From contig JAGGAB010000007.1 of the NCBI GenBank assembly GCA_017889705.1, positions 62,001 to 126,000 of the forward strand: 64,000 nt of DNA, given 5' to 3'. A program made the translations under genes and the position numbers. Below the pieces are notes generated by a model, which worked only from the letters and a program-made list of their open reading frames with translations, was not told the DNA's origin and did no database searches. Position 1 is the stretch's first letter; each line of letters begins with the position of its first letter. Positions 1 through 64,000 of the stretch are shown here, one piece after another. Origin of the DNA: Bacillota bacterium (GTDB lineage Bacteria > Bacillota > Negativicutes > Sporomusales > Sporomusaceae).

Positions 1-60
1 GAGACAATAGAAGAGATTGAGTTAAGCCGAATTGTAGTGGAGATAGTATTTTATGTTTAG
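1..60 (+). CDS. C-terminal end of an upstream gene (partial)
   Basis: Frame 1 is open from the window edge and ends at a TAG at 58-60, giving the tail ETIEEIELSRIVVEIVFYV. It overlaps the ABC transporter start (ATG 53) by 8 nt, which suggests translational coupling in one operon. The visible residues are too few to name the protein. A lipid A or LPS gene would fit the neighbour, but that is a guess. Confidence 0.5.
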   Translation, partial: ETIEEIELSRIVVEIVFYV

Positions 61-1792
61 TTTTTATTGGCAAAAATTTATAATTCCATTTTGGCTACTG
101 GCATTAACAGCAATAGTGTGTTTTATTATTGCAAGTTTAGCCGGTCTGGCGGCACCGTTGGTAGTTAAGTTGCTGATTGATGATGCCCTGGGCGCAAACA
201 GCATGAAGTTTCTACATTTTATTACTGCCAGTATTGCAATTCTATATCTTTTCCGAGGAGTATTCTCCTATTTCTATGGCTACTGTATGGCTAAAGCCGG
301 TAATAAAATGCTGGCCAAACTCCGTCAGGACATGTTCAGTAAGCTGCAGTCATTAGATTATGCTTATTTTATGAAGACTCCATCAGGTGAGCTGATCTCG
401 CTGTTTACTAATGATTTGCTGTTTATTCAGCAGGCTGTTACTGTTGGTATTCCTGATGTTATCGTGGAATCCATAAACCTGTTGGCAATTATGGCAATCA
501 TGATTTATTTTGACTGGCGGCTGGCTATGGTTACTTTTGCTACCTTGCCGTTCATTATTGTTGCTATCAGTTTTTTTAACAGCAAAATTGGGGCATTAGG
601 AGTGCTTGTGGATCATGCGCTAGCCAAAGTAACGGCTATTATTCAACAATCCTTGGTTTCTGTTATTGTTGTGCAGAGTTATGTCCGTGAAGACTATGAA
701 TACAAAAAATTTAGCGACAAGATTCAGCAGGCTGCCAATGATTTGTTAAAAGCGCAGCGCTTAAGTGCCATTTTGGTGTCTTTGGTGGAGTTTTTAGCTG
801 CTGTGGGGTTAACCATAATTATATGGTACGGCGGTCGGGAGGTTATCAATGGTCACCTGAGTATCGGCGGGATGTTTGCTTTTCTTATTTATATTATTAA
901 TGTACCAATGCCTATACGTAAAATCAGCCAGGCTTTGACTCATTTAAAACTTGGTGTGGTAGCCTGGGGACGTATCAATAGTTTGCTTAATGAACAAACA
1001 CCGACTGTTGTAGAGGGTGATTTACAACTGCCTCATACTGACGGTGTAGTAGAGTTTAAAGATGTGTCCTTTGCATACTGGCAAGGCAAGCCGGTGCTGG
1101 AGGCTATTAATATTCTTGCGCGGCCAAATGAGATTATCGCTATTGTTGGTCCGAGCGGGGCAGGGAAATCCTCCTTTGCTAATTTGCTATTACGCTTTTA
1201 TGATCCGGATACCGGGGCTATATATTTGGACGGTCTGGATATCAGGCGCCTTAAGATTGCTGAGCTGCGGCAGCATATAGGCTTTATTCAACAAGAGCCG
1301 ATTTTGTTTAATACTACCGTTTTGGAAAATATTCGTTATGGCAGGCCTGATGCTACTAAAGACCAGATTGAACAAGCTGCTCGCCTGGCTGATGCCTATG
1401 ATTTCATTATGAATTTGCCGCAAGGATTTGACACTATAGTAGGAGAATTAGGAGGGAAGTTGTCTGGTGGACAAAGGCAACGCATTGCTGTTGCCAGGGC
1501 TATTATTACTGAGCCGGCTATATTGCTGCTGGACGAACCAACTGCTGCGCTGGATGCGCAGACGGAAAAACAGGTGATGGCAGCCATTAGACAAGCCGGA
1601 ACAGGCAGAACTACTTTTATTATTACACATCGAATGTCGACGATTATGGCCTCTGATCGGGTTGTGTATTTGACAGAGGGGCGAGTGGCTGAGATGGGCA
1701 CCCACCAGGAACTTATCGATAAAGGCGGGTTATATGCCCAGGCAGTCCGCTTTAGTGAAATTGAGATGAGTATAGACACAAATCATCTATAA
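53..1792 (+). CDS. MsbA-like ABC exporter (fused membrane and ATPase domains)
   Basis: A 579-aa half-transporter that works as a homodimer in the inner membrane. Residues about 1-305 form a six-helix ABC exporter membrane domain. Residues about 335-579 form the ATPase, with Walker A GPSGAGKSS near residue 366, signature LSGGQRQR near 469, Walker B ILLLDEPTAALD and the H-loop motif ITHR. Length and layout match the MsbA/lipid flippase group, and in an outer-membrane Firmicute lipid A export is the likely job. Substrate cannot be read from sequence, and a drug or peptide exporter of the same family is possible. The ATG at 53 follows a GTGGAG ribosome site and overlaps the upstream stop. Confidence 0.85.
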   Translation: MFSFYWQKFIIPFWLLALTAIVCFIIASLAGLAAPLVVKLLIDDALGANSMKFLHFITASIAILYLFRGVFSYFYGYCMAKAGNKMLAKLRQDMFSKLQSLDYAYFMKTPSGELISLFTNDLLFIQQAVTVGIPDVIVESINLLAIMAIMIYFDWRLAMVTFATLPFIIVAISFFNSKIGALGVLVDHALAKVTAIIQQSLVSVIVVQSYVREDYEYKKFSDKIQQAANDLLKAQRLSAILVSLVEFLAAVGLTIIIWYGGREVINGHLSIGGMFAFLIYIINVPMPIRKISQALTHLKLGVVAWGRINSLLNEQTPTVVEGDLQLPHTDGVVEFKDVSFAYWQGKPVLEAINILARPNEIIAIVGPSGAGKSSFANLLLRFYDPDTGAIYLDGLDIRRLKIAELRQHIGFIQQEPILFNTTVLENIRYGRPDATKDQIEQAARLADAYDFIMNLPQGFDTIVGELGGKLSGGQRQRIAVARAIITEPAILLLDEPTAALDAQTEKQVMAAIRQAGTGRTTFIITHRMSTIMASDRVVYLTEGRVAEMGTHQELIDKGGLYAQAVRFSEIEMSIDTNHL

Positions 1793-1800
1793 GTGAAGAA

Positions 1801-1836
1801 ATAGGTGTAACAGCAAAAGCCGGCTGTTACACCTAT
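1801..1836 (+). terminator. Long hairpin after the ABC exporter gene
   Basis: A perfect 14-bp inverted repeat (ATAGGTGTAACAGC / GCTGTTACACCTAT) with an 8-nt loop starts 8 nt after the stop codon. There is no clean T run behind it, so it may stop transcription weakly or protect the mRNA end. Confidence 0.6.
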
Positions 1837-1868
1837 TGTATATTTGGGGTTAGGAATGTATACATAAT

Positions 1869-1897
1869 TTGGAGATTGGTGTAAAATTTGGTACAAT
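1869..1897 (+). promoter_or_regulatory. Sigma-A-type promoter for the HD-domain gene
   Basis: TTGGAG at 1869-1874 and TACAAT at 1892-1897 are 17 bp apart, 35 bp upstream of the next start codon and after the hairpin. The -35 is imperfect. Confidence 0.45.
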
Positions 1898-1931
1898 TAA
1901 ATAATTACCATACATAAGCAGGAGGTTTATT

Positions 1932-2501
1932 ATGAACAAGGGTAGACAGCAAGCTTGGGCACTATTACGTGAACATGTTCAAAGTGAAGTATTATTAAAA
2001 CATTGTCTGGCAGTCGAGATTGCCATGCGGGCATATGCTGCTAAATTTGGGCAGGATGTTGAATACTGGGGAGCTGTAGGGTTGCTTCATGATATTGATT
2101 TTGAGAAATATCCGGACGATCATCCTAACCATTGCCGAGAAATTCTTACCAATGCTGGCTATGACAGCCAGTTTGCCACCGATGTCGAGGCTCATGCCCG
2201 GGATTGGCAGCCAGAACGTACACTATTGCAAACAACCTTATTGGCTGTAGATGAAATGACCGGTTTTATTATTGCCTGTGCCTTGGTGCGTCCAGATAAG
2301 AGTCTGGATAACTTAGAGGTAAAATCAGTTATGAAAAAAATAAAAGACAAAGCCTTTGCACGTGCTGTAAACCGCGAAACCTTGCTGACAAGTGCGGAAG
2401 CAATGAATATTGACTTTAAAGAACATATTGCCTTTGTCACCCAGGCATTGGCTCAGGCTGTGAAATTGCCTGAGTACCAGGAGTTGCCGCTAGTGGGGTA
2501 A
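1932..2501 (+). CDS. HD-domain phosphohydrolase-like protein
   Basis: A 189-aa soluble protein. An early His (KHCLAVE, residue 24), then LLHDID near residue 53 and HPNHC after it, match the metal-binding H...HD pattern of small HD-domain hydrolases. Such proteins are common next to housekeeping genes in Firmicutes and cleave nucleotides or phosphate esters, but the substrate here is unknown. The start is set by AGGAGG just upstream (1920s). It has its own likely promoter and stands apart from the exporter. Confidence 0.75.
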   Translation: MNKGRQQAWALLREHVQSEVLLKHCLAVEIAMRAYAAKFGQDVEYWGAVGLLHDIDFEKYPDDHPNHCREILTNAGYDSQFATDVEAHARDWQPERTLLQTTLLAVDEMTGFIIACALVRPDKSLDNLEVKSVMKKIKDKAFARAVNRETLLTSAEAMNIDFKEHIAFVTQALAQAVKLPEYQELPLVG

Positions 2502-2567
2502 TGCCCCAAACATAAACTAGGTAAGAATTGCATATAGATTAACGAAATAGCGAAGAGGAGAGAGAGA

Positions 2568-3161
2568 ATGGCAAAACATGTTCTTAATAAGCTTACCGTT
2601 AATCTATATGACACTGATATTCAGAAACAACTATATGAGCATCTGAAATTATTGCTGAACTATCAAGAGGGACTAAGCCTGCGCCCGATTGTGGCACTTT
2701 GTATTGGTTCAGACCGTTATACCGGCGATGCGTTAGGGCCGTTAGTGGGTACTTATCTTGAAGAACAAACTATATGTAATGTATACGGTACATTAGAACA
2801 GCCTGTTCACGCTGGCAACTTTGTGGAGACATTGAACCAGATAACATACCAGTTTCACCATCCCATCATTCTTGCCGTTGATGCTTGTTTGGGGAAAAGT
2901 CATGAAGTTGGAAACATTGAAATCTGGCAAGGCGGTCTGGCGGCGGGTATTGCCGTAGGCAATCGTCTGCCTACTATCGGTGACATTTCAGTTATTGGTG
3001 TTGTTAACGCGCAAAGCCAGATTGGCTACATGGACTTGCAAAGTACATCTCTGTCAAAGGTAATGAAGCTTAGCCGAGTTATTGGTGAAGCTATTAATAA
3101 CGTGCTGCAGGAGATAACCGCTGAGATAATTCCCGCTTATACGCAGTCGATGGCCAAATAA
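2568..3161 (+). CDS. yyaC: YyaC-like sporulation protein (GPR protease-related)
   Basis: A 197-aa protein. The core, about residues 40-185, carries CIGSDRYTGDALGPLVG, the motif EQPVHAGNF, AVDACLG and GVVNAQ. These are typical of YyaC, a family related to the germination protease GPR and conserved in spore formers. The precise role of YyaC is not established. The gene has a GAGGAGAGAGAG ribosome site and stands just ahead of sigK, in keeping with a sporulation neighbourhood. It supports the view that this host is, or descends from, a spore former. Confidence 0.8.
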   Translation: MAKHVLNKLTVNLYDTDIQKQLYEHLKLLLNYQEGLSLRPIVALCIGSDRYTGDALGPLVGTYLEEQTICNVYGTLEQPVHAGNFVETLNQITYQFHHPIILAVDACLGKSHEVGNIEIWQGGLAAGIAVGNRLPTIGDISVIGVVNAQSQIGYMDLQSTSLSKVMKLSRVIGEAINNVLQEITAEIIPAYTQSMAK

Positions 3162-3172
3162 TACGTAAATAT

Positions 3173-3215
3173 AAAGAGCGAGATTTTCCGTAAATGTACG
3201 GAAATCTCGCTCTTT
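3173..3215 (+). terminator. Strong hairpin between yyaC and the opposite small gene
   Basis: AAAGAGCGAGATTTTCCGTA pairs with TACGGAAATCTCGCTCTTT (one extra T on the left arm). It lies between two convergent genes and probably acts as a two-way terminator. Confidence 0.8.
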
Positions 3216-3222
3216 AGGTTTT

Positions 3223-3315
3223 CTAGTCTTCCGGAAACAATTTGTCCCATAGCATATACAATACGACTAATGTGCCGGCAAAGAATATACCAATATCAGC
3301 AATATAGCGTTCCAT
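3223..3315 (-). CDS. Small 30-aa membrane protein
   Basis: Reading the minus strand from an ATG at 3315 gives MERYIADIGIFFAGTLVVLYMLWDKLFPED, with one clear membrane helix and a charged tail. An AGAAGGGATG ribosome site sits at a normal distance. It is too short for the ORF track. Its place between yyaC and sigK hints at a sporulation link, but nothing in the sequence proves it. Confidence 0.55.
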   Translation of the reverse strand: MERYIADIGIFFAGTLVVLYMLWDKLFPED

Positions 3316-3484
3316 GCAAGTCACATCCCTTCTAAGCAAGTGAACAGTGTTTATATCAGGATTATATGCTACTTTTGTTTCTGATGCAAGAAAATGGGAT
3401 AATAAAAATATATGTTGCCAGGCACATTTTCATTGTCCACCCCATAAGCTGTAATCGACAGAAGATACGGGGGTGGGTGACTGA

Positions 3485-3928
3485 ATGGCTCTGGCGTTTT
3501 TTACGGTATTGGCCACATCGATAATTAAAGGCATCACCCTACTTATTTCCTATATAGCAAACAATACATTTCCTTTGCCGCTGTCAGAGAAGGAAGAGCA
3601 TGTCTATTTGCAGCGCCTTAAGGATGGGGATGAAGTTGCCCGTAATGTATTAATTGAACGTAATTTGCGCTTGGTAGCCCATATTGTAAAAAAATTTGAT
3701 AATACTGGCGAGGACGTGGATGATCTAATCTCTATCGGTACTATTGGCCTGATTAAAGCCATTAATACGTTTGATCCGGCTAAAAAAATCAGGCTGGCTA
3801 CTTATGCTGCCCGCTGCATTGAAAATGAAATACTTATGCATTTGAGGAGTACCCGACGTATTCGGACAGAAGTAAGCTTATATGACCCAATTGGGGTCGA
3901 CAAAGAGGGAAATGAGTTATCTGTTTGA
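3485..3928 (+). pseudogene. sigK: Pro-sigma-K, N-terminal part, interrupted by the prophage
   Basis: Codons 1-144 (3485-3916) are sigK proper; the last residues LSV and the stop at 3926-3928 come from the prophage. The first ~20 residues form the hydrophobic pro-sequence ([23 protein letters not shown]) that SpoIVFB removes in Bacillus. Sigma region 2 follows ([50 protein letters not shown]), then [15 protein letters not shown]. The break falls at GNE, where the remembered B. subtilis SigK continues ISLIDVL. The rest of the gene is at 46439-46684. Alone this product lacks region 4 and could not recognise -35 elements. Excision would restore a 225-aa reading frame. Confidence 0.93.
3911..3916 (+). 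other. Left attachment site core (AATGAG)
   Basis: AATGAG occurs at the point where sigK homology ends on the left and again at 46433-46438 where it resumes, both times as codons Asn-Glu in the sigK frame. Six exact bases are shared; further out the two sites differ. The B. subtilis skin element, as I recall, recombines at an AATGA repeat in the same place in sigK. Confidence 0.88.
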
Positions 3929-3946
3929 TACCTCTAAGCCGCGCCG

Positions 3947-5512
3947 TTACTTGGTTAGTCGAGGGTGAATAATTAGCTCAAAATCGTCGCCTTTTTGGTC
4001 TATCTCTTTTCGGTAAGTGGCAAACTCCATAATCGTTTTTAACATTTTATTTTTGGCTGCCGGGTCCTTCGCCTTGTGGTAGGCAGACAGAACTTTTCTA
4101 AGTTTCGGAATTACATCCTTTTGAGCTTTTTCTCTTTTGGCCTCAATTGCGAGAGCGGCTTCTGTGTTAATAATTGCTTTTTCCGTTTCAGCAATCCGCT
4201 CAGACAGTTTTTGCGATCTGTCCAGATAAACTTCCTCAGTGTATATTTTCCGTTCGAGGAAATCATGCAAACTATCTACTTGCTGGTTAAGGGCCTTTAA
4301 TTCCTTGGTTAGATTTTGCAATATCTTCTGGTTAATGCTAACCGTGTTTTCCTTTTTGCTGGCCGGCTTATGACTGTCCCATTGCGACTGGTATTCCTCA
4401 ACCCACGCTTCCAGACCATCTATTACTCGTTGCTCCACATACTCAAAGCGGCTGCTCTTGTTGGGGCAGTGTTTGTTATAACAGATTAGGTGAGGATATT
4501 GTTGGTGAGAATATGGCCTGTATACCATGCTGGCACCGCATATATCGCATTTAATCAGCCCTGCAAGCGGGTTGGTTATGCCGTTAACTAATTGATAGGG
4601 TACGTGGTATTTGCCTTTTAAAATGGCCTGCGCCTTGTCAAATAGCTCCTGAGAGATAAGCGGCTCATGTTTACCCTGGACGCTGATCCATTCTTCACGC
4701 GGCCGCGTTTTGGTGTCGCGTTTTTTATCGGGGTCCTTGGACTTTTTACTTTCTTTCTTTTTCCACTGTACCTTCCCGGTATAAACTTCATTTTTGAGGA
4801 TAAAGAGGACGGTAGAGGATTCCCACGGCTTGCCGGTATAGGTTTTTGCTCCGCGCCGGTTTAATTCGGCAGCAATCTTATGGCCTCCCATATCACCATT
4901 CGCATATAATTCAAAAATTAGCCTCACCACGTCGGCTTGCTCGGGGTGGGGTATAAGCGTCCTGGTTTGTCCTTCTTTTTTAATCTCGTAGCCGTATGGC
5001 GGTCTGGTTCCTATATAATTGCCGTCCTGTACTGATCGTATTCTGCCGCCTTGTAGACGCCGGGTTATTATTTTTAACTCTTTGCGTGCCATAAAGGCTT
5101 CAAATTCGGTGTATTCTTCGTCAAATTCGTCGTTTAGGTTGTAAATCTTTCGCGGCGTGACAATAAGAGTGTTGGAATTTTTGAAGGTCTTTAATATGAG
5201 GCCTTGATCTTCCATATCGCCACGGCCTAGCCGGTCAATCTCCATGCAGAAAACAGACTTGCATTGCCCTGCTTCAACTTCCTTTAACAGTGCAAGCATT
5301 TCCGGCCTGTGAATTAGACTTTCACCTGATACTATTTCCTCGAATACTTTTGTTATATTAACGCCGTAGTCTTTAGCCAGCTTATACAAGGCTTTTTTGT
5401 GCTTGACTAATGTTTCACCCTCGCCGCGAGCCTCGGCCTCTTGATCTTCCCGAGACTTACGCAGGTAAAAATAGGCCGGTTCTAGGTCGTGTCGTGTATA
5501 TTGCTGCTTCAT
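3947..5512 (-). CDS. Large serine recombinase, SpoIVCA-like (integration and excision)
   Basis: A 521-aa site-specific recombinase. The N-terminal resolvase domain (about 12-155) has the catalytic Ser in YLRKSREDQ (residue 20) and the arginine motif EIDRLGRGD. A recombinase domain follows (about 170-290, GTRPPYGYEI). A zinc ribbon comes next (CDICG...CYNKHCPNK), then a coiled coil at about 385-470 and a short tail. This order is that of SpoIVCA and phage integrases such as those of TP901-1 type. It lies 18 bp inside the element, convergent with the sigK fragment. It most likely makes both insertion and the excision that rebuilds sigK. The start ATG (5512) follows CAGGGGTGA. No convincing sigma-E promoter was seen upstream. 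Confidence 0.93.
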   Translation of the reverse strand: MKQQYTRHDLEPAYFYLRKSREDQEAEARGEGETLVKHKKALYKLAKDYGVNITKVFEEIVSGESLIHRPEMLALLKEVEAGQCKSVFCMEIDRLGRGDMEDQGLILKTFKNSNTLIVTPRKIYNLNDEFDEEYTEFEAFMARKELKIITRRLQGGRIRSVQDGNYIGTRPPYGYEIKKEGQTRTLIPHPEQADVVRLIFELYANGDMGGHKIAAELNRRGAKTYTGKPWESSTVLFILKNEVYTGKVQWKKKESKKSKDPDKKRDTKTRPREEWISVQGKHEPLISQELFDKAQAILKGKYHVPYQLVNGITNPLAGLIKCDICGASMVYRPYSHQQYPHLICYNKHCPNKSSRFEYVEQRVIDGLEAWVEEYQSQWDSHKPASKKENTVSINQKILQNLTKELKALNQQVDSLHDFLERKIYTEEVYLDRSQKLSERIAETEKAIINTEAALAIEAKREKAQKDVIPKLRKVLSAYHKAKDPAAKNKMLKTIMEFATYRKEIDQKGDDFELIIHPRLTK

Positions 5513-5577
5513 AGTGTGTCACCCCTGATTTTATGGTTTACAAACTTTACAAGGGACAAGCGTTTATTTATGCGGTT

Positions 5578-5946
5578 TTATATATCTACACCAAAGTACT
5601 CCAGCATATCGATTGCTGTTTTTTGTGTGTGCGCAGATTCTGCGTTTGCTAACAAATAACTAAGCGGCGCCTCAAACGCAAAGGCCGAAATCGGAACAAA
5701 ATGTCCGTCTCTACTCCATTGACCTGCTCCGCTGGCTAGCAGTGCATAATATATTATAGAAAAATCATCGATACTCGCTTTGCTATAGATGATAATCTTT
5801 CTTAACCTCTTATCTGATAAGCAAAAATTATAAATATCATAAATAATTGCATCTGCATTACTAACTGGTGATACATCTCTGTACTTGTTAAGCAGTTTTT
5901 TTAGTTTCCACGACTTGAGCAAGGAGTAAAATAAGTTACCTAACAA
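5578..5946 (-). CDS. Hypothetical protein of the lysogeny module (122 aa)
   Basis: Unrecognised soluble protein with a basic N-terminus (SLLKSWKLKKLLNKY), a mainly helical middle and a GAGQWSRDGHFVPISAFAF stretch. The likely start is TTG at 5946, preceded by AAGGAGGGG. It is leftward, between the recombinase and two exported proteins, so it is probably expressed in the lysogen. Function unknown; a host-modifying cargo gene is possible. Confidence 0.6.
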   Translation of the reverse strand: MLGNLFYSLLKSWKLKKLLNKYRDVSPVSNADAIIYDIYNFCLSDKRLRKIIIYSKASIDDFSIIYYALLASGAGQWSRDGHFVPISAFAFEAPLSYLLANAESAHTQKTAIDMLEYFGVDI

Positions 5947-5992
5947 AATACGCCCCTCCTTAGGAGTTAAATATAATATATAGTTTCCCGGA

Positions 5993-6436
5993 TTATTTTA
6001 TAATCTCAGCTTTCACTATTGCGGCTTTAGGGCCGCGAGCGTTATTTCTTGAATCAATAGCCGGATCGGTTGCATTTGCATCCGCAACACCTTTTATTGT
6101 TATTGTTTTATCTATCAAGCTTTTTTCTACGGGATCATATAAAACTGCTTTCCATTCGTTGCCGTTTTTATCTTGTATAGTTATGGGAACAGAGTCGAAG
6201 CTTCCAAAATCGCTTACTATGTCACGGCCAGATTTTTTCCCGCTACCTAAAATTACTTGTCCACTAACAATCACAGAATCGCCGTGTTTTATTGCGGTAA
6301 TATCGCCGCCGTTGCGAAAGTCAATAGGTTCTTTACTGCCTTTAGACATTGAGTGAAGAGTGCTTTGGTTTGATGAACAGCCGGCAAAAATAAATACAAA
6401 TGCGATTAATATGAAAACATATAATATTTTTTTCAT
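5993..6436 (-). CDS. Predicted lipoprotein with OB-fold-like domain
   Basis: A 147-aa protein. The signal peptide ends in a lipobox (VFIFAGC, Cys 19), so the mature protein should be lipid-anchored. The rest (residues about 45-147) is beta-rich: DSVIVSGQVIL, PITIQDKNGNEWKAVLYD and KTITIKGVAD resemble small OB-fold (tRNA_anti-like) lipoproteins. The ribosome site is CTAGGAGGATCC. It lies in the leftward lysogeny module. Surface lipoproteins encoded here by prophages often block superinfection, which is an inference for this one. Confidence 0.65.
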   Translation of the reverse strand: MKKILYVFILIAFVFIFAGCSSNQSTLHSMSKGSKEPIDFRNGGDITAIKHGDSVIVSGQVILGSGKKSGRDIVSDFGSFDSVPITIQDKNGNEWKAVLYDPVEKSLIDKTITIKGVADANATDPAIDSRNNARGPKAAIVKAEIIK

Positions 6437-6446
6437 CGGGATCCTC

Positions 6447-6899
6447 CTAGTAACAATTCTTTAAATATTGAAAAACAGAATCCATTGGTTCTTCTTCGGG
6501 AATAACGCTTTCCCATGAATCGCTTATCGTAGCCCTGTTAAGCTCTTTGCTATCAGAATAAATAACTTCTTCGAAGATTTTATACTTTGAATTTGCAATA
6601 TCAAATTTAACGTATTCAAGTATACTGGATGGATTAGTATTTTTTAATTTAGGAACAGTATTAATAATATCCTGAGAAAAATTTTCTTTGTATTTTTCAG
6701 TTGACGTTATTTTTATCCAACATGATACTAAGTTGCTATTGTTGTGTTTCGTTACTGATTTTGAATCGAGATAGGTTATAATTTTATCGTTACCAACAAC
6801 CTTTATCCATCTATTATTTTCTTCTGATGCAAAAGCCAAGCCAGACATACAAAAATTAACGATAAGTATTAATGCAAAAATAAAACATTGTTTTTTCAA
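6447..6899 (-). CDS. Secreted protein of the lysogeny module
   Basis: The track starts at GTG 6908, but that codon touches the AAAGGAG ribosome site. TTG at 6899 is better spaced and opens a clean signal peptide, MKKQCFIFALILIVNFCMSGLAFA, with cleavage before SEENN. The mature part (about 126 aa) has WIKVVGNDKIITYLDSKSVTK and VSCWIKIT, a pattern seen in small exported proteins of Negativicutes, where it is of unknown role. It is followed by the lipoprotein gene 10 bp away, so both are likely co-expressed in the lysogen. Confidence 0.65.
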   Translation of the reverse strand: MKKQCFIFALILIVNFCMSGLAFASEENNRWIKVVGNDKIITYLDSKSVTKHNNSNLVSCWIKITSTEKYKENFSQDIINTVPKLKNTNPSSILEYVKFDIANSKYKIFEEVIYSDSKELNRATISDSWESVIPEEEPMDSVFQYLKNCY

Positions 6900-6922
6900 A
6901 AAGACCACTCCTTTTTAAATAT

Positions 6923-6954
6923 AAAGACACAGCTTGTCCATTTGCTGTGTCTTT
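6923..6954 (-). terminator. Hairpin behind the CI repressor gene
   Basis: An 11-bp perfect stem (AAAGACACAGC / GCTGTGTCTTT, 10-nt loop) lies just downstream of the repressor stop on the minus strand and before the next leftward gene. It may limit read-through into the exported-protein genes. Confidence 0.65.
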
Positions 6955-6963
6955 TGCTTAATA

Positions 6964-7908
6964 TCAAATGCGTCCTGGTTTTATTCCGATTACTTTGCCG
7001 ACTATTTTTACTCTACTTGTTTCTTCTTTATAAAATTCTCTATCATCATATAAACTGTTATCTGATTTCAATATGAGGCCATCAGGCACTTTTTTTATGC
7101 GCTTTATAATACCCTCATCGCCGTCTACTATAACAATAGCTACTTCGCCGCTATCTACATCATTTTGTGGACGAACAATAGCGTAGTCGCATGGAAGAAA
7201 ACGCGGCGTCATGCTATCACCTTTAACTTTAAGCATATAGCAATTTTTGCAATCTCCGTTAGATACTATCCATTCTTCTTCGCCTAAATACTCCTGCAAA
7301 GCATAACCACCAACCCCAGCGCGAACTTCACCAAATATGGGGAGTTTGATTACATGTTGGTGTTCGGGAATTAAAATAGCATTTGACGGAATAGGTGGAT
7401 CGCTTTTTATTGTGGCTGCCGGTAACTGCAACTTTGAATGTACTGCAATTTCTTCTTCGTTAATAATATCAATGCCATCTATATGCGATTTTATGAGGGT
7501 ATATTGTTCGGGTGACAATTTAGTGCCAGGTGTTTTTTTTAGTATTGTGTTATAAAAATTACGATGTGTTTCTTCTGTAGTGGCAGAGGGAAAGTGACTG
7601 CTAACAGCGTATGGATAAGATGTTTTTACAAGAGCTTCAATTAATCCTTCATATTGCTCAGGGGTTAACATTTCAATTTTTTTATCTAAAGGTAAATAAC
7701 CAGCCTTCAGCATGAGTTTTTCATAGGATACTTTGAGAGCAGGTGCAAGTTTTTTTAATATATTTGGTGTTGGCATTCCGCGTTTACCATTTTCAAGTTG
7801 GGATATATACGAGTTTGATACACCTGATTGTAACTCAAGTTGCCTTGTTGTTAATTCTCTCTCAGTTCTTAATTCTTTAAGATATTTACCAAATTCTTCC
7901 GCTGTCAA
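6964..7908 (-). CDS. CI-like phage repressor (HTH plus S24 peptidase)
   Basis: A 314-aa repressor. Residues about 5-65 are a XRE-type helix-turn-helix (TTRQLELQSGVSNSYISQLENGKRGMP). The C-terminal half is a LexA/CI autoprotease: RAGVGG offers an Ala-Gly cleavage bond, KGDSM holds the catalytic Ser and GIIKRIKK the Lys. DNA damage would thus trigger self-cleavage and induction through RecA. The start is TTG at 7908 with AGAGGTGA upstream. It faces the Cro-like gene across divergent promoters. Everything needed for an SOS-inducible switch is present. Confidence 0.9.
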   Translation of the reverse strand: MTAEEFGKYLKELRTERELTTRQLELQSGVSNSYISQLENGKRGMPTPNILKKLAPALKVSYEKLMLKAGYLPLDKKIEMLTPEQYEGLIEALVKTSYPYAVSSHFPSATTEETHRNFYNTILKKTPGTKLSPEQYTLIKSHIDGIDIINEEEIAVHSKLQLPAATIKSDPPIPSNAILIPEHQHVIKLPIFGEVRAGVGGYALQEYLGEEEWIVSNGDCKNCYMLKVKGDSMTPRFLPCDYAIVRPQNDVDSGEVAIVIVDGDEGIIKRIKKVPDGLILKSDNSLYDDREFYKEETSRVKIVGKVIGIKPGRI

Positions 7909-7928
7909 TTGTAATCACCTCTTTTTTT

Positions 7929-7957
7929 ATTATAAAGAATTATAAGGAAAATGTAAA
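7929..7957 (-). promoter_or_regulatory. Repressor promoter (PRM-like)
   Basis: On the minus strand TTTACA (7957-7952) and TATAAT (7934-7929) are separated by 17 bp, about 20 bp ahead of the repressor start. A near-consensus sigma-A promoter. Confidence 0.75.
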
Positions 7958-7976
7958 AAAAATAATAATAAAGTGC

Positions 7977-8005
7977 TTGCAAAAGTAATCAGGACATGCT
8001 ATTAT
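7977..8005 (+). promoter_or_regulatory. Early rightward promoter (PR-like)
   Basis: TTGCAA (7977-7982), a 17-bp spacer and TATTAT (8000-8005) point to the Cro-like gene. The -35 overlaps an operator half-site (7981-7991), so a bound repressor would block it. Confidence 0.75.
7981..7991 (+). promoter_or_regulatory. Operator half-site over the PR -35
   Basis: AAAAGTAATCA here is an exact inverted copy of the first 11 bases of the palindrome at 8019-8036. Only one half is well kept. Confidence 0.5.
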
Positions 8006-8018
8006 AAGTGCAAGAACA

Positions 8019-8036
8019 TGATTACTTTTGTAATCA
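8019..8036 (+). promoter_or_regulatory. Palindromic operator between PR and the Cro-like gene
   Basis: TGATTAC-TTTT-GTAATCA is a perfect 7-bp palindrome with a 4-bp centre. It sits just downstream of the PR -10 and runs into the ribosome site of the Cro-like gene. It is the size expected for an XRE repressor dimer. Confidence 0.75.
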
Positions 8037-8050
8037 AGGAGGTGGAATGT

Positions 8051-8296
8051 ATGCAAATAATACTTAAAGATCCTGAAAAACTCAAGGTTATAATGTTAAA
8101 AAAAGGCTTTACACAGCGTTCACTAGCTAAAAAATCTATTGTTTCGGATACTACTATAAATCATTTAATTAATGGCAAAAGAAATGTTAGTGCTCCTATT
8201 GCTCAAAAAATTATATCATCGCTTGAATGTGAGTTTGACGACATTTTTTTTGTCGAACTTGATTACAAAAGCAATCAAAAAGGCGGTGCGGCATGA
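8051..8296 (+). CDS. Cro-like HTH regulator (81 aa)
   Basis: The track begins at 7973, inside the promoter. The real start is ATG 8051 after AAGGAGGTGG. The protein is a lone XRE helix-turn-helix: GFTQRSLAKKSIVSDTTINHLINGKRNVSAPIAQKI. First gene of the rightward early operon and opposite the CI gene, it is the natural Cro counterpart. Its stop overlaps the next start (ATGA). The last codons contain a third operator-like palindrome. Confidence 0.85.
   Translation: MQIILKDPEKLKVIMLKKGFTQRSLAKKSIVSDTTINHLINGKRNVSAPIAQKIISSLECEFDDIFFVELDYKSNQKGGAA
8260..8277 (+). promoter_or_regulatory. Operator-like palindrome at the end of the Cro-like gene
   Basis: TGATTAC-AAAA-GCAATCA matches the 8019-8036 operator except for one base in the right arm and the 4-bp centre. 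It lies inside coding sequence about 240 bp downstream, a spacing that could allow looping. Confidence 0.5.
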
Positions 8297-9009
8297 ACGA
8301 GTTAATCAGAGTTGATGAAAACGGCAAGATTACTGCCAGAGAATTGTACGAGTTTTTAAGTCCTGATGATAAGTCTCATTATTCAAGATGGACTAAAACT
8401 AACATCGAACAAAATGAATTTTATCAAGAAAGTATTGATTGGTTGGGGTTCGCCATAGTGGCTAACGGTAATGAAACCAAGGAGTACAGGCTTACAATCG
8501 ATTTTGCGAAGCACTTATGCATGTTGTCACGATCCGAACGCGGCAAACAGGCTAGAAGCTATTTTGTTGAAGTTGAGAAGCAGTTTAAACTAGCATTTCG
8601 TGTTCCACAAACATTGCCAGAAGCATTAAGACTAGCGGCTCAGGCTATCGAGGAAAAAGAACAAGCCGTTAAGCAGCTAGAGGCAGCAAAACCGAAAGTA
8701 GAATTCTACGATGCAGTAACTGGCTCAAAAGATGCTATTGAAATTGGCGAGGCTGCCAAGGTTCTAAACATTCCTGGGGTTGGCAGAAACAAACTCTTTC
8801 AAGAACTTCGTAACAGAAAAATACTTATGAATAACAATCAGCCGTATCAAGAGTATGTGGACAGAGGTTATTTCCGAGTTCTTGAGCAGAAATACAATAA
8901 ACCAAATGGTGATATATGCATAAATATCAAAACCTTAGTATATCAAAAGGGTCTTGATTATATTCGGCGGTTGCTAACTAAAGATAATGTAATTAATTTG
9001 CCAGCATAA
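8293..9009 (+). CDS. Phage antirepressor (AntA plus KilA-C domains)
   Basis: A 238-aa protein. Residues about 1-95 are an AntA/AntB domain (ARELYEFLSPDDKSHYSRW, EYRLTIDFAKHLCMLSRSERGKQARSYF). A coiled linker (about 110-135) leads to a KilA-C/ANT DNA-binding domain at about 140-235 (IEIGEAAKVLNIPGVGRNKLFQELRNRKIL). Such proteins bind or titrate the repressor and promote induction. The ATG overlaps the Cro-like stop by 4 nt. Confidence 0.85.
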   Translation: MNELIRVDENGKITARELYEFLSPDDKSHYSRWTKTNIEQNEFYQESIDWLGFAIVANGNETKEYRLTIDFAKHLCMLSRSERGKQARSYFVEVEKQFKLAFRVPQTLPEALRLAAQAIEEKEQAVKQLEAAKPKVEFYDAVTGSKDAIEIGEAAKVLNIPGVGRNKLFQELRNRKILMNNNQPYQEYVDRGYFRVLEQKYNKPNGDICINIKTLVYQKGLDYIRRLLTKDNVINLPA

Positions 9010-9084
9010 CTAACCATATGAAAAATCAGATCAGTCAAGCAGACAATCTACGGCAGCATACATTGTTAAAGGGGAGGGGTGAGA

Positions 9085-9312
9085 ATGAGTACAGCCAAAA
9101 AGGTAGAGTCGCAGGAATACGCCGCAACCTACAAAGGCGGCAAATTTGGTAAAAGTGTAGTGCACGTTGTCGCGCCGCAGATAACGAAGGAAGAAAGCCT
9201 GCGGAGATTTCGCGAAGAGGTTATGCCAGCGGCATGGGCTTGCTGGGACACATTGACTACCAAGGAAAAGCTGCAGGTCAATGCCGAATGCGAGGCTGGT
9301 TTACTCGAATAG
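9085..9312 (+). CDS. Small early phage protein (75 aa)
   Basis: Hypothetical. The track starts at GTG 9079, but GGGGAGGGG at 9071 fits the ATG at 9085 better (MSTAKKVESQEYAATYKGGKFGKSVVHVV). It has a basic N-terminal half and an acidic helical C-terminal half (KEKLQVNAECEAGLLE). No family recognised. Confidence 0.6.
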   Translation: MSTAKKVESQEYAATYKGGKFGKSVVHVVAPQITKEESLRRFREEVMPAAWACWDTLTTKEKLQVNAECEAGLLE

Positions 9313-9326
9313 CCGGTTTTCCGGCT
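9311..9326 (+). terminator. Small hairpin after the 75-aa gene
   Basis: AGCCGG-TTTT-CCGGCT, overlapping the stop codon, with no T run. One of a series of compact hairpins placed right behind phage genes. Confidence 0.4.
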
Positions 9327-9354
9327 GGAATGATGTAGGACAGGCGGTGTGACA

Positions 9355-9531
9355 ATGAAGTGTTTAATCTGCGGAAGGGAGCCGACTACATACGATTGGC
9401 TGATTATTGACGGCAAAGTCAAAGGCCCTGTGTGTCATGGTGGCTATGATTGCTATAGGCCGGGAAAGGCCAAGCCTGTAAGCCCGAAGATGCGCAAGGT
9501 CAGAGAGTTAGCCGAAAGATTCGCAAGTTAG
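9355..9531 (+). CDS. Small protein with a zinc-knuckle start (58 aa)
   Basis: MKCLICGREPTTYDWLIIDGKVKGPVCHGGYDC: two CxxC/CxnC pairs suggest a metal knuckle, followed by a basic tail. Start taken at ATG 9355; GTG 9349 is the track choice. Function unknown. Confidence 0.5.
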   Translation: MKCLICGREPTTYDWLIIDGKVKGPVCHGGYDCYRPGKAKPVSPKMRKVRELAERFAS

Positions 9532-9541
9532 GAGGGATAGG

Positions 9542-9706
9542 GTGCAAGCGCAAAAGATTGAGCCTCAGATAATTACGGCGCGGCAGGCGGCGCAAGACGG
9601 AAAGATGCCGTGGTGGGTGGTAGCTATAGGAAAAGCGGCGTTCTGGTTGTCGGTGGCGTTGTTTTTCAAAGCCTTTGCAGATGCCGCCAATATTTTAAAA
9701 AATTAG
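9542..9706 (+). CDS. Small membrane protein (54 aa), missed by the track
   Basis: GTG at 9542 after GGAGGGATAGG opens MQAQKIEPQIITARQAAQDGKMPWWVVAIGKAAFWLSVALFFKAFADAANILKN, with one membrane helix (WWVVAIGKAAFWLSVALFF). The codon frame is clean and the position fills the gap before the HNH gene. It overlaps, in another frame, the false 5-prime extension of track ORF 9610-10218. Confidence 0.6.
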   Translation: MQAQKIEPQIITARQAAQDGKMPWWVVAIGKAAFWLSVALFFKAFADAANILKN

Positions 9707-9732
9707 CCACACCGGGAGGTAAGACTAGAAAA

Positions 9733-10218
9733 ATGAAACACATTGTTTTAACCTGCGGGCAAATTGCAATTGTTGATGACGAAGATTATGAATGGCTAAA
9801 TAAATTTAAATGGCACGCGCAGAAGCACCACACCGATGGATATTATGCGGTTAGGAATGTTAGAGAAAACGGTATAAGAAGAAAGCAATATATGCACAAA
9901 TTAATTCTCGGTATCGATGGAACTAGAACATTAGGCGATCACATTGATACAAACAAACTAAACAACAGCCGAAATAATTTAAGGGTAGCAAGCTTTTCTG
10001 AAAATAGATGCAACATAGGGATAACTAACAAAAACACCACAGGTTATAAAGGTGTATACCTAGATAAAAGATACAATAGGTTTTATGCGCGAATTAAAAT
10101 TGGAGATAAATTAAGTTATTTAGGTACGTTCTCTACAGCGCAAGAAGCTGCGAAAAATTACAACGAATCAGCATTAAAACATTACGGGGAATTTGCAAGA
10201 ATAAATAAAATTGATTAA
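9733..10218 (+). CDS. HNH homing-type endonuclease with AP2-like DNA-binding end
   Basis: Start corrected from 9610 to ATG 9733, behind GGGAGGTAAGACTAG (161 aa). The N-terminal half holds an HNH_3-type nuclease: YMHKLILG, DHIDTNKLNNSRNNLRVAS with the conserved DH and two Asn motifs. The C-terminal half (GYKGVYLDKRYNRFYARIKIGDKLSYLGTFSTAQEAAKNYNESALKHYGEFA) is an AP2-like domain. This is a free-standing phage homing endonuclease, a selfish gene inserted between early genes; no intron ends are evident. Its higher AT content than its neighbours fits recent arrival. Confidence 0.88.
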   Translation: MKHIVLTCGQIAIVDDEDYEWLNKFKWHAQKHHTDGYYAVRNVRENGIRRKQYMHKLILGIDGTRTLGDHIDTNKLNNSRNNLRVASFSENRCNIGITNKNTTGYKGVYLDKRYNRFYARIKIGDKLSYLGTFSTAQEAAKNYNESALKHYGEFARINKID

Positions 10219-10224
10219 AGAAGT

Positions 10225-10243
10225 AGCCTGCTTTTAGCAGGCT
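10225..10243 (+). terminator. Hairpin after the HNH gene
   Basis: AGCCTGC-TTTTA-GCAGGCT, 7-bp perfect stem, 6 nt behind the HNH stop, without a T run. Confidence 0.45.
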
Positions 10244-10319
10244 GAATCAAAAGTGTGGGTGTGGGTTGGTTCCCTATTTCTGAGTTTATTGTATATCAAT
10301 TAAAGGTGGTGAACATGTA

Positions 10320-10667
10320 ATGTTTTACGACTTTGGCGAGGAACTATACAAGGCCCGAAAAACAAAAGGATGGACGCACATTCAGGCGGCCATGAAAATT
10401 AACAGTATTTGCGTAAAGAAAGAAAGTGTCGCATCCCCTGACTCGCTGAGTAAATGGGAACGGGGCGAGGTTCTTCCCAAGATTGAAGCGGTACACGCTA
10501 TGGCGCAGGTCTACAACAAGCCGGATCTGTACCAAAAAAGAATTGCCGCCATTGAACTGGCGACAAAAGAAAAAAGCCCGGCGGCAACCGGACTTAACGA
10601 AAAATTATCTTACTGTTATTCTACCACGCTAGACAGTAGCAGTCAATCGGAGGGATTTAGATGTTAA
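10320..10667 (+). CDS. XRE-type HTH protein (115 aa)
   Basis: Residues about 5-60 form a helix-turn-helix of the Cro/XRE type (FGEELYKARKTKGWTHIQAAMKI...SLSKWERGEVLPKIEAVHAMAQVY), with an unusual longer loop. The C-terminal third is low in structure. It is the second XRE protein of the early operon and may control early-to-late switching; the target is unknown. AAAGGTGGTGAAC serves as ribosome site. Confidence 0.7.
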   Translation: MFYDFGEELYKARKTKGWTHIQAAMKINSICVKKESVASPDSLSKWERGEVLPKIEAVHAMAQVYNKPDLYQKRIAAIELATKEKSPAATGLNEKLSYCYSTTLDSSSQSEGFRC

Positions 10668-10807
10668 GAGTAACACACAAAAATCCACTGTCACAGTATT
10701 ACTTCAACAAGATATATTGGGCGTCAATAATCGCAACAACCTTTGCGGAGCTAGACCAGATTAATAGGCAGATTCGCAAGGACAATATCATAGGGAGGGT
10801 GGCGTAG
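10661..10807 (+). CDS. Small basic phage protein (48 aa)
   Basis: ATG 10661, after TCGGAGGG, overlaps the previous gene by 7 nt. Product MLRVTHKNPLSQYYFNKIYWASIIATTFAELDQINRQIRKDNIIGRVA, ending one base before the next ATG. Too short for the track but tightly packed on both sides. No family recognised. Confidence 0.5.
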   Translation: MLRVTHKNPLSQYYFNKIYWASIIATTFAELDQINRQIRKDNIIGRVA

Positions 10808-11005
10808 ATGGCAAGACATGAAACAACCCACGACCTGACAGACAGTAAGTTTTTCGAAACAGATATTGCAAAAACAGGCAATGTCATAGTAGCGGTGATT
10901 AATACCGAGCATAGCAAAACTGAATTAGTAATGGATGCTGCCGACTTCGCGGAGTTTATCCAGCAAGGGGCTTTGATACTGAATAAGAAGAAGGGGGCAG
11001 CATAG
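10808..11005 (+). CDS. Hypothetical early phage protein (65 aa)
   Basis: Small acidic protein (ETDIAKTGNVIVAVINTEHSKTELVMDAADFAEFIQQGALIL), alpha-beta in character. Preceded by GGGAGGGTGGCG. Its stop overlaps the next GTG by one base, so it is translated with the recombination block. Confidence 0.6.
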   Translation: MARHETTHDLTDSKFFETDIAKTGNVIVAVINTEHSKTELVMDAADFAEFIQQGALILNKKKGAA

Positions 11006-11796
11006 TGAGTAATCTTGTTTCAGCCAATGAAATCAGAGCGCAAGTAAGTATTGTACAGGATGTTATGCGCAAAGTCATGAAAGATGGTACGCACTACGGG
11101 GTTATTCCTGGATGCGAAAAACCTACCTTATACAAAGCTGGCTCAGAAGTGCTTTTGACTACCTTTCAAGTATCGGTTAAGCCAGTAGTCGAGGACTTGT
11201 CTACACCGGATGAAGCAAGGTATAGGGTATATACCGAAGGAACGTATCGCGGTGATGGTTCCCATGTTGGCACCGGTATTGGCGAATGTTCTTCCAATGA
11301 AGAAAAATACAAGTGGCGCAAAGCCGTATGTGACGAAGAGTGGGAAGAGACACCGGAAAACCGACGGCGCGAAAAGTGGTTTAAGGGTAAGTGGGATAAG
11401 GCAACCAGAAAAATGGGTGAATCATACAAGGTTAAACAAGTCAGAACAGAAATTGCGGACGTTTCCAACACGGTCCTAAAAATGGCTAAGAAAAGAAGTC
11501 AAATTGATCTTACCCTGACTTCCACGGCTGCCAGCGATATATTCACCCAAGATATTGAAGATATGCCACCTGAGTATCAGGGTATGGGTGAAGATGTAGC
11601 GCCAACTAAAGAGCAAGTACAGCCGCCACAGCCTAAAAACGCAACTCCGGCAGATGTAGTGGATGAAAATATACCGAATTGCGAAGGTTGCGGAGTTCCG
11701 ATAGCTAAAACAATGGCTGATGCTGAAAAGGTTATTGACTGGTGCAATAAAAAGTATGGCGGCGTGAAGCTCTGCCGGAACTGCCAGAGCAAATAA
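11005..11796 (+). CDS. Phage DNA recombination-block protein, possible annealing factor
   Basis: A 263-aa protein of a type widespread in phages: VMKDGTHYGVIPGCEKPTLYKAGSEVLLTTF, a charged middle (EEWEETPENRRREKWFKG), EIADVSNTVLKMAKKRSQIDLTLTSTAASDIFTQD, and a C-terminal zinc finger (CEGCGVPIA...CRNCQ). It comes just before a PD-(D/E)XK nuclease, the pairing seen for single-strand annealing protein and exonuclease in phage recombination. The annealing role is inferred from context; the family itself I cannot name with certainty. Start GTG 11005. Confidence 0.6.
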   Translation: MSNLVSANEIRAQVSIVQDVMRKVMKDGTHYGVIPGCEKPTLYKAGSEVLLTTFQVSVKPVVEDLSTPDEARYRVYTEGTYRGDGSHVGTGIGECSSNEEKYKWRKAVCDEEWEETPENRRREKWFKGKWDKATRKMGESYKVKQVRTEIADVSNTVLKMAKKRSQIDLTLTSTAASDIFTQDIEDMPPEYQGMGEDVAPTKEQVQPPQPKNATPADVVDENIPNCEGCGVPIAKTMADAEKVIDWCNKKYGGVKLCRNCQSK

Positions 11797-11797
11797 A

Positions 11798-12394
11798 ATG
11801 CTTGAGTTTAACGAAGAACTTCACCAATACACCGATAACGGCATAGTGATTCCGTCAGTAACCCAAATACTCCAGTTTTCCGGTTTAACGCCGGACTTCT
11901 CAATGGTTAAGCCGGCAGACTTGGAGTGGAAAGCAAACTTAGGCACTCAGGTTCACGCGGCAACTGCGCTGGATGATGAAGATAACCTCGGTGGCTATGA
12001 CACACAAATTAACGGTTATATCGAAGCGTGGCGAAGGTTCAAGGCCGAGTGTGATTTTGTTCCTCAGGTTGCAGAGCAAAGAGTATATTCCAAAAAGTAC
12101 GGTTACGCCGGGACGCTTGACCGGATCGGCAAGCTAGGCGGGGTTGACACATTGTTGGACATAAAGACTGCCAGTATAGTTGATCTGATTTGTGTCGGTC
12201 CGCAAACAGCCGCATACGAGGCGGCTAGTAACGAGCAAAACAAGCGCAAGACCAAATATAAACGGTACGCCGTTAAACTATCTCCAGATGGCAAATACAA
12301 ACTGATTGCGTGTAGTAACCAAATGGACTTACAGGTTTTCCTTAGTGCCTTAAATTTATATAACTGGAGGATGAGCAAACATGACAGAGGATAA
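11798..12394 (+). CDS. PD-(D/E)XK (RecB-like) nuclease
   Basis: A 198-aa protein with SVTQILQFSG near the N-terminus, GTQVHAATALDD (the first conserved His), then GYAGTLDRIGKLGGVDTLLDIKTA, the D...D-x-K catalytic signature, and QTAAYEAA after it. These are the marks of phage RecB-like exonucleases that trim DNA ends for recombination. Start ATG 11798 lies 2 bp after the previous stop; the last 14 nt overlap the next gene. Confidence 0.82.
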   Translation: MLEFNEELHQYTDNGIVIPSVTQILQFSGLTPDFSMVKPADLEWKANLGTQVHAATALDDEDNLGGYDTQINGYIEAWRRFKAECDFVPQVAEQRVYSKKYGYAGTLDRIGKLGGVDTLLDIKTASIVDLICVGPQTAAYEAASNEQNKRKTKYKRYAVKLSPDGKYKLIACSNQMDLQVFLSALNLYNWRMSKHDRG

Positions 12395-13088
12395 AAAAGT
12401 AGCTAAAGAGGTTAAAGTTTTGGTGGCATTAACACCTAATGCGGTATCGTTGGCAAGCCAAGCGGCTGAGATTATAAATAAGGCCAAAGTGGTAAAGGTT
12501 ACAAGCCCAGATCAACGGACTAACATTCTGGAATTAGCCAAGAAAATCAAAACCGTATCTAAGGGATTAGAGGACGAAAGACTTAATACCACCAGGCCGA
12601 TGGATGCAGCAAAAAAAGAAATTATGAGCCTTTATCAAGAGCCGCTAGACAATCTTATTAAGGCCGAAAACATCATTAAAAAGGCTGTTCTGGACTTTGA
12701 CCGGGAAGAACGCCGCAAAGCCGAAGAGATGCAAGCCAAACTGAGAGCAGAAGCCGAAGAACGGGCGCGGAAAGAGCGCGAGAAGTTAGAAGCGCAAGCC
12801 CTTAAAGCAATCGACAAAGGCAAGGAAGAAAAGGCTGAGCAACTTATTGAACAGGCCGAAGCAGTGCAAACCTTTGCCCCAGTTATTCAGATGCCGGTGC
12901 ATAAAGCGCAAGGAACTTCGGTTCGTCAGGTATGGAAGTATCGGATTACTGATGTAAACCTGATTCCAAGAGAGTATATGCTTCCTAACGAAAAGATGCT
13001 CGGCGCAATGGCTAAGTCAACGCATGATGCGGTAAAGGTTCCTGGTGTTGAGTTTTATTCCGAAGATTCTTTGGCAATATCGGTGTGA
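12381..13088 (+). CDS. Coiled-coil phage protein of the recombination block (235 aa)
   Basis: N-terminal helical domain (residues 1-95), a long charged coiled coil (about 100-160, REERRKAEEMQAKLRAEAEERARKEREKL) and a conserved end (VRQVWKYRITDVNLIPREYMLPNEKMLGAMAKSTHDAVKVPGVEFYSE). This C-terminal block is common to phage proteins that accompany recombination genes, but its biochemical role is unknown. The start ATG 12381 follows CTGGAGGATG inside the nuclease gene. Confidence 0.65.
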   Translation: MTEDKKVAKEVKVLVALTPNAVSLASQAAEIINKAKVVKVTSPDQRTNILELAKKIKTVSKGLEDERLNTTRPMDAAKKEIMSLYQEPLDNLIKAENIIKKAVLDFDREERRKAEEMQAKLRAEAEERARKEREKLEAQALKAIDKGKEEKAEQLIEQAEAVQTFAPVIQMPVHKAQGTSVRQVWKYRITDVNLIPREYMLPNEKMLGAMAKSTHDAVKVPGVEFYSEDSLAISV

Positions 13089-13092
13089 TGCA

Positions 13093-13275
13093 ATGACAGA
13101 TGAAATAAAAACCTATTTTATGCAGCGGTATAAAGAAGCTAGTTTCCGAGTTGTTCCCGGACATTGGCCAGACTTTAAGAGCAAAGATGAAGTTAATAAC
13201 TGGATTGGCGGCATGGAAAAAATAACGGAAGCATTTAGCGATGCTTTCCAGAACCCGACAGGAGGTAAAGCCTAA
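13093..13275 (+). CDS. Small phage protein (60 aa)
   Basis: MTDEIKTYFMQRYKEASFRVVPGHWPDFKSKDEVNNWIGGMEKITEAFSDAFQNPTGGKA. Start moved from 13045 to ATG 13093, just after the previous stop. Helical; unknown function. Its TAA overlaps the next ATG. Confidence 0.6.
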   Translation: MTDEIKTYFMQRYKEASFRVVPGHWPDFKSKDEVNNWIGGMEKITEAFSDAFQNPTGGKA

Positions 13276-13472
13276 TGTTACAACTCCGAATTGAGGGCGA
13301 AGGGTTAGTATTCGAAAAAGAGATCGGTGAAGCATTAACCAAAGATATTATGGCGATGGTGATCGACAGGGTATTTGCCCCAAAGTCACGGCCAAGAGAG
13401 GTACATGTCCAGGCGGTGCCGGTTGTTGATAACTCAATTCCGGCTGATGAAGAAAGTAGTGAGCCTCCCTAA
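13275..13472 (+). CDS. Small phage protein (65 aa)
   Basis: MLQLRIEGEGLVFEKEIGEALTKDIMAMVIDRVFAPKSRPRE: a short beta hairpin, one helix and a proline-rich tail. Coupled to the previous gene by a one-base overlap (TAATG) and preceded by AGGAGGTAAAGCC. Unknown function. Confidence 0.6.
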   Translation: MLQLRIEGEGLVFEKEIGEALTKDIMAMVIDRVFAPKSRPREVHVQAVPVVDNSIPADEESSEPP

Positions 13473-13551
13473 ATTGGCAAAGAGACAGATCGGGCCGAAG
13501 CCGGGAGAATCGTTGATTGAGTATCACAAGCGGGTGACTAGGGGGCTATAA
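13459..13551 (+). CDS. Very small basic phage protein (30 aa)
   Basis: GTG 13459 gives MSLPKLAKRQIGPKPGESLIEYHKRVTRGL. It overlaps the previous gene by 14 nt and ends in the loop of a hairpin. The composition is like other phage micro-proteins, but support is weak. Confidence 0.35.
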   Translation: MSLPKLAKRQIGPKPGESLIEYHKRVTRGL

Positions 13552-13557
13552 CGCCCC
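13545..13557. terminator. G/C hairpin between convergent small genes
   Basis: AGGGGGC-TATAA-CGCCCCC style stem (GGGGC...GCCCC) immediately after the 30-aa frame and before the leftward small gene; a possible two-way stop. Confidence 0.45.
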
Positions 13558-13562
13558 CAGTG

Positions 13563-13664
13563 TTACTGCCAGGGAAAGGATACCAATTCAAAGTACGCGA
13601 TAGCTACTAAACCAATACCGACTACAACGAACACCGTTTTTGCTAGTGTTTCCAGTATTTCCAT
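13563..13664 (-). CDS. Leftward 33-aa membrane protein inside the early region
   Basis: On the minus strand ATG 13664, after AAAGGAGGCGTTCG (an excellent ribosome site), gives MEILETLAKTVFVVVGIGLVAIAYFELVSFPWQ, one membrane helix. It is the only leftward gene among the early genes, which suggests separate control, perhaps in the lysogen. Confidence 0.55.
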   Translation of the reverse strand: MEILETLAKTVFVVVGIGLVAIAYFELVSFPWQ

Positions 13665-13738
13665 AGCGAACGCCTCCTTTGGGTAGACCTTCCCAGTTTA
13701 GTATGTGCGGGACTGAATTATTTATGCGGGGTGAGATT

Positions 13739-14206
13739 GTGCGATTTAAAAAGATAAAAATTACCTCAGAAAAGAAAATTATGATGCTCTTTGAAAAGCA
13801 AAGCAAAAGCAAGGTGTGGGATGAATACTCGCTGACTTGCTCAGAAGAGGCGCGGCCAGAGTTTTACGCAGCTATGCAATCATTGAAAAAGTATGTTGTT
13901 GAAATGTGCGAGCTGCCTGATGATTACTTGGACCGGATTACGGTCCGTGGCGTGTCATTTAGTTATGCCGGTATGGATGAAGTCATGGGCGCCACGATCA
14001 GCGCAGGAATGAGACTGGATGATTCGTATACTCAGTTGAACTTAAACACGCCGCATAAGGCAAGCGGATCGTATTCAGGTCAAGACCCTGACCCAATGCA
14101 GGTGTTATCAGATAAGTGTATTGATGCACTAGACATACTTTGTGAGGAAGCTGGACTATATGTAGACGGAGAACGGGCGCAAATGCAGTTGTTTGGTGCG
14201 GCTTAG
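13739..14206 (+). CDS. Hypothetical early phage protein (155 aa)
   Basis: The track starts at TTG 13679, which lies in the leftward gene ribosome site. GTG 13739 behind CGGGGTGAG is preferred. Product MRFKKIKITSEKKIMMLFEKQSKSKVWDEYSLTCSEEARPEFYAAMQSLKKYV..., with an EEAGLYVDGERAQMQLFGAA end. This type of protein recurs in Firmicute phages near replication genes; role unknown. Confidence 0.6.
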   Translation: MRFKKIKITSEKKIMMLFEKQSKSKVWDEYSLTCSEEARPEFYAAMQSLKKYVVEMCELPDDYLDRITVRGVSFSYAGMDEVMGATISAGMRLDDSYTQLNLNTPHKASGSYSGQDPDPMQVLSDKCIDALDILCEEAGLYVDGERAQMQLFGAA

Positions 14207-14211
14207 ATTAA

Positions 14212-14233
14212 AGCGGGGGCTTAGGCTCCCGCT
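14212..14233 (+). terminator. Hairpin ahead of the methylase gene
   Basis: AGCGGGGGC-TTAG-GCTCCCGCT, one mismatch, right after the previous stop, no T run. Confidence 0.4.
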
Positions 14234-14252
14234 GGGGTAGTGGGGTGAAAAC

Positions 14253-15050
14253 TTGGAACCAGTGTTAAGGTGGCCGGGCGCAAAATGGCGTTTAGCGGAC
14301 TGGATAGTGAACCAACTACCACAACACAAAGTGTATTGCGAACCGTTTTTTGGTTCAGGAGCGGTGTTCTTCACTAAGCAGCCGAGCGGCACAGAAACCA
14401 TCAACGATATTGATAACAATATTGTAAACCTTTTTAGAGTCATAAGAGACTCTGCAGACGAACTGGCACGACTAATTGAACTGACACCTTATAGCCGGAG
14501 CGAACTGCATGATTGCGAAAACATTGTAGGTAATGACATTGAGCGAGCCAGGCGGTTTTTAGTACGAGTTTGGCAGAGTTATGGTGGTAAAACATATTGC
14601 AATACATCATGGGCTCATGATCGGACAAATACGGTATTTAGGCCTAAATACTGGTGTAAGTTACCGGACAGGCTGCTAGAAATTGTAGAGCGGGTTAGAA
14701 TGGCTCAGATCGAGAATATGAATGCCCTTGAATTGATTGAAATGTATAACCGGGAAAATACGCTGCTCTATATTGACCCACCATACTTAAGAAACACCAG
14801 GACGCAGTTACATTATAAATATGAGTTTGCTGGTACCGAAGAACATAAGGAATTATTGCGATTATGCAAAAAGCATGTAGGTACCGTAATTATTAGCAGT
14901 TATGACAATGACTTGTACAACAGCGAACTAGATGGATGGGAAAAGCGGCGAATGACTGTTGCTACAAATAATGGCGGTAGCGCAGAAGAAGTTATTTATT
15001 TAAGCTCAAATTGTACGATACAAGGAAGTTTGTTTAATGTGATGGGGTAG
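14253..15050 (+). CDS. D12-class adenine-N6 DNA methyltransferase (Dam-like)
   Basis: A 265-aa protein. LRWPGAKWRLADWI and EPFFGSGAVFF bind S-adenosylmethionine, NDIDNNIVNLFRVI follows, and LLYIDPPYL is the DPPY catalytic motif, in the order of the Dam/D12 class. There is no restriction enzyme beside it, so it is an orphan phage methylase: it may shield phage DNA from host restriction or tune gene expression or packaging. Starts at TTG 14253 behind GGGGTGA. Recognition sequence unknown. Confidence 0.88.
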   Translation: MEPVLRWPGAKWRLADWIVNQLPQHKVYCEPFFGSGAVFFTKQPSGTETINDIDNNIVNLFRVIRDSADELARLIELTPYSRSELHDCENIVGNDIERARRFLVRVWQSYGGKTYCNTSWAHDRTNTVFRPKYWCKLPDRLLEIVERVRMAQIENMNALELIEMYNRENTLLYIDPPYLRNTRTQLHYKYEFAGTEEHKELLRLCKKHVGTVIISSYDNDLYNSELDGWEKRRMTVATNNGGSAEEVIYLSSNCTIQGSLFNVMG

Positions 15051-15062
15051 TGGGGTGAGGTA

Positions 15063-15944
15063 GTGGCAAGAGCAAGGAATATAAAACCAGGATTTTTCTC
15101 GAACGAAAATTTAGTTGAAATTGAACCACTTGGACGGTTGCTGTTTGCAGGGTTATGGACGCTTGCTGATCGTGAAGGCAGGCTAGAAGATAGGCCAAAG
15201 AAAATAAAAATGGAACTGCTGCCTTGCGATGATTGCAACATTGAAGCGTTATTACAAGAATTAGCCGATAAAGGTTTTATTTTACGCTACAAAGTTAATG
15301 GCGTGGCGTATATCCAAATAATAAATTTCTCCAAACACCAGAATCCTCACAAAAATGAAAAGCCAAGTGAGATACCTGCACCAGAGTTGCACGGTACAAG
15401 CATAGTACAAGCACAGTGTGAAGATGATACAACTCCAGAAAAGGATGTTACCACTCACGCTGATTCTCTGATTCCTGATTCCGGATTCCTTACCACTGAT
15501 TCTCAGATTCCGGATAATTCTTTTGTCCCGGTTTCGTCCGGGACGGATGATGAAGCGCCGGCAGATCCAGGGCAAAAAGGTGATAAGCGGCCCAAATACA
15601 CTTATGGGCCTGAACACATGGAACTTGCCGAGCAACTTAAATGCAGGATTTTAGAGCATATGCCTAATTATAAATACCCTAGTTGTCTTGACCAATGGGC
15701 AAATACCATACGGCTTATGATTGAACGTGATAACCGGAGCCTGGTTGCAATATCAGCAGTTATCGATTGGTGCCAACAGGATAGTTTTTGGCAGACAAAT
15801 ATTTTGAGCGCTGATAATCTGCGTGAGAAATTCGACCGGCTGCAAGGTAAAATGACGGCTGTTAAAACAATCGGCAAACAGGGAAACGGCAGCAGGCTAA
15901 GTATGATGGAGAATGTGAAAAGGAGGCTTGCAAGTGGTAGTTGA
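15063..15944 (+). CDS. Phage replication initiator, DnaD/O-like
   Basis: A 293-aa protein. The N-terminal ~110 residues (KPGFFSNENLVEIEPLGRLLFAGLWTLADREGRLEDRPKKIKMELLP, YIQIINFSKHQNPHKNEKPSEIP) are a winged-helix module of phage replisome organisers. A poor-complexity linker (about 115-180) leads to a C-terminal domain (WANTIRLMIERDNRSLVAISAVIDWCQQDSFWQTNILSADNLREKFDRL) common to such proteins. It would bind the phage origin and recruit the helicase with the next gene product. GTG start after GGGGTGAGGTA. Confidence 0.8.
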   Translation: MARARNIKPGFFSNENLVEIEPLGRLLFAGLWTLADREGRLEDRPKKIKMELLPCDDCNIEALLQELADKGFILRYKVNGVAYIQIINFSKHQNPHKNEKPSEIPAPELHGTSIVQAQCEDDTTPEKDVTTHADSLIPDSGFLTTDSQIPDNSFVPVSSGTDDEAPADPGQKGDKRPKYTYGPEHMELAEQLKCRILEHMPNYKYPSCLDQWANTIRLMIERDNRSLVAISAVIDWCQQDSFWQTNILSADNLREKFDRLQGKMTAVKTIGKQGNGSRLSMMENVKRRLASGS

Positions 15945-16491
15945 GAAGGTTATTGACACTCTGGCGCCGTTAATTTGCGCTTATCCGAATGCACAGATAA
16001 CCGAGGAAACCATACAAGTCTATGCCATAGCACTGTCGGAATTAAACGAATCTGAATTGGCCGCCGCGGTTATGCGGTGTATGAGAACGTGCAAGTTTTT
16101 CCCGAGCATTGCTGAAATACTGGAAGCTGCACAAAAGATGATTGAGGCTGCGAGCGGGACTGGTGCCAAGGATGCTGACGAAGCATGGAACGAAGTGCAA
16201 AGGCAAATGCAAGTAGCTTTTGTATATAAAAAGCCGATATTTAGCACTCCGGAGATTGAACAGGCGGCTTTAGCAATGGGTTGGATTGGTTTATGCGAGA
16301 CACCAACTGACCAGATCGGAGTAGCAAGGGCACAGTTTTTGCGGCTATATGAAGCGACTTGCAGGCGGAAACACGATAAGCGGATTAATGACAATGTTAT
16401 TGAGTTTGTTGGAGCCGCAAATCTTGTAAAAAGCCTTGCTGAAAAGAAAGGTATTACTGACAAGAAAAAGTTGCTGGGAGGTACGGCCTAA
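15934..16491 (+). CDS. Probable helicase loader (G39P-like)
   Basis: GTG 15934 is preferred to TTG 15928 because AAAAGGAGG is well placed for it (185 aa). The N-terminal 75 residues (LAPLICAYPNAQITEETIQVYAIALSELNESELAAAVMRCMRTCKFFPSIAEILEAA) match the fold of phage helicase loader/inhibitors such as SPP1 G39P. It overlaps the initiator gene by 11 nt, the usual initiator-loader pairing. No Walker motifs, so it is not a DnaC/DnaI ATPase. It would load the host DnaB-type helicase. Confidence 0.7.
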   Translation: MVVEKVIDTLAPLICAYPNAQITEETIQVYAIALSELNESELAAAVMRCMRTCKFFPSIAEILEAAQKMIEAASGTGAKDADEAWNEVQRQMQVAFVYKKPIFSTPEIEQAALAMGWIGLCETPTDQIGVARAQFLRLYEATCRRKHDKRINDNVIEFVGAANLVKSLAEKKGITDKKKLLGGTA

Positions 16492-16634
16492 TGTGGCAAC
16501 AATGGCAAGAGGCAATGCTCCTAGAGGCTGACCGTCTGGGCGTGCCACTATGGGCGATAGCTTATGAGTTTAGCAAGTCAGTTGGAGAATGTGAAAACAG
16601 GCTGGCGTTGTTGAAATGGAGGGGTGCGGCGTGA
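16491..16634 (+). CDS. Small phage protein (47 aa)
   Basis: MWQQWQEAMLLEADRLGVPLWAIAYEFSKSVGECENRLALLKWRGAA, ATG overlapping the loader stop (TAATG), GGGAGG upstream. Looks like a small helix-turn-helix of the kind used in HTH proteins (PLWAIAYEFSKSVGECENRL), but is too short to be sure. Confidence 0.55.
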   Translation: MWQQWQEAMLLEADRLGVPLWAIAYEFSKSVGECENRLALLKWRGAA

Positions 16635-16819
16635 AGTGTGATATTTGCGGCAGACCATCGGACAAGGTTGAACGGTTTAGGGATTGTGACTGGTGCCCGG
16701 AGTGCAAAAGTGACTATGACCGGGCAAGGAAATTGGTTGCAAGGGACGCTATGATAACCATTATTAAGCGGATGGAGAGGCGACAGTATGTTATGAGTCA
16801 AAAGGCCTCAAATGCTTAG
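16631..16819 (+). CDS. Small zinc-ribbon protein (62 aa)
   Basis: Start at GTG 16631 (overlap GTGA with the previous stop) rather than 16616. MKCDICGRPSD...CDWCPECKSDYDRA has two CxxC pairs for one zinc, then a basic helix. Unknown role; one of several zinc-ribbon miniproteins in this block. Confidence 0.65.
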   Translation: MKCDICGRPSDKVERFRDCDWCPECKSDYDRARKLVARDAMITIIKRMERRQYVMSQKASNA

Positions 16820-17267
16820 ATTATCAACCTCAGAAGCCCGAAAGCTCGGCATAGTGGTAAACAAAAAGACCGGCTGCGCCAAAATGAAGCGCAAACGGCC
16901 AGAGCCGGTAGTCAAGCAAGAGTCCGGTAAGCTAACAGTCGTTATCTACGACATACCGCCAAGCCTCAACGATTGGAAAGACCTACACTGGGCAGCCAAA
17001 GCAAAGGTAAAGAAGCAATGGGAAAACCTGCTGATAGTGCTACTAAGAGGCTGTAAGCAAGTTGAAAGGCCAGTAGTAAGGATTATATACTACCCGGATA
17101 TAGACAGAAGCCGGGATAAGGATAATTACACGCCAAAGTTTTTGATGGACGGGCTTAAGAAGTCGGGAGTTATCCGGGATGATAGTACAAAAGTGGTTGA
17201 TCTTGATTGGGATATTGGGCCGGTTGTTGAGTGCGGCAGGACTGAAATTGTGATTCGGGAGGGGTAA
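16812..17267 (+). CDS. rusA: RusA-like Holliday junction resolvase
   Basis: A 151-aa protein: VVIYDIPPSLNDWKDLHWAAKAKVKKQW and PDIDRSRDKDNYTPKFLMDGLKKSGVIRDDS, where the Asp residues of DxDN and DDS are the RusA metal-binding set. It would cut branched DNA during phage recombination or before packaging. The N-terminal 40 residues (LSTSEARKLGIVVNKKTGC) are an extra basic segment. Overlaps the previous gene by 8 nt. Confidence 0.9.
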   Translation: MLRLSTSEARKLGIVVNKKTGCAKMKRKRPEPVVKQESGKLTVVIYDIPPSLNDWKDLHWAAKAKVKKQWENLLIVLLRGCKQVERPVVRIIYYPDIDRSRDKDNYTPKFLMDGLKKSGVIRDDSTKVVDLDWDIGPVVECGRTEIVIREG

Positions 17268-17271
17268 GGAT

Positions 17272-18135
17272 ATGAGCGGGTATTTTTATAATTGCCGGCG
17301 TGAATATATGGATTTAAGTTTTGTAAATGACACTGACGAGAAGCATGATTGGATAGATCGTAACAAATATAGCCACTATGTAATTTTAAACAGACTGATT
17401 AATTTCATGAAAGATCGTGGTTTTGATATTCAGCACGATGTATCTGTGGCAAAATGCATTCGAAAAGATCACTGGGTTGGCCGCAAGGGGGAATTAAGAT
17501 TCGTTTTAAATAGGTATCCGCGAGGATTTAGTTTTGAATTTTACCAGGAGATAGTTACAGAAAACCGACATGGTGGCCGGTATGATTTTGATAAATACCA
17601 GAAATGCCCGTACTTAATAAAACTATCTTGGATTAACGAGACAAATAAAATAGCAGCATTCTTAGACTCGCTTGGTATTACTAACAATTCTAAACAACGG
17701 TATGTTCGGGCGACAGATAAGATTAAGAGTAATTTCGTTGATAGTTGGCATCACCCTCAAAAGGATGTGAACTTTGATTTACAAGAACTTCACGGTACTA
17801 CCTGTGAAGGAACCTATAACAACACTGACAGGGACAAAAAAACCATATATAACGGTCAGATTAAATATTATCGGGGCTATAACGGCAGATTGATGCGCGG
17901 AACTGTATACCACAATATCAATAACATGTGGTGGGTTATTATTAATAAATTTGAATACCACAATATTGCTGATTTTGAATTGTTTGACCCAACTGAGGAA
18001 GATTTAAATATTAGGCGTAAAGTCAAGGATAGAAAGCCAAAATCGTACATTGATAAAATTGATAGTTTAAGCAAAATGAGCAACAAAGACCTTATGAGAG
18101 AGTTAAAAAACAGAGGGCTAAAGGTGGCGGTGTAA
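17272..18135 (+). CDS. Hypothetical phage protein (287 aa)
   Basis: Large, Tyr/Asn-rich and basic protein with no motif I recognise. Aromatic-rich strands in the middle (GRLMRGTVYHNINNMWWVIINKFEYHN) and a C-terminal SAP-like helix pair (SLSKMSNKDLMRELKNRGLKVAV), which may bind DNA. AT-richer than its neighbours. The SAP-like end is a reading of pattern, not proof. AGGGGTAAGG ribosome site. Confidence 0.6.
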   Translation: MSGYFYNCRREYMDLSFVNDTDEKHDWIDRNKYSHYVILNRLINFMKDRGFDIQHDVSVAKCIRKDHWVGRKGELRFVLNRYPRGFSFEFYQEIVTENRHGGRYDFDKYQKCPYLIKLSWINETNKIAAFLDSLGITNNSKQRYVRATDKIKSNFVDSWHHPQKDVNFDLQELHGTTCEGTYNNTDRDKKTIYNGQIKYYRGYNGRLMRGTVYHNINNMWWVIINKFEYHNIADFELFDPTEEDLNIRRKVKDRKPKSYIDKIDSLSKMSNKDLMRELKNRGLKVAV

Positions 18136-18137
18136 CC

Positions 18138-18431
18138 ATGGAATACGGTAATGTACCATTGCAATACTTAAAAGCTGATTGCCTAGAACCGGAAGCGGAG
18201 TATGCAAAGCAAAGCCTAGATTATACCACTCGTACGGCAACGCCTGCGGATATAGCAAAGATTGAGGCCGCGATTGCGGGAAAGATGCCAAACCTTACTT
18301 ACAGTATCAGCGCGGAGATTGGTTGCAAGGCGGCGCCCGAGAAGATTGATTTGCCTTTCGAGGAAATGGGCAGAAAGAAGAAGGGCGAGGAAGTGCAGTA
18401 TAGGCCGAGATTCTATGACCGGGCAGGGTAA
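18138..18431 (+). CDS. Hypothetical phage protein (97 aa)
   Basis: MEYGNVPLQYLKADCLEPEAEYAKQSLDYTTRTATPADIAKIEAAIAGKMPNLTYSISAEIGCKAAPEK, then a basic end (GRKKKGEEVQYRPRFYDR). Follows the 287-aa gene by 2 bp. No family recognised. Confidence 0.55.
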   Translation: MEYGNVPLQYLKADCLEPEAEYAKQSLDYTTRTATPADIAKIEAAIAGKMPNLTYSISAEIGCKAAPEKIDLPFEEMGRKKKGEEVQYRPRFYDRAG

Positions 18432-18455
18432 CTGAGATTAACCGGGGGTGGAGAT

Positions 18456-18689
18456 ATGCCAGATTTAGATATTATTCCGTTAGATGAACGCTGTGATTTT
18501 TGTCGCAGGAAACCGGCTACAAAGCTTTGTGATTATCCGGTTGGTGAGCGGGCTTCTCCACACATGGTAATAAAGTACGGCAAGCGAATTACCTGTGATG
18601 CAAAAATGTGTGATGATTGCGCAACTAGCTTAGGTTATGAAATGGATTTTTGCCCTAAATGTATGGAAGAATTAAAGAATTTGAAGTGA
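18456..18689 (+). CDS. Eight-cysteine zinc-binding protein (77 aa)
   Basis: CDFCRRKPATKLC...ITCDAKMCDDCATSL...DFCPKCMEEL: four Cys pairs, enough for two zinc ions. Resembles small phage proteins that bind nucleic acid or other proteins through zinc ribbons. Start after GGGGGTGGAG. Confidence 0.65.
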   Translation: MPDLDIIPLDERCDFCRRKPATKLCDYPVGERASPHMVIKYGKRITCDAKMCDDCATSLGYEMDFCPKCMEELKNLK

Positions 18690-18699
18690 GGTACTGATA

Positions 18700-18849
18700 A
18701 TGGGCAAGGCAACTCCTAAAATGATTGAATATGCCCAGGGATTAATTGGACAGTTGGGTTATGATCTGGATGATTACGACTTTAACAATATGACCTTTGA
18801 ACAGGTGAGGGAACTCATTGACGAGTTGAAGGATGAACGGGGGTATTAG
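18700..18849 (+). CDS. Small phage protein (49 aa)
   Basis: MGKATPKMIEYAQGLIGQLGYDLDDYDFNNMTFEQVRELIDELKDERGY; ATG 18700, with GTGAGG upstream. An acidic helical miniprotein similar to phage proteins that pair a KATPKMIEYA helix with an FEQVRELI helix. Missed by the track. Confidence 0.55.
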   Translation: MGKATPKMIEYAQGLIGQLGYDLDDYDFNNMTFEQVRELIDELKDERGY

Positions 18850-18851
18850 CG

Positions 18852-19133
18852 GTGATTAATGATATTTTTAAGGCCATCGAATTAGGCGAGCTCGGCGTAG
18901 AAATAAAAGTATCGTCTGATAGCTATAACCGATTAACCAAGTACGACATTGAGTTATTTAGCCGTAAATTTGTGGAATGGGCCAAGATCGGCCAGCAGAT
19001 GCAGTGGGTAGATGGAGTGCCGCCAGTGTTCAGGCCGGATGAAAGAAAGTGGATTATATTTGAGCGCCTAACGCCTTTTACTCGGGCGACAGTATACGAT
19101 ACTGCGGTATGGCTTGGCGGATTTTATAGCTAG
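18852..19133 (+). CDS. Hypothetical phage protein (93 aa)
   Basis: GTG 18852, 2 bp after the previous stop. MINDIFKAIELGELGVEIKVSSDSYNRLTKYDIELFSRKFVEWAKIG... a compact alpha-beta protein with a Trp-rich centre. No family recognised. Confidence 0.55.
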   Translation: MINDIFKAIELGELGVEIKVSSDSYNRLTKYDIELFSRKFVEWAKIGQQMQWVDGVPPVFRPDERKWIIFERLTPFTRATVYDTAVWLGGFYS

Positions 19134-19201
19134 GAAAAAGTTAAATTGGCGCGGAGATGGGCGTTATTGCCACTACCGCCGCTGCCGGAGACGGGGGAGT
19201 A

Positions 19202-19534
19202 ATGGGTAGACAAGCACGGTTTGTTTACATTAGGTGCGATAAATGCCATGAATTATGTCGGTTTAGTGAAAAACACAATTGTAAGGGAGAGATAAATATG
19301 GAAAATAAGAGAGACGGAATAAAGGAAATCAATAAAATTTGCAAGGCTGTTTTAAATTTAACGGATGCGGATTTTGAAGAAGTAAGAAAAATGGCGGAAG
19401 GCCAAAGCAATTACATAAATCCTTTAAAGCCTGCGACATCCCATAATCAACAGCAATTAGGCGATCACAATACCCGAGTGCTAAACGCACTGCAAGCCCT
19501 TCGAGAAATAATTAAATCCGGTGCGGAGATTTAG
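19202..19534 (+). CDS. Hypothetical phage protein, start uncertain
   Basis: The frame is open from 19157. Two internal starts have ribosome sites: ATG 19202 behind GGGGGAG (110 aa, with CDKCHELCRFSEKHNC, a zinc-knuckle-like piece) and ATG 19298 behind AAGGGAGAG (78 aa, MENKRDGIKEINKICKAVLNLTDADFEEVRKMAEGQ). The second is better spaced and may be the main product, or both may be made. Function unknown. Confidence 0.5.
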   Translation: MGRQARFVYIRCDKCHELCRFSEKHNCKGEINMENKRDGIKEINKICKAVLNLTDADFEEVRKMAEGQSNYINPLKPATSHNQQQLGDHNTRVLNALQALREIIKSGAEI

Positions 19535-19544
19535 GAGGCCGACA

Positions 19545-19802
19545 ATGGACGCTAAAATAGTAGTTTCAGCTTCAGGCCACGGAAGGCCGAGTGGCTTATT
19601 GGGCGTTTTAGAACTTATGAATGCAATAGTTGTTGATTCTCCGTACATACAAATGCCGCCAATAGCTGCACCAAAAGGTAAGCCACAAAGACAATTTGCA
19701 ATACTATGCTGCAAGAATTGTCAAAGTACAGGTACACTCCAAAAGGTTGACGGTGAGTATTATTGCCGGAAATGTGTGCGGGTGGTGAAACATAGTGACT
19801 AA
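19545..19802 (+). CDS. Phage protein with C-terminal zinc ribbon (85 aa)
   Basis: Start moved from 19521 to ATG 19545, directly behind TAGGAGGCC. The N-terminal half is short and hydrophobic; the end (LCCKNCQSTGTLQKVDGEYYCRKC) is a classic CxxC...CxxC zinc ribbon. Unknown role. Confidence 0.6.
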   Translation: MDAKIVVSASGHGRPSGLLGVLELMNAIVVDSPYIQMPPIAAPKGKPQRQFAILCCKNCQSTGTLQKVDGEYYCRKCVRVVKHSD

Positions 19803-20043
19803 ACTAACGCCGGAGCAGGCGATAGAGATATTAAAGCCTTGCCCATTTTGTGGGGGCAATGAAGTTGATTTTAGTGACTGCAAAAGATTAGAAGCCTGTG
19901 AAAATTTTGAGTGCTGTGATGATGAAGAATATGTTTCGGTGGTTTGTAACTTTAACAAGGGTGGTTGCGGTGCGTCAAGCGGGTATCACGACACAAAAGA
20001 AAAAGCTAGTGCTGCTTGGAATAGAAGGGGTGAGCGCGGGTGA
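19795..20043 (+). CDS. Lar-like restriction alleviation protein
   Basis: An 82-aa protein: LKPCPFCGGNEVDF, VVCNFNKGGCGASSGYHDTKEKASAAWNRR. This is the Lar family layout: a CPFCG knuckle, then C...CGA, then the end motif AWNRR. Lar of the Rac prophage eases type I restriction. Whether this copy does so is not shown by sequence, since many phage members are untested. The first GTG overlaps the previous gene by 8 nt. Confidence 0.75.
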   Translation: MTKLTPEQAIEILKPCPFCGGNEVDFSDCKRLEACENFECCDDEEYVSVVCNFNKGGCGASSGYHDTKEKASAAWNRRGERG

Positions 20044-20375
20044 GTGAGTGCCAATATTGTGGCGAAAAACTTAACGGTGTAGAGCATGACCCATATACCT
20101 GTATATCTAATTTGCAGGTAGAAGTTAAAAAACTCAGCCAAGCAAAGTGCAAATGTCTTGGTGGCCAAAATTGCGCGGTAGTTTTGAAACACCAGTCGGA
20201 AAACGCGTTTTTGCTTGCTGAAAATACAATTCAGTGGCGAAAGTTAAAGGAAATAAAGAGTATAGCCTTGCCACTATACCAAGAAATGCGAAGGGAACCA
20301 TACAAGAATTTATCATCATATGAGCGCAGGGCGTATGCGATTATACAGGCTATTGTCGGGGATAGGGAATCATGA
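20040..20375 (+). CDS. Hypothetical phage protein with zinc knuckle (111 aa)
   Basis: MSECQYCGEKLNGVEHDPYTCISNLQVEVKKLSQAKCKCLGGQNC... Start GTG 20040, overlapping the Lar-like stop by 4 nt. An N-terminal zinc knuckle, a coiled helix and an ERRAYAIIQAI helix. Unknown. Confidence 0.55.
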   Translation: MSECQYCGEKLNGVEHDPYTCISNLQVEVKKLSQAKCKCLGGQNCAVVLKHQSENAFLLAENTIQWRKLKEIKSIALPLYQEMRREPYKNLSSYERRAYAIIQAIVGDRES

Positions 20376-20566
20376 GGCGAGGCTATCAATGCAAGATTAA
20401 GCCAAGCAAGACGGATTTAAAACGCATGAAGCGGTGGGAAAGAAAACAAGAAACAAAAGCTCAATTCGTGGGACAAACTTGTTGTGACAAAGCAATGATA
20501 ACAACTTACGGCAGTGCGGTAGTTGTGGCGTGCCCCGATCATAAGGCGCAGGTTATTAGGGAGTAG
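20372..20566 (+). CDS. Small basic protein with CCDKA/ACPDH motif (64 aa)
   Basis: Basic N-terminus (KIKPSKTDLKRMKRWERKQETKAQF) followed by QTCCDKAMITTYGSAVVVACPDHKAQVI. The second half is a paralogue of the 45-aa protein at 22917-23054. CC...CxxH could bind one metal ion. Starts in the stop of the previous gene (ATGA). Function unknown. Confidence 0.55.
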   Translation: MRRGYQCKIKPSKTDLKRMKRWERKQETKAQFVGQTCCDKAMITTYGSAVVVACPDHKAQVIRE

Positions 20567-20577
20567 GAGGTGTGTGT

Positions 20578-20898
20578 ATGAAGTGTTTATTTGAAAAACG
20601 GTATACACCGTATGAAGCTAGAATGTTAGCGCCTGCTGTTGGCATGGTTATTGTACTACTTGCAGTGGCTGTGTTTTTGATAACTGGATGCGCGCCCGAG
20701 CAGCCAAACCAAACAGAGACAATAAAGCCTCGAGTAGATAGGAGAGACTGGATAAAATTAAACGAACTACGCGATAGTGAGGGTAATACGGTTTGTGCGT
20801 ATAAAATAGACGGTGATCTTGAGTGGTGGGATATAATTATTGTTTACGACAAAAACGGAATTATAAAGCAAGTAATGTCTAAACAGTTCAGAAATTAG
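20578..20898 (+). CDS. Small membrane or lipoprotein-like phage protein (106 aa)
   Basis: ATG 20578 is preferred to GTG 20572, since AGGAGGTG lies just upstream. A cytoplasmic start (MKCLFEKRYTPYEARMLAP), one membrane helix (AVGMVIVLLAVAVFLITGC, ending in a lipobox-like ITGC), then a soluble domain (WIKLNELRDSEGNTVCAYKIDGDLEWWDIIIVYDKNG). The N-terminus is long for a lipoprotein signal. Role unknown. Confidence 0.55.
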   Translation: MKCLFEKRYTPYEARMLAPAVGMVIVLLAVAVFLITGCAPEQPNQTETIKPRVDRRDWIKLNELRDSEGNTVCAYKIDGDLEWWDIIIVYDKNGIIKQVMSKQFRN

Positions 20899-20907
20899 CA
20901 TAGAAAA

Positions 20908-20928
20908 AGGGCGGCTATATGTCGCCCT
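20908..20928 (+). terminator. Hairpin after the membrane protein gene
   Basis: AGGGCG-GCTATATGT-CGCCCT shortly after the stop codon, no T run. Confidence 0.4.
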
Positions 20929-20966
20929 ATCAGCACGTATAAATATAATTGTGGGGTGGGGTACAA

Positions 20967-21416
20967 ATGACAATGAATAGAAGCTGCGGTAACTGTATCT
21001 ATTGGAGCGCAAACCATGCAGAGCATAAACGGTGCAAGACTTGTACTGATGGACGTAACAACTTTGTACCAAGAGACATGGCTTGTCCGGTGCCAAGCTG
21101 CCAGGCAGTTATGATATATTATAAAAAAGATGCATACCTGTGCTGCCCGGATTGCGGAACTGAGATATGGCCGTTTAATTCAGAGGTTAGTGACAAGGCT
21201 ACAATCCGGCAGGAGTTTGAAAAGCGGCTACAGTGTGACAGGTCGTCAGATACCACGCATGGGACACTGGTGACAGTGCATAGCAAGTTAAATGGCGGCA
21301 GCAAGAGCAAAGGGAGCAAGAAGCCGCAGAAAAAGAAGTCAACCACGCAAACATACAATGAGTTAGCTGCTTCAAAGAATCAAATAAAATACAGAGAAAC
21401 AGGCACAACCCCTTGA
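20967..21416 (+). CDS. Zinc-ribbon phage protein with basic tail (149 aa)
   Basis: Start ATG 20967 behind GGGGTGGGG. CGNCIYWSANHAEHKRCKTCTDG is a Cys4 site, CCPDCGTEIWPF a second knuckle, and the last 60 residues are Ser/Lys-rich (SKSKGSKKPQKKKS). The first site recurs in the 60-aa protein at 22398 (CPNCIHWSGTRC). Last gene of the early/middle run. Function unknown. Confidence 0.6.
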   Translation: MTMNRSCGNCIYWSANHAEHKRCKTCTDGRNNFVPRDMACPVPSCQAVMIYYKKDAYLCCPDCGTEIWPFNSEVSDKATIRQEFEKRLQCDRSSDTTHGTLVTVHSKLNGGSKSKGSKKPQKKKSTTQTYNELAASKNQIKYRETGTTP

Positions 21417-21479
21417 AATAAACTTGACAAAGTGGTATATTGAGGAAAGAGACGGGACCCTAAGAAGTTTACATAATAC

Positions 21480-21513
21480 AGGCCAGCCTAAAAAGGTTTG
21501 GCCTTATTTTTAT
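21480..21513 (+). terminator. Terminator at the end of the early/middle transcription unit
   Basis: GGCCAGCCT-AAAAA-GGTTTGGCC, an imperfect stem followed by TTATTTTTATT. Lies 64 nt after the last early gene and before the tRNA. Confidence 0.6.
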
Positions 21514-21595
21514 TTGTGGTTGCCGCTCGCTTAATTTCTGGTCGAAAGGCCAGGCAATACTTGCTGCGCCGCCAGTTCCAAGCCTGGCGGTATAT

Positions 21596-21687
21596 GGGTA
21601 AGAGCCGAATACTGGTTAAGTCGGCGCGGACTGTAAATCCGTAGTGTGCTAGACACGGTGCTGGTTCAATTCCAGCCTTACCCACCA
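21596..21687 (+). tRNA. tRNA-Tyr (anticodon GTA), CCA encoded
   Basis: Acceptor GGGTAAG pairs with CTTACCC, followed by discriminator A and CCA (21685-21687). D stem CCGA/TCGG, anticodon stem CGGA/TCCG around the loop CTGTAAA with GTA at 21633-21635, a long variable arm GTGT-GCTAG-ACAC as expected of bacterial tRNA-Tyr, and T stem GCTGG/CCAGC with loop TTCAATT. All arms close, so it should be functional. It sits within the prophage, away from both attachment sites, so it is phage cargo rather than an integration target. Confidence 0.93.
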
Positions 21688-21749
21688 TATTGAAGTTATG
21701 ACCATTTCGTGGATATGCGCGATATGGTATTTTTATATGCTTACCTGGG

Positions 21750-21780
21750 CCGCTGACTGGTTCCTCCTTCCGGTCGGCGG
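21750..21780 (+). other. Strong hairpin after the tRNA
   Basis: CCGCTGACTGG-TTCCTCCTT-CCGGTCGGCGG, an 11-bp stem with two G-T pairs and a 9-nt loop that shows CCTCC, complementary to a ribosome-binding sequence. No T run. May help tRNA 3-prime processing or be a small RNA element. Confidence 0.5.
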
Positions 21781-21851
21781 TTAAATTTAATGCAGGGGAA
21801 ATTACAATATATATCGAAGTTGTTAGTAAATGACAAAAAGGAGTGATTAAC

Positions 21852-22256
21852 ATGAAATTGGACGCCAAACACCAAGTGTTAATGGCTGTTTATACGGAGT
21901 ATCAAAAGGATAATCCTGATATGCCAAAAGCATTATTGAAGCCTAAGGAAAATCTTGGGATAGAAAGCGACGCTTTTATTACTGCTCTTAAGAAGTTGTA
22001 TAGTGAAGGTTATATAACTAACCCAGGAATAAGTGGAAGCGGATCTGATACTTGTGTCAGTGTTGCAATTATGGGAAAAATGATGGTTACTAGAGAAGGG
22101 TTAGAATACGTAGAGTCTATGCTTAATATAGATAAAACGTTAAGCGAAAAAGAAAAAGTTAATATAATACACAAAACTTTTACTGAACAGGGATTAGATA
22201 TACTTACTGATTTTGCAGCCAAAGTAACTGCGGAAATAATAAAGTCAAAAATATAG
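21852..22256 (+). CDS. YjcQ-like winged-helix protein (134 aa)
   Basis: ATG 21852 behind AAAAGGAGTG. The first 90 residues (MKLDAKHQVLMAVYTEYQKDNPDMP..., LGIESDAFITALKKLYSEGYITNP, ...VTREGLEYVESML) resemble the YjcQ winged-helix family found in Firmicute phages and hosts. It may act as a regulator at the start of the late region. The tail is helical (FAAKVTAEIIKSKI). Confidence 0.6.
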   Translation: MKLDAKHQVLMAVYTEYQKDNPDMPKALLKPKENLGIESDAFITALKKLYSEGYITNPGISGSGSDTCVSVAIMGKMMVTREGLEYVESMLNIDKTLSEKEKVNIIHKTFTEQGLDILTDFAAKVTAEIIKSKI

Positions 22257-22265
22257 AAATATAAC

Positions 22266-22292
22266 TGCGTCCTTCGGGGCGCTTTTGTTTTG
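22266..22292 (+). terminator. Rho-independent terminator with TTCG loop
   Basis: GCGTCC-TTCG-GGGCGC followed by TTTTGTTTT, 9 nt after the YjcQ-like stop. Confidence 0.7.
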
Positions 22293-22350
22293 AAAATTAA
22301 ACGGAATTTATTCCAAAAAATATTCCGCATTTTAAGCAAAAATTATTCCA

Positions 22351-22371
22351 AGAGCCGCAAGGCTCTTTTTT
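22351..22371 (+). terminator. Second terminator-like hairpin
   Basis: AGAGCC-GCAA-GGCTCT and TTTTT, a textbook shape, 27 bp before the next gene. Two terminators in tandem separate the YjcQ-like gene from the packaging genes, so a promoter or antitermination is needed downstream. Confidence 0.65.
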
Positions 22372-22397
22372 CATGCCCAAAAACAGGAGGCGATACC

Positions 22398-22580
22398 GTG
22401 AAGAATGGATGCAACTACTATCATGCGAAAGACCCGCAAGACAAACAAAACTGTCCGAATTGCATACATTGGAGCGGTACTCGCTGTAGTGTTGAGTATA
22501 TGTTTAACGGCAAGACTGATTTGGTGCATGAGCCTGTACGTGTAGGGTGGAAGGGTAATGCGGTTGGGGTGCTTAGATGA
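22398..22580 (+). CDS. Small zinc-binding phage protein (60 aa)
   Basis: Start moved from 22290 (which lies before the terminator) to GTG 22398 behind AGGAGGCGATACC. MKNGCNYYHAKDPQDKQNCPNCIHWSGTRCSVEYMF: a Cys4 cluster like the one in the 149-aa protein at 20967. Unknown role. Confidence 0.6.
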   Translation: MKNGCNYYHAKDPQDKQNCPNCIHWSGTRCSVEYMFNGKTDLVHEPVRVGWKGNAVGVLR

Positions 22581-22930
22581 TGGGGAAGCCGATACCGAAG
22601 AATAAGCGGGTAGTCGATAAAGCCGGTATGAAGAAAGTAAAAACCATTGACCACTGCGAGAAATGCGGCAGGTGGACAGACGGCTTTTTTAATTTGGAAG
22701 TGGCTCACGTTATTGGCAAGGGTGCTGGTGGGCCGGATATAAAAGAGAACTGTATAAAGTTGTGCGGCCCAGCCAGTATGCAGGCCGGCTGCCACGGTGC
22801 CAACCACGCTGGTGAGATAAGCAAGGATGAATTGTTTGCTAAAATTGCTGAGCGGGAAGGTAAGCCGGTGGAAGAGATTAAGGAAATAGCTCATAGGGCT
22901 TGGAGGTTTGGAGAATATGCAACAGATTAA
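22577..22930 (+). CDS. HNH-type protein next to the terminase genes
   Basis: A 117-aa protein with CEKCGRW, NLEVAHVIGKGAGGPDIKENCIKLCGP and GCHGANHAGEI: the AH...N...H arrangement of HNH nucleases with a zinc knuckle. In many cos-type phages an HNH protein beside the terminase helps cut genome ends, so packaging is the likely role here. The start overlaps the previous gene by 4 nt. Confidence 0.72.
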   Translation: MMGKPIPKNKRVVDKAGMKKVKTIDHCEKCGRWTDGFFNLEVAHVIGKGAGGPDIKENCIKLCGPASMQAGCHGANHAGEISKDELFAKIAEREGKPVEEIKEIAHRAWRFGEYATD

Positions 22931-23054
22931 ATACATAAGCAATGCATGTTGTGACAAGGCAAGACTAGCCGTAATAAAAGGCGGCACAGTTATTACTGCA
23001 TGTCCCGATCATCCTCCAATGATTGTGTCGAGAGGTAAAGATAATGCTAAGTGA
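22917..23054 (+). CDS. Small CCDKA/ACPDH protein (45 aa), paralogue of 20372-20566
   Basis: ATG 22917, overlapping the HNH gene by 14 nt, gives MQQIKYISNACCDKARLAVIKGGTVITACPDHPPMIVSRGKDNAK. The core CCDKA...G..V..ACPDH is shared with the 64-aa protein at 20372. Missed by the track. Function unknown. Confidence 0.55.
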   Translation: MQQIKYISNACCDKARLAVIKGGTVITACPDHPPMIVSRGKDNAK

Positions 23055-23247
23055 CAAAGAGCGGCAGGAACGTGACCCGGCAGCACTACAGCGCGCATTA
23101 TTGGAGATTGAGCAAGAGATTGCGGAGAAGTCTCCTAGATTAGTCCAGGCTAAGATGGAGGCAACAAAAGTTGATTTTGAAATAAAGCTGCTGAAAGAAC
23201 GCAGAAGTGCGTTGCAGTCTGTTTTGAAATCAGTTAGTCAGTTTTAG
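23044..23247 (+). CDS. Small coiled-coil phage protein (67 aa)
   Basis: ATG 23044 (track start 23023). LQRALLEIEQEIAEKSPRLVQAKMEATKVDFEIKLLKERRSALQSVLKS is one long helix with heptads. Overlaps the previous gene by 11 nt, just ahead of the terminase genes. Unknown. Confidence 0.6.
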   Translation: MLSDKERQERDPAALQRALLEIEQEIAEKSPRLVQAKMEATKVDFEIKLLKERRSALQSVLKSVSQF

Positions 23248-23273
23248 AACTTACCAAGAAAGAAGGTGGTAAC

Positions 23274-23699
23274 GTGGCTAAAGTAACAGCCGAAATAGTC
23301 GCGCAAATCATGGGGTTGGCGGCAATGAACTCCAACAGACAAATTTCCGAAATACTTTCCAAACAGGGTATAAACTTAACACATGTTACCATTGGAAAGA
23401 TTATTAAGGAAAACCGGCAAGAACGAACCGAGGCAACAAAAGAAACAATCAATGAGCATATCAAGCAGACTGTCACAACTGACCTGGATATTTTACAGAA
23501 TACCCGAGATAAGTTATATAACTGGTTTAAGGACGATAACCTGCGAATCAGTGAGCGGCTAATGTGTTTAGATCGGCTTACTAAGGTTATTGATACGAGG
23601 TTGAAGTATTCTGGCGCCAGTGAACCCGATAAGCCGGATGATAAATTTGACCAAATGACCGACGAGGAATTAGAGAAATGGATAAGCGCAAACAGTTAG
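23274..23699 (+). CDS. Probable terminase small subunit
   Basis: A 141-aa protein. The N-terminal helix-turn-helix (AEIVAQIMGLAAMNSNRQISEILSKQGINLTHVTIGKIIKENR) would bind the packaging site. A helical middle and an acidic end (DKPDDKFDQMTDEELEKWI) fit small terminases, which hand DNA to the large subunit. Position, size and the 22-nt overlap with the ATPase gene support the call. GTG start behind GAAGGTGGTAAC. Confidence 0.72.
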   Translation: MAKVTAEIVAQIMGLAAMNSNRQISEILSKQGINLTHVTIGKIIKENRQERTEATKETINEHIKQTVTTDLDILQNTRDKLYNWFKDDNLRISERLMCLDRLTKVIDTRLKYSGASEPDKPDDKFDQMTDEELEKWISANS

Positions 23700-24319
23700 C
23701 CCGGGCGATTGCTGAACGCGAGAGGCGCAACCAAATGCGCGAATGGTCATCGGTTCCTTGGCGTTGGATACAAGACTGCTGTTTGACCATGGATGAAGCT
23801 GACAACGGGATGGTTAAACATTATCCCGATAAAGAGTATTTGCAACTTGTTTGTGAGGTGTGGCAGCGCGAAAACTTATTGGCAATACCAAAGACGCGCC
23901 GTATGCTGCTTACGTGGATTATGTTGGGACTGCATCTGCATGCTGGTATATTTCGACCTAATTCAGCCATATTTGTTCAGTCTAAAAAAGCAGATGATAG
24001 TGACTTTCTTATCCAAGATAAACGAATGATGTTTATTTATAATCACCTGCCGACTGAATATAATTGGCCTGAATGCGTTTCTAAACAATACAGACTTAAC
24101 TTTGACAACGGTAGTTATGTTATGGCAATAGGACAAGGGGCAGACCAGTTGAGACAGTACACCGCCTCATACGCCATGCTTGACGAATTTGCGTTCTGGG
24201 AAAGCGCAGAGGGTACATGGGGAGCGTTAAAACCTATTATTCAGGGTGGCGGCAAAGTAACACTGATAAGCAGTGCTGGCCCCGGATTCTTTCAGCGCAT
24301 TTGTGAGGGTGATATATAA
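23678..24319 (+). CDS. Terminase large subunit, ATPase part (split gene 1)
   Basis: A 213-aa protein: a Walker-A-like motif AIPKTRRMLLTW, then SKKADDSDFLI and Walker B YAMLDEFAFWE, then a coupling motif VTLISSAGPG. This is the packaging motor half only. The frame stops at TAA 24317 in EGDI, exactly where the linker to the nuclease domain would follow. The nuclease half starts at the overlapping ATG 24319, two bases out of frame. Either a natural two-gene terminase or an old frameshift. Confidence 0.85.
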   Translation: MDKRKQLARAIAERERRNQMREWSSVPWRWIQDCCLTMDEADNGMVKHYPDKEYLQLVCEVWQRENLLAIPKTRRMLLTWIMLGLHLHAGIFRPNSAIFVQSKKADDSDFLIQDKRMMFIYNHLPTEYNWPECVSKQYRLNFDNGSYVMAIGQGADQLRQYTASYAMLDEFAFWESAEGTWGALKPIIQGGGKVTLISSAGPGFFQRICEGDI

Positions 24320-25149
24320 TGCAAGGCATAACTGAATATAAAACCCCGCAAGGTGTGCATGTCCTCCGCATTCACTATACTGCCGATCCTGATAAGCAAT
24401 CACCAGAGTGGGTTGCCGAACAGAAAAAAGGTTTAACGCAGGCACAATGGGAGCGTGAATATGAAATAAACTTTCATGTATATCCTGGCAAGCCATGGTA
24501 CGAAGAATTTCGCATGGACTTCCACGTGGCAAGAGAACCAATTCAACCAATACCAGGCAGGCCAATATTCAGAGGTTGGGACTATGGGCAGACATTTAAC
24601 CCCGCTGTCGTGTTCTGCCAGACTACGGTATTTGGTCAGTTATTGCTTTTATATCCTGAGATTAACGGGTTAAATAGCGGTCTGCATCCATTTGCGCGAA
24701 CTGTTAAATCAGAGTCGGGAACATATTTCCCTGAGAATCCTTTTATTGATTACGGTGATCCGGCAGGGAACAATCGAAGCCCTAACGACGAAAGAAGCGC
24801 AACAGATATATTGCGTACCGATTATGGGATTACTGTGTTGCCCGGGCCGGTTGCGTTTGGAACACGATCTGAGGCTATTCGTAAGCTGCTGACCACGACC
24901 ACGCCGCAAGGACAAGCGATGTTATTAATTGACCCGCGTTGTACATTTATGATTGGCGCATTTACTGGCGGCTATCATCGTAAGCAGCTTGCGTCTGGTC
25001 AGTTGTTAGAAGAACCAGATAAAAACGAATACAGTCATCCTATGGACTCTCTCGGTTATGTAGCCGCGAGCGTTTTTAAATCCGCAGGAAAAGGAACTAG
25101 TACTGAAGTCATAACCAACCACAACCCATTCAAACGAGGGAGGCGATAA
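24319..25149 (+). CDS. Terminase large subunit, nuclease part (split gene 2)
   Basis: A 276-aa protein beginning MQGITEYKTPQGVHVLRIHYTADPDK. Its RNase H-like nuclease has RGWDYGQTFNPAV (first Asp), DYGDPAGNNRS (second) and HPMDSLGYVAA (third), the metal-binding trio of large terminases. It would cut the DNA concatemer. The start codon overlaps the ATPase stop (TAATG), so translation is coupled. Confidence 0.85.
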   Translation: MQGITEYKTPQGVHVLRIHYTADPDKQSPEWVAEQKKGLTQAQWEREYEINFHVYPGKPWYEEFRMDFHVAREPIQPIPGRPIFRGWDYGQTFNPAVVFCQTTVFGQLLLLYPEINGLNSGLHPFARTVKSESGTYFPENPFIDYGDPAGNNRSPNDERSATDILRTDYGITVLPGPVAFGTRSEAIRKLLTTTTPQGQAMLLIDPRCTFMIGAFTGGYHRKQLASGQLLEEPDKNEYSHPMDSLGYVAASVFKSAGKGTSTEVITNHNPFKRGRR

Positions 25150-25150
25150 T

Positions 25151-25318
25151 ATGGAAACGCTGATGAACATGAAATTATGGATATTAATAACAGCCTTTGG
25201 GATTGGCTTTACCATTGGATATATTCGTTGTTATTTTGTGCTTCGAAAGATTATTTCCAGAATGGGCAAAGCAGAACTTTGGGAATGGATACAAAACGAG
25301 TGTAATAGGAGGCGATAA
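25151..25318 (+). CDS. Small membrane protein (55 aa)
   Basis: METLMNMKLWILITAFGIGFTIGYIRCYFVLRKIISRMGKAELWEWIQNECNRRR: one membrane helix and a basic tail. Not in the track, where a shadow frame hides it. Ribosome site GGGAGGCGATAAT. Function unknown. Confidence 0.55.
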   Translation: METLMNMKLWILITAFGIGFTIGYIRCYFVLRKIISRMGKAELWEWIQNECNRRR

Positions 25319-25319
25319 C

Positions 25320-25445
25320 ATGTACAGGTTAGGTGACATCGCCAGGATTAGCAAGGTTACAAGCCTTGAACTATACCTTATGTGGCGCAGAAGTGACAGA
25401 AAAGGATTGGAGGCGATAACATGTGTCTATCACAACCAAAAGTAA
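25320..25445 (+). CDS. Small phage protein (41 aa)
   Basis: ATG 25320 behind AGGAGGCGATAAC, inside track ORF 25197-25445. MYRLGDIARISKVTSLELYLMWRRSDRKGLEAITCVYHNQK; the first half resembles a recognition helix pair, but it is very short. Confidence 0.45.
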   Translation: MYRLGDIARISKVTSLELYLMWRRSDRKGLEAITCVYHNQK

Positions 25446-25609
25446 ACACAGCCACAACTACAGTGACAAAAGCTGACACTACGTCTAATGAAGACGCCGT
25501 TGCTAATCAATTAGAGCAGGAAAAGAAACGCAGGGGATTCCAGTCCACTATAGCCAGTAAGAATGTTTCGTCTGTAGCGCCAACAGCTAAAGTGACATTG
25601 GGGAGTTAA
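25421..25609 (+). CDS. Small phage protein before the portal (62 aa)
   Basis: MCLSQPKVNTATTTVTKADTTSNEDAVANQLEQEKKRRGFQSTIASKNVSSVAPTAKVTLGS. Unstructured with one charged helix. Short proteins beginning MCL..P recur beside portal genes in podoviruses. GGAGGCGATAAC precedes it. Unknown function. Confidence 0.55.
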   Translation: MCLSQPKVNTATTTVTKADTTSNEDAVANQLEQEKKRRGFQSTIASKNVSSVAPTAKVTLGS

Positions 25610-25613
25610 GCCT

Positions 25614-27302
25614 ATGGATGCAAAAAAAGCAATCAAATATTATGACCGCAAATTCGAAAAGGCCAAGGAAGTGCGGCAGTCTTACGAATCCACTTGGGAA
25701 GATATTATGACGTATATCGCCCCGGATTTAAAAGGCTACTTGCACACCAACAATAAAGACCGTGGCGAACGCGAGGACAGTCTTATATATGACAACACGC
25801 CAACAAAGTCGTGGCTTGATTGTTCCAGTGGAATGTTTGCGAGTATCGCGTCACCGTCCCGGCCTTGGATGCAGCGCACTATGGCAGATGATAGTTACAA
25901 CGACATTCCGGGGCTGAGGTCATGGCTTGACACTGTGACAAAAAAAGACTACAGCATATTGCACCGCAGTAACTTTTATAAGTGCAATTACACAGTGTTT
26001 GCTCATTTGTCTGCTATTGGTACGGCGCTTATTATCTGTGAGCCGGACTATGACAAAATAACTCACTGGACGGTTCCCAATATCGGCGAGTATTATCTCT
26101 TAGTTAATGGTAAGGGGATTGTGGACACCGTATTCCGCGAAATTGAATACACGGCCGAGCAGTTGAAGGGGTTATTTGGAGAAAAGGCCTTGCCAAAAGA
26201 TATTGTCAACTCGATAACAGAAGCCAACCCGACAGGCGGCAAGTACACAGTGAGACACGTGATCGAGCCGGACAGTCAAGGTGTTGTACCATTCCGTAAG
26301 CCGTGGGCGTCTGTATACTATTTGCCAGACAAAAAATATGATGATATGCAAATAATTGATGTCAAGGGCTACAAATGGCAACCGTTCGCTGCTCCGCGTT
26401 GGTATGCAAACAATAATGAGACATATGGCAAGATGCAACCAGGGCGCGTGTCACTGGGTAACTGTCAGCAGTTGTCTACAATGATCTTCGATTATATGGA
26501 TGCTGTCGACCAAGAGTTGAATCCTGCTACACAAGGACCGCCTATTACTGGTGCTATTGATAGACGACCAAACAAGCATAACATCATTGAGCCTGGCGCT
26601 GGTGGCTTGCAAGACCCGACTATCCGGCGACTGTTTGAAACTAACCCGCAATTACAGATTATGTGGGCTGCCATCCAGGACAAGCGCGAACAGATTAAAC
26701 AGGACTTTTACCTGGATTTGTTTATGCCTATTACCACTGGTGGCTATGATACCAACATGACGGCAACAGAGGTAACACAGCGGCGTAATGAGCGAATGCT
26801 GGCACTTGGGCCGGTGTTGGAAAACGTTAATACTGAGTACCTTAACCCGATTACTGAGATCGAATACAACTACGCCACTGAAGCGCAAGCCTACCCACCT
26901 ATTGAAAACTATGTGACAGAGGATGCGCTGGAGGCATTGCAGGGCGAAGAAATCAAGACCGAGTATGTCAGTGTACTGGCTCAGGCTCAGAAGATGGTTG
27001 ACCTTGACCGGATTGACACTACCTTGACCTATGCAGAGAGGTTGGCAGCACTTGATCCAACAGTGGTAATGAAGGTTAATACTATGGAGACCATTGACGA
27101 AGTTGCTAAAATGTCTGGTGCGCCTGGTAGAATGCTGCGGTCTGATGATGAAGTTAAGGAGATGCAAGAGCAACAGCGACAAGACGCGGAACAGCAGCAA
27201 ATGGTTGAGCAGGCGCAGGCAATGGCTAATGTGGCCGGGCAAGCAAGCAAGATGCAAATGGATCAGGATAATGCGCTTACTCGATTCTTGGGGGTGGAAT
27301 AG
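25614..27302 (+). CDS. Portal protein (head-to-tail connector, podovirus type)
   Basis: A 562-aa protein. The N-terminal part (KYYDRKFEKAKEVRQSYESTWEDIMTYIAP, SLIYDNTPTKSWLDCSSGMFASIASPSRPWMQ) is the hallmark of the podoviral head-to-tail connecting protein family. NMTATEVTQRRNERMLALGPVLENVNTEYLNPI is the conserved middle. The end is Gln-rich coiled coil (MQEQQRQDAEQQQMVEQAQAM), the expected barrel region. Twelve copies would form the ring through which DNA enters and leaves. Confidence 0.92.
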   Translation: MDAKKAIKYYDRKFEKAKEVRQSYESTWEDIMTYIAPDLKGYLHTNNKDRGEREDSLIYDNTPTKSWLDCSSGMFASIASPSRPWMQRTMADDSYNDIPGLRSWLDTVTKKDYSILHRSNFYKCNYTVFAHLSAIGTALIICEPDYDKITHWTVPNIGEYYLLVNGKGIVDTVFREIEYTAEQLKGLFGEKALPKDIVNSITEANPTGGKYTVRHVIEPDSQGVVPFRKPWASVYYLPDKKYDDMQIIDVKGYKWQPFAAPRWYANNNETYGKMQPGRVSLGNCQQLSTMIFDYMDAVDQELNPATQGPPITGAIDRRPNKHNIIEPGAGGLQDPTIRRLFETNPQLQIMWAAIQDKREQIKQDFYLDLFMPITTGGYDTNMTATEVTQRRNERMLALGPVLENVNTEYLNPITEIEYNYATEAQAYPPIENYVTEDALEALQGEEIKTEYVSVLAQAQKMVDLDRIDTTLTYAERLAALDPTVVMKVNTMETIDEVAKMSGAPGRMLRSDDEVKEMQEQQRQDAEQQQMVEQAQAMANVAGQASKMQMDQDNALTRFLGVE

Positions 27303-27599
27303 ATGCTACCAGGTGACAGACGCAGGCAAGAGCAGAAAAAGCAAGATGAAACTGCCAAGCTTGAACGTGACAAGTTTAACGCCATGATTCAAGCGCAAAT
27401 GAATACCCCACAGGGGCGCAAGTTTGTGTATTGGGTGCTATGGTTGTTGCAATACAATCAGCCAAACCCTCACAACAGCGCACAGGCTTACCGTGTAGCA
27501 GCTATGCAGGGTGTTGCTATTGAGATACACCGGCAGATATATGGTATTGTGCCCAACGAGGTAGAAAAGATGATACGGGAAGGGGTTGAGGGTAGTTGA
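27303..27599 (+). CDS. Bbp19-like phage protein (98 aa)
   Basis: Begins right after the portal stop. NTPQGRKFVYWVLWLLQYNQPNPHNSAQAYRVAAMQGVAIEIHRQIYGI matches the pattern of the Bbp19-like proteins of BPP-1-type phages (GR...L...AY..G...A..I). It occupies the same place in those genomes, between portal and scaffold. Structural role unknown. Confidence 0.65.
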   Translation: MLPGDRRRQEQKKQDETAKLERDKFNAMIQAQMNTPQGRKFVYWVLWLLQYNQPNPHNSAQAYRVAAMQGVAIEIHRQIYGIVPNEVEKMIREGVEGS

Positions 27600-27626
27600 G
27601 ATACCCGGCTATGTGAGTTAAGTAAG

Positions 27627-27650
27627 CGGCGAAAGGCCGTTATTTTTATT
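27627..27650 (+). terminator. Small terminator-like hairpin
   Basis: CGGC-GAAAG-GCCG followed by TTATTTTTATTTT, between the Bbp19-like and Tad2-like genes. Confidence 0.5.
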
Positions 27651-27665
27651 TTGGGAGTGTTGACT

Positions 27666-28178
27666 TTGGAGTTTAGAAAAGCTTTGGAATTAATGAAACA
27701 AGGCGTAGATGTTAAGCGCCCGCATTGGTCGGGATTTTGGCGACTTGAAGATGGCAAAATTATGATGTACTGCAAAGATGGCCAAGTCCTGGACTTTAGG
27801 GAAACTAAAGATACCTTGTTTACGATCTCTAGCATCCTGTCCGACGATTGGGAAGTGGCAGATGCCGTTAACAGTAAGCTTCTCAATGGAGAGATAATCA
27901 GTACGTTCACCTTTGGAGAAGCATTGCGGAACATGAAACAAGGTAACAAGGTTGCCCGTAAAGGCTGGAACGGCCATGGTATGTGGGCCGTTATGCAAAA
28001 GGGTTATCCTGATGGTATCCATATCAATAAGAATACTGCCGAAGCTACTGGAATACCGGAAGGCACCTTAATGAAGTTTCGGCCTTATTTTATGCTGTTT
28101 ACTGCGCAAGGCGATTTTGCTCATTGGGTGCCGAGCAGCAGCGACATACTTGCCGATGATTGGCAGATTGTAGAGTAA
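27666..28178 (+). CDS. Tandem Tad2-like (DUF2829) protein, candidate anti-Thoeris factor
   Basis: Starts best at TTG 27666, behind GGGAG (170 aa). The protein is a visible internal repeat. The first half begins FRKALELMKQGVDVKRPHWSG and closes ILSDDWEVAD; the second begins FGEALRNMKQGNKVARKGWNGHGMW and closes ILADDWQIVE. The second half has the Tad2/DUF2829 layout, including FRPYFMLFTAQGDFAHWVPSSSDIL. Tad2 proteins bind the cyclic ADP-ribose signals of Thoeris defence. The first half is more diverged. It lies among head genes, with hairpins on both sides, as an added cargo gene would. The anti-Thoeris role is inference. Confidence 0.75.
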   Translation: MEFRKALELMKQGVDVKRPHWSGFWRLEDGKIMMYCKDGQVLDFRETKDTLFTISSILSDDWEVADAVNSKLLNGEIISTFTFGEALRNMKQGNKVARKGWNGHGMWAVMQKGYPDGIHINKNTAEATGIPEGTLMKFRPYFMLFTAQGDFAHWVPSSSDILADDWQIVE

Positions 28179-28179
28179 C

Positions 28180-28203
28180 CGGCTATGAGCCGTTATTTTT
28201 ATG
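28180..28203 (+). terminator. Small terminator-like hairpin after the Tad2-like gene
   Basis: CGGCT-ATG-AGCCG followed by TTATTTTTAT. Confidence 0.5.
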
Positions 28204-28226
28204 CCTAAATTTAAGGAGGTTCAACC

Positions 28227-28907
28227 ATGACTGACCAAATGACCGCGGCACAGGGTAACACCAACGCCGTCGAGAGCGCATTTGACTTGCAATTATTTGC
28301 AGAGGGTGATCCGGCACCAGATCCGGTTACTGATCCAGCGCCAAGTGATCCAAACCCTACACCTGACCCAACAACGGAGCCGGTAAATAATCCTGATCCG
28401 ACAACGGGTAATCCTGCTGATCCAAAGCCCGACCTGTTGGCCGACTATAAGCCAACTCTACCGGAAGGTTTCACGGCTGATGAAGCCATTATGGGCGAGT
28501 TTCTACCGCTTGCCAAGGAACTAGGTATTTCCGGTGAGCAGGCCGATAAGCTGATTGGCGTAGGCGCTCACCTTGCAGAACGGGTTATTGCTGACATTAA
28601 CCAGCAGTGTGAATCCAAGTATGGTGAAGCAATTAACGCTATTAAGGCCGAGCAGGGATCCGACTTCGAGAAGAATGTCGGGCAGGTAAACGCTCTGTTA
28701 ACCAAGTACGGCGACAAGAACACGCCAGAAGCTTTTCAAGCTGCTATGACAGCGTTGGCCGGATATGCGCCGGACGCAGTCAAGCCGCTTTATGATGCCC
28801 TAATCAAAATAGGGAAGGATGCTGCTGACCCTAGTTTTCATATGGGATCAAGCGCACCGAGTGGGCCTAAATCATTAGGCGATGTTTTATATGGAAAAAG
28901 CAAATAG
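28227..28907 (+). CDS. Capsid scaffolding protein
   Basis: A 226-aa protein directly before the capsid gene. FDLQLFAEG near residue 20 is usual in Firmicute phage scaffolds or capsid leaders. Residues 27-70 are an acidic Pro/Asp/Thr repeat (PDPTTEPVNNPDPTTG). The rest is helical (GFTADEAIMGEFLPLAKELGISGEQADKLIGVGAHLAERV) with a basic C-terminal end (SLGDVLYGKSK) that could touch capsid subunits. AGGAGGT ribosome site. Confidence 0.8.
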   Translation: MTDQMTAAQGNTNAVESAFDLQLFAEGDPAPDPVTDPAPSDPNPTPDPTTEPVNNPDPTTGNPADPKPDLLADYKPTLPEGFTADEAIMGEFLPLAKELGISGEQADKLIGVGAHLAERVIADINQQCESKYGEAINAIKAEQGSDFEKNVGQVNALLTKYGDKNTPEAFQAAMTALAGYAPDAVKPLYDALIKIGKDAADPSFHMGSSAPSGPKSLGDVLYGKSK

Positions 28908-28922
28908 AAAGGATGATGACAA

Positions 28923-29921
28923 ATGGCAACTTTAAATGAAACTATGTGGAGTTGGAAAGACTACGCTTCACAACAAGACCCTGACGGAATGGCGGCTCGC
29001 GTAATCGATATTATGAGCGAGGAAAACGCCATCGTCGAAGATATGTATGTTATGCCCGGTAATAAGGATTATGGTCTTTTGACCTCGCAAAACGCTACCG
29101 AACCAACCGTATCAATCCGTGGTGTTAACGGTACTGTTACTGGAACTAAGGGCGCATTCAAACAACTGGAAGCCCATTGTGCACTATTTACCGCGCTTGG
29201 GCAGATCGACAAAGAACTTTATAACGCTGCTACCGACAAAAACGGCTTTCGTGCAAATGCGAATAAGCCGTTTTTTAACGCCATGCCGAAGCGCATTGCT
29301 AATGAACTGTTCTATGGCAGCAAAGCTAACGATGCACAGTCGTTTGATGGCTTGTCCCAGTTCTACAAAAGCACAACTACCGATGAGTTTGGCGAATATG
29401 TCGCTTTGGCCGGGGGAACGGGAACAGACAACCGCTCTATTTGGCTGATTGATTGGGGCGAAGATTCTTGTTGCGGCACTTATCCGAAAAACACCGTGGC
29501 TGGTTTGCAGCATACTCCATACCCAGAAACTCTTGTGGATATGCCGGATGGTTCAAAATGGCCGGCACTGCAGGACTTGTGGGAATGGCGTGTAGGTGTT
29601 GCTGTCCGCGATTACCGCAAGGTATACCGGATTGCTAACATCAGTAAGGCTGCCCTGAAGTCAATTAATACAACTAACGACACAGCACCAAACTTGTTTG
29701 ATCTTATGATTGATGCCTTGACTTGGGTTAATCCTTCGCCGCGTGCAAGGTTTTACGGTGACCGTAATATTATGTCCGCATTCACTAAGCAGGCTTTCAA
29801 TAAGTCTAACAACCTTGTGTCGATGGAAGAAATCTACGGCAAGAAGCGTGTGCCGTCCTTTATGGGTGTACCTATTCGCCGTTGTGATGCACTCGACACT
29901 GATGAAAGTCTCGTATCCTAA
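28923..29921 (+). CDS. Major capsid protein
   Basis: A 332-aa protein starting MATLNETMWSWKDYASQQDPDGMAARVIDIMSEENAIVEDMYVMPGN. TEPTVSIRGVNG, KRIANELFYGSKANDAQSFDGLSQFY and NISKAALKSI fit the HK97-fold capsid group seen in BPP-1-like phages. It needs no cleaved leader by sequence. Size, position after the scaffold and a very strong-looking ribosome site (AGAAAGGATGATG) agree. Confidence 0.88.
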   Translation: MATLNETMWSWKDYASQQDPDGMAARVIDIMSEENAIVEDMYVMPGNKDYGLLTSQNATEPTVSIRGVNGTVTGTKGAFKQLEAHCALFTALGQIDKELYNAATDKNGFRANANKPFFNAMPKRIANELFYGSKANDAQSFDGLSQFYKSTTTDEFGEYVALAGGTGTDNRSIWLIDWGEDSCCGTYPKNTVAGLQHTPYPETLVDMPDGSKWPALQDLWEWRVGVAVRDYRKVYRIANISKAALKSINTTNDTAPNLFDLMIDALTWVNPSPRARFYGDRNIMSAFTKQAFNKSNNLVSMEEIYGKKRVPSFMGVPIRRCDALDTDESLVS

Positions 29922-29946
29922 TTAACTGAAAAGGGAGGAAAAAACA

Positions 29947-30354
29947 ATGTATGATCTTCAACTTAGTTTTACAAAGCAAACCAATGGAACGCCGAAACAG
30001 ACTATTACTGATTCGGCGGCTTCCACCAATGTATTAAACTTCGGCACCAAGGGGGCGTTTTATAAACCGGCTTATCTTCACATTCGTGTTGTAGATGCGT
30101 TTGAATCCGGTACTTCTGGCGCCACGCTTACCGCTGCATTGCAAAGCGATAGTGCCGAGGCTTTTTCAAGTGCGGCCACGATGGTTACGCCGATCAATGC
30201 CGTTGACCATGCCAACCTGACTGCCGGTTACCACAAAGTAATTCCGTTTCCTATCCAGGACACTGAGCAGTATTACAGGCTGTATTTTACCGCATCCGTA
30301 GCTATGACAGCCGGTAGTGTCGTTGCCTATATTAACGATTCGCCGGAGCTATAA
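29947..30354 (+). CDS. Bbp16-like capsid cement protein
   Basis: A 135-aa beta-rich protein: MYDLQLSFTKQTNGTPKQTITDSAASTNVLNFG, LHIRVVDAF, LTAALQSDSAEAFSSA, IPFPIQDTEQYYRLYFTASVAMTAGSVVAYIND. This is the pattern of Bbp16, which decorates and stabilises the BPP-1 capsid, and it follows the capsid gene as in that phage. AAGGGAGGAAAAAAC ribosome site. Confidence 0.78.
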   Translation: MYDLQLSFTKQTNGTPKQTITDSAASTNVLNFGTKGAFYKPAYLHIRVVDAFESGTSGATLTAALQSDSAEAFSSAATMVTPINAVDHANLTAGYHKVIPFPIQDTEQYYRLYFTASVAMTAGSVVAYINDSPEL

Positions 30355-30355
30355 G

Positions 30356-30502
30356 ATGTATAAATGTATACGTCCGGCTTATATTGACGGCAAACTTTAT
30401 GCAAAAGGTGCTGTTGTTGAAACGGTACCTAAGGGCTGGGACAAAAATTTCAGCATAACAAACCAAGAGAAGGTAAGTAAAACGAGGAAAAGGGACGGTT
30501 AA
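30356..30502 (+). CDS. Small phage protein (48 aa)
   Basis: ATG 30356 rather than track 30317. MYKCIRPAYIDGKLYAKGAVVETVPKGWDKNFSITNQEKVSKTRKRDG, an SH3-like start with a basic end. Small proteins of this kind lie behind capsid genes in many phages. Ends inside the hairpin at 30491. Confidence 0.6.
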   Translation: MYKCIRPAYIDGKLYAKGAVVETVPKGWDKNFSITNQEKVSKTRKRDG

Positions 30503-30526
30503 TTCCGTCCCTTCCCATTTTTATTA
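30491..30526 (+). terminator. Terminator behind the capsid gene group
   Basis: AGGGACGG-TTAATT-CCGTCCCT (8-bp perfect stem) then TTCCCATTTTTATTATT. Likely reduces transcription of tail genes relative to capsid genes. Confidence 0.7.
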
Positions 30527-30540
30527 TTGAGGTGATTTCT

Positions 30541-31161
30541 TTGACTAAGTACGACATTTGTAATATTGCTTTATCAAATTTAGGCATTACCCGGTCTATA
30601 TCCAACTTCACAGATAACACCATTGAAGCCATGCTATGTGGCCGTTATTATGACTTAGCCAAAGAAATTGCCTTAACAGCTTACGAATGGAAGTTTGCCA
30701 ACATATACAACTCTGCGGCCTTGACACTAACCGAAGATGCACACGCAGAATATCAGTATGTTTATGAATATCCAGATGATTGTCTAAAGATTACCGCTGT
30801 TGGCACTGCAAGAGATTTAGGTGTATTTGAATATCCATTCGAAGTATTTGCTATTTATGATGAAAATTATGACACTGTTAAGCGCATTGGCTGCGATATA
30901 GCCGATGCAACGGCGAGCTATTTAGTCGATGTGGACGAAAATGCTATGCCGGCGGCTTTTGTTAAAGCCCTGTCGTGGGGAATTGCAGCAGAAGTTGCAT
31001 ACGGTCTTACGACTTCGCCCCAAATGGCGCAGTACGCTTCACAAATGTACGGCGTGGCGTTAAACCAGGCAATACACCGGAACTTTACCGAAGGGAAACA
31101 GACAAAGGAAATGCCTAGATACATCAGGGCGCGCGGAGGATGGTATCATGGCAAAGATTAA
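30541..31161 (+). CDS. Tail tube adaptor (T7 gp11-like)
   Basis: TTG 30541 behind TGAGGTGA (206 aa; track GTG 30532 is too close to the ribosome site). MTKYDICNIALSNLGITRSISNFTDNTIEAMLCGRYYDLAKEIALTAYEWKFA is a helical start typical of podoviral head-tail adaptor/gatekeeper proteins; PRYIRARGGWYHGKD ends it. It should form the ring below the portal. Overlaps the nozzle gene by 14 nt. Confidence 0.75.
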   Translation: MTKYDICNIALSNLGITRSISNFTDNTIEAMLCGRYYDLAKEIALTAYEWKFANIYNSAALTLTEDAHAEYQYVYEYPDDCLKITAVGTARDLGVFEYPFEVFAIYDENYDTVKRIGCDIADATASYLVDVDENAMPAAFVKALSWGIAAEVAYGLTTSPQMAQYASQMYGVALNQAIHRNFTEGKQTKEMPRYIRARGGWYHGKD

Positions 31162-33433
31162 GATGCAACCTTCGTTTGCTGCCGGTGAGCTCGCGCCTGC
31201 GCTAAGGCGGCGGACAGACCTACAAAAGTATGCAATTGGTGCCGATACAATTAAAAACATGGTTGTCTTACCACAAGGCGGCTTGCAGGCTCGAATAGGT
31301 ACAAAGTATGTAGCCTCTGTAAAAGCGCCGTTAAACAGCACCAGGCTTGTGTCATTTGCTTACAACACTGCACAGGCATACATACTTGAGTTTGGCGATT
31401 ACTATGTGCGGTTTTTCATGGACGGTGCGCAAATAGTTGTAAGCGACACGGACTCTACTCCTTATGAGGTTGCAACTCCTTACCCTGTGGCCGATATATG
31501 GAAGTTGAAATTTGAGCAGTCTGCAGATACGTTGTATATTATTCATCCAGACTATATTCCGAGGCTGCTTACCCGGACGGATCACAATGCCTGGACGCTA
31601 ACAGTTGGTGACTTTGAGTTTGGGCCACTTAATAACGAGAACAGCACTACTAAAAGAATCACGTTAAGCAATTCAGATGGTGATACATGGCTGTATGAAG
31701 GTGAAACCGTAACTGCCACAGCTTCTACAGGGCTGTTTAAGGAGGAGCATATCGGGTCAATATGGGGCATTCGTTATAGAGCGTTTAACGGTACTGAAAC
31801 TTATACCATATCTAGCGGTGTTGCATTTACAAGTGATGTCTTTAGGGTATTGGGAGACTGGACGGTAACAATTAGAGCCTATGGCGCTGACATGAATAAC
31901 TCTAACACCACTATCTATAAGTCGGTTGATGATGGATCTACTTGGTTCAAAATCAAGACTATAGTGGCAAATATCCAGGACGGCAGCACTTATTCTGTGA
32001 CCGGCTCAGAAGATGACGAATGTTTAATCAAGATTTCCAAGCCGGCTGCTGAAGATAGCGGCTCTATTACAATTGACTTATCAGGACAATATTCCTGGTG
32101 TTACTTTAAAATAACCGGTTATACCTCAACTACGGTTGCCACTGCTGTTATGCAAAATAACTTCAACAAAGGCGGTACTCCATTCAAAACATGGGCCGAA
32201 GGTGCTTGGTCAAGTTATAGAGGGTGGCAAAACTCAGTAACCTTCTTTCAAAACCGGTTGATGTTTGGCGGTAACGACAACTACCCTAATACCTATTGGG
32301 CGAGTTGCGTAGATGATTATTATAATAACGTGGTGAGCATTGACCAGGTAGAGGATGAATCAATACAAGACAGGCTGCCATCCAGGCAGGTAAACGCCAT
32401 TGAGTGGATGATACCTATGCAGGATTTAATTGTTTTAACACAGGATTCCGAATGGACTATAAGCCCGTCAACAACGACGGGTATTTTTTCGTACAAATCT
32501 AAGATAGTGAAACAGAGAGGTTCTAGTGGTTGCAATGGTAGTGTTAAACCGGTGGTTATTACCGACACGGTTATATTCTTACGGCGTAACGCCAATAAGG
32601 TCCAGGGATTAACCTACACGGATGCAAATGGCTATTCGTCATCTGAGCTATCAATCATGGCAGACCACTTATTTAGTGGGTATACCATTAAAAAATGGGC
32701 TTATCAACAGAATCCTAACTCTATTCTGTGGTGCGTGCGCTCAGATGGGGCGCTATTGTCATTTACCTATATGCCCGAGCAAGATGTATGGGCTTGGTCG
32801 CATCACGACACAGACGGCTTGTTTGAGGATGTTGAGGTTATTCCCGGAGATGCGCAGGACGAAGTATATTTCATTGTTAATCGGACAATTAACGGTTCTA
32901 CTTGCCGGTATATTGAAATGCTGGCAGAGCGGGACGTGACCAGCCGGGAAACATACTGGGGCGTGGACTGCGGAGCAAGCCAAAGCTATGATATGGCCAC
33001 AACTACGGTAAGCGACCTTGACTTCTTGGAAGGTAAATCAATCAGGGTTTTCGCTGACGGTGTTAATGTTGGCAAAAAAACCGTTTCTAGTGGCGTGATT
33101 ACTCTCGACAAAGCGGCAAGTTATGTGATGGTCGGACTTGATTATGATTGGCTTGTTAAGACGCTTAGTATTGATTCTGGTATAGACCGTAAGAAGTCGA
33201 TTAATAGCGTCACTGTATCGGTTGTAGATTCGTATGGCGGCGAAATTATGAGTAACGAAATAGACCTGCCGATTAAACTGCCTTATCCGGGCACCGAATA
33301 TTATACCGGTGACCTTATTGACGTAATCGCAAGTGCCACATGGGACTATCCCGGTCAGGTTATCATTCAGGGCACCGGTTACGATCCTATGCATATCGTA
33401 GCTATTACTCCGAAGGTGAGCTATGGAAGTTAA
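31148..33433 (+). CDS. Tail nozzle-type protein (T7 gp12-like position)
   Basis: A 761-aa, beta-rich protein: MQPSFAAGELAPALRRRTDLQKYAIGADTIKNMVVLPQGGLQARIGTKYVA is a start shared by many podoviral tail tube B proteins. Later parts include WQNSVTFFQNRLMFGGNDNYPNTYWAS and LVVLTQDSEW-like propeller strands (MQDLIVLTQDSEWTISPS). Place after the adaptor supports the nozzle role. The family is common but the exact function is inferred from position. Confidence 0.72.
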   Translation: MAKIKMQPSFAAGELAPALRRRTDLQKYAIGADTIKNMVVLPQGGLQARIGTKYVASVKAPLNSTRLVSFAYNTAQAYILEFGDYYVRFFMDGAQIVVSDTDSTPYEVATPYPVADIWKLKFEQSADTLYIIHPDYIPRLLTRTDHNAWTLTVGDFEFGPLNNENSTTKRITLSNSDGDTWLYEGETVTATASTGLFKEEHIGSIWGIRYRAFNGTETYTISSGVAFTSDVFRVLGDWTVTIRAYGADMNNSNTTIYKSVDDGSTWFKIKTIVANIQDGSTYSVTGSEDDECLIKISKPAAEDSGSITIDLSGQYSWCYFKITGYTSTTVATAVMQNNFNKGGTPFKTWAEGAWSSYRGWQNSVTFFQNRLMFGGNDNYPNTYWASCVDDYYNNVVSIDQVEDESIQDRLPSRQVNAIEWMIPMQDLIVLTQDSEWTISPSTTTGIFSYKSKIVKQRGSSGCNGSVKPVVITDTVIFLRRNANKVQGLTYTDANGYSSSELSIMADHLFSGYTIKKWAYQQNPNSILWCVRSDGALLSFTYMPEQDVWAWSHHDTDGLFEDVEVIPGDAQDEVYFIVNRTINGSTCRYIEMLAERDVTSRETYWGVDCGASQSYDMATTTVSDLDFLEGKSIRVFADGVNVGKKTVSSGVITLDKAASYVMVGLDYDWLVKTLSIDSGIDRKKSINSVTVSVVDSYGGEIMSNEIDLPIKLPYPGTEYYTGDLIDVIASATWDYPGQVIIQGTGYDPMHIVAITPKVSYGS

Positions 33434-33857
33434 AACAGCGACACTTGCTGACGTGGATAACTTCGTCATGCGCCAGGATGATAAGGCAGAGATTTCAGAA
33501 CTGTACGGCTTAGAGCCATACGATGCATTAAGGCGGTCTATTATTGAATCTGAGGACTGTTGGACAGCCGCAAGTGAGGAAAAAGTCCTGTGTATTGCTG
33601 GCTGTAGTCGAAGCAGTGACGGTGGTTGTTTATGGGTATTATTCGCCGACATACAACTGTTGCCGCTGTCTTTTTTTAAAGAAAGCCGGAAACATGCTCA
33701 ATACATGCTGAAAAAGTACGGCAATTTATCAAACTACACGGCGGCAAGTAACGTGTTTGTTATTAAATGGGCGAAGTCATTAGGCTTTACGGTTGATGAA
33801 CCAATTTCCTACGGCCCAAACGGACGTTTATTTTGCAGATTCCACAAGGAGGGGTAA
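33423..33857 (+). CDS. Gp13-like (DUF2833, GNAT-fold-like) internal virion protein
   Basis: A 144-aa protein: MEVKTATLADVDNFVMRQDDKAEISELYGLEPYDALRRSIIESEDCWTAASEEKVLCIAGCS, WVLFADIQLLPLSFFKESRKHAQYMLKKYG, VIKWAKSLGFTVDEPISYGPNGRLFCRFH. This matches the phage gp13/DUF2833 family, shaped like a GNAT acetyltransferase but used in virion assembly. Overlaps the nozzle gene by 11 nt. Confidence 0.75.
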   Translation: MEVKTATLADVDNFVMRQDDKAEISELYGLEPYDALRRSIIESEDCWTAASEEKVLCIAGCSRSSDGGCLWVLFADIQLLPLSFFKESRKHAQYMLKKYGNLSNYTAASNVFVIKWAKSLGFTVDEPISYGPNGRLFCRFHKEG

Positions 33858-33858
33858 T

Positions 33859-34395
33859 ATGTGCTTGCCAGTAATCAGCGCAGTTGCTGAATTAGGATCG
33901 GCAATATCGCAATCACAGGCCAGTAAACAACAGGCTGCCATTGCAAGCCAAAACGCAAAACTAGCAGAAGAACAAGCCAACGAAGTACAGATACAAAAGC
34001 AAGCGGAATTAAACCAGATCAACGACGAAAAGCGGCAGACTATGGGAACGCAACGAGCGGCTGCGGCGGCCAACGGTGGCGACACTAGCATGGGAACAGG
34101 GCTTGGCATTTTAACCGGCACCGCCTACAAGGCCCAGGAAGATAAAAACGACACGGAATATAACTTTGAACTTCAGTCCAATGCTTACCGGCAACAGGCC
34201 AATGATTACCGCAATGCGGCAAGTATATATAAATCCAATGCCAAGAATCAGTTGTATGGTGGCATATTGGGGGCTACGGGAACATATTTCTCAAAACTTA
34301 ACCCATATAAAAAGGCTAACGGTGCCGCGTCAGCTTCTAAATCATTAAAAATACCCAAGTACGGCTCTGTAGCAAAATCAGTATATGAGTGGTGA
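33859..34395 (+). CDS. Internal virion (ejection) protein, T7 gp14-like
   Basis: Start ATG 33859 behind AAGGAGGGG (178 aa; the track adds 22 false residues). MCLPVISAVAELGSAISQSQASKQQAAIASQNAKLAEEQANEVQIQKQAELNQINDEKRQTMGTQRAAAAANGGDTSMGTGLGIL: one hydrophobic start, a long helix and a Gly/Ala-rich piece, as in gp14-type proteins that enter the outer membrane when DNA is ejected. Position between gp13-like and the core proteins agrees. Confidence 0.75.
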   Translation: MCLPVISAVAELGSAISQSQASKQQAAIASQNAKLAEEQANEVQIQKQAELNQINDEKRQTMGTQRAAAAANGGDTSMGTGLGILTGTAYKAQEDKNDTEYNFELQSNAYRQQANDYRNAASIYKSNAKNQLYGGILGATGTYFSKLNPYKKANGAASASKSLKIPKYGSVAKSVYEW

Positions 34396-34400
34396 TGTAA

Positions 34401-35906
34401 ATGGCAACAATACCAAGCTATGAAAGAAAGGTAGGCATTAACGCGCCGCCAACCGTTAGGGTAGACCCTACATCTGTTTCAGCTAATACTTACGGTCAGC
34501 AAGTTTTTCAGGGGATGGAAAAGGCCGCTGCAGGGATGCAAGAGTATCAGGATAAGCAGGATACTGCCAATGTAGTTGCTGCAAAAAACGATATACAGAA
34601 CCGCATGACAGATTTGTTGTATAACAAGGATAGCGGGTTGATGTTTAAAGAGGGCGCACAGGCTAATGGCTTAGGAAACACTTTTAATACTGAATTTGAT
34701 AAAAGCGCCAATGACATTCGGAAGGGGTTAAAAAACTCGAGACAACAACAGGCGTTTGACCAATATATTGCCAATTATCGCAATGGCCTAAATGTGCACA
34801 TAAATACGCATGAAGTTAAACAGAGTGATGTTGCCCTTGCGGATTCGTTTAAAAATCTTACCTATACGACATCTAACTCTCTTAGCCAGCCCGGTGTTTA
34901 TCGTAACCCAGAATTGGTAAATACGATGCTGAACGATTGGGAAAAAGGCGCAAGGGCAACAAACTATAGGAAAGATGACGAAACAATTAGTCGAATAATT
35001 GCTACTGGTCGCGGTGAATTATTAAAAAGCTCTCTTGACGTACTGTATAAACAAGACGATGTTAACGGCGCGAGAGACTTTATTAAATTATACGGCAACC
35101 AAATGGATGCCAATACTATTGCACCTTATCAGGGGTGGGTTGAAAAGAAAGACAGAAAAATACAATCTGCCAATATCGCTGATTCATTGTTTTCTAAATA
35201 TGGTGTTGAAAATGAACGGGCAGCAATGCAAGAATTGAAGGCCGCTTACGGTAATAGCCCAATGTTTGACACAATATCAACTAGCTTACAAGCAAAGTAC
35301 GTTGATGAAAGAAGATATAAAGCTGATGCTGATAAGCAAAAACAAGAAAGTATTATAGCAAGTATTTGGAAAGCCGGTTCATTGCAAGAGGCGCAGGATA
35401 TTATTGACAACGCCGATATTAAGCCTAGTCAAAAACTTTACTTATTGAATCAGGCAAAAGGCGCAATGAAAGCATTGGCTGTCCCGGCTGATAGCGAATA
35501 TAAACAGCAGGCCAAACATTGGGCTACTTACCGGCTGAATGGCGGGCTAGAAAGGCATATGCTACAACTCCGGGAATATTATACGAAGATTGGCACCGGT
35601 GAAGTAATTACGCCAGAACAGCAAACTAAATACGATTATGCCGCCTCGCAAGTAAATAACTACAAGATTTTTATGAGCAATGGCGGTTTTGATCCTGCCG
35701 CCGAAGATGCAAAGGCTGCACAAGCGCAAGAAACTGAACAGGGCATTTGGCAAGCGATCAATGATTTAGCTAGTAAAGGGCTGAAGAAGCAACAAATCAT
35801 CGACAAGATTAACGTAATTGCTCCTAAGTATGGTTATAAAGCTTCGTATTTTATTGATAATGCTGAATGGGATAAGCAAGGGAATCAAAAGGGTGGTGTT
35901 CAATAG
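34401..35906 (+). CDS. Internal core (ejection) protein, T7 gp15-like position
   Basis: A 501-aa helical protein. MATIPSYERKVGINAPPTVRVDPTSVSANTYGQQVFQGMEKAAAGMQEYQDKQD opens it, followed by a chain of helices (QQQAFDQYIANYRNGLNVHINTHEVKQ, DDVNGARDFIKLYGNQMDANTIAPYQ). Such proteins lie between gp14-like and the giant core protein in short-tailed phages and form part of the DNA ejection channel. The role follows from position and build; no motif proves it. Confidence 0.65.
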   Translation: MATIPSYERKVGINAPPTVRVDPTSVSANTYGQQVFQGMEKAAAGMQEYQDKQDTANVVAAKNDIQNRMTDLLYNKDSGLMFKEGAQANGLGNTFNTEFDKSANDIRKGLKNSRQQQAFDQYIANYRNGLNVHINTHEVKQSDVALADSFKNLTYTTSNSLSQPGVYRNPELVNTMLNDWEKGARATNYRKDDETISRIIATGRGELLKSSLDVLYKQDDVNGARDFIKLYGNQMDANTIAPYQGWVEKKDRKIQSANIADSLFSKYGVENERAAMQELKAAYGNSPMFDTISTSLQAKYVDERRYKADADKQKQESIIASIWKAGSLQEAQDIIDNADIKPSQKLYLLNQAKGAMKALAVPADSEYKQQAKHWATYRLNGGLERHMLQLREYYTKIGTGEVITPEQQTKYDYAASQVNNYKIFMSNGGFDPAAEDAKAAQAQETEQGIWQAINDLASKGLKKQQIIDKINVIAPKYGYKASYFIDNAEWDKQGNQKGGVQ

Positions 35907-38900
35907 TGGGCGCATATGAAGATATGATGTCGGGAACAGCCGAAATTCCTAACCAGCCAGTAGATAAGGGGTGGTTAGGCAATGCATTTGATGATGTTGA
36001 AACTGTTCTGTCGAACTACGCCATTGGCGCATATCAAGGAGGCCGCGAGGTAGTCACGGAGGGCAATAGGTTAGCGGAGAGTAACCCCCTTGCCTTAACT
36101 GGCACGCCTATGCAGGATGGAATAACAAATGCGCCAGCACCGCAACAGACTGAAGAACAGCAACAAGCCGGGGCATTATACAAAGAAGCTACCGGGAACT
36201 TTGGCGAAGAAACTATCAAGGCACCTTTAGGTGTTGCGGGTTTAGTTAATCCAGTAGCCGGCGCTGCTTATCTGCCATTTCTGGCGCATGATGTAGGCAA
36301 ATCATATGAAAAAGGCGGCGTGGGCCAAGCGGCACGAGACTTAACTTATGGGCAGGCAGTGGACTTTGCTAGTCAACCTAATTTAGCCCAACAATTTAAG
36401 CAAAAACCTGTATCTACTGCCGCGAATGCTGCAATGTCTGTCTTGCCTATGGCACTATTAGGACGCGGCCTATACGACAGCGTTGCGCGAATACCGAAAG
36501 TAAACGAAAAAGGGATACCTATTAACGAAGATATTCAAAGGCAAATTGCTGATGATTTTAATAGCGTTCAAGAGCCGATACTTGCGCCTACTACTGCTGG
36601 CGCAGACATTATAACAATCGGTGAAAAACAACTTGGCAAACCGTATGAATTAGGCGCAAATGGGTTTGATGCTACCGATTGCGGCAAATTCACTCAGGAC
36701 GTATTCGCAGAGAAAGGCATCACTCTTGAAAAGCGCACGGCAGACGGGCAATACGGTCAGTTGGAGCAAGAGGGGAAAACCTTTGAAGATGCCGCGCAAC
36801 TGCAAGAAGGGGATTTGGTGTTTTGGGATGTTCCAAGTAACAGAGAGCGGTGGAAACCTTCAGACGATCCTAATGCTGTTAATATGGATGGCGAGGCATA
36901 CAAAGGAATCACTCACGTTGGCATATACGCCGGTGAAGGCAAGGTATTACAGGCGGGTAGCCGCGGTGTAAGCTATATGGATTTAGACACTTATCCGGTA
37001 GTTGGCTATGGCAGGGCTGTTGACAGTAATACAACAGGGCGCGTTTATGCTTCTAGAGATAAGGCCGAGCGGTATAATGAGCGCAATATCGATGATGATA
37101 TTAGGATTAACGAAGACTTATTTAAAAGTAAAGACTTTTGGGAAATGACCAAAGAAGAGTACGAAAAAGTACAAGGAGATAGAAATTCGTTATTTGATGA
37201 AACCCAAGTCGCCGAAAATATACAACGCGGGACTGAAGCTATTGATCGTGTTATTAATAACCAAATTGATGTAAATGACGCTATGCACCGTCCAGATTTG
37301 GGCAGTATATCTTTTTACTGGGGTAATAAGAAAGAGGGCATTAAACACATCATTGATAGACGTACTGCGCAGGGATATGACGGCAATGCGATTGCCAGAA
37401 AAATGGTTGATGTTATTGCCAATGGCGAAGCTGGCGAAGTATATGGACCAGAAGGCGGTCACAGAGTCAACTTATCTTATGACGGACACACCGCTGTTTT
37501 ATCATTATTTAAACACGGCGATAAACAAACATGGCTGCTAACTGGTTGGGAAAATTACAAAGAGGCTCCCGGTGCAACCAATGGGGGTAACGGCCCATTT
37601 GGTGCTACGCGTTTCGAGCCTATGCGTACTCGTCTCGAAACGGTTGCGGAAACCTCTTCTAAGATCAATATAAATCAAAAAAATAGCAAAGTCAATGGAA
37701 AGCAATCACACAAGCAAATTATTGAGCAAGCGCTTAAAACTGGCAGGAAAGTATCTAAAGATGTATTAAAAGATTATCCTGATTTGGTTGAAAAATACCC
37801 AGGAATTGAATATTCCCTTACTAAAGGTGCAGTCTCTGAATCTATGCGCAGTGACATGCTTAACAGGGCACATGAAGCCGCCATGAATAACGACTTTGAA
37901 ACGGCCTATACCCTTGCGAAACAATCCGGCGATCCTGCTTGGGAAAATGCATATAAACTACTGAAAGACACCGACGGCGGCGAAGTACCACCAGCGCCTA
38001 GGTTAGGCGGCGACGTAAAAGGCAAATATGACGGCAAAAACATTACCATGAAAGAGTTGCTAAACCGGGTCAATGATATATTTGCTCCTATTCGCACCGG
38101 TCGTATTGGTCATAAAGGTGTTGAAGGCTTTGTTAACCACGGAACCGGAATAATCCGTACTAAGGACTACGGTGATTTAAACGTCGCGGCGCACGAAGTC
38201 GGTCATTTAGTCGATGCAGCACTGGGGTTGAGAAAAGAACCTGCTTTTGATGCCGAATTTAAGAAAATTGTACATGAGCGATTTGGTGAAGGAGCATACG
38301 CGCCCGAGCAAGTCAGGGCAGAAGGGATTGCCGAGTTCACCAAAGACTATATAAATAATCCTGAAAAAGCAAAACAAAATTTCCCTAACTACTTCGCGGC
38401 ATTTGAAGAAGCTTTGTCTAAAAATGCAGACGTTCGTGCAAGAGTTAATGAGTTTAAAGACATGGTGCAGGCTTGGAACAACCAATCGCCGGAGGCCAGG
38501 GGGCGTGGCGCAGTATCATTTGCCGGAGATAACAAGTTTGAAACATTGAAGGATAATGCTAAATCTATGGCATACAAGGCCTATGAAGCGTTTTTCGATG
38601 ACAAAGTGGAGTTAGCCCGGTTCACATCTGAGATCGAAAAGCAACTAGGCCGCAAACTTGAATTTGAGCAAAACCCATACAAGAAAGCGCGAATGGTGCA
38701 AAATTCTTCACTGGCAAGGGCTGAAATGCTTGTGTCAGATAGCAATCCTGAGTTGGTACAAGCAACCTTGAATAAGTTGTACAACGGCAAATTGGAACAT
38801 GCCGTCACTATTAGGGAAATAGTTGAGGGGCTTAACCGCAAAACACTGAATGAAAAATATCCTGAGTACCTTAAAAACGGCAACTTTAAGACATGGCAAC

Positions 38901-40954
38901 AGGCTTTTAGTACATTACTCACAGCTAAGCGGCAAATTGAAATACAAAAGCTTGAACCAGGATATAAAGGCCCAATGTCAAAACTGGATGCTGAAGCCAT
39001 AGCAAAAAATTCCCCAAAAGAACTGCAGGAATTGACAGAGAAATTTTATCAATACAACGACAATTTGCTGGCCATTGCCGAAGATAGCGGAATTATTAGC
39101 AAAGAAACTCTTACTGTCCTGCGTGACAAGTATAAAAACTATGCTCCGATGATGCGCGACTTCGCCGACGAAGGTGCTATGACTGATGCCTTTAGTACTG
39201 GTAAAAAGATTGGTAATGTTGGCAATCCGCTCAAAAAATTAACCGAGGAAGGTTCAACAAGAACGGTTATTGATCCGCTTGAAAACACAATTAAAAACAC
39301 CTATACCGTATTGAGTGCTGCCGAACGCAATAAGGTTGCGCAAACTTTTATTCAACTGAATAAGGAAAGCGGTCTAGGTAAGTTTATTGAAAAAGTGGCC
39401 GGCACTACAAGTGATGCCAATAAAAGCATATTTACTGTCATGGTAGACGGCGAAAAACAAGCATTTCAAACTACACCGGAATTTTACCGGGCCATAATGT
39501 CGATGAATCAACAATCAAGCAATATGCTTATTAGTATGCTCAAGCCGTTTGCGCAAGCGTTAAGGGTTGGAGCAACCATATCACCTGATTTTGTAGTGAG
39601 AAACCTTATCCGCGACACTCTGACAGCCGGCTTATATTCGGAAACGGGGTTTAAACCGGTATTAGACACTATAAAAGGAGCTAAATCATTAGCGACTAAC
39701 AAGGAATTGGCTTATGAGTTCAAGGCGTCCGGCGCTCCGTTATCGGCTTTTGTTGGCCTTGATCGGTCAAGTGTTGGCAGTATGCTCGATAAAATGGGTG
39801 GCGGCAGTGAGTGGCGCAAATATAACCCGTTAACCTACATTGAAGCCGCATATCAAGGTGCTAGGAAAGTATCAGAAGCGGCAGAATCAGGCACTAGGGT
39901 GCGGGAATTTGAACGAGCCAGACAACAGGGAGTAAGTATTGAAGAAGCGGGGTTATTAGCCAAGGATGTTACTCTTGACTTTAGCCGATCCGGTACTATT
40001 GGTAGACAGATTAACCAAATAGTGCCGTTTTTTAATGCCGTTTTGCAGGGTGGAGATAGGTTTTTCCGGTCATTCAAGGATAACCCAGCAAGAACAACGG
40101 CTTTTGCGCTTACCTATATTACCCTTCCTAGCGTAGTAACTTGGCTTATGAACCATGACCAAGAGTGGTATAAAGAGCTGCCGGATGACGTGAAAAATTC
40201 AAGTTGGTTACTTGAACACAACGGAACTATCATTCGTATACCCAAACCGTTTGAGCCTGGCATTGTTTGGGGTTCATCAATTGAACGGGCATTAGACCAA
40301 ATGTTTAACGAGGATAAAGATGCCGTTACGCAATGGGCTAAGTACGCTCTTGACGGCTTTGCCCCAAGTATTATGCCGACTTTAGCAGGGCCGCTAATTG
40401 AATGGATAACAAATTACAATTTCTTTACCGGCAAGCCTGTCGTTGGCAGAAAAGAGCAAGGCTTACCTGACGAACTTCAATATAATGCATATACTTCCGA
40501 GATGGCAAAGTCGTTAGGTAGCGCAACCGGTACTTCCCCAATGAAGATAGACAATACCATTAATGGGTATACTGCCAGCGCCGGTAAGTTCTTAGTGGGA
40601 CTTACGGACAATTTAATAGGCAACCCCAAAGAATTGCCTGCTAAGACAATGTCGGAGTTGCCCGGTATTCGTGGATTAACTTATACGCCGCTTAAAAATC
40701 CGCAATCGGTCGAAGAATTCTATAATAAACTTGAAGAAGTCGAAAAGACTTACAACGCATCTGGTAAGAAAGGCAATCCTCCTGCAGAAGTCAAGAAAAT
40801 GCGGCAGAATGCAGAAAGAATCAAGGACCTTAACAAAGAAAATCGCAACATTACTAATGACGATAAACTGACCCCCGAGCAGAAGCGGCAAAAGATTGAC
40901 ACCAATGCAGCAAAAGTATTGCAGATTGCCAGAAAAGCAATAGGGAAAAATTAG
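35906..40954 (+). CDS. Giant polyvalent ejection protein: NlpC/P60, nuclease-like and HExxH domains
   Basis: A 1682-aa protein, the largest in the element. Residues about 230-375 are an NlpC/P60 peptidase: DATDCGKF (Cys 259), THVGIYAG (His 337). About 469-552 (YWGNKKEGIKHIIDRRTAQG...VLSLFKHGDKQTWLLTGWENYK) resembles PBECR/EndoU-type nuclease domains of phage polyvalent proteins. HEVGHLVDA (residues 763-767) is a zinc-protease HExxH, with Glu-rich downstream AEGIAEF. The C-terminal half is a large helical polyvalent-protein-associated domain (FVVRNLIRDTLTAGLY, DFSRSGTIGRQINQIVPFFNAVLQGGDRFFRSF). It takes the place of T7 gp16 and should be injected with the DNA, opening peptidoglycan and perhaps acting inside the new host. 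Confidence 0.82.
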   Translation: MGAYEDMMSGTAEIPNQPVDKGWLGNAFDDVETVLSNYAIGAYQGGREVVTEGNRLAESNPLALTGTPMQDGITNAPAPQQTEEQQQAGALYKEATGNFGEETIKAPLGVAGLVNPVAGAAYLPFLAHDVGKSYEKGGVGQAARDLTYGQAVDFASQPNLAQQFKQKPVSTAANAAMSVLPMALLGRGLYDSVARIPKVNEKGIPINEDIQRQIADDFNSVQEPILAPTTAGADIITIGEKQLGKPYELGANGFDATDCGKFTQDVFAEKGITLEKRTADGQYGQLEQEGKTFEDAAQLQEGDLVFWDVPSNRERWKPSDDPNAVNMDGEAYKGITHVGIYAGEGKVLQAGSRGVSYMDLDTYPVVGYGRAVDSNTTGRVYASRDKAERYNERNIDDDIRINEDLFKSKDFWEMTKEEYEKVQGDRNSLFDETQVAENIQRGTEAIDRVINNQIDVNDAMHRPDLGSISFYWGNKKEGIKHIIDRRTAQGYDGNAIARKMVDVIANGEAGEVYGPEGGHRVNLSYDGHTAVLSLFKHGDKQTWLLTGWENYKEAPGATNGGNGPFGATRFEPMRTRLETVAETSSKININQKNSKVNGKQSHKQIIEQALKTGRKVSKDVLKDYPDLVEKYPGIEYSLTKGAVSESMRSDMLNRAHEAAMNNDFETAYTLAKQSGDPAWENAYKLLKDTDGGEVPPAPRLGGDVKGKYDGKNITMKELLNRVNDIFAPIRTGRIGHKGVEGFVNHGTGIIRTKDYGDLNVAAHEVGHLVDAALGLRKEPAFDAEFKKIVHERFGEGAYAPEQVRAEGIAEFTKDYINNPEKAKQNFPNYFAAFEEALSKNADVRARVNEFKDMVQAWNNQSPEARGRGAVSFAGDNKFETLKDNAKSMAYKAYEAFFDDKVELARFTSEIEKQLGRKLEFEQNPYKKARMVQNSSLARAEMLVSDSNPELVQATLNKLYNGKLEHAVTIREIVEGLNRKTLNEKYPEYLKNGNFKTWQQAFSTLLTAKRQIEIQKLEPGYKGPMSKLDAEAIAKNSPKELQELTEKFYQYNDNLLAIAEDSGIISKETLTVLRDKYKNYAPMMRDFADEGAMTDAFSTGKKIGNVGNPLKKLTEEGSTRTVIDPLENTIKNTYTVLSAAERNKVAQTFIQLNKESGLGKFIEKVAGTTSDANKSIFTVMVDGEKQAFQTTPEFYRAIMSMNQQSSNMLISMLKPFAQALRVGATISPDFVVRNLIRDTLTAGLYSETGFKPVLDTIKGAKSLATNKELAYEFKASGAPLSAFVGLDRSSVGSMLDKMGGGSEWRKYNPLTYIEAAYQGARKVSEAAESGTRVREFERARQQGVSIEEAGLLAKDVTLDFSRSGTIGRQINQIVPFFNAVLQGGDRFFRSFKDNPARTTAFALTYITLPSVVTWLMNHDQEWYKELPDDVKNSSWLLEHNGTIIRIPKPFEPGIVWGSSIERALDQMFNEDKDAVTQWAKYALDGFAPSIMPTLAGPLIEWITNYNFFTGKPVVGRKEQGLPDELQYNAYTSEMAKSLGSATGTSPMKIDNTINGYTASAGKFLVGLTDNLIGNPKELPAKTMSELPGIRGLTYTPLKNPQSVEEFYNKLEEVEKTYNASGKKGNPPAEVKKMRQNAERIKDLNKENRNITNDDKLTPEQKRQKIDTNAAKVLQIARKAIGKN

Positions 40955-41190
40955 TCAATCATTATACCATGTGACCCCTTGGGGCGTAATCCTAAACACA
41001 TCAAAACTATCATTATTACAACAAAGAAAGCTATCATCATAAATGTTTCAGTTGAACTTTGCGCCCCACTGCGGTTACAACGTAGTTGCCTGGCTAAATC
41101 GGAAAACCCGTTAATAAATGCGCCAATTATGCCAAAGGCCATTATTATTCCAAGGGGTATGCTGATTATGTAATAAATTTTCTCAAACAT
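40951..41190 (-). CDS. Leftward two-helix membrane protein (79 aa)
   Basis: Minus-strand ATG 41190 behind GGAGGGATA (track start 41205 precedes it). MFEKIYYIISIPLGIIMAFGIIGAFINGF and FMMIAFFVVIMIVLMCLGLRP are two membrane helices around a polar loop. It is the only leftward gene in the late region and abuts the giant gene tail to tail, with a 4-nt overlap. Could be a holin-like or lysogenic superinfection-exclusion protein; undecided. Confidence 0.62.
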   Translation of the reverse strand: MFEKIYYIISIPLGIIMAFGIIGAFINGFSDLARQLRCNRSGAQSSTETFMMIAFFVVIMIVLMCLGLRPKGSHGIMID

Positions 41191-41224
41191 AGTATCCCTC
41201 CACAATTAATTATATCACCAACAA

Positions 41225-41250
41225 AGACGCCTAGCGCGTCTATTTTTACG
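41225..41250 (+). terminator. Terminator before the tail-fibre genes
   Basis: AGACGC-CTAGC-GCGTCT then ATTTTTA, 15 bp ahead of the next ribosome site. Confidence 0.6.
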
Positions 41251-41258
41251 CAAAGGAG

Positions 41259-41600
41259 GTGTTCAACATAATAACACCAGCCAATAAAGACCTTCCGGTA
41301 ATAATTAAGGGCACGGTTTACGATCCAGTGCTAACCATTACTGTCAACGGCGTGGCAAAGGATTTGGCAGCCTGCACCGCTACGCTGAATATCACCAAAA
41401 GTGCGACCGACACTGACAGCCTGTTAGCACTCACTGAAACAAGCGGCCTAACACTAGGAACTGATGGAACTATTGAAATTGAAATGCAGGAAACGACTAC
41501 ATCAAGTCTACCCGTTGGGATGGCTCATTATGCGCTTGATGTGGTCGAATCAGGCGACACTTTCCGATACATGGAAGGGAATATACCTATAAGGAGTTGA
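41259..41600 (+). CDS. Phage baseplate/fibre-associated protein, start codon unusual
   Basis: About 110 aa, beta-rich: ITPANKDLPVIIKGTVYDPVLTITVNGVAKDLAACTATLNITKSATDTDSLLALTETSGLTLGTDGTIEIEMQ, an Ig-like or BppU-like N-terminal fold found ahead of fibres. The only standard start, GTG 41259, lies within the AAAGGAGGTG ribosome site. At the ideal distance stands ATA (41268) followed by ATA. Either GTG is used against the rule or an ATA start is used. The coding frame itself is sound. Confidence 0.6.
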   Translation: MFNIITPANKDLPVIIKGTVYDPVLTITVNGVAKDLAACTATLNITKSATDTDSLLALTETSGLTLGTDGTIEIEMQETTTSSLPVGMAHYALDVVESGDTFRYMEGNIPIRS

Positions 41601-41604
41601 TAAC

Positions 41605-42192
41605 ATGGCTAAAGATGTGATTGTGGTCGAATTAAGCACGGCTGATAAGCGGATAGCAAGAACAGTAACTGCCAACACAACAGCAGCGGCAGAGAGTGCC
41701 ACGGCTGCGGCAACCAGTGCGGCTAATGCGGCGACAAGCGAGACTAATGCGGCAACCAGCGCAACAAGTGCAGCTACCTCAGCGAGCTCGGCATCTACTT
41801 CGTTGGCTACTATGGAAACAACATTATCTACTGCGATAACAACAGCAACCAATACAGCAACAACGGCAGCGACAGCAGCAGCGCAAAGCGCAACTGAGGC
41901 GGCACAAAGCGCGGCGCTGGCACTAGGCGCAGAGGCCGAGGCGTGGAGTGCAACAACTACCTATAATTACCCGGATGTAGTTGCCTATACAGACGGTTAT
42001 GCCTACCGGTGCATAGGAACTGCGGTGCTTGGAGACATACCGCCAGATAGTGCTAACTGGGTAAGGGCCGCATGGGTAGCAAATGATTTTTTTGACATTG
42101 ACGAAGATGGCGACTTAATGCCGGCGTTAAGCCCGACATACTCAGCAGATTTTGAACTTGACGAAGATGGCGACATTATGCCAAAAGAATAG
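41605..42192 (+). CDS. Tail fibre/neck protein with Ala-rich coiled coil (195 aa)
   Basis: Residues about 20-115 are an Ala/Thr/Ser-rich trimeric coiled coil (TTAAAESATAAATSAANAATSETNAATSATSAATSASSAS). Residues about 113-155 (AWSATTTYNYPDVVAYTDGYAYRCIGTAVLGDIPPDSANWVRA) form a small carbohydrate-binding type module. The end repeats DEDGDLMP/DEDGDIMP. A connector between tail and receptor-binding fibre is likely. Preceded by AAGGAGTTGATAAC. Confidence 0.7.
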   Translation: MAKDVIVVELSTADKRIARTVTANTTAAAESATAAATSAANAATSETNAATSATSAATSASSASTSLATMETTLSTAITTATNTATTAATAAAQSATEAAQSAALALGAEAEAWSATTTYNYPDVVAYTDGYAYRCIGTAVLGDIPPDSANWVRAAWVANDFFDIDEDGDLMPALSPTYSADFELDEDGDIMPKE

Positions 42193-42202
42193 GAGGTAAC
42201 TC

Positions 42203-43222
42203 ATGGCTGAAAGAAAATATGTCCCTAGAAGTAACGCGGATGGCGGCGTGGGGAAAGCAAGTAAGCATTTTGCCGATGGGTACATAGATGATTTATATGT
42301 CGAAAATTTAACGGCTACCGGCGATGTTAATGCGGTTGGCGTAACCGCGACTGCTTACACCGGCGTAACCGGATCAATGGTTGCAAATACTCCTACTGGC
42401 AATATAACATCAACTACAGTTCAAGATGCAATAAATGAATTAGACATAGAAAAAATTGCAAAACCATCTAGTCCATCTGTAGGTATGACTTTGATTTTTA
42501 ATGGAACCGACTGGGTAACATGGAATCAGATGGTTGGTCGCAATAAATTAATTAACGGGAACTTTGCCGTAAATCAGGAGGGTGTTTCAGGAACAGTAAC
42601 GCTTACTGCAGGAACTTACGGCCACGACGGCTGGAAAGCAGGTTCTAGTGGTTGTACTTATACCTTTGCCACCGCAGAAAATGTAACAACCATAACAATT
42701 ACAGCAGGCACTTTACTGCAAGTTGTCGAGGGCATAAACCTACAAAGCGGTACACACGTATTGTCCTGGACTGGTACAGCAACGGGGCGTATAAATAGCG
42801 GTAGTTATAGCGCAAGCGGTGTAACTGGAACGGCAACAGGTGGTACAAATTTGACTGTTGAATTCGGTACAGGAACATTAAGTAAGGTGCAATTTGAAAA
42901 AGGTTCTATAGCCACCGTGTTTGAGGAAAGACCGTATGGATTAGAGTTAAATCTATGCAAGCGGTATCTCGAAATAATTAGTATATCGCAGCGAGGATAT
43001 TCTGTTGGTGGAAATTATATTTATGGTATACCTATAAATTGGACGGTTCAAAAAAGAACCACTCCAACTGTTACCAATACTGGATATACAGATAGAACCA
43101 ATATATCAACGGTTTCGATATCGCTGCAAACAGTTTATGGTGCTAGATACACGGTAACTGTTGCTGCTACTGGTACATATTCGTCAACGGAAGAAATCAT
43201 TAAAGCGGACGCAAGACTGTAA
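42203..43222 (+). CDS. Tail fibre, probable receptor-binding protein (339 aa)
   Basis: MAERKYVPRSNADGGVGKASKHFADGYIDDLYVENLTATGDVNA is a phage fibre start; TVQDAINELDIEKIAKPSSP and RNKLINGNFAVNQEGVSG mark the joint to the distal part, and a beta-rich jelly-roll follows (WTGTATGRINSGSYSASGVTGTATGGTNLTVEFGTGTLSKVQFEKGSIATVFEERP). NxxINGNFxVNQ and the KVQFEKGSxATxFExRP end motif are common in fibre tips. Host surface target unknown. AGGAGGTAAC precedes it. Confidence 0.8.
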   Translation: MAERKYVPRSNADGGVGKASKHFADGYIDDLYVENLTATGDVNAVGVTATAYTGVTGSMVANTPTGNITSTTVQDAINELDIEKIAKPSSPSVGMTLIFNGTDWVTWNQMVGRNKLINGNFAVNQEGVSGTVTLTAGTYGHDGWKAGSSGCTYTFATAENVTTITITAGTLLQVVEGINLQSGTHVLSWTGTATGRINSGSYSASGVTGTATGGTNLTVEFGTGTLSKVQFEKGSIATVFEERPYGLELNLCKRYLEIISISQRGYSVGGNYIYGIPINWTVQKRTTPTVTNTGYTDRTNISTVSISLQTVYGARYTVTVAATGTYSSTEEIIKADARL

Positions 43223-43233
43223 GGAGGGAATAT

Positions 43234-43566
43234 ATGTATAAACTGACAAAATCAACGGCGATTATAAGACTAGCTGACAATGCTAATATTGCTGCCAAGG
43301 AAGATAATCGCGACTATCAAGAATATCTCGCTTGGGTAGCCGCAGGAAATACACCAGAAGCAGCACAGACCGAAGCAGAGATATTGACCGAAAAGACTAC
43401 TGCTTTAGATATCGAATATCAAACAACAATCGACCAATTAGCGCAAGACTACTCCGCTGCGCTCATGGCAGACAAACTTTTCGGAACATCTACAGCAGAC
43501 GAAGTTTACACTGAGTACGAAGCCGCAGTCTCAGCTTATAAAACAGCATTGGAGGCGATTGAATAA
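43234..43566 (+). CDS. Fibre-associated protein, possible assembly chaperone (110 aa)
   Basis: MYKLTKSTAIIRLADNANIAAKEDNRDYQEYLAWVAAGNTPEAAQTE starts as phage fibre assembly proteins do (DxxNRDYQEYLAWVAAGNTP), then a helical coil of about 60 residues. Follows the fibre gene by 11 bp after AAGGAGGG. XkdW-like proteins share this start. Whether chaperone or structural is open. Confidence 0.6.
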   Translation: MYKLTKSTAIIRLADNANIAAKEDNRDYQEYLAWVAAGNTPEAAQTEAEILTEKTTALDIEYQTTIDQLAQDYSAALMADKLFGTSTADEVYTEYEAAVSAYKTALEAIE

Positions 43567-43715
43567 TGGCAACTAGTAGATGTTTTATATGCCGGTCAAA
43601 GAACGACACGGAAACAGGGTATTGCACTAACTCTAAGTGCCCAAGGTACAAGGCAACAGAAACGACAACGGAAACCACGACAACCGAGACTACTGAAACA
43701 ACAACTACCGCATAA
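43566..43715 (+). CDS. Small zinc-knuckle protein with Thr/Glu repeat tail (49 aa)
   Basis: ATG 43566 overlaps the previous stop. MATSRCFICRSKNDTETGYCTNSKCPRYKATETTTETTTTETTETTTTA: a four-Cys knuckle and a 20-residue Thr/Glu run. The tail resembles that of the small protein at 46127. Unknown; missed by the track. Confidence 0.5.
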   Translation: MATSRCFICRSKNDTETGYCTNSKCPRYKATETTTETTTTETTETTTTA

Positions 43716-43730
43716 GGCGGTTATTTTTAT
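43707..43730 (+). terminator. Small terminator-like hairpin
   Basis: ACCGC-ATAAG-GCGGT overlapping the stop of the 49-aa gene, followed by TATTTTTAT. Confidence 0.5.
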
Positions 43731-43751
43731 GTCTTAATTTGGAGGTGTAGG

Positions 43752-44015
43752 GTGGGGGAATTTTTAGCTAATATAGTGGCGTGTATAACAATCATTGCAT
43801 TTGCTGCCGGAGTTATCGCCGGCATAACAAAATATGTAGTTGTTAATCCATTGCAGACGGCGATCAGTACGCTAAACAAGACGGTAGAGGAACTAAAAAA
43901 CATGCTTGACCGTATGGAACAAGATCAGCGCGATATTGACAAGCGGTTAGTAGCCGTCGAGGAATCAAGTAAATCTGCTCACAAACGAATTGACGGATTG
44001 GAGGTTAGGGCATGA
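43752..44015 (+). CDS. Membrane protein with coiled coil, holin-associated (XhlA-like)
   Basis: GTG 43752 (87 aa) after GGAGGTGTAGG. Residues 5-30 form a membrane helix (NIVACITIIAFAAGVIAGITKYVVV), then a heptad coil to the end (ISTLNKTVEELKNMLDRMEQDQRDIDKRLVAVEESSKSAHKRIDGLE). Membrane-plus-coil proteins in this place belong to lysis modules of Firmicute phages. It may be a holin or a partner of one. Confidence 0.62.
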   Translation: MGEFLANIVACITIIAFAAGVIAGITKYVVVNPLQTAISTLNKTVEELKNMLDRMEQDQRDIDKRLVAVEESSKSAHKRIDGLEVRA

Positions 44016-44482
44016 CGAAGGTGGTAGCTGAACATGTTGAGCATATGACATTCTCCGAGGAAAAAGTCATTGCTGCACATGATGACCGTAGCGAAAATGT
44101 TTCTTTGTTTCATAAGTCAAAAAAACAACTGGAAGAGGATGGACATATAACTTGCTTTATTTGCGGAACATCAGAAGATATTGAAACACATCATTACGGC
44201 TGTGAAAAGGCAGATGAAAATAACTGTGATTTTGAAGAGTTAAAGGCATATTTACTATGCAATGATGTTTACGGATACAGCCATAAAATGATTGATATTC
44301 CATTGACTTCTGTTGATGATATTCGCAATCAAATGCAGCTTTGTACAGTTCACCATAGGGGCAAATGTACCGGCGCTCATTGCACGACTCACGGCACTTG
44401 GATAATGCAAAAAATCGGCAAGGCTAATCCGGTAAAGCAACCGGGCGAAACCATAGAACAAGTACAAGAAAGGGTGGTGTAA
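44012..44482 (+). CDS. HNH-like protein in the lysis region (156 aa)
   Basis: CFICGTSEDIETHHYGCEKADENNCDF, then MQLCTVHHRGKCTGAHCTTHGTWIMQK: a CxxC knuckle, an HH pair and a closing C..HH, the HNH/zinc nuclease pattern. Such genes between holin and endolysin are found in Negativicute prophages, purpose unknown. Overlaps both neighbours by 1-4 nt. The ending KQPGETIEQVQERVV echoes the small early protein at 13459 (KPGESLIEYHKRVT). Confidence 0.6.
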   Translation: MTKVVAEHVEHMTFSEEKVIAAHDDRSENVSLFHKSKKQLEEDGHITCFICGTSEDIETHHYGCEKADENNCDFEELKAYLLCNDVYGYSHKMIDIPLTSVDDIRNQMQLCTVHHRGKCTGAHCTTHGTWIMQKIGKANPVKQPGETIEQVQERVV

Positions 44483-45043
44483 GTGGAAGGATTTAAACAC
44501 GTAACGCTAGTCGAACTGAAAGAACTTGCACTAGCAGCAAAGGCCGATCTGCAGGCTGCCGCTAAATCGGTAGGCCGTGACATTAAACTCTACCTGCACT
44601 GGTCTGCTGGTCATTATGGCAGCTTCTTTGATGACTACCATATCAATATTGATGCAGACGGCAATGTTTATACCAGTACCGATGATCTGGCAGAGTTAAA
44701 GGCGCATACATGGCATCGCAATACCGGAGCAATAGGAATATCTCTTGCCTGCTGCTATCAGGCGACTAGCAATAATTTAGGGCCGGAGCCGCCAACGAAA
44801 CTACAGATTGAAGCTATGGCACAGGTAGTATCTGTTCTATGCAGCGCGCTGGGTATTTCGATTGACACAGAGCATGTCATGACTCACGGCGAAGCTGCCG
44901 ATATCGATGGTTATGGAATCAATAGCGGCGATCCAGAAACAAGATGGGATTTACTGTTTCTGAAAAACGGTGACAAATGGTATTCTGGCGGCGAAATCCT
45001 GCGGGGTAAAGCCGTTTTTTATCAACAAACAATAAAAATATAA
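44483..45043 (+). CDS. Endolysin, N-acetylmuramoyl-L-alanine amidase (Amidase_2)
   Basis: A 186-aa protein, GTG 44483 directly after the previous stop. LYLHWSAGHYGSFFDDYHINIDADGNVYT has the first zinc His; AHTWHRNTGAIGISLACC the second group; THGEAADIDGYG and RWDLLFL the last. This is the PGRP-like amidase fold that cuts the bond between glycan and peptide. No separate wall-binding domain, as expected for a thin diderm wall. No signal peptide, so a holin must release it. Confidence 0.88.
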   Translation: MEGFKHVTLVELKELALAAKADLQAAAKSVGRDIKLYLHWSAGHYGSFFDDYHINIDADGNVYTSTDDLAELKAHTWHRNTGAIGISLACCYQATSNNLGPEPPTKLQIEAMAQVVSVLCSALGISIDTEHVMTHGEAADIDGYGINSGDPETRWDLLFLKNGDKWYSGGEILRGKAVFYQQTIKI

Positions 45044-45061
45044 AAATTGGAGGAATGAAAC

Positions 45062-45241
45062 ATGATTACTTTAATTCGCGTTGAGGACACTGGTATTTTT
45101 GCATTGCCGGAGGGCGTAAAGGGCGAAGTCGTAAAGGTGCTTGCCGATGGTAACGAAGTAGAGTTTGCAATTGCCGAGAATGGCGCTATTGACGTTATCG
45201 AGTATGACGGCAAAGCCGTGGTAACTGCCGAGGTTGAATAG
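45062..45241 (+). CDS. Small phage protein (59 aa)
   Basis: MITLIRVEDTGIFALPEGVKGEVVKVLADGNEVEFAIAENGAIDVIEYDGKAVVTAEVE: all-beta, acidic, behind TTGGAGG. Its stop overlaps the next GTG. Missed by the track. Unknown role. Confidence 0.6.
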   Translation: MITLIRVEDTGIFALPEGVKGEVVKVLADGNEVEFAIAENGAIDVIEYDGKAVVTAEVE

Positions 45242-45768
45242 TGGCAAAACTAATTCATATATTTGTTGGTGGAGAATCCTTTGCTGACAAAACAATAAAG
45301 AAATATAGCCATGCCGGTAATGATGACATTGTTCACGTTGCCGGCATAATCTTTGGCCGGACATTAGAAGCGCTAGCCACAAAAGACGAAGGCGATCTGT
45401 ACCCTGGTACCTGGTTGCACCGCAAGGATAAGTATTTCAACAACCCCAATGCGCGCTTTATTATGGTTGACGTTCCAGACTTAGCGGCTGGGATGGACGT
45501 AGCCAGTGGTTTGCTGGGTACTCCCTACGGTTATAGCGATTGCTTGAAAACTGCCATATTCGAAGAAACTGGTACGCAGTTACCGGATTCTGACGCAACG
45601 ACCATGTGCGCTGAAGATTGGGTGAGGATTGACCGGGGCGCAGGCTTGCCGGTACTGCCCGATATTGAACCCGGTAATATTTCGCCTGTGCGTTTTTACC
45701 GGGCGCTCATAAACGATCATGGCGGGATTGATGTTACGCATCTGTTTCGCAATAAAGGAGTGGCTTAA
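45241..45768 (+). CDS. NlpC/P60-type (permuted papain-like) protein, 175 aa
   Basis: GTG 45241. YSHAGNDDIVHVAGIIFG supplies a possible catalytic His, YGYSDCLKTAIFEETG and TMCAEDWVR possible Cys residues, an order (His before Cys) met in permuted NlpC/P60 enzymes such as YiiX/YaeF. It may be a second lysis peptidase, or a protein used on entry. It follows the amidase in the cassette. The family call is by motif reading only. Confidence 0.55.
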   Translation: MAKLIHIFVGGESFADKTIKKYSHAGNDDIVHVAGIIFGRTLEALATKDEGDLYPGTWLHRKDKYFNNPNARFIMVDVPDLAAGMDVASGLLGTPYGYSDCLKTAIFEETGTQLPDSDATTMCAEDWVRIDRGAGLPVLPDIEPGNISPVRFYRALINDHGGIDVTHLFRNKGVA

Positions 45769-45770
45769 CA

Positions 45771-46103
45771 TTGGCAATCGACAAAGAACTTTTGGAGAAA
45801 TACGCTGCCGCAGTCCGGGTTCGACCGGTAATTAAATTTCTGCCTGACGGTTTGCGACAATGGGCTGGGCAATATGAAGAGGCATGTTTCCAAGACTTGC
45901 GCGAGCAATCAGGTAACAACATAACCGAAGCCGAACTGCTTGCTATGGCACGTCCGATCATATGGACCGTACTATGGCCGGTAGTTAAACCGCTGGTAAT
46001 CGACTTCATAAAAAAGCGTTGGCAGACTATTGCTGTGTCAGGGGCAGGCGGTCTGTCACTTGCGGGAATAGCGGCGGCAATATATTCATACCTGACAAAA
46101 TAA
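45771..46103 (+). CDS. Membrane protein of the lysis region (110 aa)
   Basis: TTG 45771 behind AAAGGAGTGG. Helical soluble part, then hydrophobic stretches PIIWTVLWPVVKPLVIDFI and TIAVSGAGGLSLAGIAAAIYSYL near the C-terminus. Candidate holin or anchor; unknown. Confidence 0.55.
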   Translation: MAIDKELLEKYAAAVRVRPVIKFLPDGLRQWAGQYEEACFQDLREQSGNNITEAELLAMARPIIWTVLWPVVKPLVIDFIKKRWQTIAVSGAGGLSLAGIAAAIYSYLTK

Positions 46104-46126
46104 TAAATGAAATGAGGAATGTAAAA

Positions 46127-46339
46127 ATGGCAACTTCAAGTTCAAGCGTATTAAACACTCTGTTAAAAGCTATTGCAGCTTTAGGGTTAACCTATGCTGC
46201 AAATAAATGCGTTGATTCGTCAACGTCCTGGGTAGATACCCGGAATCAAATTGTTACAACCACCTTAACAACGGTTGTAACGGCATTGACTTCTGAGGCA
46301 ACTACCACTACTGACAGCACTACAACTACAGCGCAGTAA
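46127..46339 (+). CDS. Last phage gene, Thr-rich small protein (70 aa)
   Basis: ATG 46127 (not track 46019) behind TGAGGAATG. MATSSSSVLNTLLKAIAALGLTYAANKCVD, a hydrophobic helix, then a very Thr-rich end (TTTLTTVVTALTSEATTTTDSTTTTAQ). Unknown function. Confidence 0.55.
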   Translation: MATSSSSVLNTLLKAIAALGLTYAANKCVDSSTSWVDTRNQIVTTTLTTVVTALTSEATTTTDSTTTTAQ

Positions 46340-46346
46340 TTAATTG

Positions 46347-46375
46347 GCCCATCTCTTCGGAGGTGGGCTTTTTTT
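46347..46375 (+). terminator. Strong terminator at the right end of the prophage
   Basis: GCCCATCTC-TTCG-GAGGTGGGC (9-bp stem, one T-G pair, TTCG loop) and TTTTTTTA. It stops late phage transcription 57 bp before the attachment site and keeps it out of the sigK remainder. Confidence 0.88.
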
Positions 46376-46432
46376 ATTTCGCATATATTTAATGAAGAAA
46401 CTCGCATAAAATACTGATAAACAGTTGTAGTT

Positions 46433-46438
46433 AATGAG
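46433..46438 (+). other. Right attachment site core (AATGAG)
   Basis: Second copy of the core, again Asn-Glu in the sigK frame. An AAACAG lies 8 nt to the left (46419-46424), and on the left junction CTGTTT lies 4 nt to the right of the core (3921-3926), so the rejoined phage site would be a dyad centred in the core. Confidence 0.88.
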
Positions 46439-46684
46439 ATTACGTTAATCGATGTACTGGGAACAGCACCTGATGTTGTGGGTGAAGCGGTCGAAAATCT
46501 CTGTGAACAAGAGCGTTTGAACAGAGAAATAATGCGCTTCGGTTTGCCTGACGGAAGGCGAAAAACCCAGCGTGATATCGCCAAAATTTTAGGAATTTCC
46601 CGGAGTTATGTAAGCAGGATAGAAAAACATGCGATTACCAAACTGGGTAAGACATTATCTGGTGAGGATATTCCGCAAAAATAA
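46433..46684 (+). pseudogene. sigK: Sigma-K, C-terminal part (region 4)
   Basis: From the core on, the frame reads NEITLIDVLGTAPDVVGEAVENLCEQERLNREIMRFGLPDGRRKTQRDIAKILGISRSYVSRIEKHAITKLGKTLSGEDIPQK. The sequence KTQRDIAKILGISRSYVSRIEKHA is the sigma region 4.2 helix-turn-helix. It has no start or ribosome site of its own at the break; the stop upstream in frame is at 46418. Between DVL and RFGL there are 25 residues where the remembered B. subtilis SigK has 36, so region 4.1 looks shortened. With codons 1-144 it makes a 225-aa protein. Confidence 0.92.
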
Positions 46685-46696
46685 AGTGGCTTTTTC

Positions 46697-46739
46697 AGCA
46701 TGTCGGTGTAAACACTTTTGTTTTTAGCACCGGCATGCT
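46697..46739 (+). terminator. Hairpin after sigK
   Basis: AGCATGTCGGTG pairs with CACCGGCATGCT, one mismatch, with a T-rich loop; ATAATTTTTGG follows. Terminator for the restored sigK. Confidence 0.7.
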
Positions 46740-46780
46740 ATAATTTTTGGTAATCATTAGCAGCAAAGCGGGAGGAAACC

Positions 46781-47284
46781 TTGCTTACATTATTAACGCC
46801 TAATATGGTTGTAAATACTTTATATGATATTAAGATTGCAGAACTTAAACAGCAGGGGATTTGTGGAATAGCATTTGATCTGGATAATACTATTGTTCCA
46901 TGGAACAGCCAGGAAATTTGTCCGGAAGTGCTGGCGTGGCTGAATAGTTTGGCCTTACAGGAGTTTAAGCTATGCTTAGTTTCTAATAACAGTAAAGGTC
47001 GGGTCAGCAAAGTTGCGCAGCAATGCAATATCCCGTTTGTAGCGAAAGCGCTAAAGCCGTCGCGTAGCGGATTTCGTCAAGCCGCGCAAACTATGGGATT
47101 GCCCCCGGCTAATGTTGCTGTTGTGGGAGATCAGTTATTTACCGATATTTTAGGCGGTAACCGGTTAGGGATGGTTACTGTTTGGGTTAAACCTTTGACA
47201 ACAACAGAATTTGTTGGTACAAAAATTACCCGCCAACTGGAAAAATTGGCGGTGCGTTTATTAAAAGCAGCTGGGCGTATCTAG
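46781..47284 (+). CDS. yqeG: YqeG-family HAD phosphatase
   Basis: A 167-aa protein. FDLDNTIVPW is HAD motif I, LVSNN motif II, KPSRSGF motif III and VGDQLFTDILGGN motif IV. These match the YqeG IIIA subfamily, a widely kept Firmicute phosphatase often placed near aroE and ribosome-assembly genes. Substrate unsure; related enzymes act on phosphatidylglycerophosphate. TTG start behind GGGAGG. Confidence 0.85.
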   Translation: MLTLLTPNMVVNTLYDIKIAELKQQGICGIAFDLDNTIVPWNSQEICPEVLAWLNSLALQEFKLCLVSNNSKGRVSKVAQQCNIPFVAKALKPSRSGFRQAAQTMGLPPANVAVVGDQLFTDILGGNRLGMVTVWVKPLTTTEFVGTKITRQLEKLAVRLLKAAGRI

Positions 47285-47301
47285 CAATTTATCCGATGAC
47301 T

Positions 47302-47416
47302 AACCCGTTCTAATACTCCCGACATCTGTAGGCGGGAGTAAAGAACGGCTAAGTCCCTGGTAATTCGACTAAGCTTTAGGTGGGGTTAAAACCCTATCTA
47401 AAGCAAGTCTTATTTA
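47302..47416 (+). repeat. Structured intergenic element, IS605-end-like
   Basis: Two strong stem-loops: CCGTTCT..ACTCCCG / CGGGAGT..AGAACGG (47309-47357), and GACTAAGCTTTAGGT / ATCTAAAGCAAGTC around GGGTTAAAACCC (47366-47408). The spacing and the phrases GTAATTCGACTAAGCTTTAGGTGGGG resemble right ends of IS200/IS605-family elements as I remember them. It may be a small transposon relic or a structured RNA; no transposase gene is near. Confidence 0.45.
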
Positions 47417-47450
47417 TAAAAAACCTAACGGATATGAAGGAGTACTGCTG

Positions 47451-48311
47451 ATGGAAATAACTGCAAAAACCAAAAAAGTTGGCCTGTTTGGTTGGCCGCT
47501 CGGACATTCTTTGTCACCGGTTATGCATAATGCGGCCTTTGCGGTAACCGGTCTTGATTATGTGTACTTACCATTGCCTGTAGCACCGGAATTTTTGGCG
47601 CAGGCGGTGGAGGGGATACGGGCCTTGGGGTTTAGAGGTGTCAATGTAACTATTCCGCATAAGATAGCTGTAATGGAGTATTTAGATGAAATTGACAGTA
47701 GTGCCAAGCTGGTTGGCGCAGTTAATACCATAGTGGTGGACGATGGGCGGCTAATTGGCTATAATACTGATGCTAAGGGCTATATCCGCTCCCTTAAAGA
47801 AGCTGGTGTCAATGCTGCCGGCAAGTCGGCGGTTATCCTCGGGGCAGGCGGTGCAGCGCGGGCTGTAGTGGCTGGATTTATTGAGGCCGGGGCGGCTTCG
47901 GTTGTTGTTGCTGCTCGGGATAAAAGTAAAGCTGGCAATATGGCAAATTTATTCTCGGCAAGCGCGCCGGTGAGCGGGGTTTCCTGGGACAGTGAAGAGT
48001 TTGCCGCGGCACTGGCTAATGCCGGCATTGTGGTCAATGCAACGCCGCTAGGGATGTATCCGGAAACGAAAAAACAGCCGCCGGTAGAGTGGGATCTTTT
48101 GCAGTCTTCTACCGTTATTTCTGATTTAGTCTACAATCCGTTGATTACCAGCTTTTTGGCGGAAGGTACTCGACGGGGATATACTGTTGTCGGTGGAGAA
48201 GGAATGCTTATTGAGCAGGGGGCACTGGCATTTGAATTGTGGACAGGCAGTAAAGCGCCGACAAAAATTATGCGACAGGCGTTATTGTCAGGACTTAATA
48301 ACAAAAATTAA
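47451..48311 (+). CDS. aroE: Shikimate dehydrogenase
   Basis: A 286-aa enzyme reducing 3-dehydroshikimate to shikimate with NADPH. GWPLGHSLSPVMHNAAF and NVTIPHK (with the catalytic Lys) bind the substrate, GAVNTIVVDDG and GYNTDAKG follow, and GAGGAARAV is the nucleotide fold; NATPLGMYP is also conserved. Full length. First of the aro genes mixed with the pilus genes here. AAGGAGTACTGCTG precedes the ATG. Confidence 0.93.
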   Translation: MEITAKTKKVGLFGWPLGHSLSPVMHNAAFAVTGLDYVYLPLPVAPEFLAQAVEGIRALGFRGVNVTIPHKIAVMEYLDEIDSSAKLVGAVNTIVVDDGRLIGYNTDAKGYIRSLKEAGVNAAGKSAVILGAGGAARAVVAGFIEAGAASVVVAARDKSKAGNMANLFSASAPVSGVSWDSEEFAAALANAGIVVNATPLGMYPETKKQPPVEWDLLQSSTVISDLVYNPLITSFLAEGTRRGYTVVGGEGMLIEQGALAFELWTGSKAPTKIMRQALLSGLNNKN

Positions 48312-48439
48312 CAAATTTCTTATATAAAACCAATATTTTAGCAGGAATTCTATATATTGGAAGAGAATATAGCGGTAAGTCTTGAACTACATGGGATTAT
48401 TTGTAAGATTGATAGCCCAAAGGTCAAGCGGGTAAGGCT

Positions 48440-48500
48440 TGCAACCGAAGCATATGCAAAATAGACTATGTTTGCTGTGACGGTTGCTTTTTATTATATA
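48440..48500 (+). terminator. Leader hairpin upstream of pilB
   Basis: GCAACCG (48449) pairs with CGGTTGC (48480) around an inner stem, followed by TTTTTATTATA. It is a terminator just 20 bp before pilB. The 48360-48448 leader has no class I can name; an attenuator is possible. Confidence 0.55.
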
Positions 48501-48517
48501 AACATCGGAGAAAAGCG

Positions 48518-50218
48518 ATGCTACAGTATCGTAAAGCATTATGCGATCTGCTTAGGGAGTCTGGACTGCTAAACCAGTCACAACTCGACAAGGCATTAGC
48601 CTTTCAGCAGGCCAAGGGTGGACAGATTGGCGAGATACTGATTAACCTTGGTTATATTACAGAAGAAGATATTATCCGGGTGCTTGAAAGGCAGTCCGGT
48701 GTTTCGTATGTAGACTTGTCTAATATACATATAGATAAGAAAATTGCTGCTATTCTTCCGGTAACGTTGGTAGAAAAACATAAAATTGTTCCAATAAAAA
48801 AAGAAGAAGGCAAAATAACGATTGCTATGCTTGATCCTACCAATTTTTTTGCTATTGATGATGTTCGTTTGCTGACTGGGTGTGCGGTAGAGGCAGTGAT
48901 AGCCAGTGAACTCGATCTCATGCGCGCCATAAACAAACTATATGGCTTAGATGAGCTGGTTGAGAAGGCTGTAAATAAACTCAGACCAGAAGATACTACT
49001 GTTTTAGTTTCGCAAATTCAAATGGCCGATGATGCTCCGATTATCAGTATTGTCAATTCCCTTTTTACGCAGGCCGTGAGGGAAGGCGCCAGTGATATTC
49101 ATTTGGAACCGCAGGCAAAGGTATTAAGAGTTCGTTTTCGAATTGACGGTATACTTAGGGAAGTTGTTGCTTTTACACGCGATATTCATGCTGCTATTGT
49201 GTCACGGATTAAAGTCATGGGCAACATGGATATTGCGGAAAAACGCCTGCCGCAAGATGGACGGATTAATATAATAGAGCAAGGTCGTGAAATTGATATT
49301 AGGGTTTCTACCTTACCGACAATTTTGGGTGAAAAAGCTGTTTTGCGAATACTTGATAAAGCGGCGGTTATTCTAGATATTAATAAATTGGGGTTTTCTG
49401 CCGGCAACTTAGAACGGTACCGGCGGCTGTATTCACAGTCTTATGGCATGATTTTGGTAACAGGACCAACCGGTTCTGGCAAATCAACAACATTATATTC
49501 AACCTTATCTGAGATTAATACCATTGGCAGGAATACAATTACTATTGAAGATCCTGTCGAATACCGCTTAGAAGGTGCAAATCAGGTGCAAGTCAACCCT
49601 AAAGCAGGACTTACCTTTGCCTCTGGTCTGCGCTCAATTTTGCGCCAGGACCCCAATATTGTCATGGTAGGCGAAATTCGTGACGGTGAAACGGCAGATA
49701 TTGCCATTAGAGCGGCTCTCACCGGCCATTTGGTGTTAAGTACTCTTCACACTAATGATGCCGCAGGGGCATTAACTAGGCTGATTGATATGGGAATTGA
49801 ACATTTCTTGGTGTCTTCGGCTGTATTAGGTGTGATTGCGCAACGCCTTGTGCGGGCTATATGCCCTAGGTGCAAACGGCGGTATATTCCTGAGGCTGAC
49901 TCGTTAGAACGGCTATATATTGGTATTGCGCGAGATCTGCCAATTGAATTATATAAAGGCGTGGGATGTGCTCAGTGCGGTTTTACGGGATACCGGGGTA
50001 GAATGGGGATACATGAAGTTATGCCAATAAGTCCGTGTATTCGTGAAATGATTAGCCGGCAGGCAACCACTGACGAAATTACCCTGCGTGCCAGTAAAGA
50101 AGGCATGGTGTCAATGAAAGAAGACGGTATTCAAAAGGCGCTGGCAGGAATGACCACAATTGAAGAAGTAATGCGGGTGGCATATATTTGTGGCAGTAGT
50201 TTAGCTGGTGAGGGATAG
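48518..50218 (+). CDS. pilB: Type IV pilus extension ATPase
   Basis: A 566-aa hexameric motor. The N-terminal MshEN-like domain (CDLLRESGLLNQSQLDKALAFQQAKGGQIGEILINLGYITEEDI) is of the type that can bind cyclic di-GMP. The ATPase core has GPTGSGKSTTLYS, the Asp and His boxes, Walker B MVGEIRDGETADIAIRAALTGHLVLSTLHTNDA, and the zinc site CPRCKRRY...CAQCG. Drives pilus assembly at the inner membrane. First gene of the pilus operon. Confidence 0.93.
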   Translation: MLQYRKALCDLLRESGLLNQSQLDKALAFQQAKGGQIGEILINLGYITEEDIIRVLERQSGVSYVDLSNIHIDKKIAAILPVTLVEKHKIVPIKKEEGKITIAMLDPTNFFAIDDVRLLTGCAVEAVIASELDLMRAINKLYGLDELVEKAVNKLRPEDTTVLVSQIQMADDAPIISIVNSLFTQAVREGASDIHLEPQAKVLRVRFRIDGILREVVAFTRDIHAAIVSRIKVMGNMDIAEKRLPQDGRINIIEQGREIDIRVSTLPTILGEKAVLRILDKAAVILDINKLGFSAGNLERYRRLYSQSYGMILVTGPTGSGKSTTLYSTLSEINTIGRNTITIEDPVEYRLEGANQVQVNPKAGLTFASGLRSILRQDPNIVMVGEIRDGETADIAIRAALTGHLVLSTLHTNDAAGALTRLIDMGIEHFLVSSAVLGVIAQRLVRAICPRCKRRYIPEADSLERLYIGIARDLPIELYKGVGCAQCGFTGYRGRMGIHEVMPISPCIREMISRQATTDEITLRASKEGMVSMKEDGIQKALAGMTTIEEVMRVAYICGSSLAGEG

Positions 50219-50223
50219 CTGTT

Positions 50224-51273
50224 ATGATTGAAATTTTGCATAAAGCGTTGGCACAACAGGCATCAGACATACATATTACTGCCGGGTTGGCACCGGTTTT
50301 CCGGATTAACGGAAGGTTAGTTCACACTACAGACGCATCGCTTACAAACCAGGATACTTCGGATATGTTTCAGGCGATAGCATCTGCCGAGCAGCAATTA
50401 TATTTTCAAAATAACTATGAAATTGACTTTGCGTTTGCTATCGACGGCTGTAGTCGCTTTCGCGTTAATGCCTACCATCAGAGAGGCTCTGTTGCTATGG
50501 CTATTAGGGTAATAAAAAAACAGATTGCTTCTTTGCAGGAATTGGGTATGCCTGAGATTGTAAAAACGTTAGCACGTATGCCGCGCGGCTTGATCTTAGT
50601 CACTGGGCCGACCGGCAGCGGCAAATCGACTACATTGGCTGCCATGATTGATTTAATTAACAGAGAGAGGGCCGCGCATGTGCTGACGTTGGAAGAGCCT
50701 ATTGAGTATTTGCATGATCATGGTACCTGTGTGATTAATCAACGAGAGATCTCCACTGACAGCAAGTCGTTTATCTGTGGCCTAAAAGCGGCACTGCGTG
50801 AAGATCCTGATATTATCTTAGTTGGTGAAATGCGTGATGCGGAGACTGTTGGCACTGTGATCACGGCTGCAGAAACAGGCCACTTGGTATTGGCTACTTT
50901 ACATACATATGATTGCGCACAAAGCATTGACAGGATTATTGATGTATTCCCAACTTACCAGCAAGCGCAAATACGCAGTCAGCTTTCCATGACTCTTCAG
51001 GGCATTATTGCTCAGCAGCTGTTGCCGAGGCAGGATGGCAGTGGACGGATTGTAGCGGTAGAAACCCTTATTGCTACGCCGGCAGTGCGTAATCTGATTC
51101 GCGAAGGAAAGACGCATCAAATTGCATCCTGTATGCAGACTGGTGCCAGATATGGAATGCAGACTATGGATTTTTCATTGAGAGATCTCTATCAACAAGG
51201 TCTTGTATCTTATGAGGATGCACTAAGTTATTCGATGGACAAAGAAAATTTTATTCGTTTGGTAAACCGTTAA
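50224..51273 (+). CDS. pilT: Type IV pilus retraction ATPase
   Basis: A 349-aa motor, 5 bp after pilB. ASDIHITAGLAPVFRINGRL opens it, GPTGSGKSTTLAAM is Walker A, LVGEMRDAETVGTVITAAETGHLVLATLHTYDC holds Walker B and the His box, and ALREDPDIIL is typical. It depolymerises the pilus for twitching or DNA uptake. Confidence 0.92.
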   Translation: MIEILHKALAQQASDIHITAGLAPVFRINGRLVHTTDASLTNQDTSDMFQAIASAEQQLYFQNNYEIDFAFAIDGCSRFRVNAYHQRGSVAMAIRVIKKQIASLQELGMPEIVKTLARMPRGLILVTGPTGSGKSTTLAAMIDLINRERAAHVLTLEEPIEYLHDHGTCVINQREISTDSKSFICGLKAALREDPDIILVGEMRDAETVGTVITAAETGHLVLATLHTYDCAQSIDRIIDVFPTYQQAQIRSQLSMTLQGIIAQQLLPRQDGSGRIVAVETLIATPAVRNLIREGKTHQIASCMQTGARYGMQTMDFSLRDLYQQGLVSYEDALSYSMDKENFIRLVNR

Positions 51274-51288
51274 TTCGGGAGCAGAAAA

Positions 51289-52515
51289 ATGGCTAAGACG
51301 TATTTTTACAAAGCTAAAAACCAAGAAGGCCGGCTGCTTACCGGCACGCTGTTAGCAGACACGGAGAAAGCAGTAGCTCGTCATATTCAGGGGCAAGGGT
51401 GTTTTGTTTTACAAATAAAAGAGCAAGGCAGTGCTAGTGAGCTGATTGGCGAGTTTCTGGGGAAGTGGCATATGGTAAAAGGTAAAGATATTGCCGTAGT
51501 TTGCCGACAGCTATCAACGATGATGGATGCCGGTGTACCGCTGGTCACTTGTCTAAGTATCATAATTGATCAAACCAATAATGCCCGGATAAAAACGGCT
51601 CTGCAAAATGTATATAAAAAGGTCAAAGAGGGCGAGGCCTTTTCGCTGGCGCTGGCAGAACACCCCGGCGTATTCCCGGTGATGATGGTTAAGATGGTGG
51701 AAGCCGGTGAAATCGGTGGAGTTTTGGATGAAGTTCTTGGGCGTTTGGCCACGCATTTTGAGAAAGAACAGAAGCTTAATGAAAAAATAAAGTCAGCGAT
51801 GCTTTATCCGGCTGTTGTTATGGTTATGGCAGTACTATCAATTATCGTTATAGTTACATTTGTGTTGCCGGTTTTTATGACTATGTTTGAAAATATGAAG
51901 GTTGAATTACCTTGGCCGACAAGGCTGCTTGCAGCAGTCAGTAATTTGGTTGAGGCCCAATGGCCGCTCCTCCTGCTGCTTGGTATAATAACAGGGGGTG
52001 GCGGTAAGCTGGCACTTAACCATACTGTGATTCGTAAGGTCTGGGAACAGGTGGTTTTGTTCATTCCTGTTGTTGGGCAACTGGTACATAAAGTTGCTGT
52101 TGCCCGTTTCTGCCGAATATTAAGCACATTGCTGCGTGGTGGTGTGCCAATCATCCTAGCTCTTGATGTGGTTAAAAAAGTTGTTGATAATCTGAATATG
52201 ATGGAATGCATAACAAATTCACAGCAAAAATTACAAGAAGGAGTGTCGCTAACTGCCGCGCTTGCTGCCAGTCAGGTGTTCAGGCCAATGGTTATTCAGA
52301 TGGTGGCAGTTGGGGAAGAAAGCGGCACAGTGGATAAGATGCTGGGGAAAATAGCGGATTATTATGAGAGTGAAATTGATGAAACTGTCACCCGCTTAGG
52401 TGGTATTATCGAACCTGTAGTTGTCGGGATACTGGGAATAGTGATTGGTTTTATAGTTAGTGCGGTAGTTCTGCCGCTTTTTGATATTATGGCAAATGTT
52501 GGTGCTGCGATGTAA
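51289..52515 (+). CDS. pilC: Pilus inner-membrane platform protein
   Basis: A 408-aa protein with two repeated T2SSF domains (about 75-200 and 275-400) and three membrane helices (about 170-195, 220-240, 375-400). KAKNQEGRLLTGTL at the start and GEIGGVLDEVLGRLA / GEESGTVDKMLGKIADYYE in the repeats are typical. It links the ATPases to the pilins. Confidence 0.92.
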   Translation: MAKTYFYKAKNQEGRLLTGTLLADTEKAVARHIQGQGCFVLQIKEQGSASELIGEFLGKWHMVKGKDIAVVCRQLSTMMDAGVPLVTCLSIIIDQTNNARIKTALQNVYKKVKEGEAFSLALAEHPGVFPVMMVKMVEAGEIGGVLDEVLGRLATHFEKEQKLNEKIKSAMLYPAVVMVMAVLSIIVIVTFVLPVFMTMFENMKVELPWPTRLLAAVSNLVEAQWPLLLLLGIITGGGGKLALNHTVIRKVWEQVVLFIPVVGQLVHKVAVARFCRILSTLLRGGVPIILALDVVKKVVDNLNMMECITNSQQKLQEGVSLTAALAASQVFRPMVIQMVAVGEESGTVDKMLGKIADYYESEIDETVTRLGGIIEPVVVGILGIVIGFIVSAVVLPLFDIMANVGAAM

Positions 52516-52548
52516 CGTAATTTCTGATTAAGGAAGTGAACTTATGTT

Positions 52549-52941
52549 ATGAGTATTAACAAGCAATTGCAAAATAGTAAGGGATTTACTTTAATAGAAT
52601 TAATGGTTGTTATTGCTATTTTGGGTGTCCTTGCGGCCATTGCCATACCCAAGGTATCGGATTCAATTACACTCGCGAAAACCGCTAAGCTTCAGGCTGA
52701 TTTACATACAATTGCCATGGCAGTGGCAATGTATGAGGCTGATAACGGTAAATTACCAACCGGCGATCTTGAAGTTGCCTTGGTGCTATCATCTGGGAAA
52801 AAATATCTACAAACCATGCCAGTCCCTCCGGATTCTTCGGTTCCCGCCACTTATAAAGGCGGCTATGATGCAGCTACTGGTGTTGTGACAATTGCATTTC
52901 AAGGGAAAAGTTATAAATCAGATGGTTCGGTTGTAAAGTAA
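52549..52941 (+). CDS. pilA: Major pilin-like prepilin
   Basis: A 130-aa prepilin with leader MSINKQLQNSKG cut before FTLIELMVVIAILGVLAAIAIPKV, the conserved Glu at +5. The globular part is small, like GspG/ComGC major subunits (SDSITLAKTAKLQADLHTIAMAVAMYEADNGKLPTGD). As the first pilin gene after pilC it is the best candidate for the main fibre subunit. Confidence 0.88.
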   Translation: MSINKQLQNSKGFTLIELMVVIAILGVLAAIAIPKVSDSITLAKTAKLQADLHTIAMAVAMYEADNGKLPTGDLEVALVLSSGKKYLQTMPVPPDSSVPATYKGGYDAATGVVTIAFQGKSYKSDGSVVK

Positions 52942-53000
52942 TACGGTTGATAGCACGATAATATGAGAAATATCCAGTGGCGATATTCTGGAGGAAGCAG

Positions 53001-53750
53001 ATGCTGAGTGTACTGGTCTTTATATTGGGGCTGGCAGTGGGAAGTTTTTTAACAACATGTATCTACAGACTGCCCCTACAATTATCCATAGTCAAACCAA
53101 GATCCTATTGCCCGTTTTGTAGGAAACAGTTAGCGAGTAGGGATTTGGTACCGGTTATTAGCTTATTGCTGCTGCGCGGGCGTTGCCGTTTTTGCGGTGA
53201 AGTACTGCCAAGGCGGTATATTTATATTGAATTACTCACAGCCCTGATATATCTCTGGTGTTTTTTCGTATTTGGAAGCTCATTACTAAGTATCAAGGCA
53301 ATGCTTCTTGCAACTTTTCTTATCGGGATAACCGTCATCGATCTTGATTACCAGCTTATACTGGACAAGGTAGTAATATGGCTGGCAGGTATTGGTGTTT
53401 TCATAAATTTGGTTACGGCGTCACTGTCGCTTACCGACATAATACTGGCTGTAGTAACCGGCGGTGGAGTGTTTCTCTTAATAGCTGTTATTACTAAAGG
53501 CGGTATGGGGGGCGGCGATATTAAATTTGTTGCTGCACTAGGCATATGGTTAGGTCTAAAACTGACATTGCTTACCGTGTTATTGTCTTTTTTTATTGGC
53601 GGTTTAGGCAGTGCGCTGCTGCTGCTTACTCGTGTAAAGAAACGGAAAGATTTTATCCCGTTTGGGCCGTTTATTGCCGTTGGTGCATTTTTAAGTATGC
53701 TATATGGTGAACAACTTATTAGCTGGTATCTTGCCGCTATATTAAAATAA
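53001..53750 (+). CDS. pilD: Prepilin peptidase
   Basis: Start ATG 53001 behind GGAGGAAGCAG (249 aa). FILGLAVGSFLTTCIYRLP, the zinc cluster CPFCRKQL...CRFCGE, VIDLDYQLI (first catalytic Asp) and GGGDIKFVAALGIWLG (second) identify the integral membrane aspartyl protease that trims and methylates the prepilins in this operon. Confidence 0.92.
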   Translation: MLSVLVFILGLAVGSFLTTCIYRLPLQLSIVKPRSYCPFCRKQLASRDLVPVISLLLLRGRCRFCGEVLPRRYIYIELLTALIYLWCFFVFGSSLLSIKAMLLATFLIGITVIDLDYQLILDKVVIWLAGIGVFINLVTASLSLTDIILAVVTGGGVFLLIAVITKGGMGGGDIKFVAALGIWLGLKLTLLTVLLSFFIGGLGSALLLLTRVKKRKDFIPFGPFIAVGAFLSMLYGEQLISWYLAAILK

Positions 53751-53802
53751 TTGCCTGGCATTACGTCCGTAGTCGTTAGAGCATTAAGGGTGGGGGTGTC
53801 AT

Positions 53803-54267
53803 ATGCAGAGGGGCTTTTCCTTAATAGAAATTATTATAGTAACAGCCGTGCTTGGTATTTTGGCTGTTGGTGCTGTGCCTCGTATATTTGCGACCATGGC
53901 TACCCAAGAACTACAAACATTTACTGCTAATTTAGCAGCCGATATTCGGTGTATGCAGCAAATGGCGCTTAATGCTAACGGGAAAAATGCTCCTCTGTAC
54001 ACGCTGCGGTTTGCCCGTGGTGAAAACTCATATTATATTATTCATGATGGCTATAAAGCAATAAAAACAGTATATTTACCTAAACATGTCAAAATGACAG
54101 GTGACCCGGATTATATTCTGTTTTCTAATAAAGGAGCTCCGCGAAAAGGTCAGAGAATAGAATTTTATACTAGCAATGCTCAACTATTTTCTTATGTCTA
54201 TATTGCGGGGGCGACAGGGCGGGTAAGGGTATCTGCCAATGGTAATATCGCCGAAAAAGACTACTGA
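53803..54267 (+). CDS. Minor prepilin, GspH-like
   Basis: A 154-aa protein with a short leader MQRG and FSLIEIIIVTAVLGILAVGAVPRIF, Glu +5 present. The body (ELQTFTANLAADIRCMQQMALNANG) is GspH/FimT-like. Probably part of the pilus tip. GGGTGGGGGTG precedes it. Confidence 0.82.
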   Translation: MQRGFSLIEIIIVTAVLGILAVGAVPRIFATMATQELQTFTANLAADIRCMQQMALNANGKNAPLYTLRFARGENSYYIIHDGYKAIKTVYLPKHVKMTGDPDYILFSNKGAPRKGQRIEFYTSNAQLFSYVYIAGATGRVRVSANGNIAEKDY

Positions 54268-54286
54268 TACAGAAAGGGTTGAGAAT

Positions 54287-54700
54287 ATGGCTGGTTACTG
54301 GAACCGGCAGCAAGGGTATTTGTATATGGATGCGGTAAGTGCCATATTTATTTTATCTATTGCCTTGCTGGCGATAAGCGGAATGTTTGTTTATGCCACT
54401 AAGCTGAGTTCTAGTGCTAATCATTACACGGCAGCTACTAATATGGCCCGCCAGCAAATGGAATTATTGAAGCGTTGGACCGCGAGTGATTGGAGTGATC
54501 CTAGTCTGCCAGCCTCAATTCCCTGGCAGGGCGATCCAGATAAATTAACGGTGAACAAGATGACATTTGAAGTTGAAACCATCATAAATCAGCCTAGTAA
54601 CATAGACCCAAGCTTGCTTCAAATCACAGTAATCGTTTCCTGGAAGGAGCCAAACGGTACTAAAAATGTTCAGCTTACTACGTATTTTTCCAAAGTATAA
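54287..54700 (+). CDS. Minor prepilin, PilV-like, with Asp at +5
   Basis: ATG 54287 behind AGAAAGGGTTG (137 aa). Leader MAGYWNRQQG, then YLYMDAVSAIFILSIALLAISGMFVYA: the hydrophobic helix is right but the usual Glu +5 is Asp and Phe +1 is Tyr. The rest (NMARQQMELLKRW, WKEPNGTKNVQLTTYF) is as in PilV/GspI minor pilins, where substitutions at +5 occur in GspK-like tips. Confidence 0.75.
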   Translation: MAGYWNRQQGYLYMDAVSAIFILSIALLAISGMFVYATKLSSSANHYTAATNMARQQMELLKRWTASDWSDPSLPASIPWQGDPDKLTVNKMTFEVETIINQPSNIDPSLLQITVIVSWKEPNGTKNVQLTTYFSKV

Positions 54701-54738
54701 GAGCCCGACGGTAAACGCCAGGGATATGCGGAGGAGCT

Positions 54739-55275
54739 ATGAAGGTTGTTAAGAAGATCCTTGTAGATAAAAAGGGAATGACATTCATTGAATTGGTAAT
54801 GGGAATGGTAATAACAACGTTACTCATGGCGGCTATAATAAGTAATCTGTCAACTTCAATTATTACGTGGCAGGCAGGAAAAAACCGAAGCGAACTTGAA
54901 TCAACAGCAAGACTTGCTATTGATTCAATAGTTCGTGAGATACGCTATGCAAGCAATCTGCAATTAAATTCTAAATCCTCGATAACCATTACTAAGAAAA
55001 ATTCTGCAACAAACAAAATCCAGGAAATAATCACATTTAGGTATGGCAGCAGCGAAGCGAAAGCAATTTATAAAATTACAGATAAAACACCATCAGGGGG
55101 CGGAATTGGCACAAATCCGTTAACACCTGCGGTAATCCGGAATTTGGAGTTTACATACGATCCGGCAGTTGACCGCAATGAGGTGGCAATATTGATACAA
55201 GCAACTGACTATAAAGGCGAAGTTCTGGAATATCGCTCTACAATAAGATGTTTAAATGTTTTAGACAATGAATAG
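54739..55275 (+). CDS. Minor prepilin, PilW/GspJ-like
   Basis: A 178-aa protein. Leader ends KKG before MTFIELVMGMVITTLLMAAIISNLS; the Glu is kept, the +1 residue is Met. LESTARLAIDSIVREIRYASNLQL is the usual PilW/GspJ helix. AGGAGCT ribosome site. Confidence 0.8.
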   Translation: MKVVKKILVDKKGMTFIELVMGMVITTLLMAAIISNLSTSIITWQAGKNRSELESTARLAIDSIVREIRYASNLQLNSKSSITITKKNSATNKIQEIITFRYGSSEAKAIYKITDKTPSGGGIGTNPLTPAVIRNLEFTYDPAVDRNEVAILIQATDYKGEVLEYRSTIRCLNVLDNE

Positions 55276-55298
55276 AGTGAATAGGTGGTAGTGGTCAT

Positions 55299-56339
55299 AT
55301 GCTTGCAAATCGGCAGGGTGCGGCTTCGATAGCAGCAATATTTGTAATGCTTATATTGATGGTCATCGGCAGCGGCTTTGTTTTTCTTAGCTTGACCGAT
55401 ATTGCGATGACTAATAATTACCGAGACGGGGTCATGGCTCAATATCTGGCAGAGGCCGGAGTAAAGCGGGCAATCGGCGAACTTAGGAAGTCCACTCTCG
55501 GAGAATGGTCAGGCGAAATCAAAGACTTTGCTGCTGGCACTTATGAAGTTAAGCCTGTTGAGAATCAAGGGGTAGACCGAATAATTACCTCGACAGGCAC
55601 TGTACATAAAGCTACAAGAATGGTAGTTGTAACAGCTACCACTGAATCACCTTATGAATATGTGGCTTATTCCGGCGGTAATATGAATTTGTCGGGACTA
55701 ACTATTGAAGGGAATATTGGCAGCAATAAAGATATTGCGGTTTCCGGCGGAACCATTACCGGCAGCATAGATGCAACTGGTAGTATTTACACAACCGGGA
55801 TTGATGCTCCTAGAAAAAACGCTGGGGCGTTGCCAATGAAATTACCTTCATTTACATCAACAACTAGAAGCAAATACAAAAATGCGGGCAAAATAGCAAC
55901 TATTTTGGAAGATAATTCACAAGGTTATAGTTTTTGGAAGGATTTTACCGGTCTTGATAGTGAAGTATATTATGTTGAAACAAAGTATCCGTTATTGCTA
56001 ATGTTTGAAAATTTCAGGGGGCCAGGTACTATTTACTGTACCAATGATGTTATTCTCGCAGGTGCTAGGGTTTCTAATAATGCAATAATAATTTCAGAGA
56101 AAAACATTACCGTTACTGCAGGACATATAGAAAAAGTCTTGTTTATAGCCAGAGGCGATGTTAATGTTTCAGTAGCTGAATATTGTGGCAGTATTGTAGC
56201 TGGTGGGGATTTATCGGTAATTTCGGCTACAAACCGGGATGATAAATTAGCAATGCTAGACAAGCTGACTAATCCATTGTTGCCATCTGTTTGGGTTGCA
56301 GATAAATTTCGAATAAAAACATGGAATTCATATGAATAA
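55299..56339 (+). CDS. PilX-like pilus-associated protein (346 aa)
   Basis: An N-terminal membrane helix without a standard prepilin site (QGAASIAAIFVMLILMVIGSGFVFLSL), then AQYLAEAGVKRAIGEL as in PilX proteins. Residues about 125-300 form a beta-helix-like run of short repeats (GGNMNLSGLTIEGNIGSNKDIAVSGGTITGSIDATGSIYTTG, and AIIISEKNITVTAGHIEKVLFIARGDVNVSV). Probably sits at the pilus tip or in the envelope. Confidence 0.72.
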   Translation: MLANRQGAASIAAIFVMLILMVIGSGFVFLSLTDIAMTNNYRDGVMAQYLAEAGVKRAIGELRKSTLGEWSGEIKDFAAGTYEVKPVENQGVDRIITSTGTVHKATRMVVVTATTESPYEYVAYSGGNMNLSGLTIEGNIGSNKDIAVSGGTITGSIDATGSIYTTGIDAPRKNAGALPMKLPSFTSTTRSKYKNAGKIATILEDNSQGYSFWKDFTGLDSEVYYVETKYPLLLMFENFRGPGTIYCTNDVILAGARVSNNAIIISEKNITVTAGHIEKVLFIARGDVNVSVAEYCGSIVAGGDLSVISATNRDDKLAMLDKLTNPLLPSVWVADKFRIKTWNSYE

Positions 56340-56354
56340 TTGGAGGGGAAGGTT

Positions 56355-56633
56355 ATGCAATTGAAAAACTATATGGAAGATTTGGTTTGGCAGCGTTTAG
56401 ATGAGGTTCTTATAAACGATCCGGAGACGTGTAATTGTGAGAAATGCCGTTATGATATTGTATCCTTGGCACTGAATTCTTTACCGCCACGCTATATTGT
56501 AACTCCTGCCGGGGAGGCCTACACCAAAACCAAGGCTTTGGAAAGCCAATTTAATATTGATATTATAACTGCTATTACGAAAGCATTTCAGGTCGTACAG
56601 AATAACCCGCGTCATGATTCAAAGCAAGCTTAA
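56355..56633 (+). CDS. ComFB-like late competence protein
   Basis: ATG 56355 behind GGAGGGGAAGG (92 aa). MQLKNYMEDLVWQRLDEVLINDPETCNCEKCRYDIVSLALNSLPPRYIVTPAGEAYTKTKALESQFNIDIITAITKAFQVV carries the ComFB pattern with its CxCxxC zinc site. ComFB-type domains have been reported as cyclic di-GMP receptors in some bacteria. Together with the MshEN domain of PilB this suggests second-messenger control of the pilus. It overlaps pilM by 20 nt. Confidence 0.8.
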   Translation: MQLKNYMEDLVWQRLDEVLINDPETCNCEKCRYDIVSLALNSLPPRYIVTPAGEAYTKTKALESQFNIDIITAITKAFQVVQNNPRHDSKQA

Positions 56634-57702
56634 ATCAGTTGGTGAGGCTCTACGTAGGCTACTTACTACACACCCGGCAACTACTGTCGGCGTAGCACTT
56701 GGTTCAGAAGCCATACAATTTGCCGAAGTGCGCTGGATACAAGGAAAACCGGAACTTATCGCGGCCGGTATTGAGAAAATACCGGCCAATTCGGTTAAGG
56801 ACGGCTGTATACTAAATGAAGAAACTTTGGTTGAAAGCTTGCGGCGGATATGGGCTTTGCATGGTATTAAGAGTAAGCATGTTGTTGTTTCTTTGAGTGG
56901 ACAAAATGTCTTCCTCAGAGAATTATTGTTTCCGGCTATGAGTGACGAAGAATTACGACAAGCCATTAAATGGGAACTAGATAAATATATTCCGTCAGCA
57001 GATGCGGAGAATTATTATTTCGATTTTGTCGTACTTGAATCTGCAAAGAATCTTCAATCTTGCAGAGTATTGCTTGTTGCTGCGCCGCTTGCGATGATCA
57101 ACAGAATGACCAGGGTGCTAAAAGAAGCCGGGTTAAAACCGATAGCGCTTGATATTGAACCTTTGGCTTTGCAGCGGACAATGAAGCAGGCGAATAATGC
57201 TATTGTTGTAGATATTGACGATGAATGCTGCAAGCTTACTCTTTTTCAGCAAGGGTTTCCCCTGGTAGCACGATTTATTCCATTTAGCGGGGCGGGTCAT
57301 ACTGAGGTGCTTTGGCAGACACTGGAACCAGATTTGAGTAAAGCAGAAAAAAGGACAACGCGGTATGGGGATGAACCAGTCGCTGTTTCCCAACAGGATG
57401 TAAAAAGTTTAGTCGCTGTGCTGGCCCGGGAAATCCGTCGTACAATCGATTATTATCAAATGCAAAACCGTGATGCTTTCATTGATAAAATTATAGTAAC
57501 TGGTGGCCGAGCACAACTGGGTAATTTGGCAGCTAATCTGGCAGAACTATTGCCAGAAACTGAGGTGGTTGTTCATTCGCCGGTGATGCAGCTACAACTA
57601 TCACCTTCGCTTAGCAAGGAGCGCATGCAAGAAATTGAGCTTCCAATAGCAGTGGCTATTGGATTGGCGCTGCGTGGGAGTGACGAAAATAATGGCGGTT
57701 AA
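56614..57702 (+). CDS. pilM: Pilus assembly protein PilM (actin-like)
   Basis: A 362-aa cytoplasmic protein of the FtsA/actin fold. VGVALGSEAIQFAEVRW is the first phosphate loop, VVSLSGQNVFLREL and AIKWELDKYIPSADAENYYFDFVVL are typical of PilM, VVDIDDECCKLTLFQQG the second loop and IIVTGGRAQLGNLA the last. It binds the N-terminus of PilN. Confidence 0.9.
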   Translation: MIQSKLKSVGEALRRLLTTHPATTVGVALGSEAIQFAEVRWIQGKPELIAAGIEKIPANSVKDGCILNEETLVESLRRIWALHGIKSKHVVVSLSGQNVFLRELLFPAMSDEELRQAIKWELDKYIPSADAENYYFDFVVLESAKNLQSCRVLLVAAPLAMINRMTRVLKEAGLKPIALDIEPLALQRTMKQANNAIVVDIDDECCKLTLFQQGFPLVARFIPFSGAGHTEVLWQTLEPDLSKAEKRTTRYGDEPVAVSQQDVKSLVAVLAREIRRTIDYYQMQNRDAFIDKIIVTGGRAQLGNLAANLAELLPETEVVVHSPVMQLQLSPSLSKERMQEIELPIAVAIGLALRGSDENNGG

Positions 57703-58231
57703 GATTAATTTGCTGCCACCTTCAGAGCGGCAGCCACGTTGGCCTGTCAATCAACTTATGGCAGTTGGTGCTATTATGATAGTGACTGTACTTATGGGTA
57801 TTGTCGGCTTTCAAAAGTACACCATCTGGCGATTGGAACACGAACTTGCTGTAGCGCAACAGCAGTATGCCTTGCTCCAGGCAACCCAGAAAAAGATGCT
57901 GCTTGGTAATAGTAAAAACCAGCAGGCTGCAGCTAAAACCGGATTGTTACTTACGCTCACGGCTGAGCGTAAGTCGTGGTATACTATCCTTAACCGGCTG
58001 GCGGTGGTCACGCCGCCACAGATTTGGTTGACAGAATTGACAGGTGGTGACAAAGGGAGCCTGCAAATTAAGGGCAATGCTCTTACTTATCCGGATTTGG
58101 TTACTTTTTTGCAATTGCTGGAACAAGATGAGTTGTTGACAACACCGCAATTAGCAAAAGCTGAACAGGATGCAAAGCTTGCGATTACCAGGTTTGAGTT
58201 AACTGTAAAGATTAAGGCTGCGCAGCCATGA
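57692..58231 (+). CDS. pilN: Pilus assembly protein PilN
   Basis: ATG 57692 (179 aa) opens MAVKINLLPPSERQ, the conserved INLLP motif that docks into PilM. One membrane helix (LMAVGAIMIVTVLMGIVGF), a coil, then a ferredoxin-like domain. Overlaps PilM by 11 nt. Confidence 0.88.
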   Translation: MAVKINLLPPSERQPRWPVNQLMAVGAIMIVTVLMGIVGFQKYTIWRLEHELAVAQQQYALLQATQKKMLLGNSKNQQAAAKTGLLLTLTAERKSWYTILNRLAVVTPPQIWLTELTGGDKGSLQIKGNALTYPDLVTFLQLLEQDELLTTPQLAKAEQDAKLAITRFELTVKIKAAQP

Positions 58232-58788
58232 AGTTGGGTGGGAGCAGGCTGGCAGCTAATTATAAGCTTTTTTTCTTTGCCGTGTTTATGATGAGTTTAA
58301 TTCTGTTGTTTTATCTGCAGGTGTTGCTGCCACAGGGTTTGCGCATAACTGAGTTAAAGGCTGCTAGAACGGAACTTGAACAAAAAAATGCTATTGTCCA
58401 GGATTTTTCTCAAAAGCAGCCAGATACTAATAAGTATTTGGGTGAGATAGATAAAAAGGTGGCATGGGTTGATGGCATGTTGCCAAACTCTGCCGACATA
58501 GGAAGTTTTCTGACCCAGCTGGAGCAAGTGGCGAAGGGCAGCGGTGTACAGTTGTCAGAAATAAAACCCAGTCAAAGCATAAGCAAAGCTGGTTATCAGG
58601 CAATCTCCGTAGAAGTAAATATTAGGGGAACTTTTGCGCAGATACTCTCCTTTTTGCAAAGACTTGACAATATAAAAAGATTTAATATCGTAAATAGTAT
58701 TGGGGTTAAATCTCAGCAGGGCATGTTGGGCGGCAAGCTAATTATTGTCGTCTACAGTTTTAGTGAAACTGCCAGAACCCAGAATTAG
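58228..58788 (+). CDS. pilO: Pilus assembly protein PilO
   Basis: A 186-aa protein: one membrane helix (LFFFAVFMMSLILLFYLQVLLPQ), a coil, and a domain (IGSFLTQLEQVAKGSGVQLSEIKPSQSISKAGYQAISVEVNIRGTFAQILSFLQRLDNIKRFNIVNSI) that pairs with PilN. ATG overlaps the pilN stop by 4 nt. Confidence 0.87.
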   Translation: MKLGGSRLAANYKLFFFAVFMMSLILLFYLQVLLPQGLRITELKAARTELEQKNAIVQDFSQKQPDTNKYLGEIDKKVAWVDGMLPNSADIGSFLTQLEQVAKGSGVQLSEIKPSQSISKAGYQAISVEVNIRGTFAQILSFLQRLDNIKRFNIVNSIGVKSQQGMLGGKLIIVVYSFSETARTQN

Positions 58789-58884
58789 CAGGCAGGACAG
58801 TGACAGCAGCCCTTCCGAACATTTGTATAAACATAAATGAATTTAAATTGCAAAAGAAATATTATATTAATTAGGGGTGTAGAT

Positions 58885-60054
58885 ATGTTGAGGTTTATGA
58901 CTGCAGGAGAATCACATGGTCCGGCGCTTACCGCTATTATCGAGGGGTTGCCGGCAGGTGTGATCGTTGATCGTGAGCAAATAAATGCCGATTTGGCTCG
59001 GCGGCAGCAAGGATTTGGACGGGGCGGCCGGATGTTAATTGAAAAAGATAAAGCTGAGGTATTGTCCGGGATTCGCTTTGGACAGACTTTGGGCAGTCCG
59101 GTAACGCTGATGATTACTAATCGGGATTGGGAGAATTGGCAGGAGCGGATGTCACAGTTTGGAAACCCGAGCGGAGCGGCAGTAACGGCACCTCGGCCCG
59201 GGCATGCTGATTTGCCGGGTATTTTAAAATATAACCGGGAAGATGTTCGTGATATTCTGGAACGGGCTAGTGCCAGAGAAACGGCTGCCCGGGTGGCTGG
59301 CGGAGCAGTTTGCAAGCAATTGCTGGCAGCAGTGGGCATCAGAATTGGTTCGCATGTAGTCAACATTGGTGGTGTTAATGCCGAAGTTAGGCCCAAGAAC
59401 TATGAAGATGTGATTGACAAATGTGCAAAATCTGAATTAGGGTGTCTTGATGAGGTCGCAGAAGGCAAAATGAAGGCTGCGATATTGCAGGCTAAGGATC
59501 AAGGCGATTCGTTGGGCGGCGTTTTTGAGGTAGTAGTCTATGGAGCTATGCCAGGGCTGGGAAGCCACATCCAGTGGGATCGGCGTTTGGATACCAAACT
59601 TGCGGGAGCATTTATGTCCATTCAAGCGGTCAAAGGCGTTGAAATTGGTGCCGGTTTTAATTGTGCTAATCTGCCAGGCAGCCAAATCCATGACGAAATT
59701 TATTATGACAGCAGCCGGGGGTATTATCGACAAACCAATAATGCCGGTGGCATTGAAGGTGGCATAACCAATGGTGAGCCAATTATTATTAGAGCAGCTA
59801 TGAAACCCATACCCACGTTAATGAAGCCGCTGGCATCAGTGGATATTGCTTCGCAAACGCCGATTAAGGCAAATACCGAACGCAGTGATGTGTGCGCAGT
59901 AACGGCAGCGGCGGTTGTTGGAGAAGCCATGATGGCAATTGTGCTGGCAGAGGTTTTGCTGGACAAATTTGGCCGGGATAATATGGCAGAAATAACGCAA
60001 AGAGTAACTCAGTACAGAGAAGCAGTTAAGAGCGTTATCCAGGTCAATGGTTGA
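58885..60054 (+). CDS. aroC: Chorismate synthase
   Basis: ATG 58885 behind AGGGGTGTAG (389 aa). FMTAGESHGPAL, GFGRGGRM, RPGHADL and ERASARETAARVAGG are the signatures of the enzyme that turns EPSP into chorismate with reduced FMN. It lies between pilO and pilP and overlaps the pilP start by 8 nt, so the mixed operon is translated as one. Confidence 0.95.
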   Translation: MLRFMTAGESHGPALTAIIEGLPAGVIVDREQINADLARRQQGFGRGGRMLIEKDKAEVLSGIRFGQTLGSPVTLMITNRDWENWQERMSQFGNPSGAAVTAPRPGHADLPGILKYNREDVRDILERASARETAARVAGGAVCKQLLAAVGIRIGSHVVNIGGVNAEVRPKNYEDVIDKCAKSELGCLDEVAEGKMKAAILQAKDQGDSLGGVFEVVVYGAMPGLGSHIQWDRRLDTKLAGAFMSIQAVKGVEIGAGFNCANLPGSQIHDEIYYDSSRGYYRQTNNAGGIEGGITNGEPIIIRAAMKPIPTLMKPLASVDIASQTPIKANTERSDVCAVTAAAVVGEAMMAIVLAEVLLDKFGRDNMAEITQRVTQYREAVKSVIQVNG

Positions 60055-60604
60055 GCTGTTTGCCAAATTTCTGGGACAAATTAAGGTATTGCTGGCCGAC
60101 AAAAAACGTAAAAGGTATATTTTGTTTGCTGGTATAATTTTAATTACTGCGATACTTATTTTGGATTTGCCAGATTCAACACCGGCGTCAAACCATATAG
60201 AAAAAGAAGTAAAAAAGCAAGAGAAGGCAAAAACGCAGTTTCATGAAGGGCCAGTAGACTTACCGCCGCGTGGCGCTAAGCGTGATCCCTTTGAGCCGCC
60301 GCCAGAGATTACAGCAGCGCAGGTGAATAAACTACCGGCAAGTCTGCTGCCAGACAAGCTGCAAGGACAGACGACAGCTGTGCCTAGGCTGCAGGAAAAA
60401 GGGCCTGCTAAAGAAGAACTGCCGATACTTACCGGCATTGTCGGGGATGAAAAGACACAAGCAGCGATTATCGCGTATAAAGGCGTCAGCCGGTCATACC
60501 GTGTTGGTCAGACAATAGGCCAATACCAATTGACAGCCATCAATGAGAAAGCAGTAAATGTCGTAGGACCGCAAGGTGAACGGGTTTTATTGTTAGGAAG
60601 GTGA
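60047..60604 (+). CDS. pilP: PilP-like pilus lipoprotein or secretin partner
   Basis: A 185-aa protein: one N-terminal membrane helix (YILFAGIILITAILILDL), a Pro/Gln linker with KRDPFEPPPEI, a PilP-like motif, and a C-terminal beta domain (LPILTGIVGDEKTQAAIIAYKGVSRSYRVGQTIGQYQLTAINEKAVNVVGPQGERVLL) as in PilP/GspC HR domains that touch the secretin. It is held by a helix, not a lipobox. Confidence 0.8.
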   Translation: MVELFAKFLGQIKVLLADKKRKRYILFAGIILITAILILDLPDSTPASNHIEKEVKKQEKAKTQFHEGPVDLPPRGAKRDPFEPPPEITAAQVNKLPASLLPDKLQGQTTAVPRLQEKGPAKEELPILTGIVGDEKTQAAIIAYKGVSRSYRVGQTIGQYQLTAINEKAVNVVGPQGERVLLLGR

Positions 60605-60610
60605 TAGTTC

Positions 60611-61984
60611 ATGTCTTTGGTGCTGGTGCGAATGGTTCTCGGTTTTTTATTAACCTTTTGCCTATGTTCAACTGCTGCGGCTAATACACAGCCTGTTAAC
60701 ATGACTGTTGTAAACGGAGAAGTGCGTGATGTATTGACAGCGCTGGCTGATATTGGCAATATTAATCTTGTTGTTGATGATACAGTTAGTGGCAGCATTA
60801 CCATCCAACTGCGTGATGTGTCACTGGAAACAGCGCTTGAGCTTGTGACCAAAACCAAAGGACTGACTTATCAAAGATTTAATAATATAATTATTGTCGG
60901 AACTCCTGAGCAAATTGGCCGGACTTTTGGAAATGTACATATCTTTAAACTAAAGTATATAAATTCAGATGCAGCGCGTGGAATTGCCACAGCGGTTTTA
61001 TTTAGTGACAAAAAACGTACAATGAAACCGGATTTAATGTCTGGTAATGAGCGACAAAAGAGTACAGAAAAAGGTGCAATAAAATCAGGAAATACCAATG
61101 AACAAAAACAGGCTGATTTTGCAGACGCGGATAGGCTTAGTATTGATTATGCAACCAATTCTCTAATTTTTTATGGTACTGAAACAGAAGTCGCGGCAAT
61201 CCAGAACTTGCTAGATAAGATTGATATTCCATATCAACAGATTGTCCTGGAAGCCGAGGTTGTTGCGATCAATAAAGAAGACGCGAAAAATATCGGTATT
61301 GAGTGGAATTGGGAAACTACACCGCAATGGCCGGATATCGAGCCGGAAAAAGTGACAGCACTTCAAAATGAACAAGGCGGGATTGTGGGGTACAATGTGG
61401 AACCCGGAAAAGTAACCCGACAATCGCGCGCAGGCATCATTCAATATGGGCGAAATCCGGAAGGATATCCTTACGAATTTTATTACCAGGCTAAAATTAA
61501 TGCCTTAGTGAGCAAAGGCAATGCTAAGGTGTTGGCAAAACCCAAAATTACGACTATTGATGGTAATAAAGCACAAATATTAATTGGCGAACGTATACCT
61601 GTCCTTGTGGATGAGGTTGAAAATGGCAAGACTAAAACCACTATTCAGTATGTTGATGCAGGCATAAAGCTTATTTATACTCCGCGTATTAATGCCGATG
61701 GTCAGATAACCGCAGCTGTGCGTACCGAGGTTAGCAGTCCGACTTTAGTTGCCGAAATGAAAGCCTATCGGATTACTACCCGGGAAGCTGAAACCACTGT
61801 ACGTCTGAAAGATGGTGAAACCATGGTAATCGGCGGCTTAATTGGTTCGCAGAATAGTTATAGCAATAAATCGGTACCATTCTTAAAGGACTTACCGATT
61901 CTAGGAGCCTTATTTAAAAACACCAATACCGAAAAAACAGATACGGAGGTCATGATTTTTCTTACGCCCCGTATTGTTATATAG
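60611..61984 (+). CDS. pilQ: Pilus secretin PilQ
   Basis: A 457-aa protein with signal peptide MSLVLVRMVLGFLLTFCLCSTAAA. An STN-like domain (VNMTVVNGEVRDVLTALADIGNINLVVDD) and an N1-type domain (VHIFKLKYINSDAARGI...) lead to the secretin barrel (QIVLEAEVVAINKEDAKNIGIEWNW, VLAKPKITTIDGNKAQILIGERIPV, TVRLKDGETMVIGGLIGSQ, VPFLKDLPILGALFKN). It forms the outer-membrane gate, direct evidence of a diderm cell. Confidence 0.93.
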   Translation: MSLVLVRMVLGFLLTFCLCSTAAANTQPVNMTVVNGEVRDVLTALADIGNINLVVDDTVSGSITIQLRDVSLETALELVTKTKGLTYQRFNNIIIVGTPEQIGRTFGNVHIFKLKYINSDAARGIATAVLFSDKKRTMKPDLMSGNERQKSTEKGAIKSGNTNEQKQADFADADRLSIDYATNSLIFYGTETEVAAIQNLLDKIDIPYQQIVLEAEVVAINKEDAKNIGIEWNWETTPQWPDIEPEKVTALQNEQGGIVGYNVEPGKVTRQSRAGIIQYGRNPEGYPYEFYYQAKINALVSKGNAKVLAKPKITTIDGNKAQILIGERIPVLVDEVENGKTKTTIQYVDAGIKLIYTPRINADGQITAAVRTEVSSPTLVAEMKAYRITTREAETTVRLKDGETMVIGGLIGSQNSYSNKSVPFLKDLPILGALFKNTNTEKTDTEVMIFLTPRIVI

Positions 61985-62009
61985 TTACTTTTTAGTTTGC
62001 GGAGGTACA

Positions 62010-62537
62010 ATGAAAAATATAGTTTTAATAGGATTTATGGGCACAGGCAAGACCAGCACCGGACGCCTGCTGTCAGGGCGCCTTAACCGTCCGTTTGTAG
62101 ATGTTGACAAAAAAATTGAACAAGAGACCGGGCTCGCTATAAGCGATATTTTTCAGCTTTATGGAGAAGACCATTTCCGTCAACTGGAGCGGGAGGTTAT
62201 ATCGCGAGTAGCGCGTTATACCAACGCCATTATTGCTACTGGCGGCGGGGTAGTACTCAAACAAGAGAATATGGTCAGATTAAAAAATACAGGTATTATT
62301 ATTTCTCTAACCGCATCCTTGGAAGCTATTTTAGAGAGAACATCGCGCCGGGGGGTTCGCCCGCTCCTGGACTGTGAGGATAGGGCTGAACGGGTAGCAC
62401 GGCTTTTGCAAGAGAGGGCCAGCCTGTATATGAAAGCTGATTACACAATAGATACCAGTTATATGTCACCCCAGCAAGTGACAGAAAAGATTATTGCACT
62501 TCTTAGGGAAGGCGGGAATTTACGTGGCCGAAGTTAA
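62010..62537 (+). CDS. aroK: Shikimate kinase
   Basis: ATG 62010 behind GGAGGTACA (175 aa). IGFMGTGKTSTGRLLS is the P-loop, FVDVDKKIEQETG and FRQLEREV bind shikimate, TGGGVV follows and RPLLDC is the lid. Full length. Follows pilQ as in the well-known pilQ-aroK-aroB order of many Proteobacteria. Confidence 0.93.
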   Translation: MKNIVLIGFMGTGKTSTGRLLSGRLNRPFVDVDKKIEQETGLAISDIFQLYGEDHFRQLEREVISRVARYTNAIIATGGGVVLKQENMVRLKNTGIIISLTASLEAILERTSRRGVRPLLDCEDRAERVARLLQERASLYMKADYTIDTSYMSPQQVTEKIIALLREGGNLRGRS

Positions 62538-63606
62538 TGTTGATTTACAGGAACATAGTTATACTATTCATATTGTTGCCGGCAGCATTGACCAGGCCGG
62601 AGAGTTACTGCGTACGCTTTCTTTAGGGAATAAGGTGCTGATAATAACTGATGATAATGTTGGGCCGCTTTACGCCGACAAACTGGTTAACAGCCTTAAG
62701 GCGGCAGGGTTCACTCCTCATGTTCTGGCGGTCAGGCCAGGAGAGGGCTCGAAGTCTCTTGTTACGGCGAATCTTGTATTTACCGAGGCAATTAAGAGCG
62801 GAATTGATCGTAACTGTGCCATTATTGCGTTAGGGGGCGGAGTAATTGGTGACTTGGCAGGCTTTGTAGCTGCAAATTATTTGCGGGGTGTGCCGTTTAT
62901 TCAGGTGCCGACGACGCTGTTGGCACAAGTGGATTCCAGTGTTGGCGGCAAAACAGCCGTTAATCATGAACTGGGAAAAAACTTAATCGGAGCCTTCTAC
63001 CAACCGCGAATGGTAATTATTGATCCGCAAACCTTGCAAACACTAAATGACCGGGAATTGAAAGCCGGCATAGCCGAGATCATCAAGTACGGTGTTATTG
63101 CTGATCACGAATTTTTTGCTTATTTGGAAGTTAATGCCATGGACTTGCTAGCGCGCAACCCGGAAGTACTTACAACCGTTATCGGCAAATGTTGCCAGAT
63201 CAAAGCCGATATTGTTGCCCGTGATGAGCGGGAAAGTTCACTACGCATGATTTTAAACTTTGGACATACTATTGGTCATGCCATTGAGGGAGAAGGCGGG
63301 TATTTTGAGTATAATCATGGCGAAGGGGTAGCCATTGGCATGCATGCGGCTGCACTTATCAGCCAAAGTATTGGCTTATGTGAACAAACCCAAGTGACTG
63401 CTTTAACAAATCTTATTGCCGCGTTTGGGTTACCGCTTGCCGCACCTGGATATCATCCCAACAAATTGCTGAGTTTCTTGGCTCGGGACAAGAAAGTGCT
63501 GAACGGCAAAATTAATTGGATACTTATGGATAAAATCGGTCATGTCACAATCACTAATGAAGTTACCGAAGAAAATATTACCTGTGCACTAAGGCAAATT
63601 ACATAA
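62524..63606 (+). CDS. aroB: 3-dehydroquinate synthase
   Basis: GTG 62524, overlapping aroK by 14 nt (360 aa). ALGGGVIGDLAGFVAANYLRGVPFIQVPTTLLAQVDSSVGGKTAVNH, GAFYQP, NFGHTIGHAIE and HGEGVAIGM carry the NAD- and zinc-binding residues. It makes 3-dehydroquinate from DAHP. Confidence 0.94.
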   Translation: MAEVNVDLQEHSYTIHIVAGSIDQAGELLRTLSLGNKVLIITDDNVGPLYADKLVNSLKAAGFTPHVLAVRPGEGSKSLVTANLVFTEAIKSGIDRNCAIIALGGGVIGDLAGFVAANYLRGVPFIQVPTTLLAQVDSSVGGKTAVNHELGKNLIGAFYQPRMVIIDPQTLQTLNDRELKAGIAEIIKYGVIADHEFFAYLEVNAMDLLARNPEVLTTVIGKCCQIKADIVARDERESSLRMILNFGHTIGHAIEGEGGYFEYNHGEGVAIGMHAAALISQSIGLCEQTQVTALTNLIAAFGLPLAAPGYHPNKLLSFLARDKKVLNGKINWILMDKIGHVTITNEVTEENITCALRQIT

Positions 63607-63626
63607 TTTTATACGAAATGATAAGT

Positions 63627-63671
63627 AATGAGATTGCTCACTAATTACCAGTGGCGCAATCTCATTTTTTA
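63627..63671 (+). terminator. Terminator of the pil-aro operon
   Basis: AATGAGATTGC pairs with GCAATCTCATT, with an inner CAC/GTG pair, and TTTTT follows. Strong end for the pilB-aroB run. Confidence 0.8.
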
Positions 63672-63786
63672 TGCTTGTCTTTACGTGTATGTAAAATGTT
63701 AATTTACATTAACTAGAAGGGAGGAGAGTAGATTGAGCTGTCGAATAGGATGGAAGTATGCACTTTTTTGTTGGAGGAATGAGCCG

Positions 63787-64000
63787 GTGACAAGCAGAAA
63801 GAAAAAAGCAATTATTATTGTATCAATTATTACGCTGGCGTTGGCAGGAATTGTTGGATATCGGATTTATAGTACAACACAGGCAAGTAAAGCCCGAGCA
63901 GCACGAGCGTCTCAGGGGCAGGTTGTGGCGGTAGAGGTAGCTGCCGTAACCAGAAAGGATATAACACCGGTTTTAACCTTCTCTTCCAGTCTGGAACCTC
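63787..64000 (+). CDS. RND-type membrane fusion protein, N-terminus (cut by window end)
   Basis: GTG 63787 behind TTGGAGGAATG. MTSRKKKAIIIVSIITLALAGIVGYRIYSTTQASKARAARASQGQVVAVEVAAVTRKDITPVLTFSSSLEP: a membrane helix and then the VxVAAVTRKDITP start of HlyD/AcrA-like periplasmic adaptors. The frame continues past the window. Likely first gene of an efflux system. Confidence 0.75.
   Translation, partial: MTSRKKKAIIIVSIITLALAGIVGYRIYSTTQASKARAARASQGQVVAVEVAAVTRKDITPVLTFSSSLEP

What the first reader, a model, noticed from the sequence alone, without database searches (positions are those of the whole stretch)
35906..40954. 1682-aa injected protein with three enzyme-like domains
It combines an NlpC/P60 peptidase with Cys/His, a PBECR/EndoU-like nuclease region and an HExxH protease motif ahead of a large helical domain. 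The peptidase fits wall opening on entry. The other two suggest action on host RNA or protein just after injection, which in a temperate phage is notable.
Basis: partly seen in the sequence, partly recalled or inferred. Interest (0 to 1): 0.65.

Follow-up and report, generated by a model that had tools for sequence, protein, structure and literature searches.

The report
Modular virion ejection protein of prophage
This very large prophage protein is most likely carried inside the virus particle and pushed into the bacterium at infection; it is a new member of a known class that bolts a wall-cutting enzyme and an RNA-cutting domain onto a delivery body, and the next gene looks like a small membrane protein in the place where other phages keep a gene that blocks rival infections.

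Summary
A 1682-aa ORF (35906-40954, +) carries NlpC/P60 (Cys259, His337), PBECR1 (His481, Thr546), a zincin (HEVGHxxD 763-770, EGxAEF 806-811) and an LPD38-containing helical body. AlphaFold2 gives confident folds for PBECR1, zincin and body. The gene is last in a portal-capsid-gp11-gp12-gp13-gp14-gp15-gp16 order and lies in a temperate phage (serine integrase, CI). It is a phage-type polyvalent protein (Iyer et al. 2017) in the T7 gp16 position, with no detectable homology to T7 gp16. Relatives keep zincin plus body and swap the rest: the wall enzyme is NlpC, M15, SLT, glucosaminidase or lysozyme; the middle slot is PBECR1, PBECR3, ART, a helicase or empty. The zincin travels with the body even where no RNase or ART is detected, so processing or delivery is likelier than host attack. 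PBECR1 is the plausible cytoplasmic effector. Presence in virions is inferred; LPD38 homologue JC1 gp69 was found in virions by mass spectrometry. Seen in passing: a convergent small two-helix membrane-protein gene overlaps this gene's stop, exactly where P22 keeps sieA. Such genes follow 14 of 27 family loci but only 4 of 236 other late-gene ends. Classed as a new member of a known kind.

The parts
35906..40954 (+). 1682-aa gp16-position polyvalent ejection protein
   Evidence: 100% identical copy in an IMG/VR contig (L004)
35906..36550 (+). aa 1-215, N-terminal region shared with closest phages (51-68% identity to L005, L006, L007); one hydrophobic stretch at aa 108-126
36584..37036 (+). aa 227-377, NlpC/P60 peptidase; Cys259, His337, Gln349 as third polar residue
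   Evidence: Pfam PF00877, PDB sequence matches, alignment with 6 homologues
37202..37705 (+). aa 433-600, PBECR1 RNase-like domain; His481 in helix, Arg520, Thr546 in last strand
   Evidence: Pfam PF18809; residues invariant in a 7-sequence alignment; model pLDDT 90+
37565..38005 (+). aa 554-700, linker, largely low confidence or disordered; not aligned in relatives without PBECR1
   Evidence: absent in L005 and L007
38045..38512 (+). aa 714-869, zincin-type metallopeptidase; H763 E764 H767 D770, Glu806/Glu810 as candidate third ligand
38513..40951 (+). aa 870-1682, helical body ('chassis') containing LPD38 (aa 1419-1587)
   Evidence: 99 BFVD structure matches at E<=0.001; no significant PDB match
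34401..35906 (+). gp15-position protein, 501 aa, matches the N-terminal part of phrog_1044; no lysozyme domain detected
33793..34395 (+). gp14-like internal virion protein
   Evidence: Pfam T7_gp14 E 2e-8, phrog_418
33423..33857 (+). gp13-like internal virion protein
   Evidence: phrog_308 E 2e-29
31148..33433 (+). gp12-like tail tube protein
   Evidence: phrog_376 E 1e-183
30532..31161 (+). gp11-like tail tube protein
   Evidence: phrog_394
28923..29921 (+). major capsid protein
   Evidence: phrog_212
25614..27302 (+). portal / head-tail connector of T7/BPP-1 type
   Evidence: phrog_332 E 2e-105
3947..5512 (-). serine integrase
   Evidence: phrog_95 E 2e-107 and DNA invertase phrog_125
6964..7908 (-). 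CI-type repressor
   Evidence: phrog_4 E 9e-41
40951..41190 (-). convergent small membrane protein (79 aa, two hydrophobic helices), SD GGAGGG at 41196-41201, extended -10 TGATATAAT at 41209-41217 (minus strand)

Best explanation
The protein is the large internal virion (ejection) protein of a temperate podovirus. It is made late and packaged near the portal with the gp14- and gp15-like proteins, and leaves the head before the DNA. Steps, with their basis: (1) the gene sits at the end of the ejection-protein cluster and has an intact LPD38 body (shown); (2) it is in the virion (inferred from position and from JC1 gp69); (3) NlpC/P60 cuts peptide cross-links in the thin wall of an outer-membrane-bearing host (domain shown, action inferred); (4) the helical body spans or anchors at the membrane and guides DNA, doing the job of T7 gp16-C (inferred); (5) the zincin, always joined to the body in close relatives, cuts the polypeptide itself or its partners during packaging or delivery, freeing upstream parts (inferred, after Iyer et al.); (6) PBECR1 reaches the cytoplasm and cleaves host RNA such as tRNA, mRNA or defence RNA (fold and active-site residues shown, delivery and target inferred). 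The body plus zincin is a fixed platform on which wall enzymes and effectors are exchanged between phages (shown by comparison).
For: Gene order portal-MCP-gp11-gp12-gp13-gp14-gp15-this gene, the same order as annotated Klebsiella phage ST512-KPC3phi13.3, BPP-1 and T7. Lysogeny genes. Closest relatives keep the same neighbours. Exchange of the wall enzyme: NlpC (L005, L053), M15 (L007), M15+SLT (L006, L058), SLT (L035, L037, L038, L056), glucosaminidase (L036), phage lysozyme (L039). Exchange of the middle slot: PBECR1 (window, L055, L040, L140), PBECR3 (L036), ART-like (L006, below cut-off), strawberry-notch helicase (L040), none found (L005, L007). On the body tree the window's nearest bodies (L035, L053) lack PBECR1, while PBECR1 carriers L055, L040 and L140 lie on other branches. 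Conserved catalytic residues. Models. LPD38 protein JC1 gp69 found in purified virions with 51 unique peptides (PMC9144972); the DC1 DarB-like homologue matches our body. Host genome encodes Omp85, so it has an outer membrane.
Against: No direct evidence of packaging or ejection. No homology of the body to T7 gp16, BPP-1 bbp10 or the Klebsiella counterpart by profile comparison, and no PDB structure matches it. Only one weakly hydrophobic stretch, so the membrane topology is unclear; PBECR1, lying between a periplasmic enzyme and the body, might stay in the periplasm. Foldseek E-values for PBECR1 and zincin are above 0.07. Some close relatives have neither PBECR nor ART, so the effector is not essential to the machine.
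Confidence: 0.82

Rival explanations
1. The zincin and PBECR1 are both host-directed effectors delivered to the cytoplasm: one cuts host protein, the other host RNA.
For: Both motifs are intact; Iyer et al. leave host-directed proteolysis open (PMC5512222).
Against: The zincin is present in the close relatives whatever their other domains, directly upstream of the body, and its motif is lost in the giants L040, L042 and L043 while the rest of the region is kept. This is the behaviour of a chassis part rather than an exchangeable effector.
Confidence: 0.2
2. PBECR1 here is a degraded or non-catalytic RNA-binding remnant, as proposed for phage Mu MuF.
For: It only just passes the Pfam cut-off (29.4 vs 27.6 bits) and lacks about 8 residues between the WG and GxxH motifs that most homologues have.
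Against: His481, Arg520 and Thr546 are all kept; a similarly short loop occurs in L136 and L140; model confidence is high.
Confidence: 0.15
3. The protein acts in the lysogen or late in lysis (for example as a host-killing or superinfection protein) rather than being packaged.
For: Polyvalent proteins have been suggested to act also against competing elements (PMC5512222).
Against: The gene is embedded in the late structural operon with one-base overlap with the gp15-position gene; an LPD38 homologue is in virions.
Confidence: 0.06

Closest known systems
Phage-type polyvalent proteins (Iyer et al. 2017, PMC5512222)
   Same: Several unrelated enzyme domains in one late-gene product; zincin MPTase with D three residues after HEXXH; PBECR1; LPD38; placed beside virion genes in a prophage.
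   Different: The wall enzyme here is NlpC/P60; the paper's text lists lysozyme, a SpoIID-like transglycosylase and DD-peptidase, and does not contain the word NlpC (supplement not read).
Burkholderia phage JC1 gp69 / Bcep22-type DarB-like proteins
   Same: LPD38 body at the C-terminus, peptidoglycan-cutting domain at the N-terminus, last large structural gene, followed by minus-strand small genes; JC1 gp69 is in the virion.
   Different: About 4500 aa with helicase/methylase-like parts; no NlpC or PBECR1 reported; body only about 23% identical (DC1 homologue).
T7 gp16 (internal virion protein D)
   Same: Last gene of the gp13-gp14-gp15-gp16 cluster; N-terminal wall enzyme; large helical remainder.
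   Different: No detectable sequence or structural similarity of the body; T7 gp16 has a transglycosylase and no RNase or zincin.
Phage P22 SieA (for the adjacent small gene only)
   Same: Minus-strand membrane protein directly convergent with the last ejection-protein gene.
   Different: 79 aa and two helices against 162-164 aa and three; no sequence similarity.

Membership tests
Phage-type polyvalent protein | two or more unrelated domains in one polypeptide, from the described repertoire | tested here: met
Phage-type polyvalent protein | encoded beside virion structural genes | tested here: met
Phage-type polyvalent protein | delivered into the recipient cell | not testable with these tools
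   needs virion proteomics and a translocation assay
NlpC/P60 peptidase | family score above cut-off and catalytic Cys-His | tested here: met
   49 bits vs 23; Cys259, His337 conserved
[quoted passage not shown]
   His481 in a helix and Thr546 in the last strand of the model
PBECR1 (BECR-fold RNase) | RNA cleavage | not testable with these tools
   bench assay needed; not shown for the family in the text read
Zincin metallopeptidase (MPTase of polyvalent proteins) | HEXXH helix, D at +3, Glu on the following helix, three-stranded core | tested here: met
   HEVGHxxD and EGxAEF invariant in the 10-sequence alignment; three short strands and two helices in the model
T7 gp16 family | homology to T7 gp16 | tested here: not met
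   hhalign E 0.41; no hit in PDB fold search
T7 gp16 family | position as last gene of the ejection cluster | tested here: met
SieA (adjacent ORF) | convergent membrane-protein gene directly after the gp16-position gene | tested here: met
SieA (adjacent ORF) | sequence homology to SieA | tested here: not met
   BLASTP E 2.5
SieA (adjacent ORF) | blocks DNA injection of related phages | not testable with these tools
   plating assay needed

The most novel reading that the evidence does not exclude
The large ejection protein and the small convergent membrane protein at its stop codon form a delivery/exclusion pair. In the lysogen the small protein, transcribed from its own promoter, sits in the inner membrane and blocks the incoming body of related phages, as SieA does for P22, but it belongs to several unrelated protein families that have each come to occupy the same slot.
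Probability: 0.35. Interest if true: 0.6.

Novelty: new member of a known kind. Interest (0 to 1): 0.42.

Why it matters
It gives a clear case in which the last ejection protein of a podovirus acts as an exchange platform: a fixed body and zincin, with interchangeable wall cutters and interchangeable effectors. That makes two ideas testable: whether the built-in zincin serves delivery rather than attack, and whether phage-injected RNases matter at the start of infection. The neighbouring small membrane genes offer candidates for a sequence-diverse counterpart of SieA.

Tried and rejected
Homology to T7 gp16, BPP-1 bbp10 and the Klebsiella gp16-position protein: none by profile comparison, and no PDB fold match. 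Chance HExxH: rejected, because the motif sits in a conserved, confidently folded domain. A PBECR1 immunity gene: no neighbouring family was found linked to PBECR1 presence; the convergent small gene occurs in phages with and without PBECR1, so it is not its immunity protein. Close annotated phages: the named-phage collection holds only distant ones, under 60% identity. Small gene as holin: unlikely, since holin-like and amidase-like ORFs lie on the + strand at 43752-46103 (own reading of the translations). The small-gene signal does not extend to the giant-protein loci of other families in the host's class nor to marine loci.

Full report
Observation. The ORF 35906-40954 (+) is real, 1682 aa. 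Pfam finds NlpC/P60, PBECR1 and LPD38; PHROG 9854 covers aa 727-1679. The HEVGH motif at 763 has no Pfam hit but belongs to a conserved domain (below). An identical copy is on a 41.8-kb IMG/VR contig. The window is part of contig C36 of a 5.0-Mb assembly whose host encodes Omp85 and therefore has an outer membrane.

Surroundings. Upstream, in order and on the same strand, lie a portal of T7/BPP-1 type, major capsid protein, gp11-, gp12-, gp13- and gp14-like proteins and a 501-aa gp15-position protein. The same order is seen in T7, BPP-1 and a Klebsiella podovirus. A serine integrase, CI-type repressor and antirepressor show that the phage is temperate.

Domains. NlpC: Cys259 and His337 are conserved in six homologues, with Gln349 at the third position. 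PBECR1: His481, Arg520 and Thr546 are invariant in a seven-sequence alignment; in the AlphaFold2 model (residue = model number + 394) His481 lies in a helix and Thr546 in the last strand, consistent with the arrangement described for BECR RNases (PMC5512222). Zincin: HE[VIL]GHxxD and EGxAEF are invariant in the window protein and its nine closest full-length relatives, matching the phage-type MPTase with an Asp three residues after HEXXH (PMC5512222). Foldseek against PDB puts a CDI toxin, HigB and YoeB on one part and zincins (lethal factor, CapP, ArdC, PprI) on the other, with weak E-values (the assignment of hits to parts is my reading from alignment lengths and family knowledge). The body, aa 860-1682, is modelled well (pLDDT 84, pTM 0.82), has 99 matches among predicted viral proteins, many named large polyvalent protein, and no significant one in the PDB.

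Modularity. Fourteen relatives of the first searches and 80 viral loci were compared. The body is always C-terminal. The zincin is directly upstream of it in the close family, and is absent from the roughly 1200-aa marine forms. Upstream parts are exchanged: NlpC, M15, SLT, glucosaminidase or lysozyme for the wall; PBECR1, PBECR3, ART-like, strawberry-notch helicase, ParB, methylase or phosphoribosyltransferase for the rest. PBECR1 most like ours (54-58%) sits on several different bodies. In the body tree the nearest relatives of our protein, L035 and L053, have SLT or NlpC and no PBECR1. The second phage-like contig of the same assembly, C150, has a 1693-aa protein in the same position with a related N-terminal and NlpC region, PBECR3, and a different body.

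Mechanism. Packaging and ejection are inferred from position and from JC1 gp69, an LPD38 protein found in virions (PMC9144972). Wall cutting by NlpC at entry follows the T7 model, in which the wall enzyme of the ejection proteins can move between gp15 and gp16 (PMC8954989). Because the zincin is present with an intact motif in proteins that otherwise carry only a wall enzyme (L005, L007, L035, L053), and is degenerate in three giants, I favour a role in processing or delivery. PBECR1 is the likely effector; whether it reaches the cytoplasm is untested, and the topology is uncertain.

Adjacent small gene. On the minus strand, 41190-40951, a 79-aa ORF with two hydrophobic helices overlaps the stop of the large gene. 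It has a GGAGGG ribosome site and an extended -10 TGATATAAT but no clear -35. Two relatives have homologues whose DNA differs mainly at third codon positions (17, 6 and 32 differences at positions 1, 2 and 3), so it is very likely a protein-coding gene. ORFs of this kind (45-130 aa, at least two hydrophobic helices, ending within about 50 bp of the stop) follow 14 of 27 close-family loci against 0.04 expected from shuffles and 4 of 236 other late-gene ends in the same loci. They follow 0 of 42 marine loci, and no further loci of the host's class apart from one duplicate. The test was framed after seeing the first cases, the loci are not phylogenetically independent, and the helix count is a simple hydropathy scan. 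P22 has sieA in precisely this place and orientation; [quoted passage not shown] There is no sequence similarity to SieA, so this is an analogy of position and topology only.

Verdict. A real, well-formed and interesting but recognisable protein: a new member of the phage-type polyvalent proteins, in the gp16 position of a temperate podovirus.

Noticed in passing
window 40951-41190 (-); also L034, L035, L037, L038, L040, L042, L053, L055, L007, L058, L059: Small two- or three-helix membrane-protein gene convergent with the stop of the LPD38 gene, in the place where P22 keeps sieA; several unrelated sequence families occupy the same slot. Candidate superinfection exclusion proteins.
   Followed up: partly
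window 23678-24319 and 24319-25149 (+): Large terminase is split into an ATPase ORF (213 aa) and a nuclease ORF (276 aa), with one-base overlap; a similar split (about 209-218 + 266-271 aa) is seen in L190, L191, L192 and C150, so it is a lineage trait and not damage.
   Followed up: partly
G000 contig C150 (L033): A second, related phage-like contig in the same assembly, with the same late-gene order and a 1693-aa gp16-position protein (NlpC + PBECR3, a different body, no HExxH).
   Followed up: partly
L040 (403-12150), L174 (G282, 9186-residue frame), L171 (6564-residue frame): Giant LPD38 proteins in the host's class; L040 has SLT, strawberry-notch helicase, PBECR1 and a zincin domain that has lost its HExxH.
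   Followed up: no
L047 5121-6602 (-): A 493-aa ORF joins a PBECR1 domain to what reads like a TetR-type regulator; possibly a prophage remnant fused to a host gene.
   Followed up: no
window 41225-41241: Hairpin AGACGCCTAGCGCGTCT followed by T-rich sequence on the + strand, between the small gene and the next late gene; terminator-like on both strands.
   Followed up: no
window 21596-21687: tRNA-Tyr gene inside the prophage.
   Followed up: no
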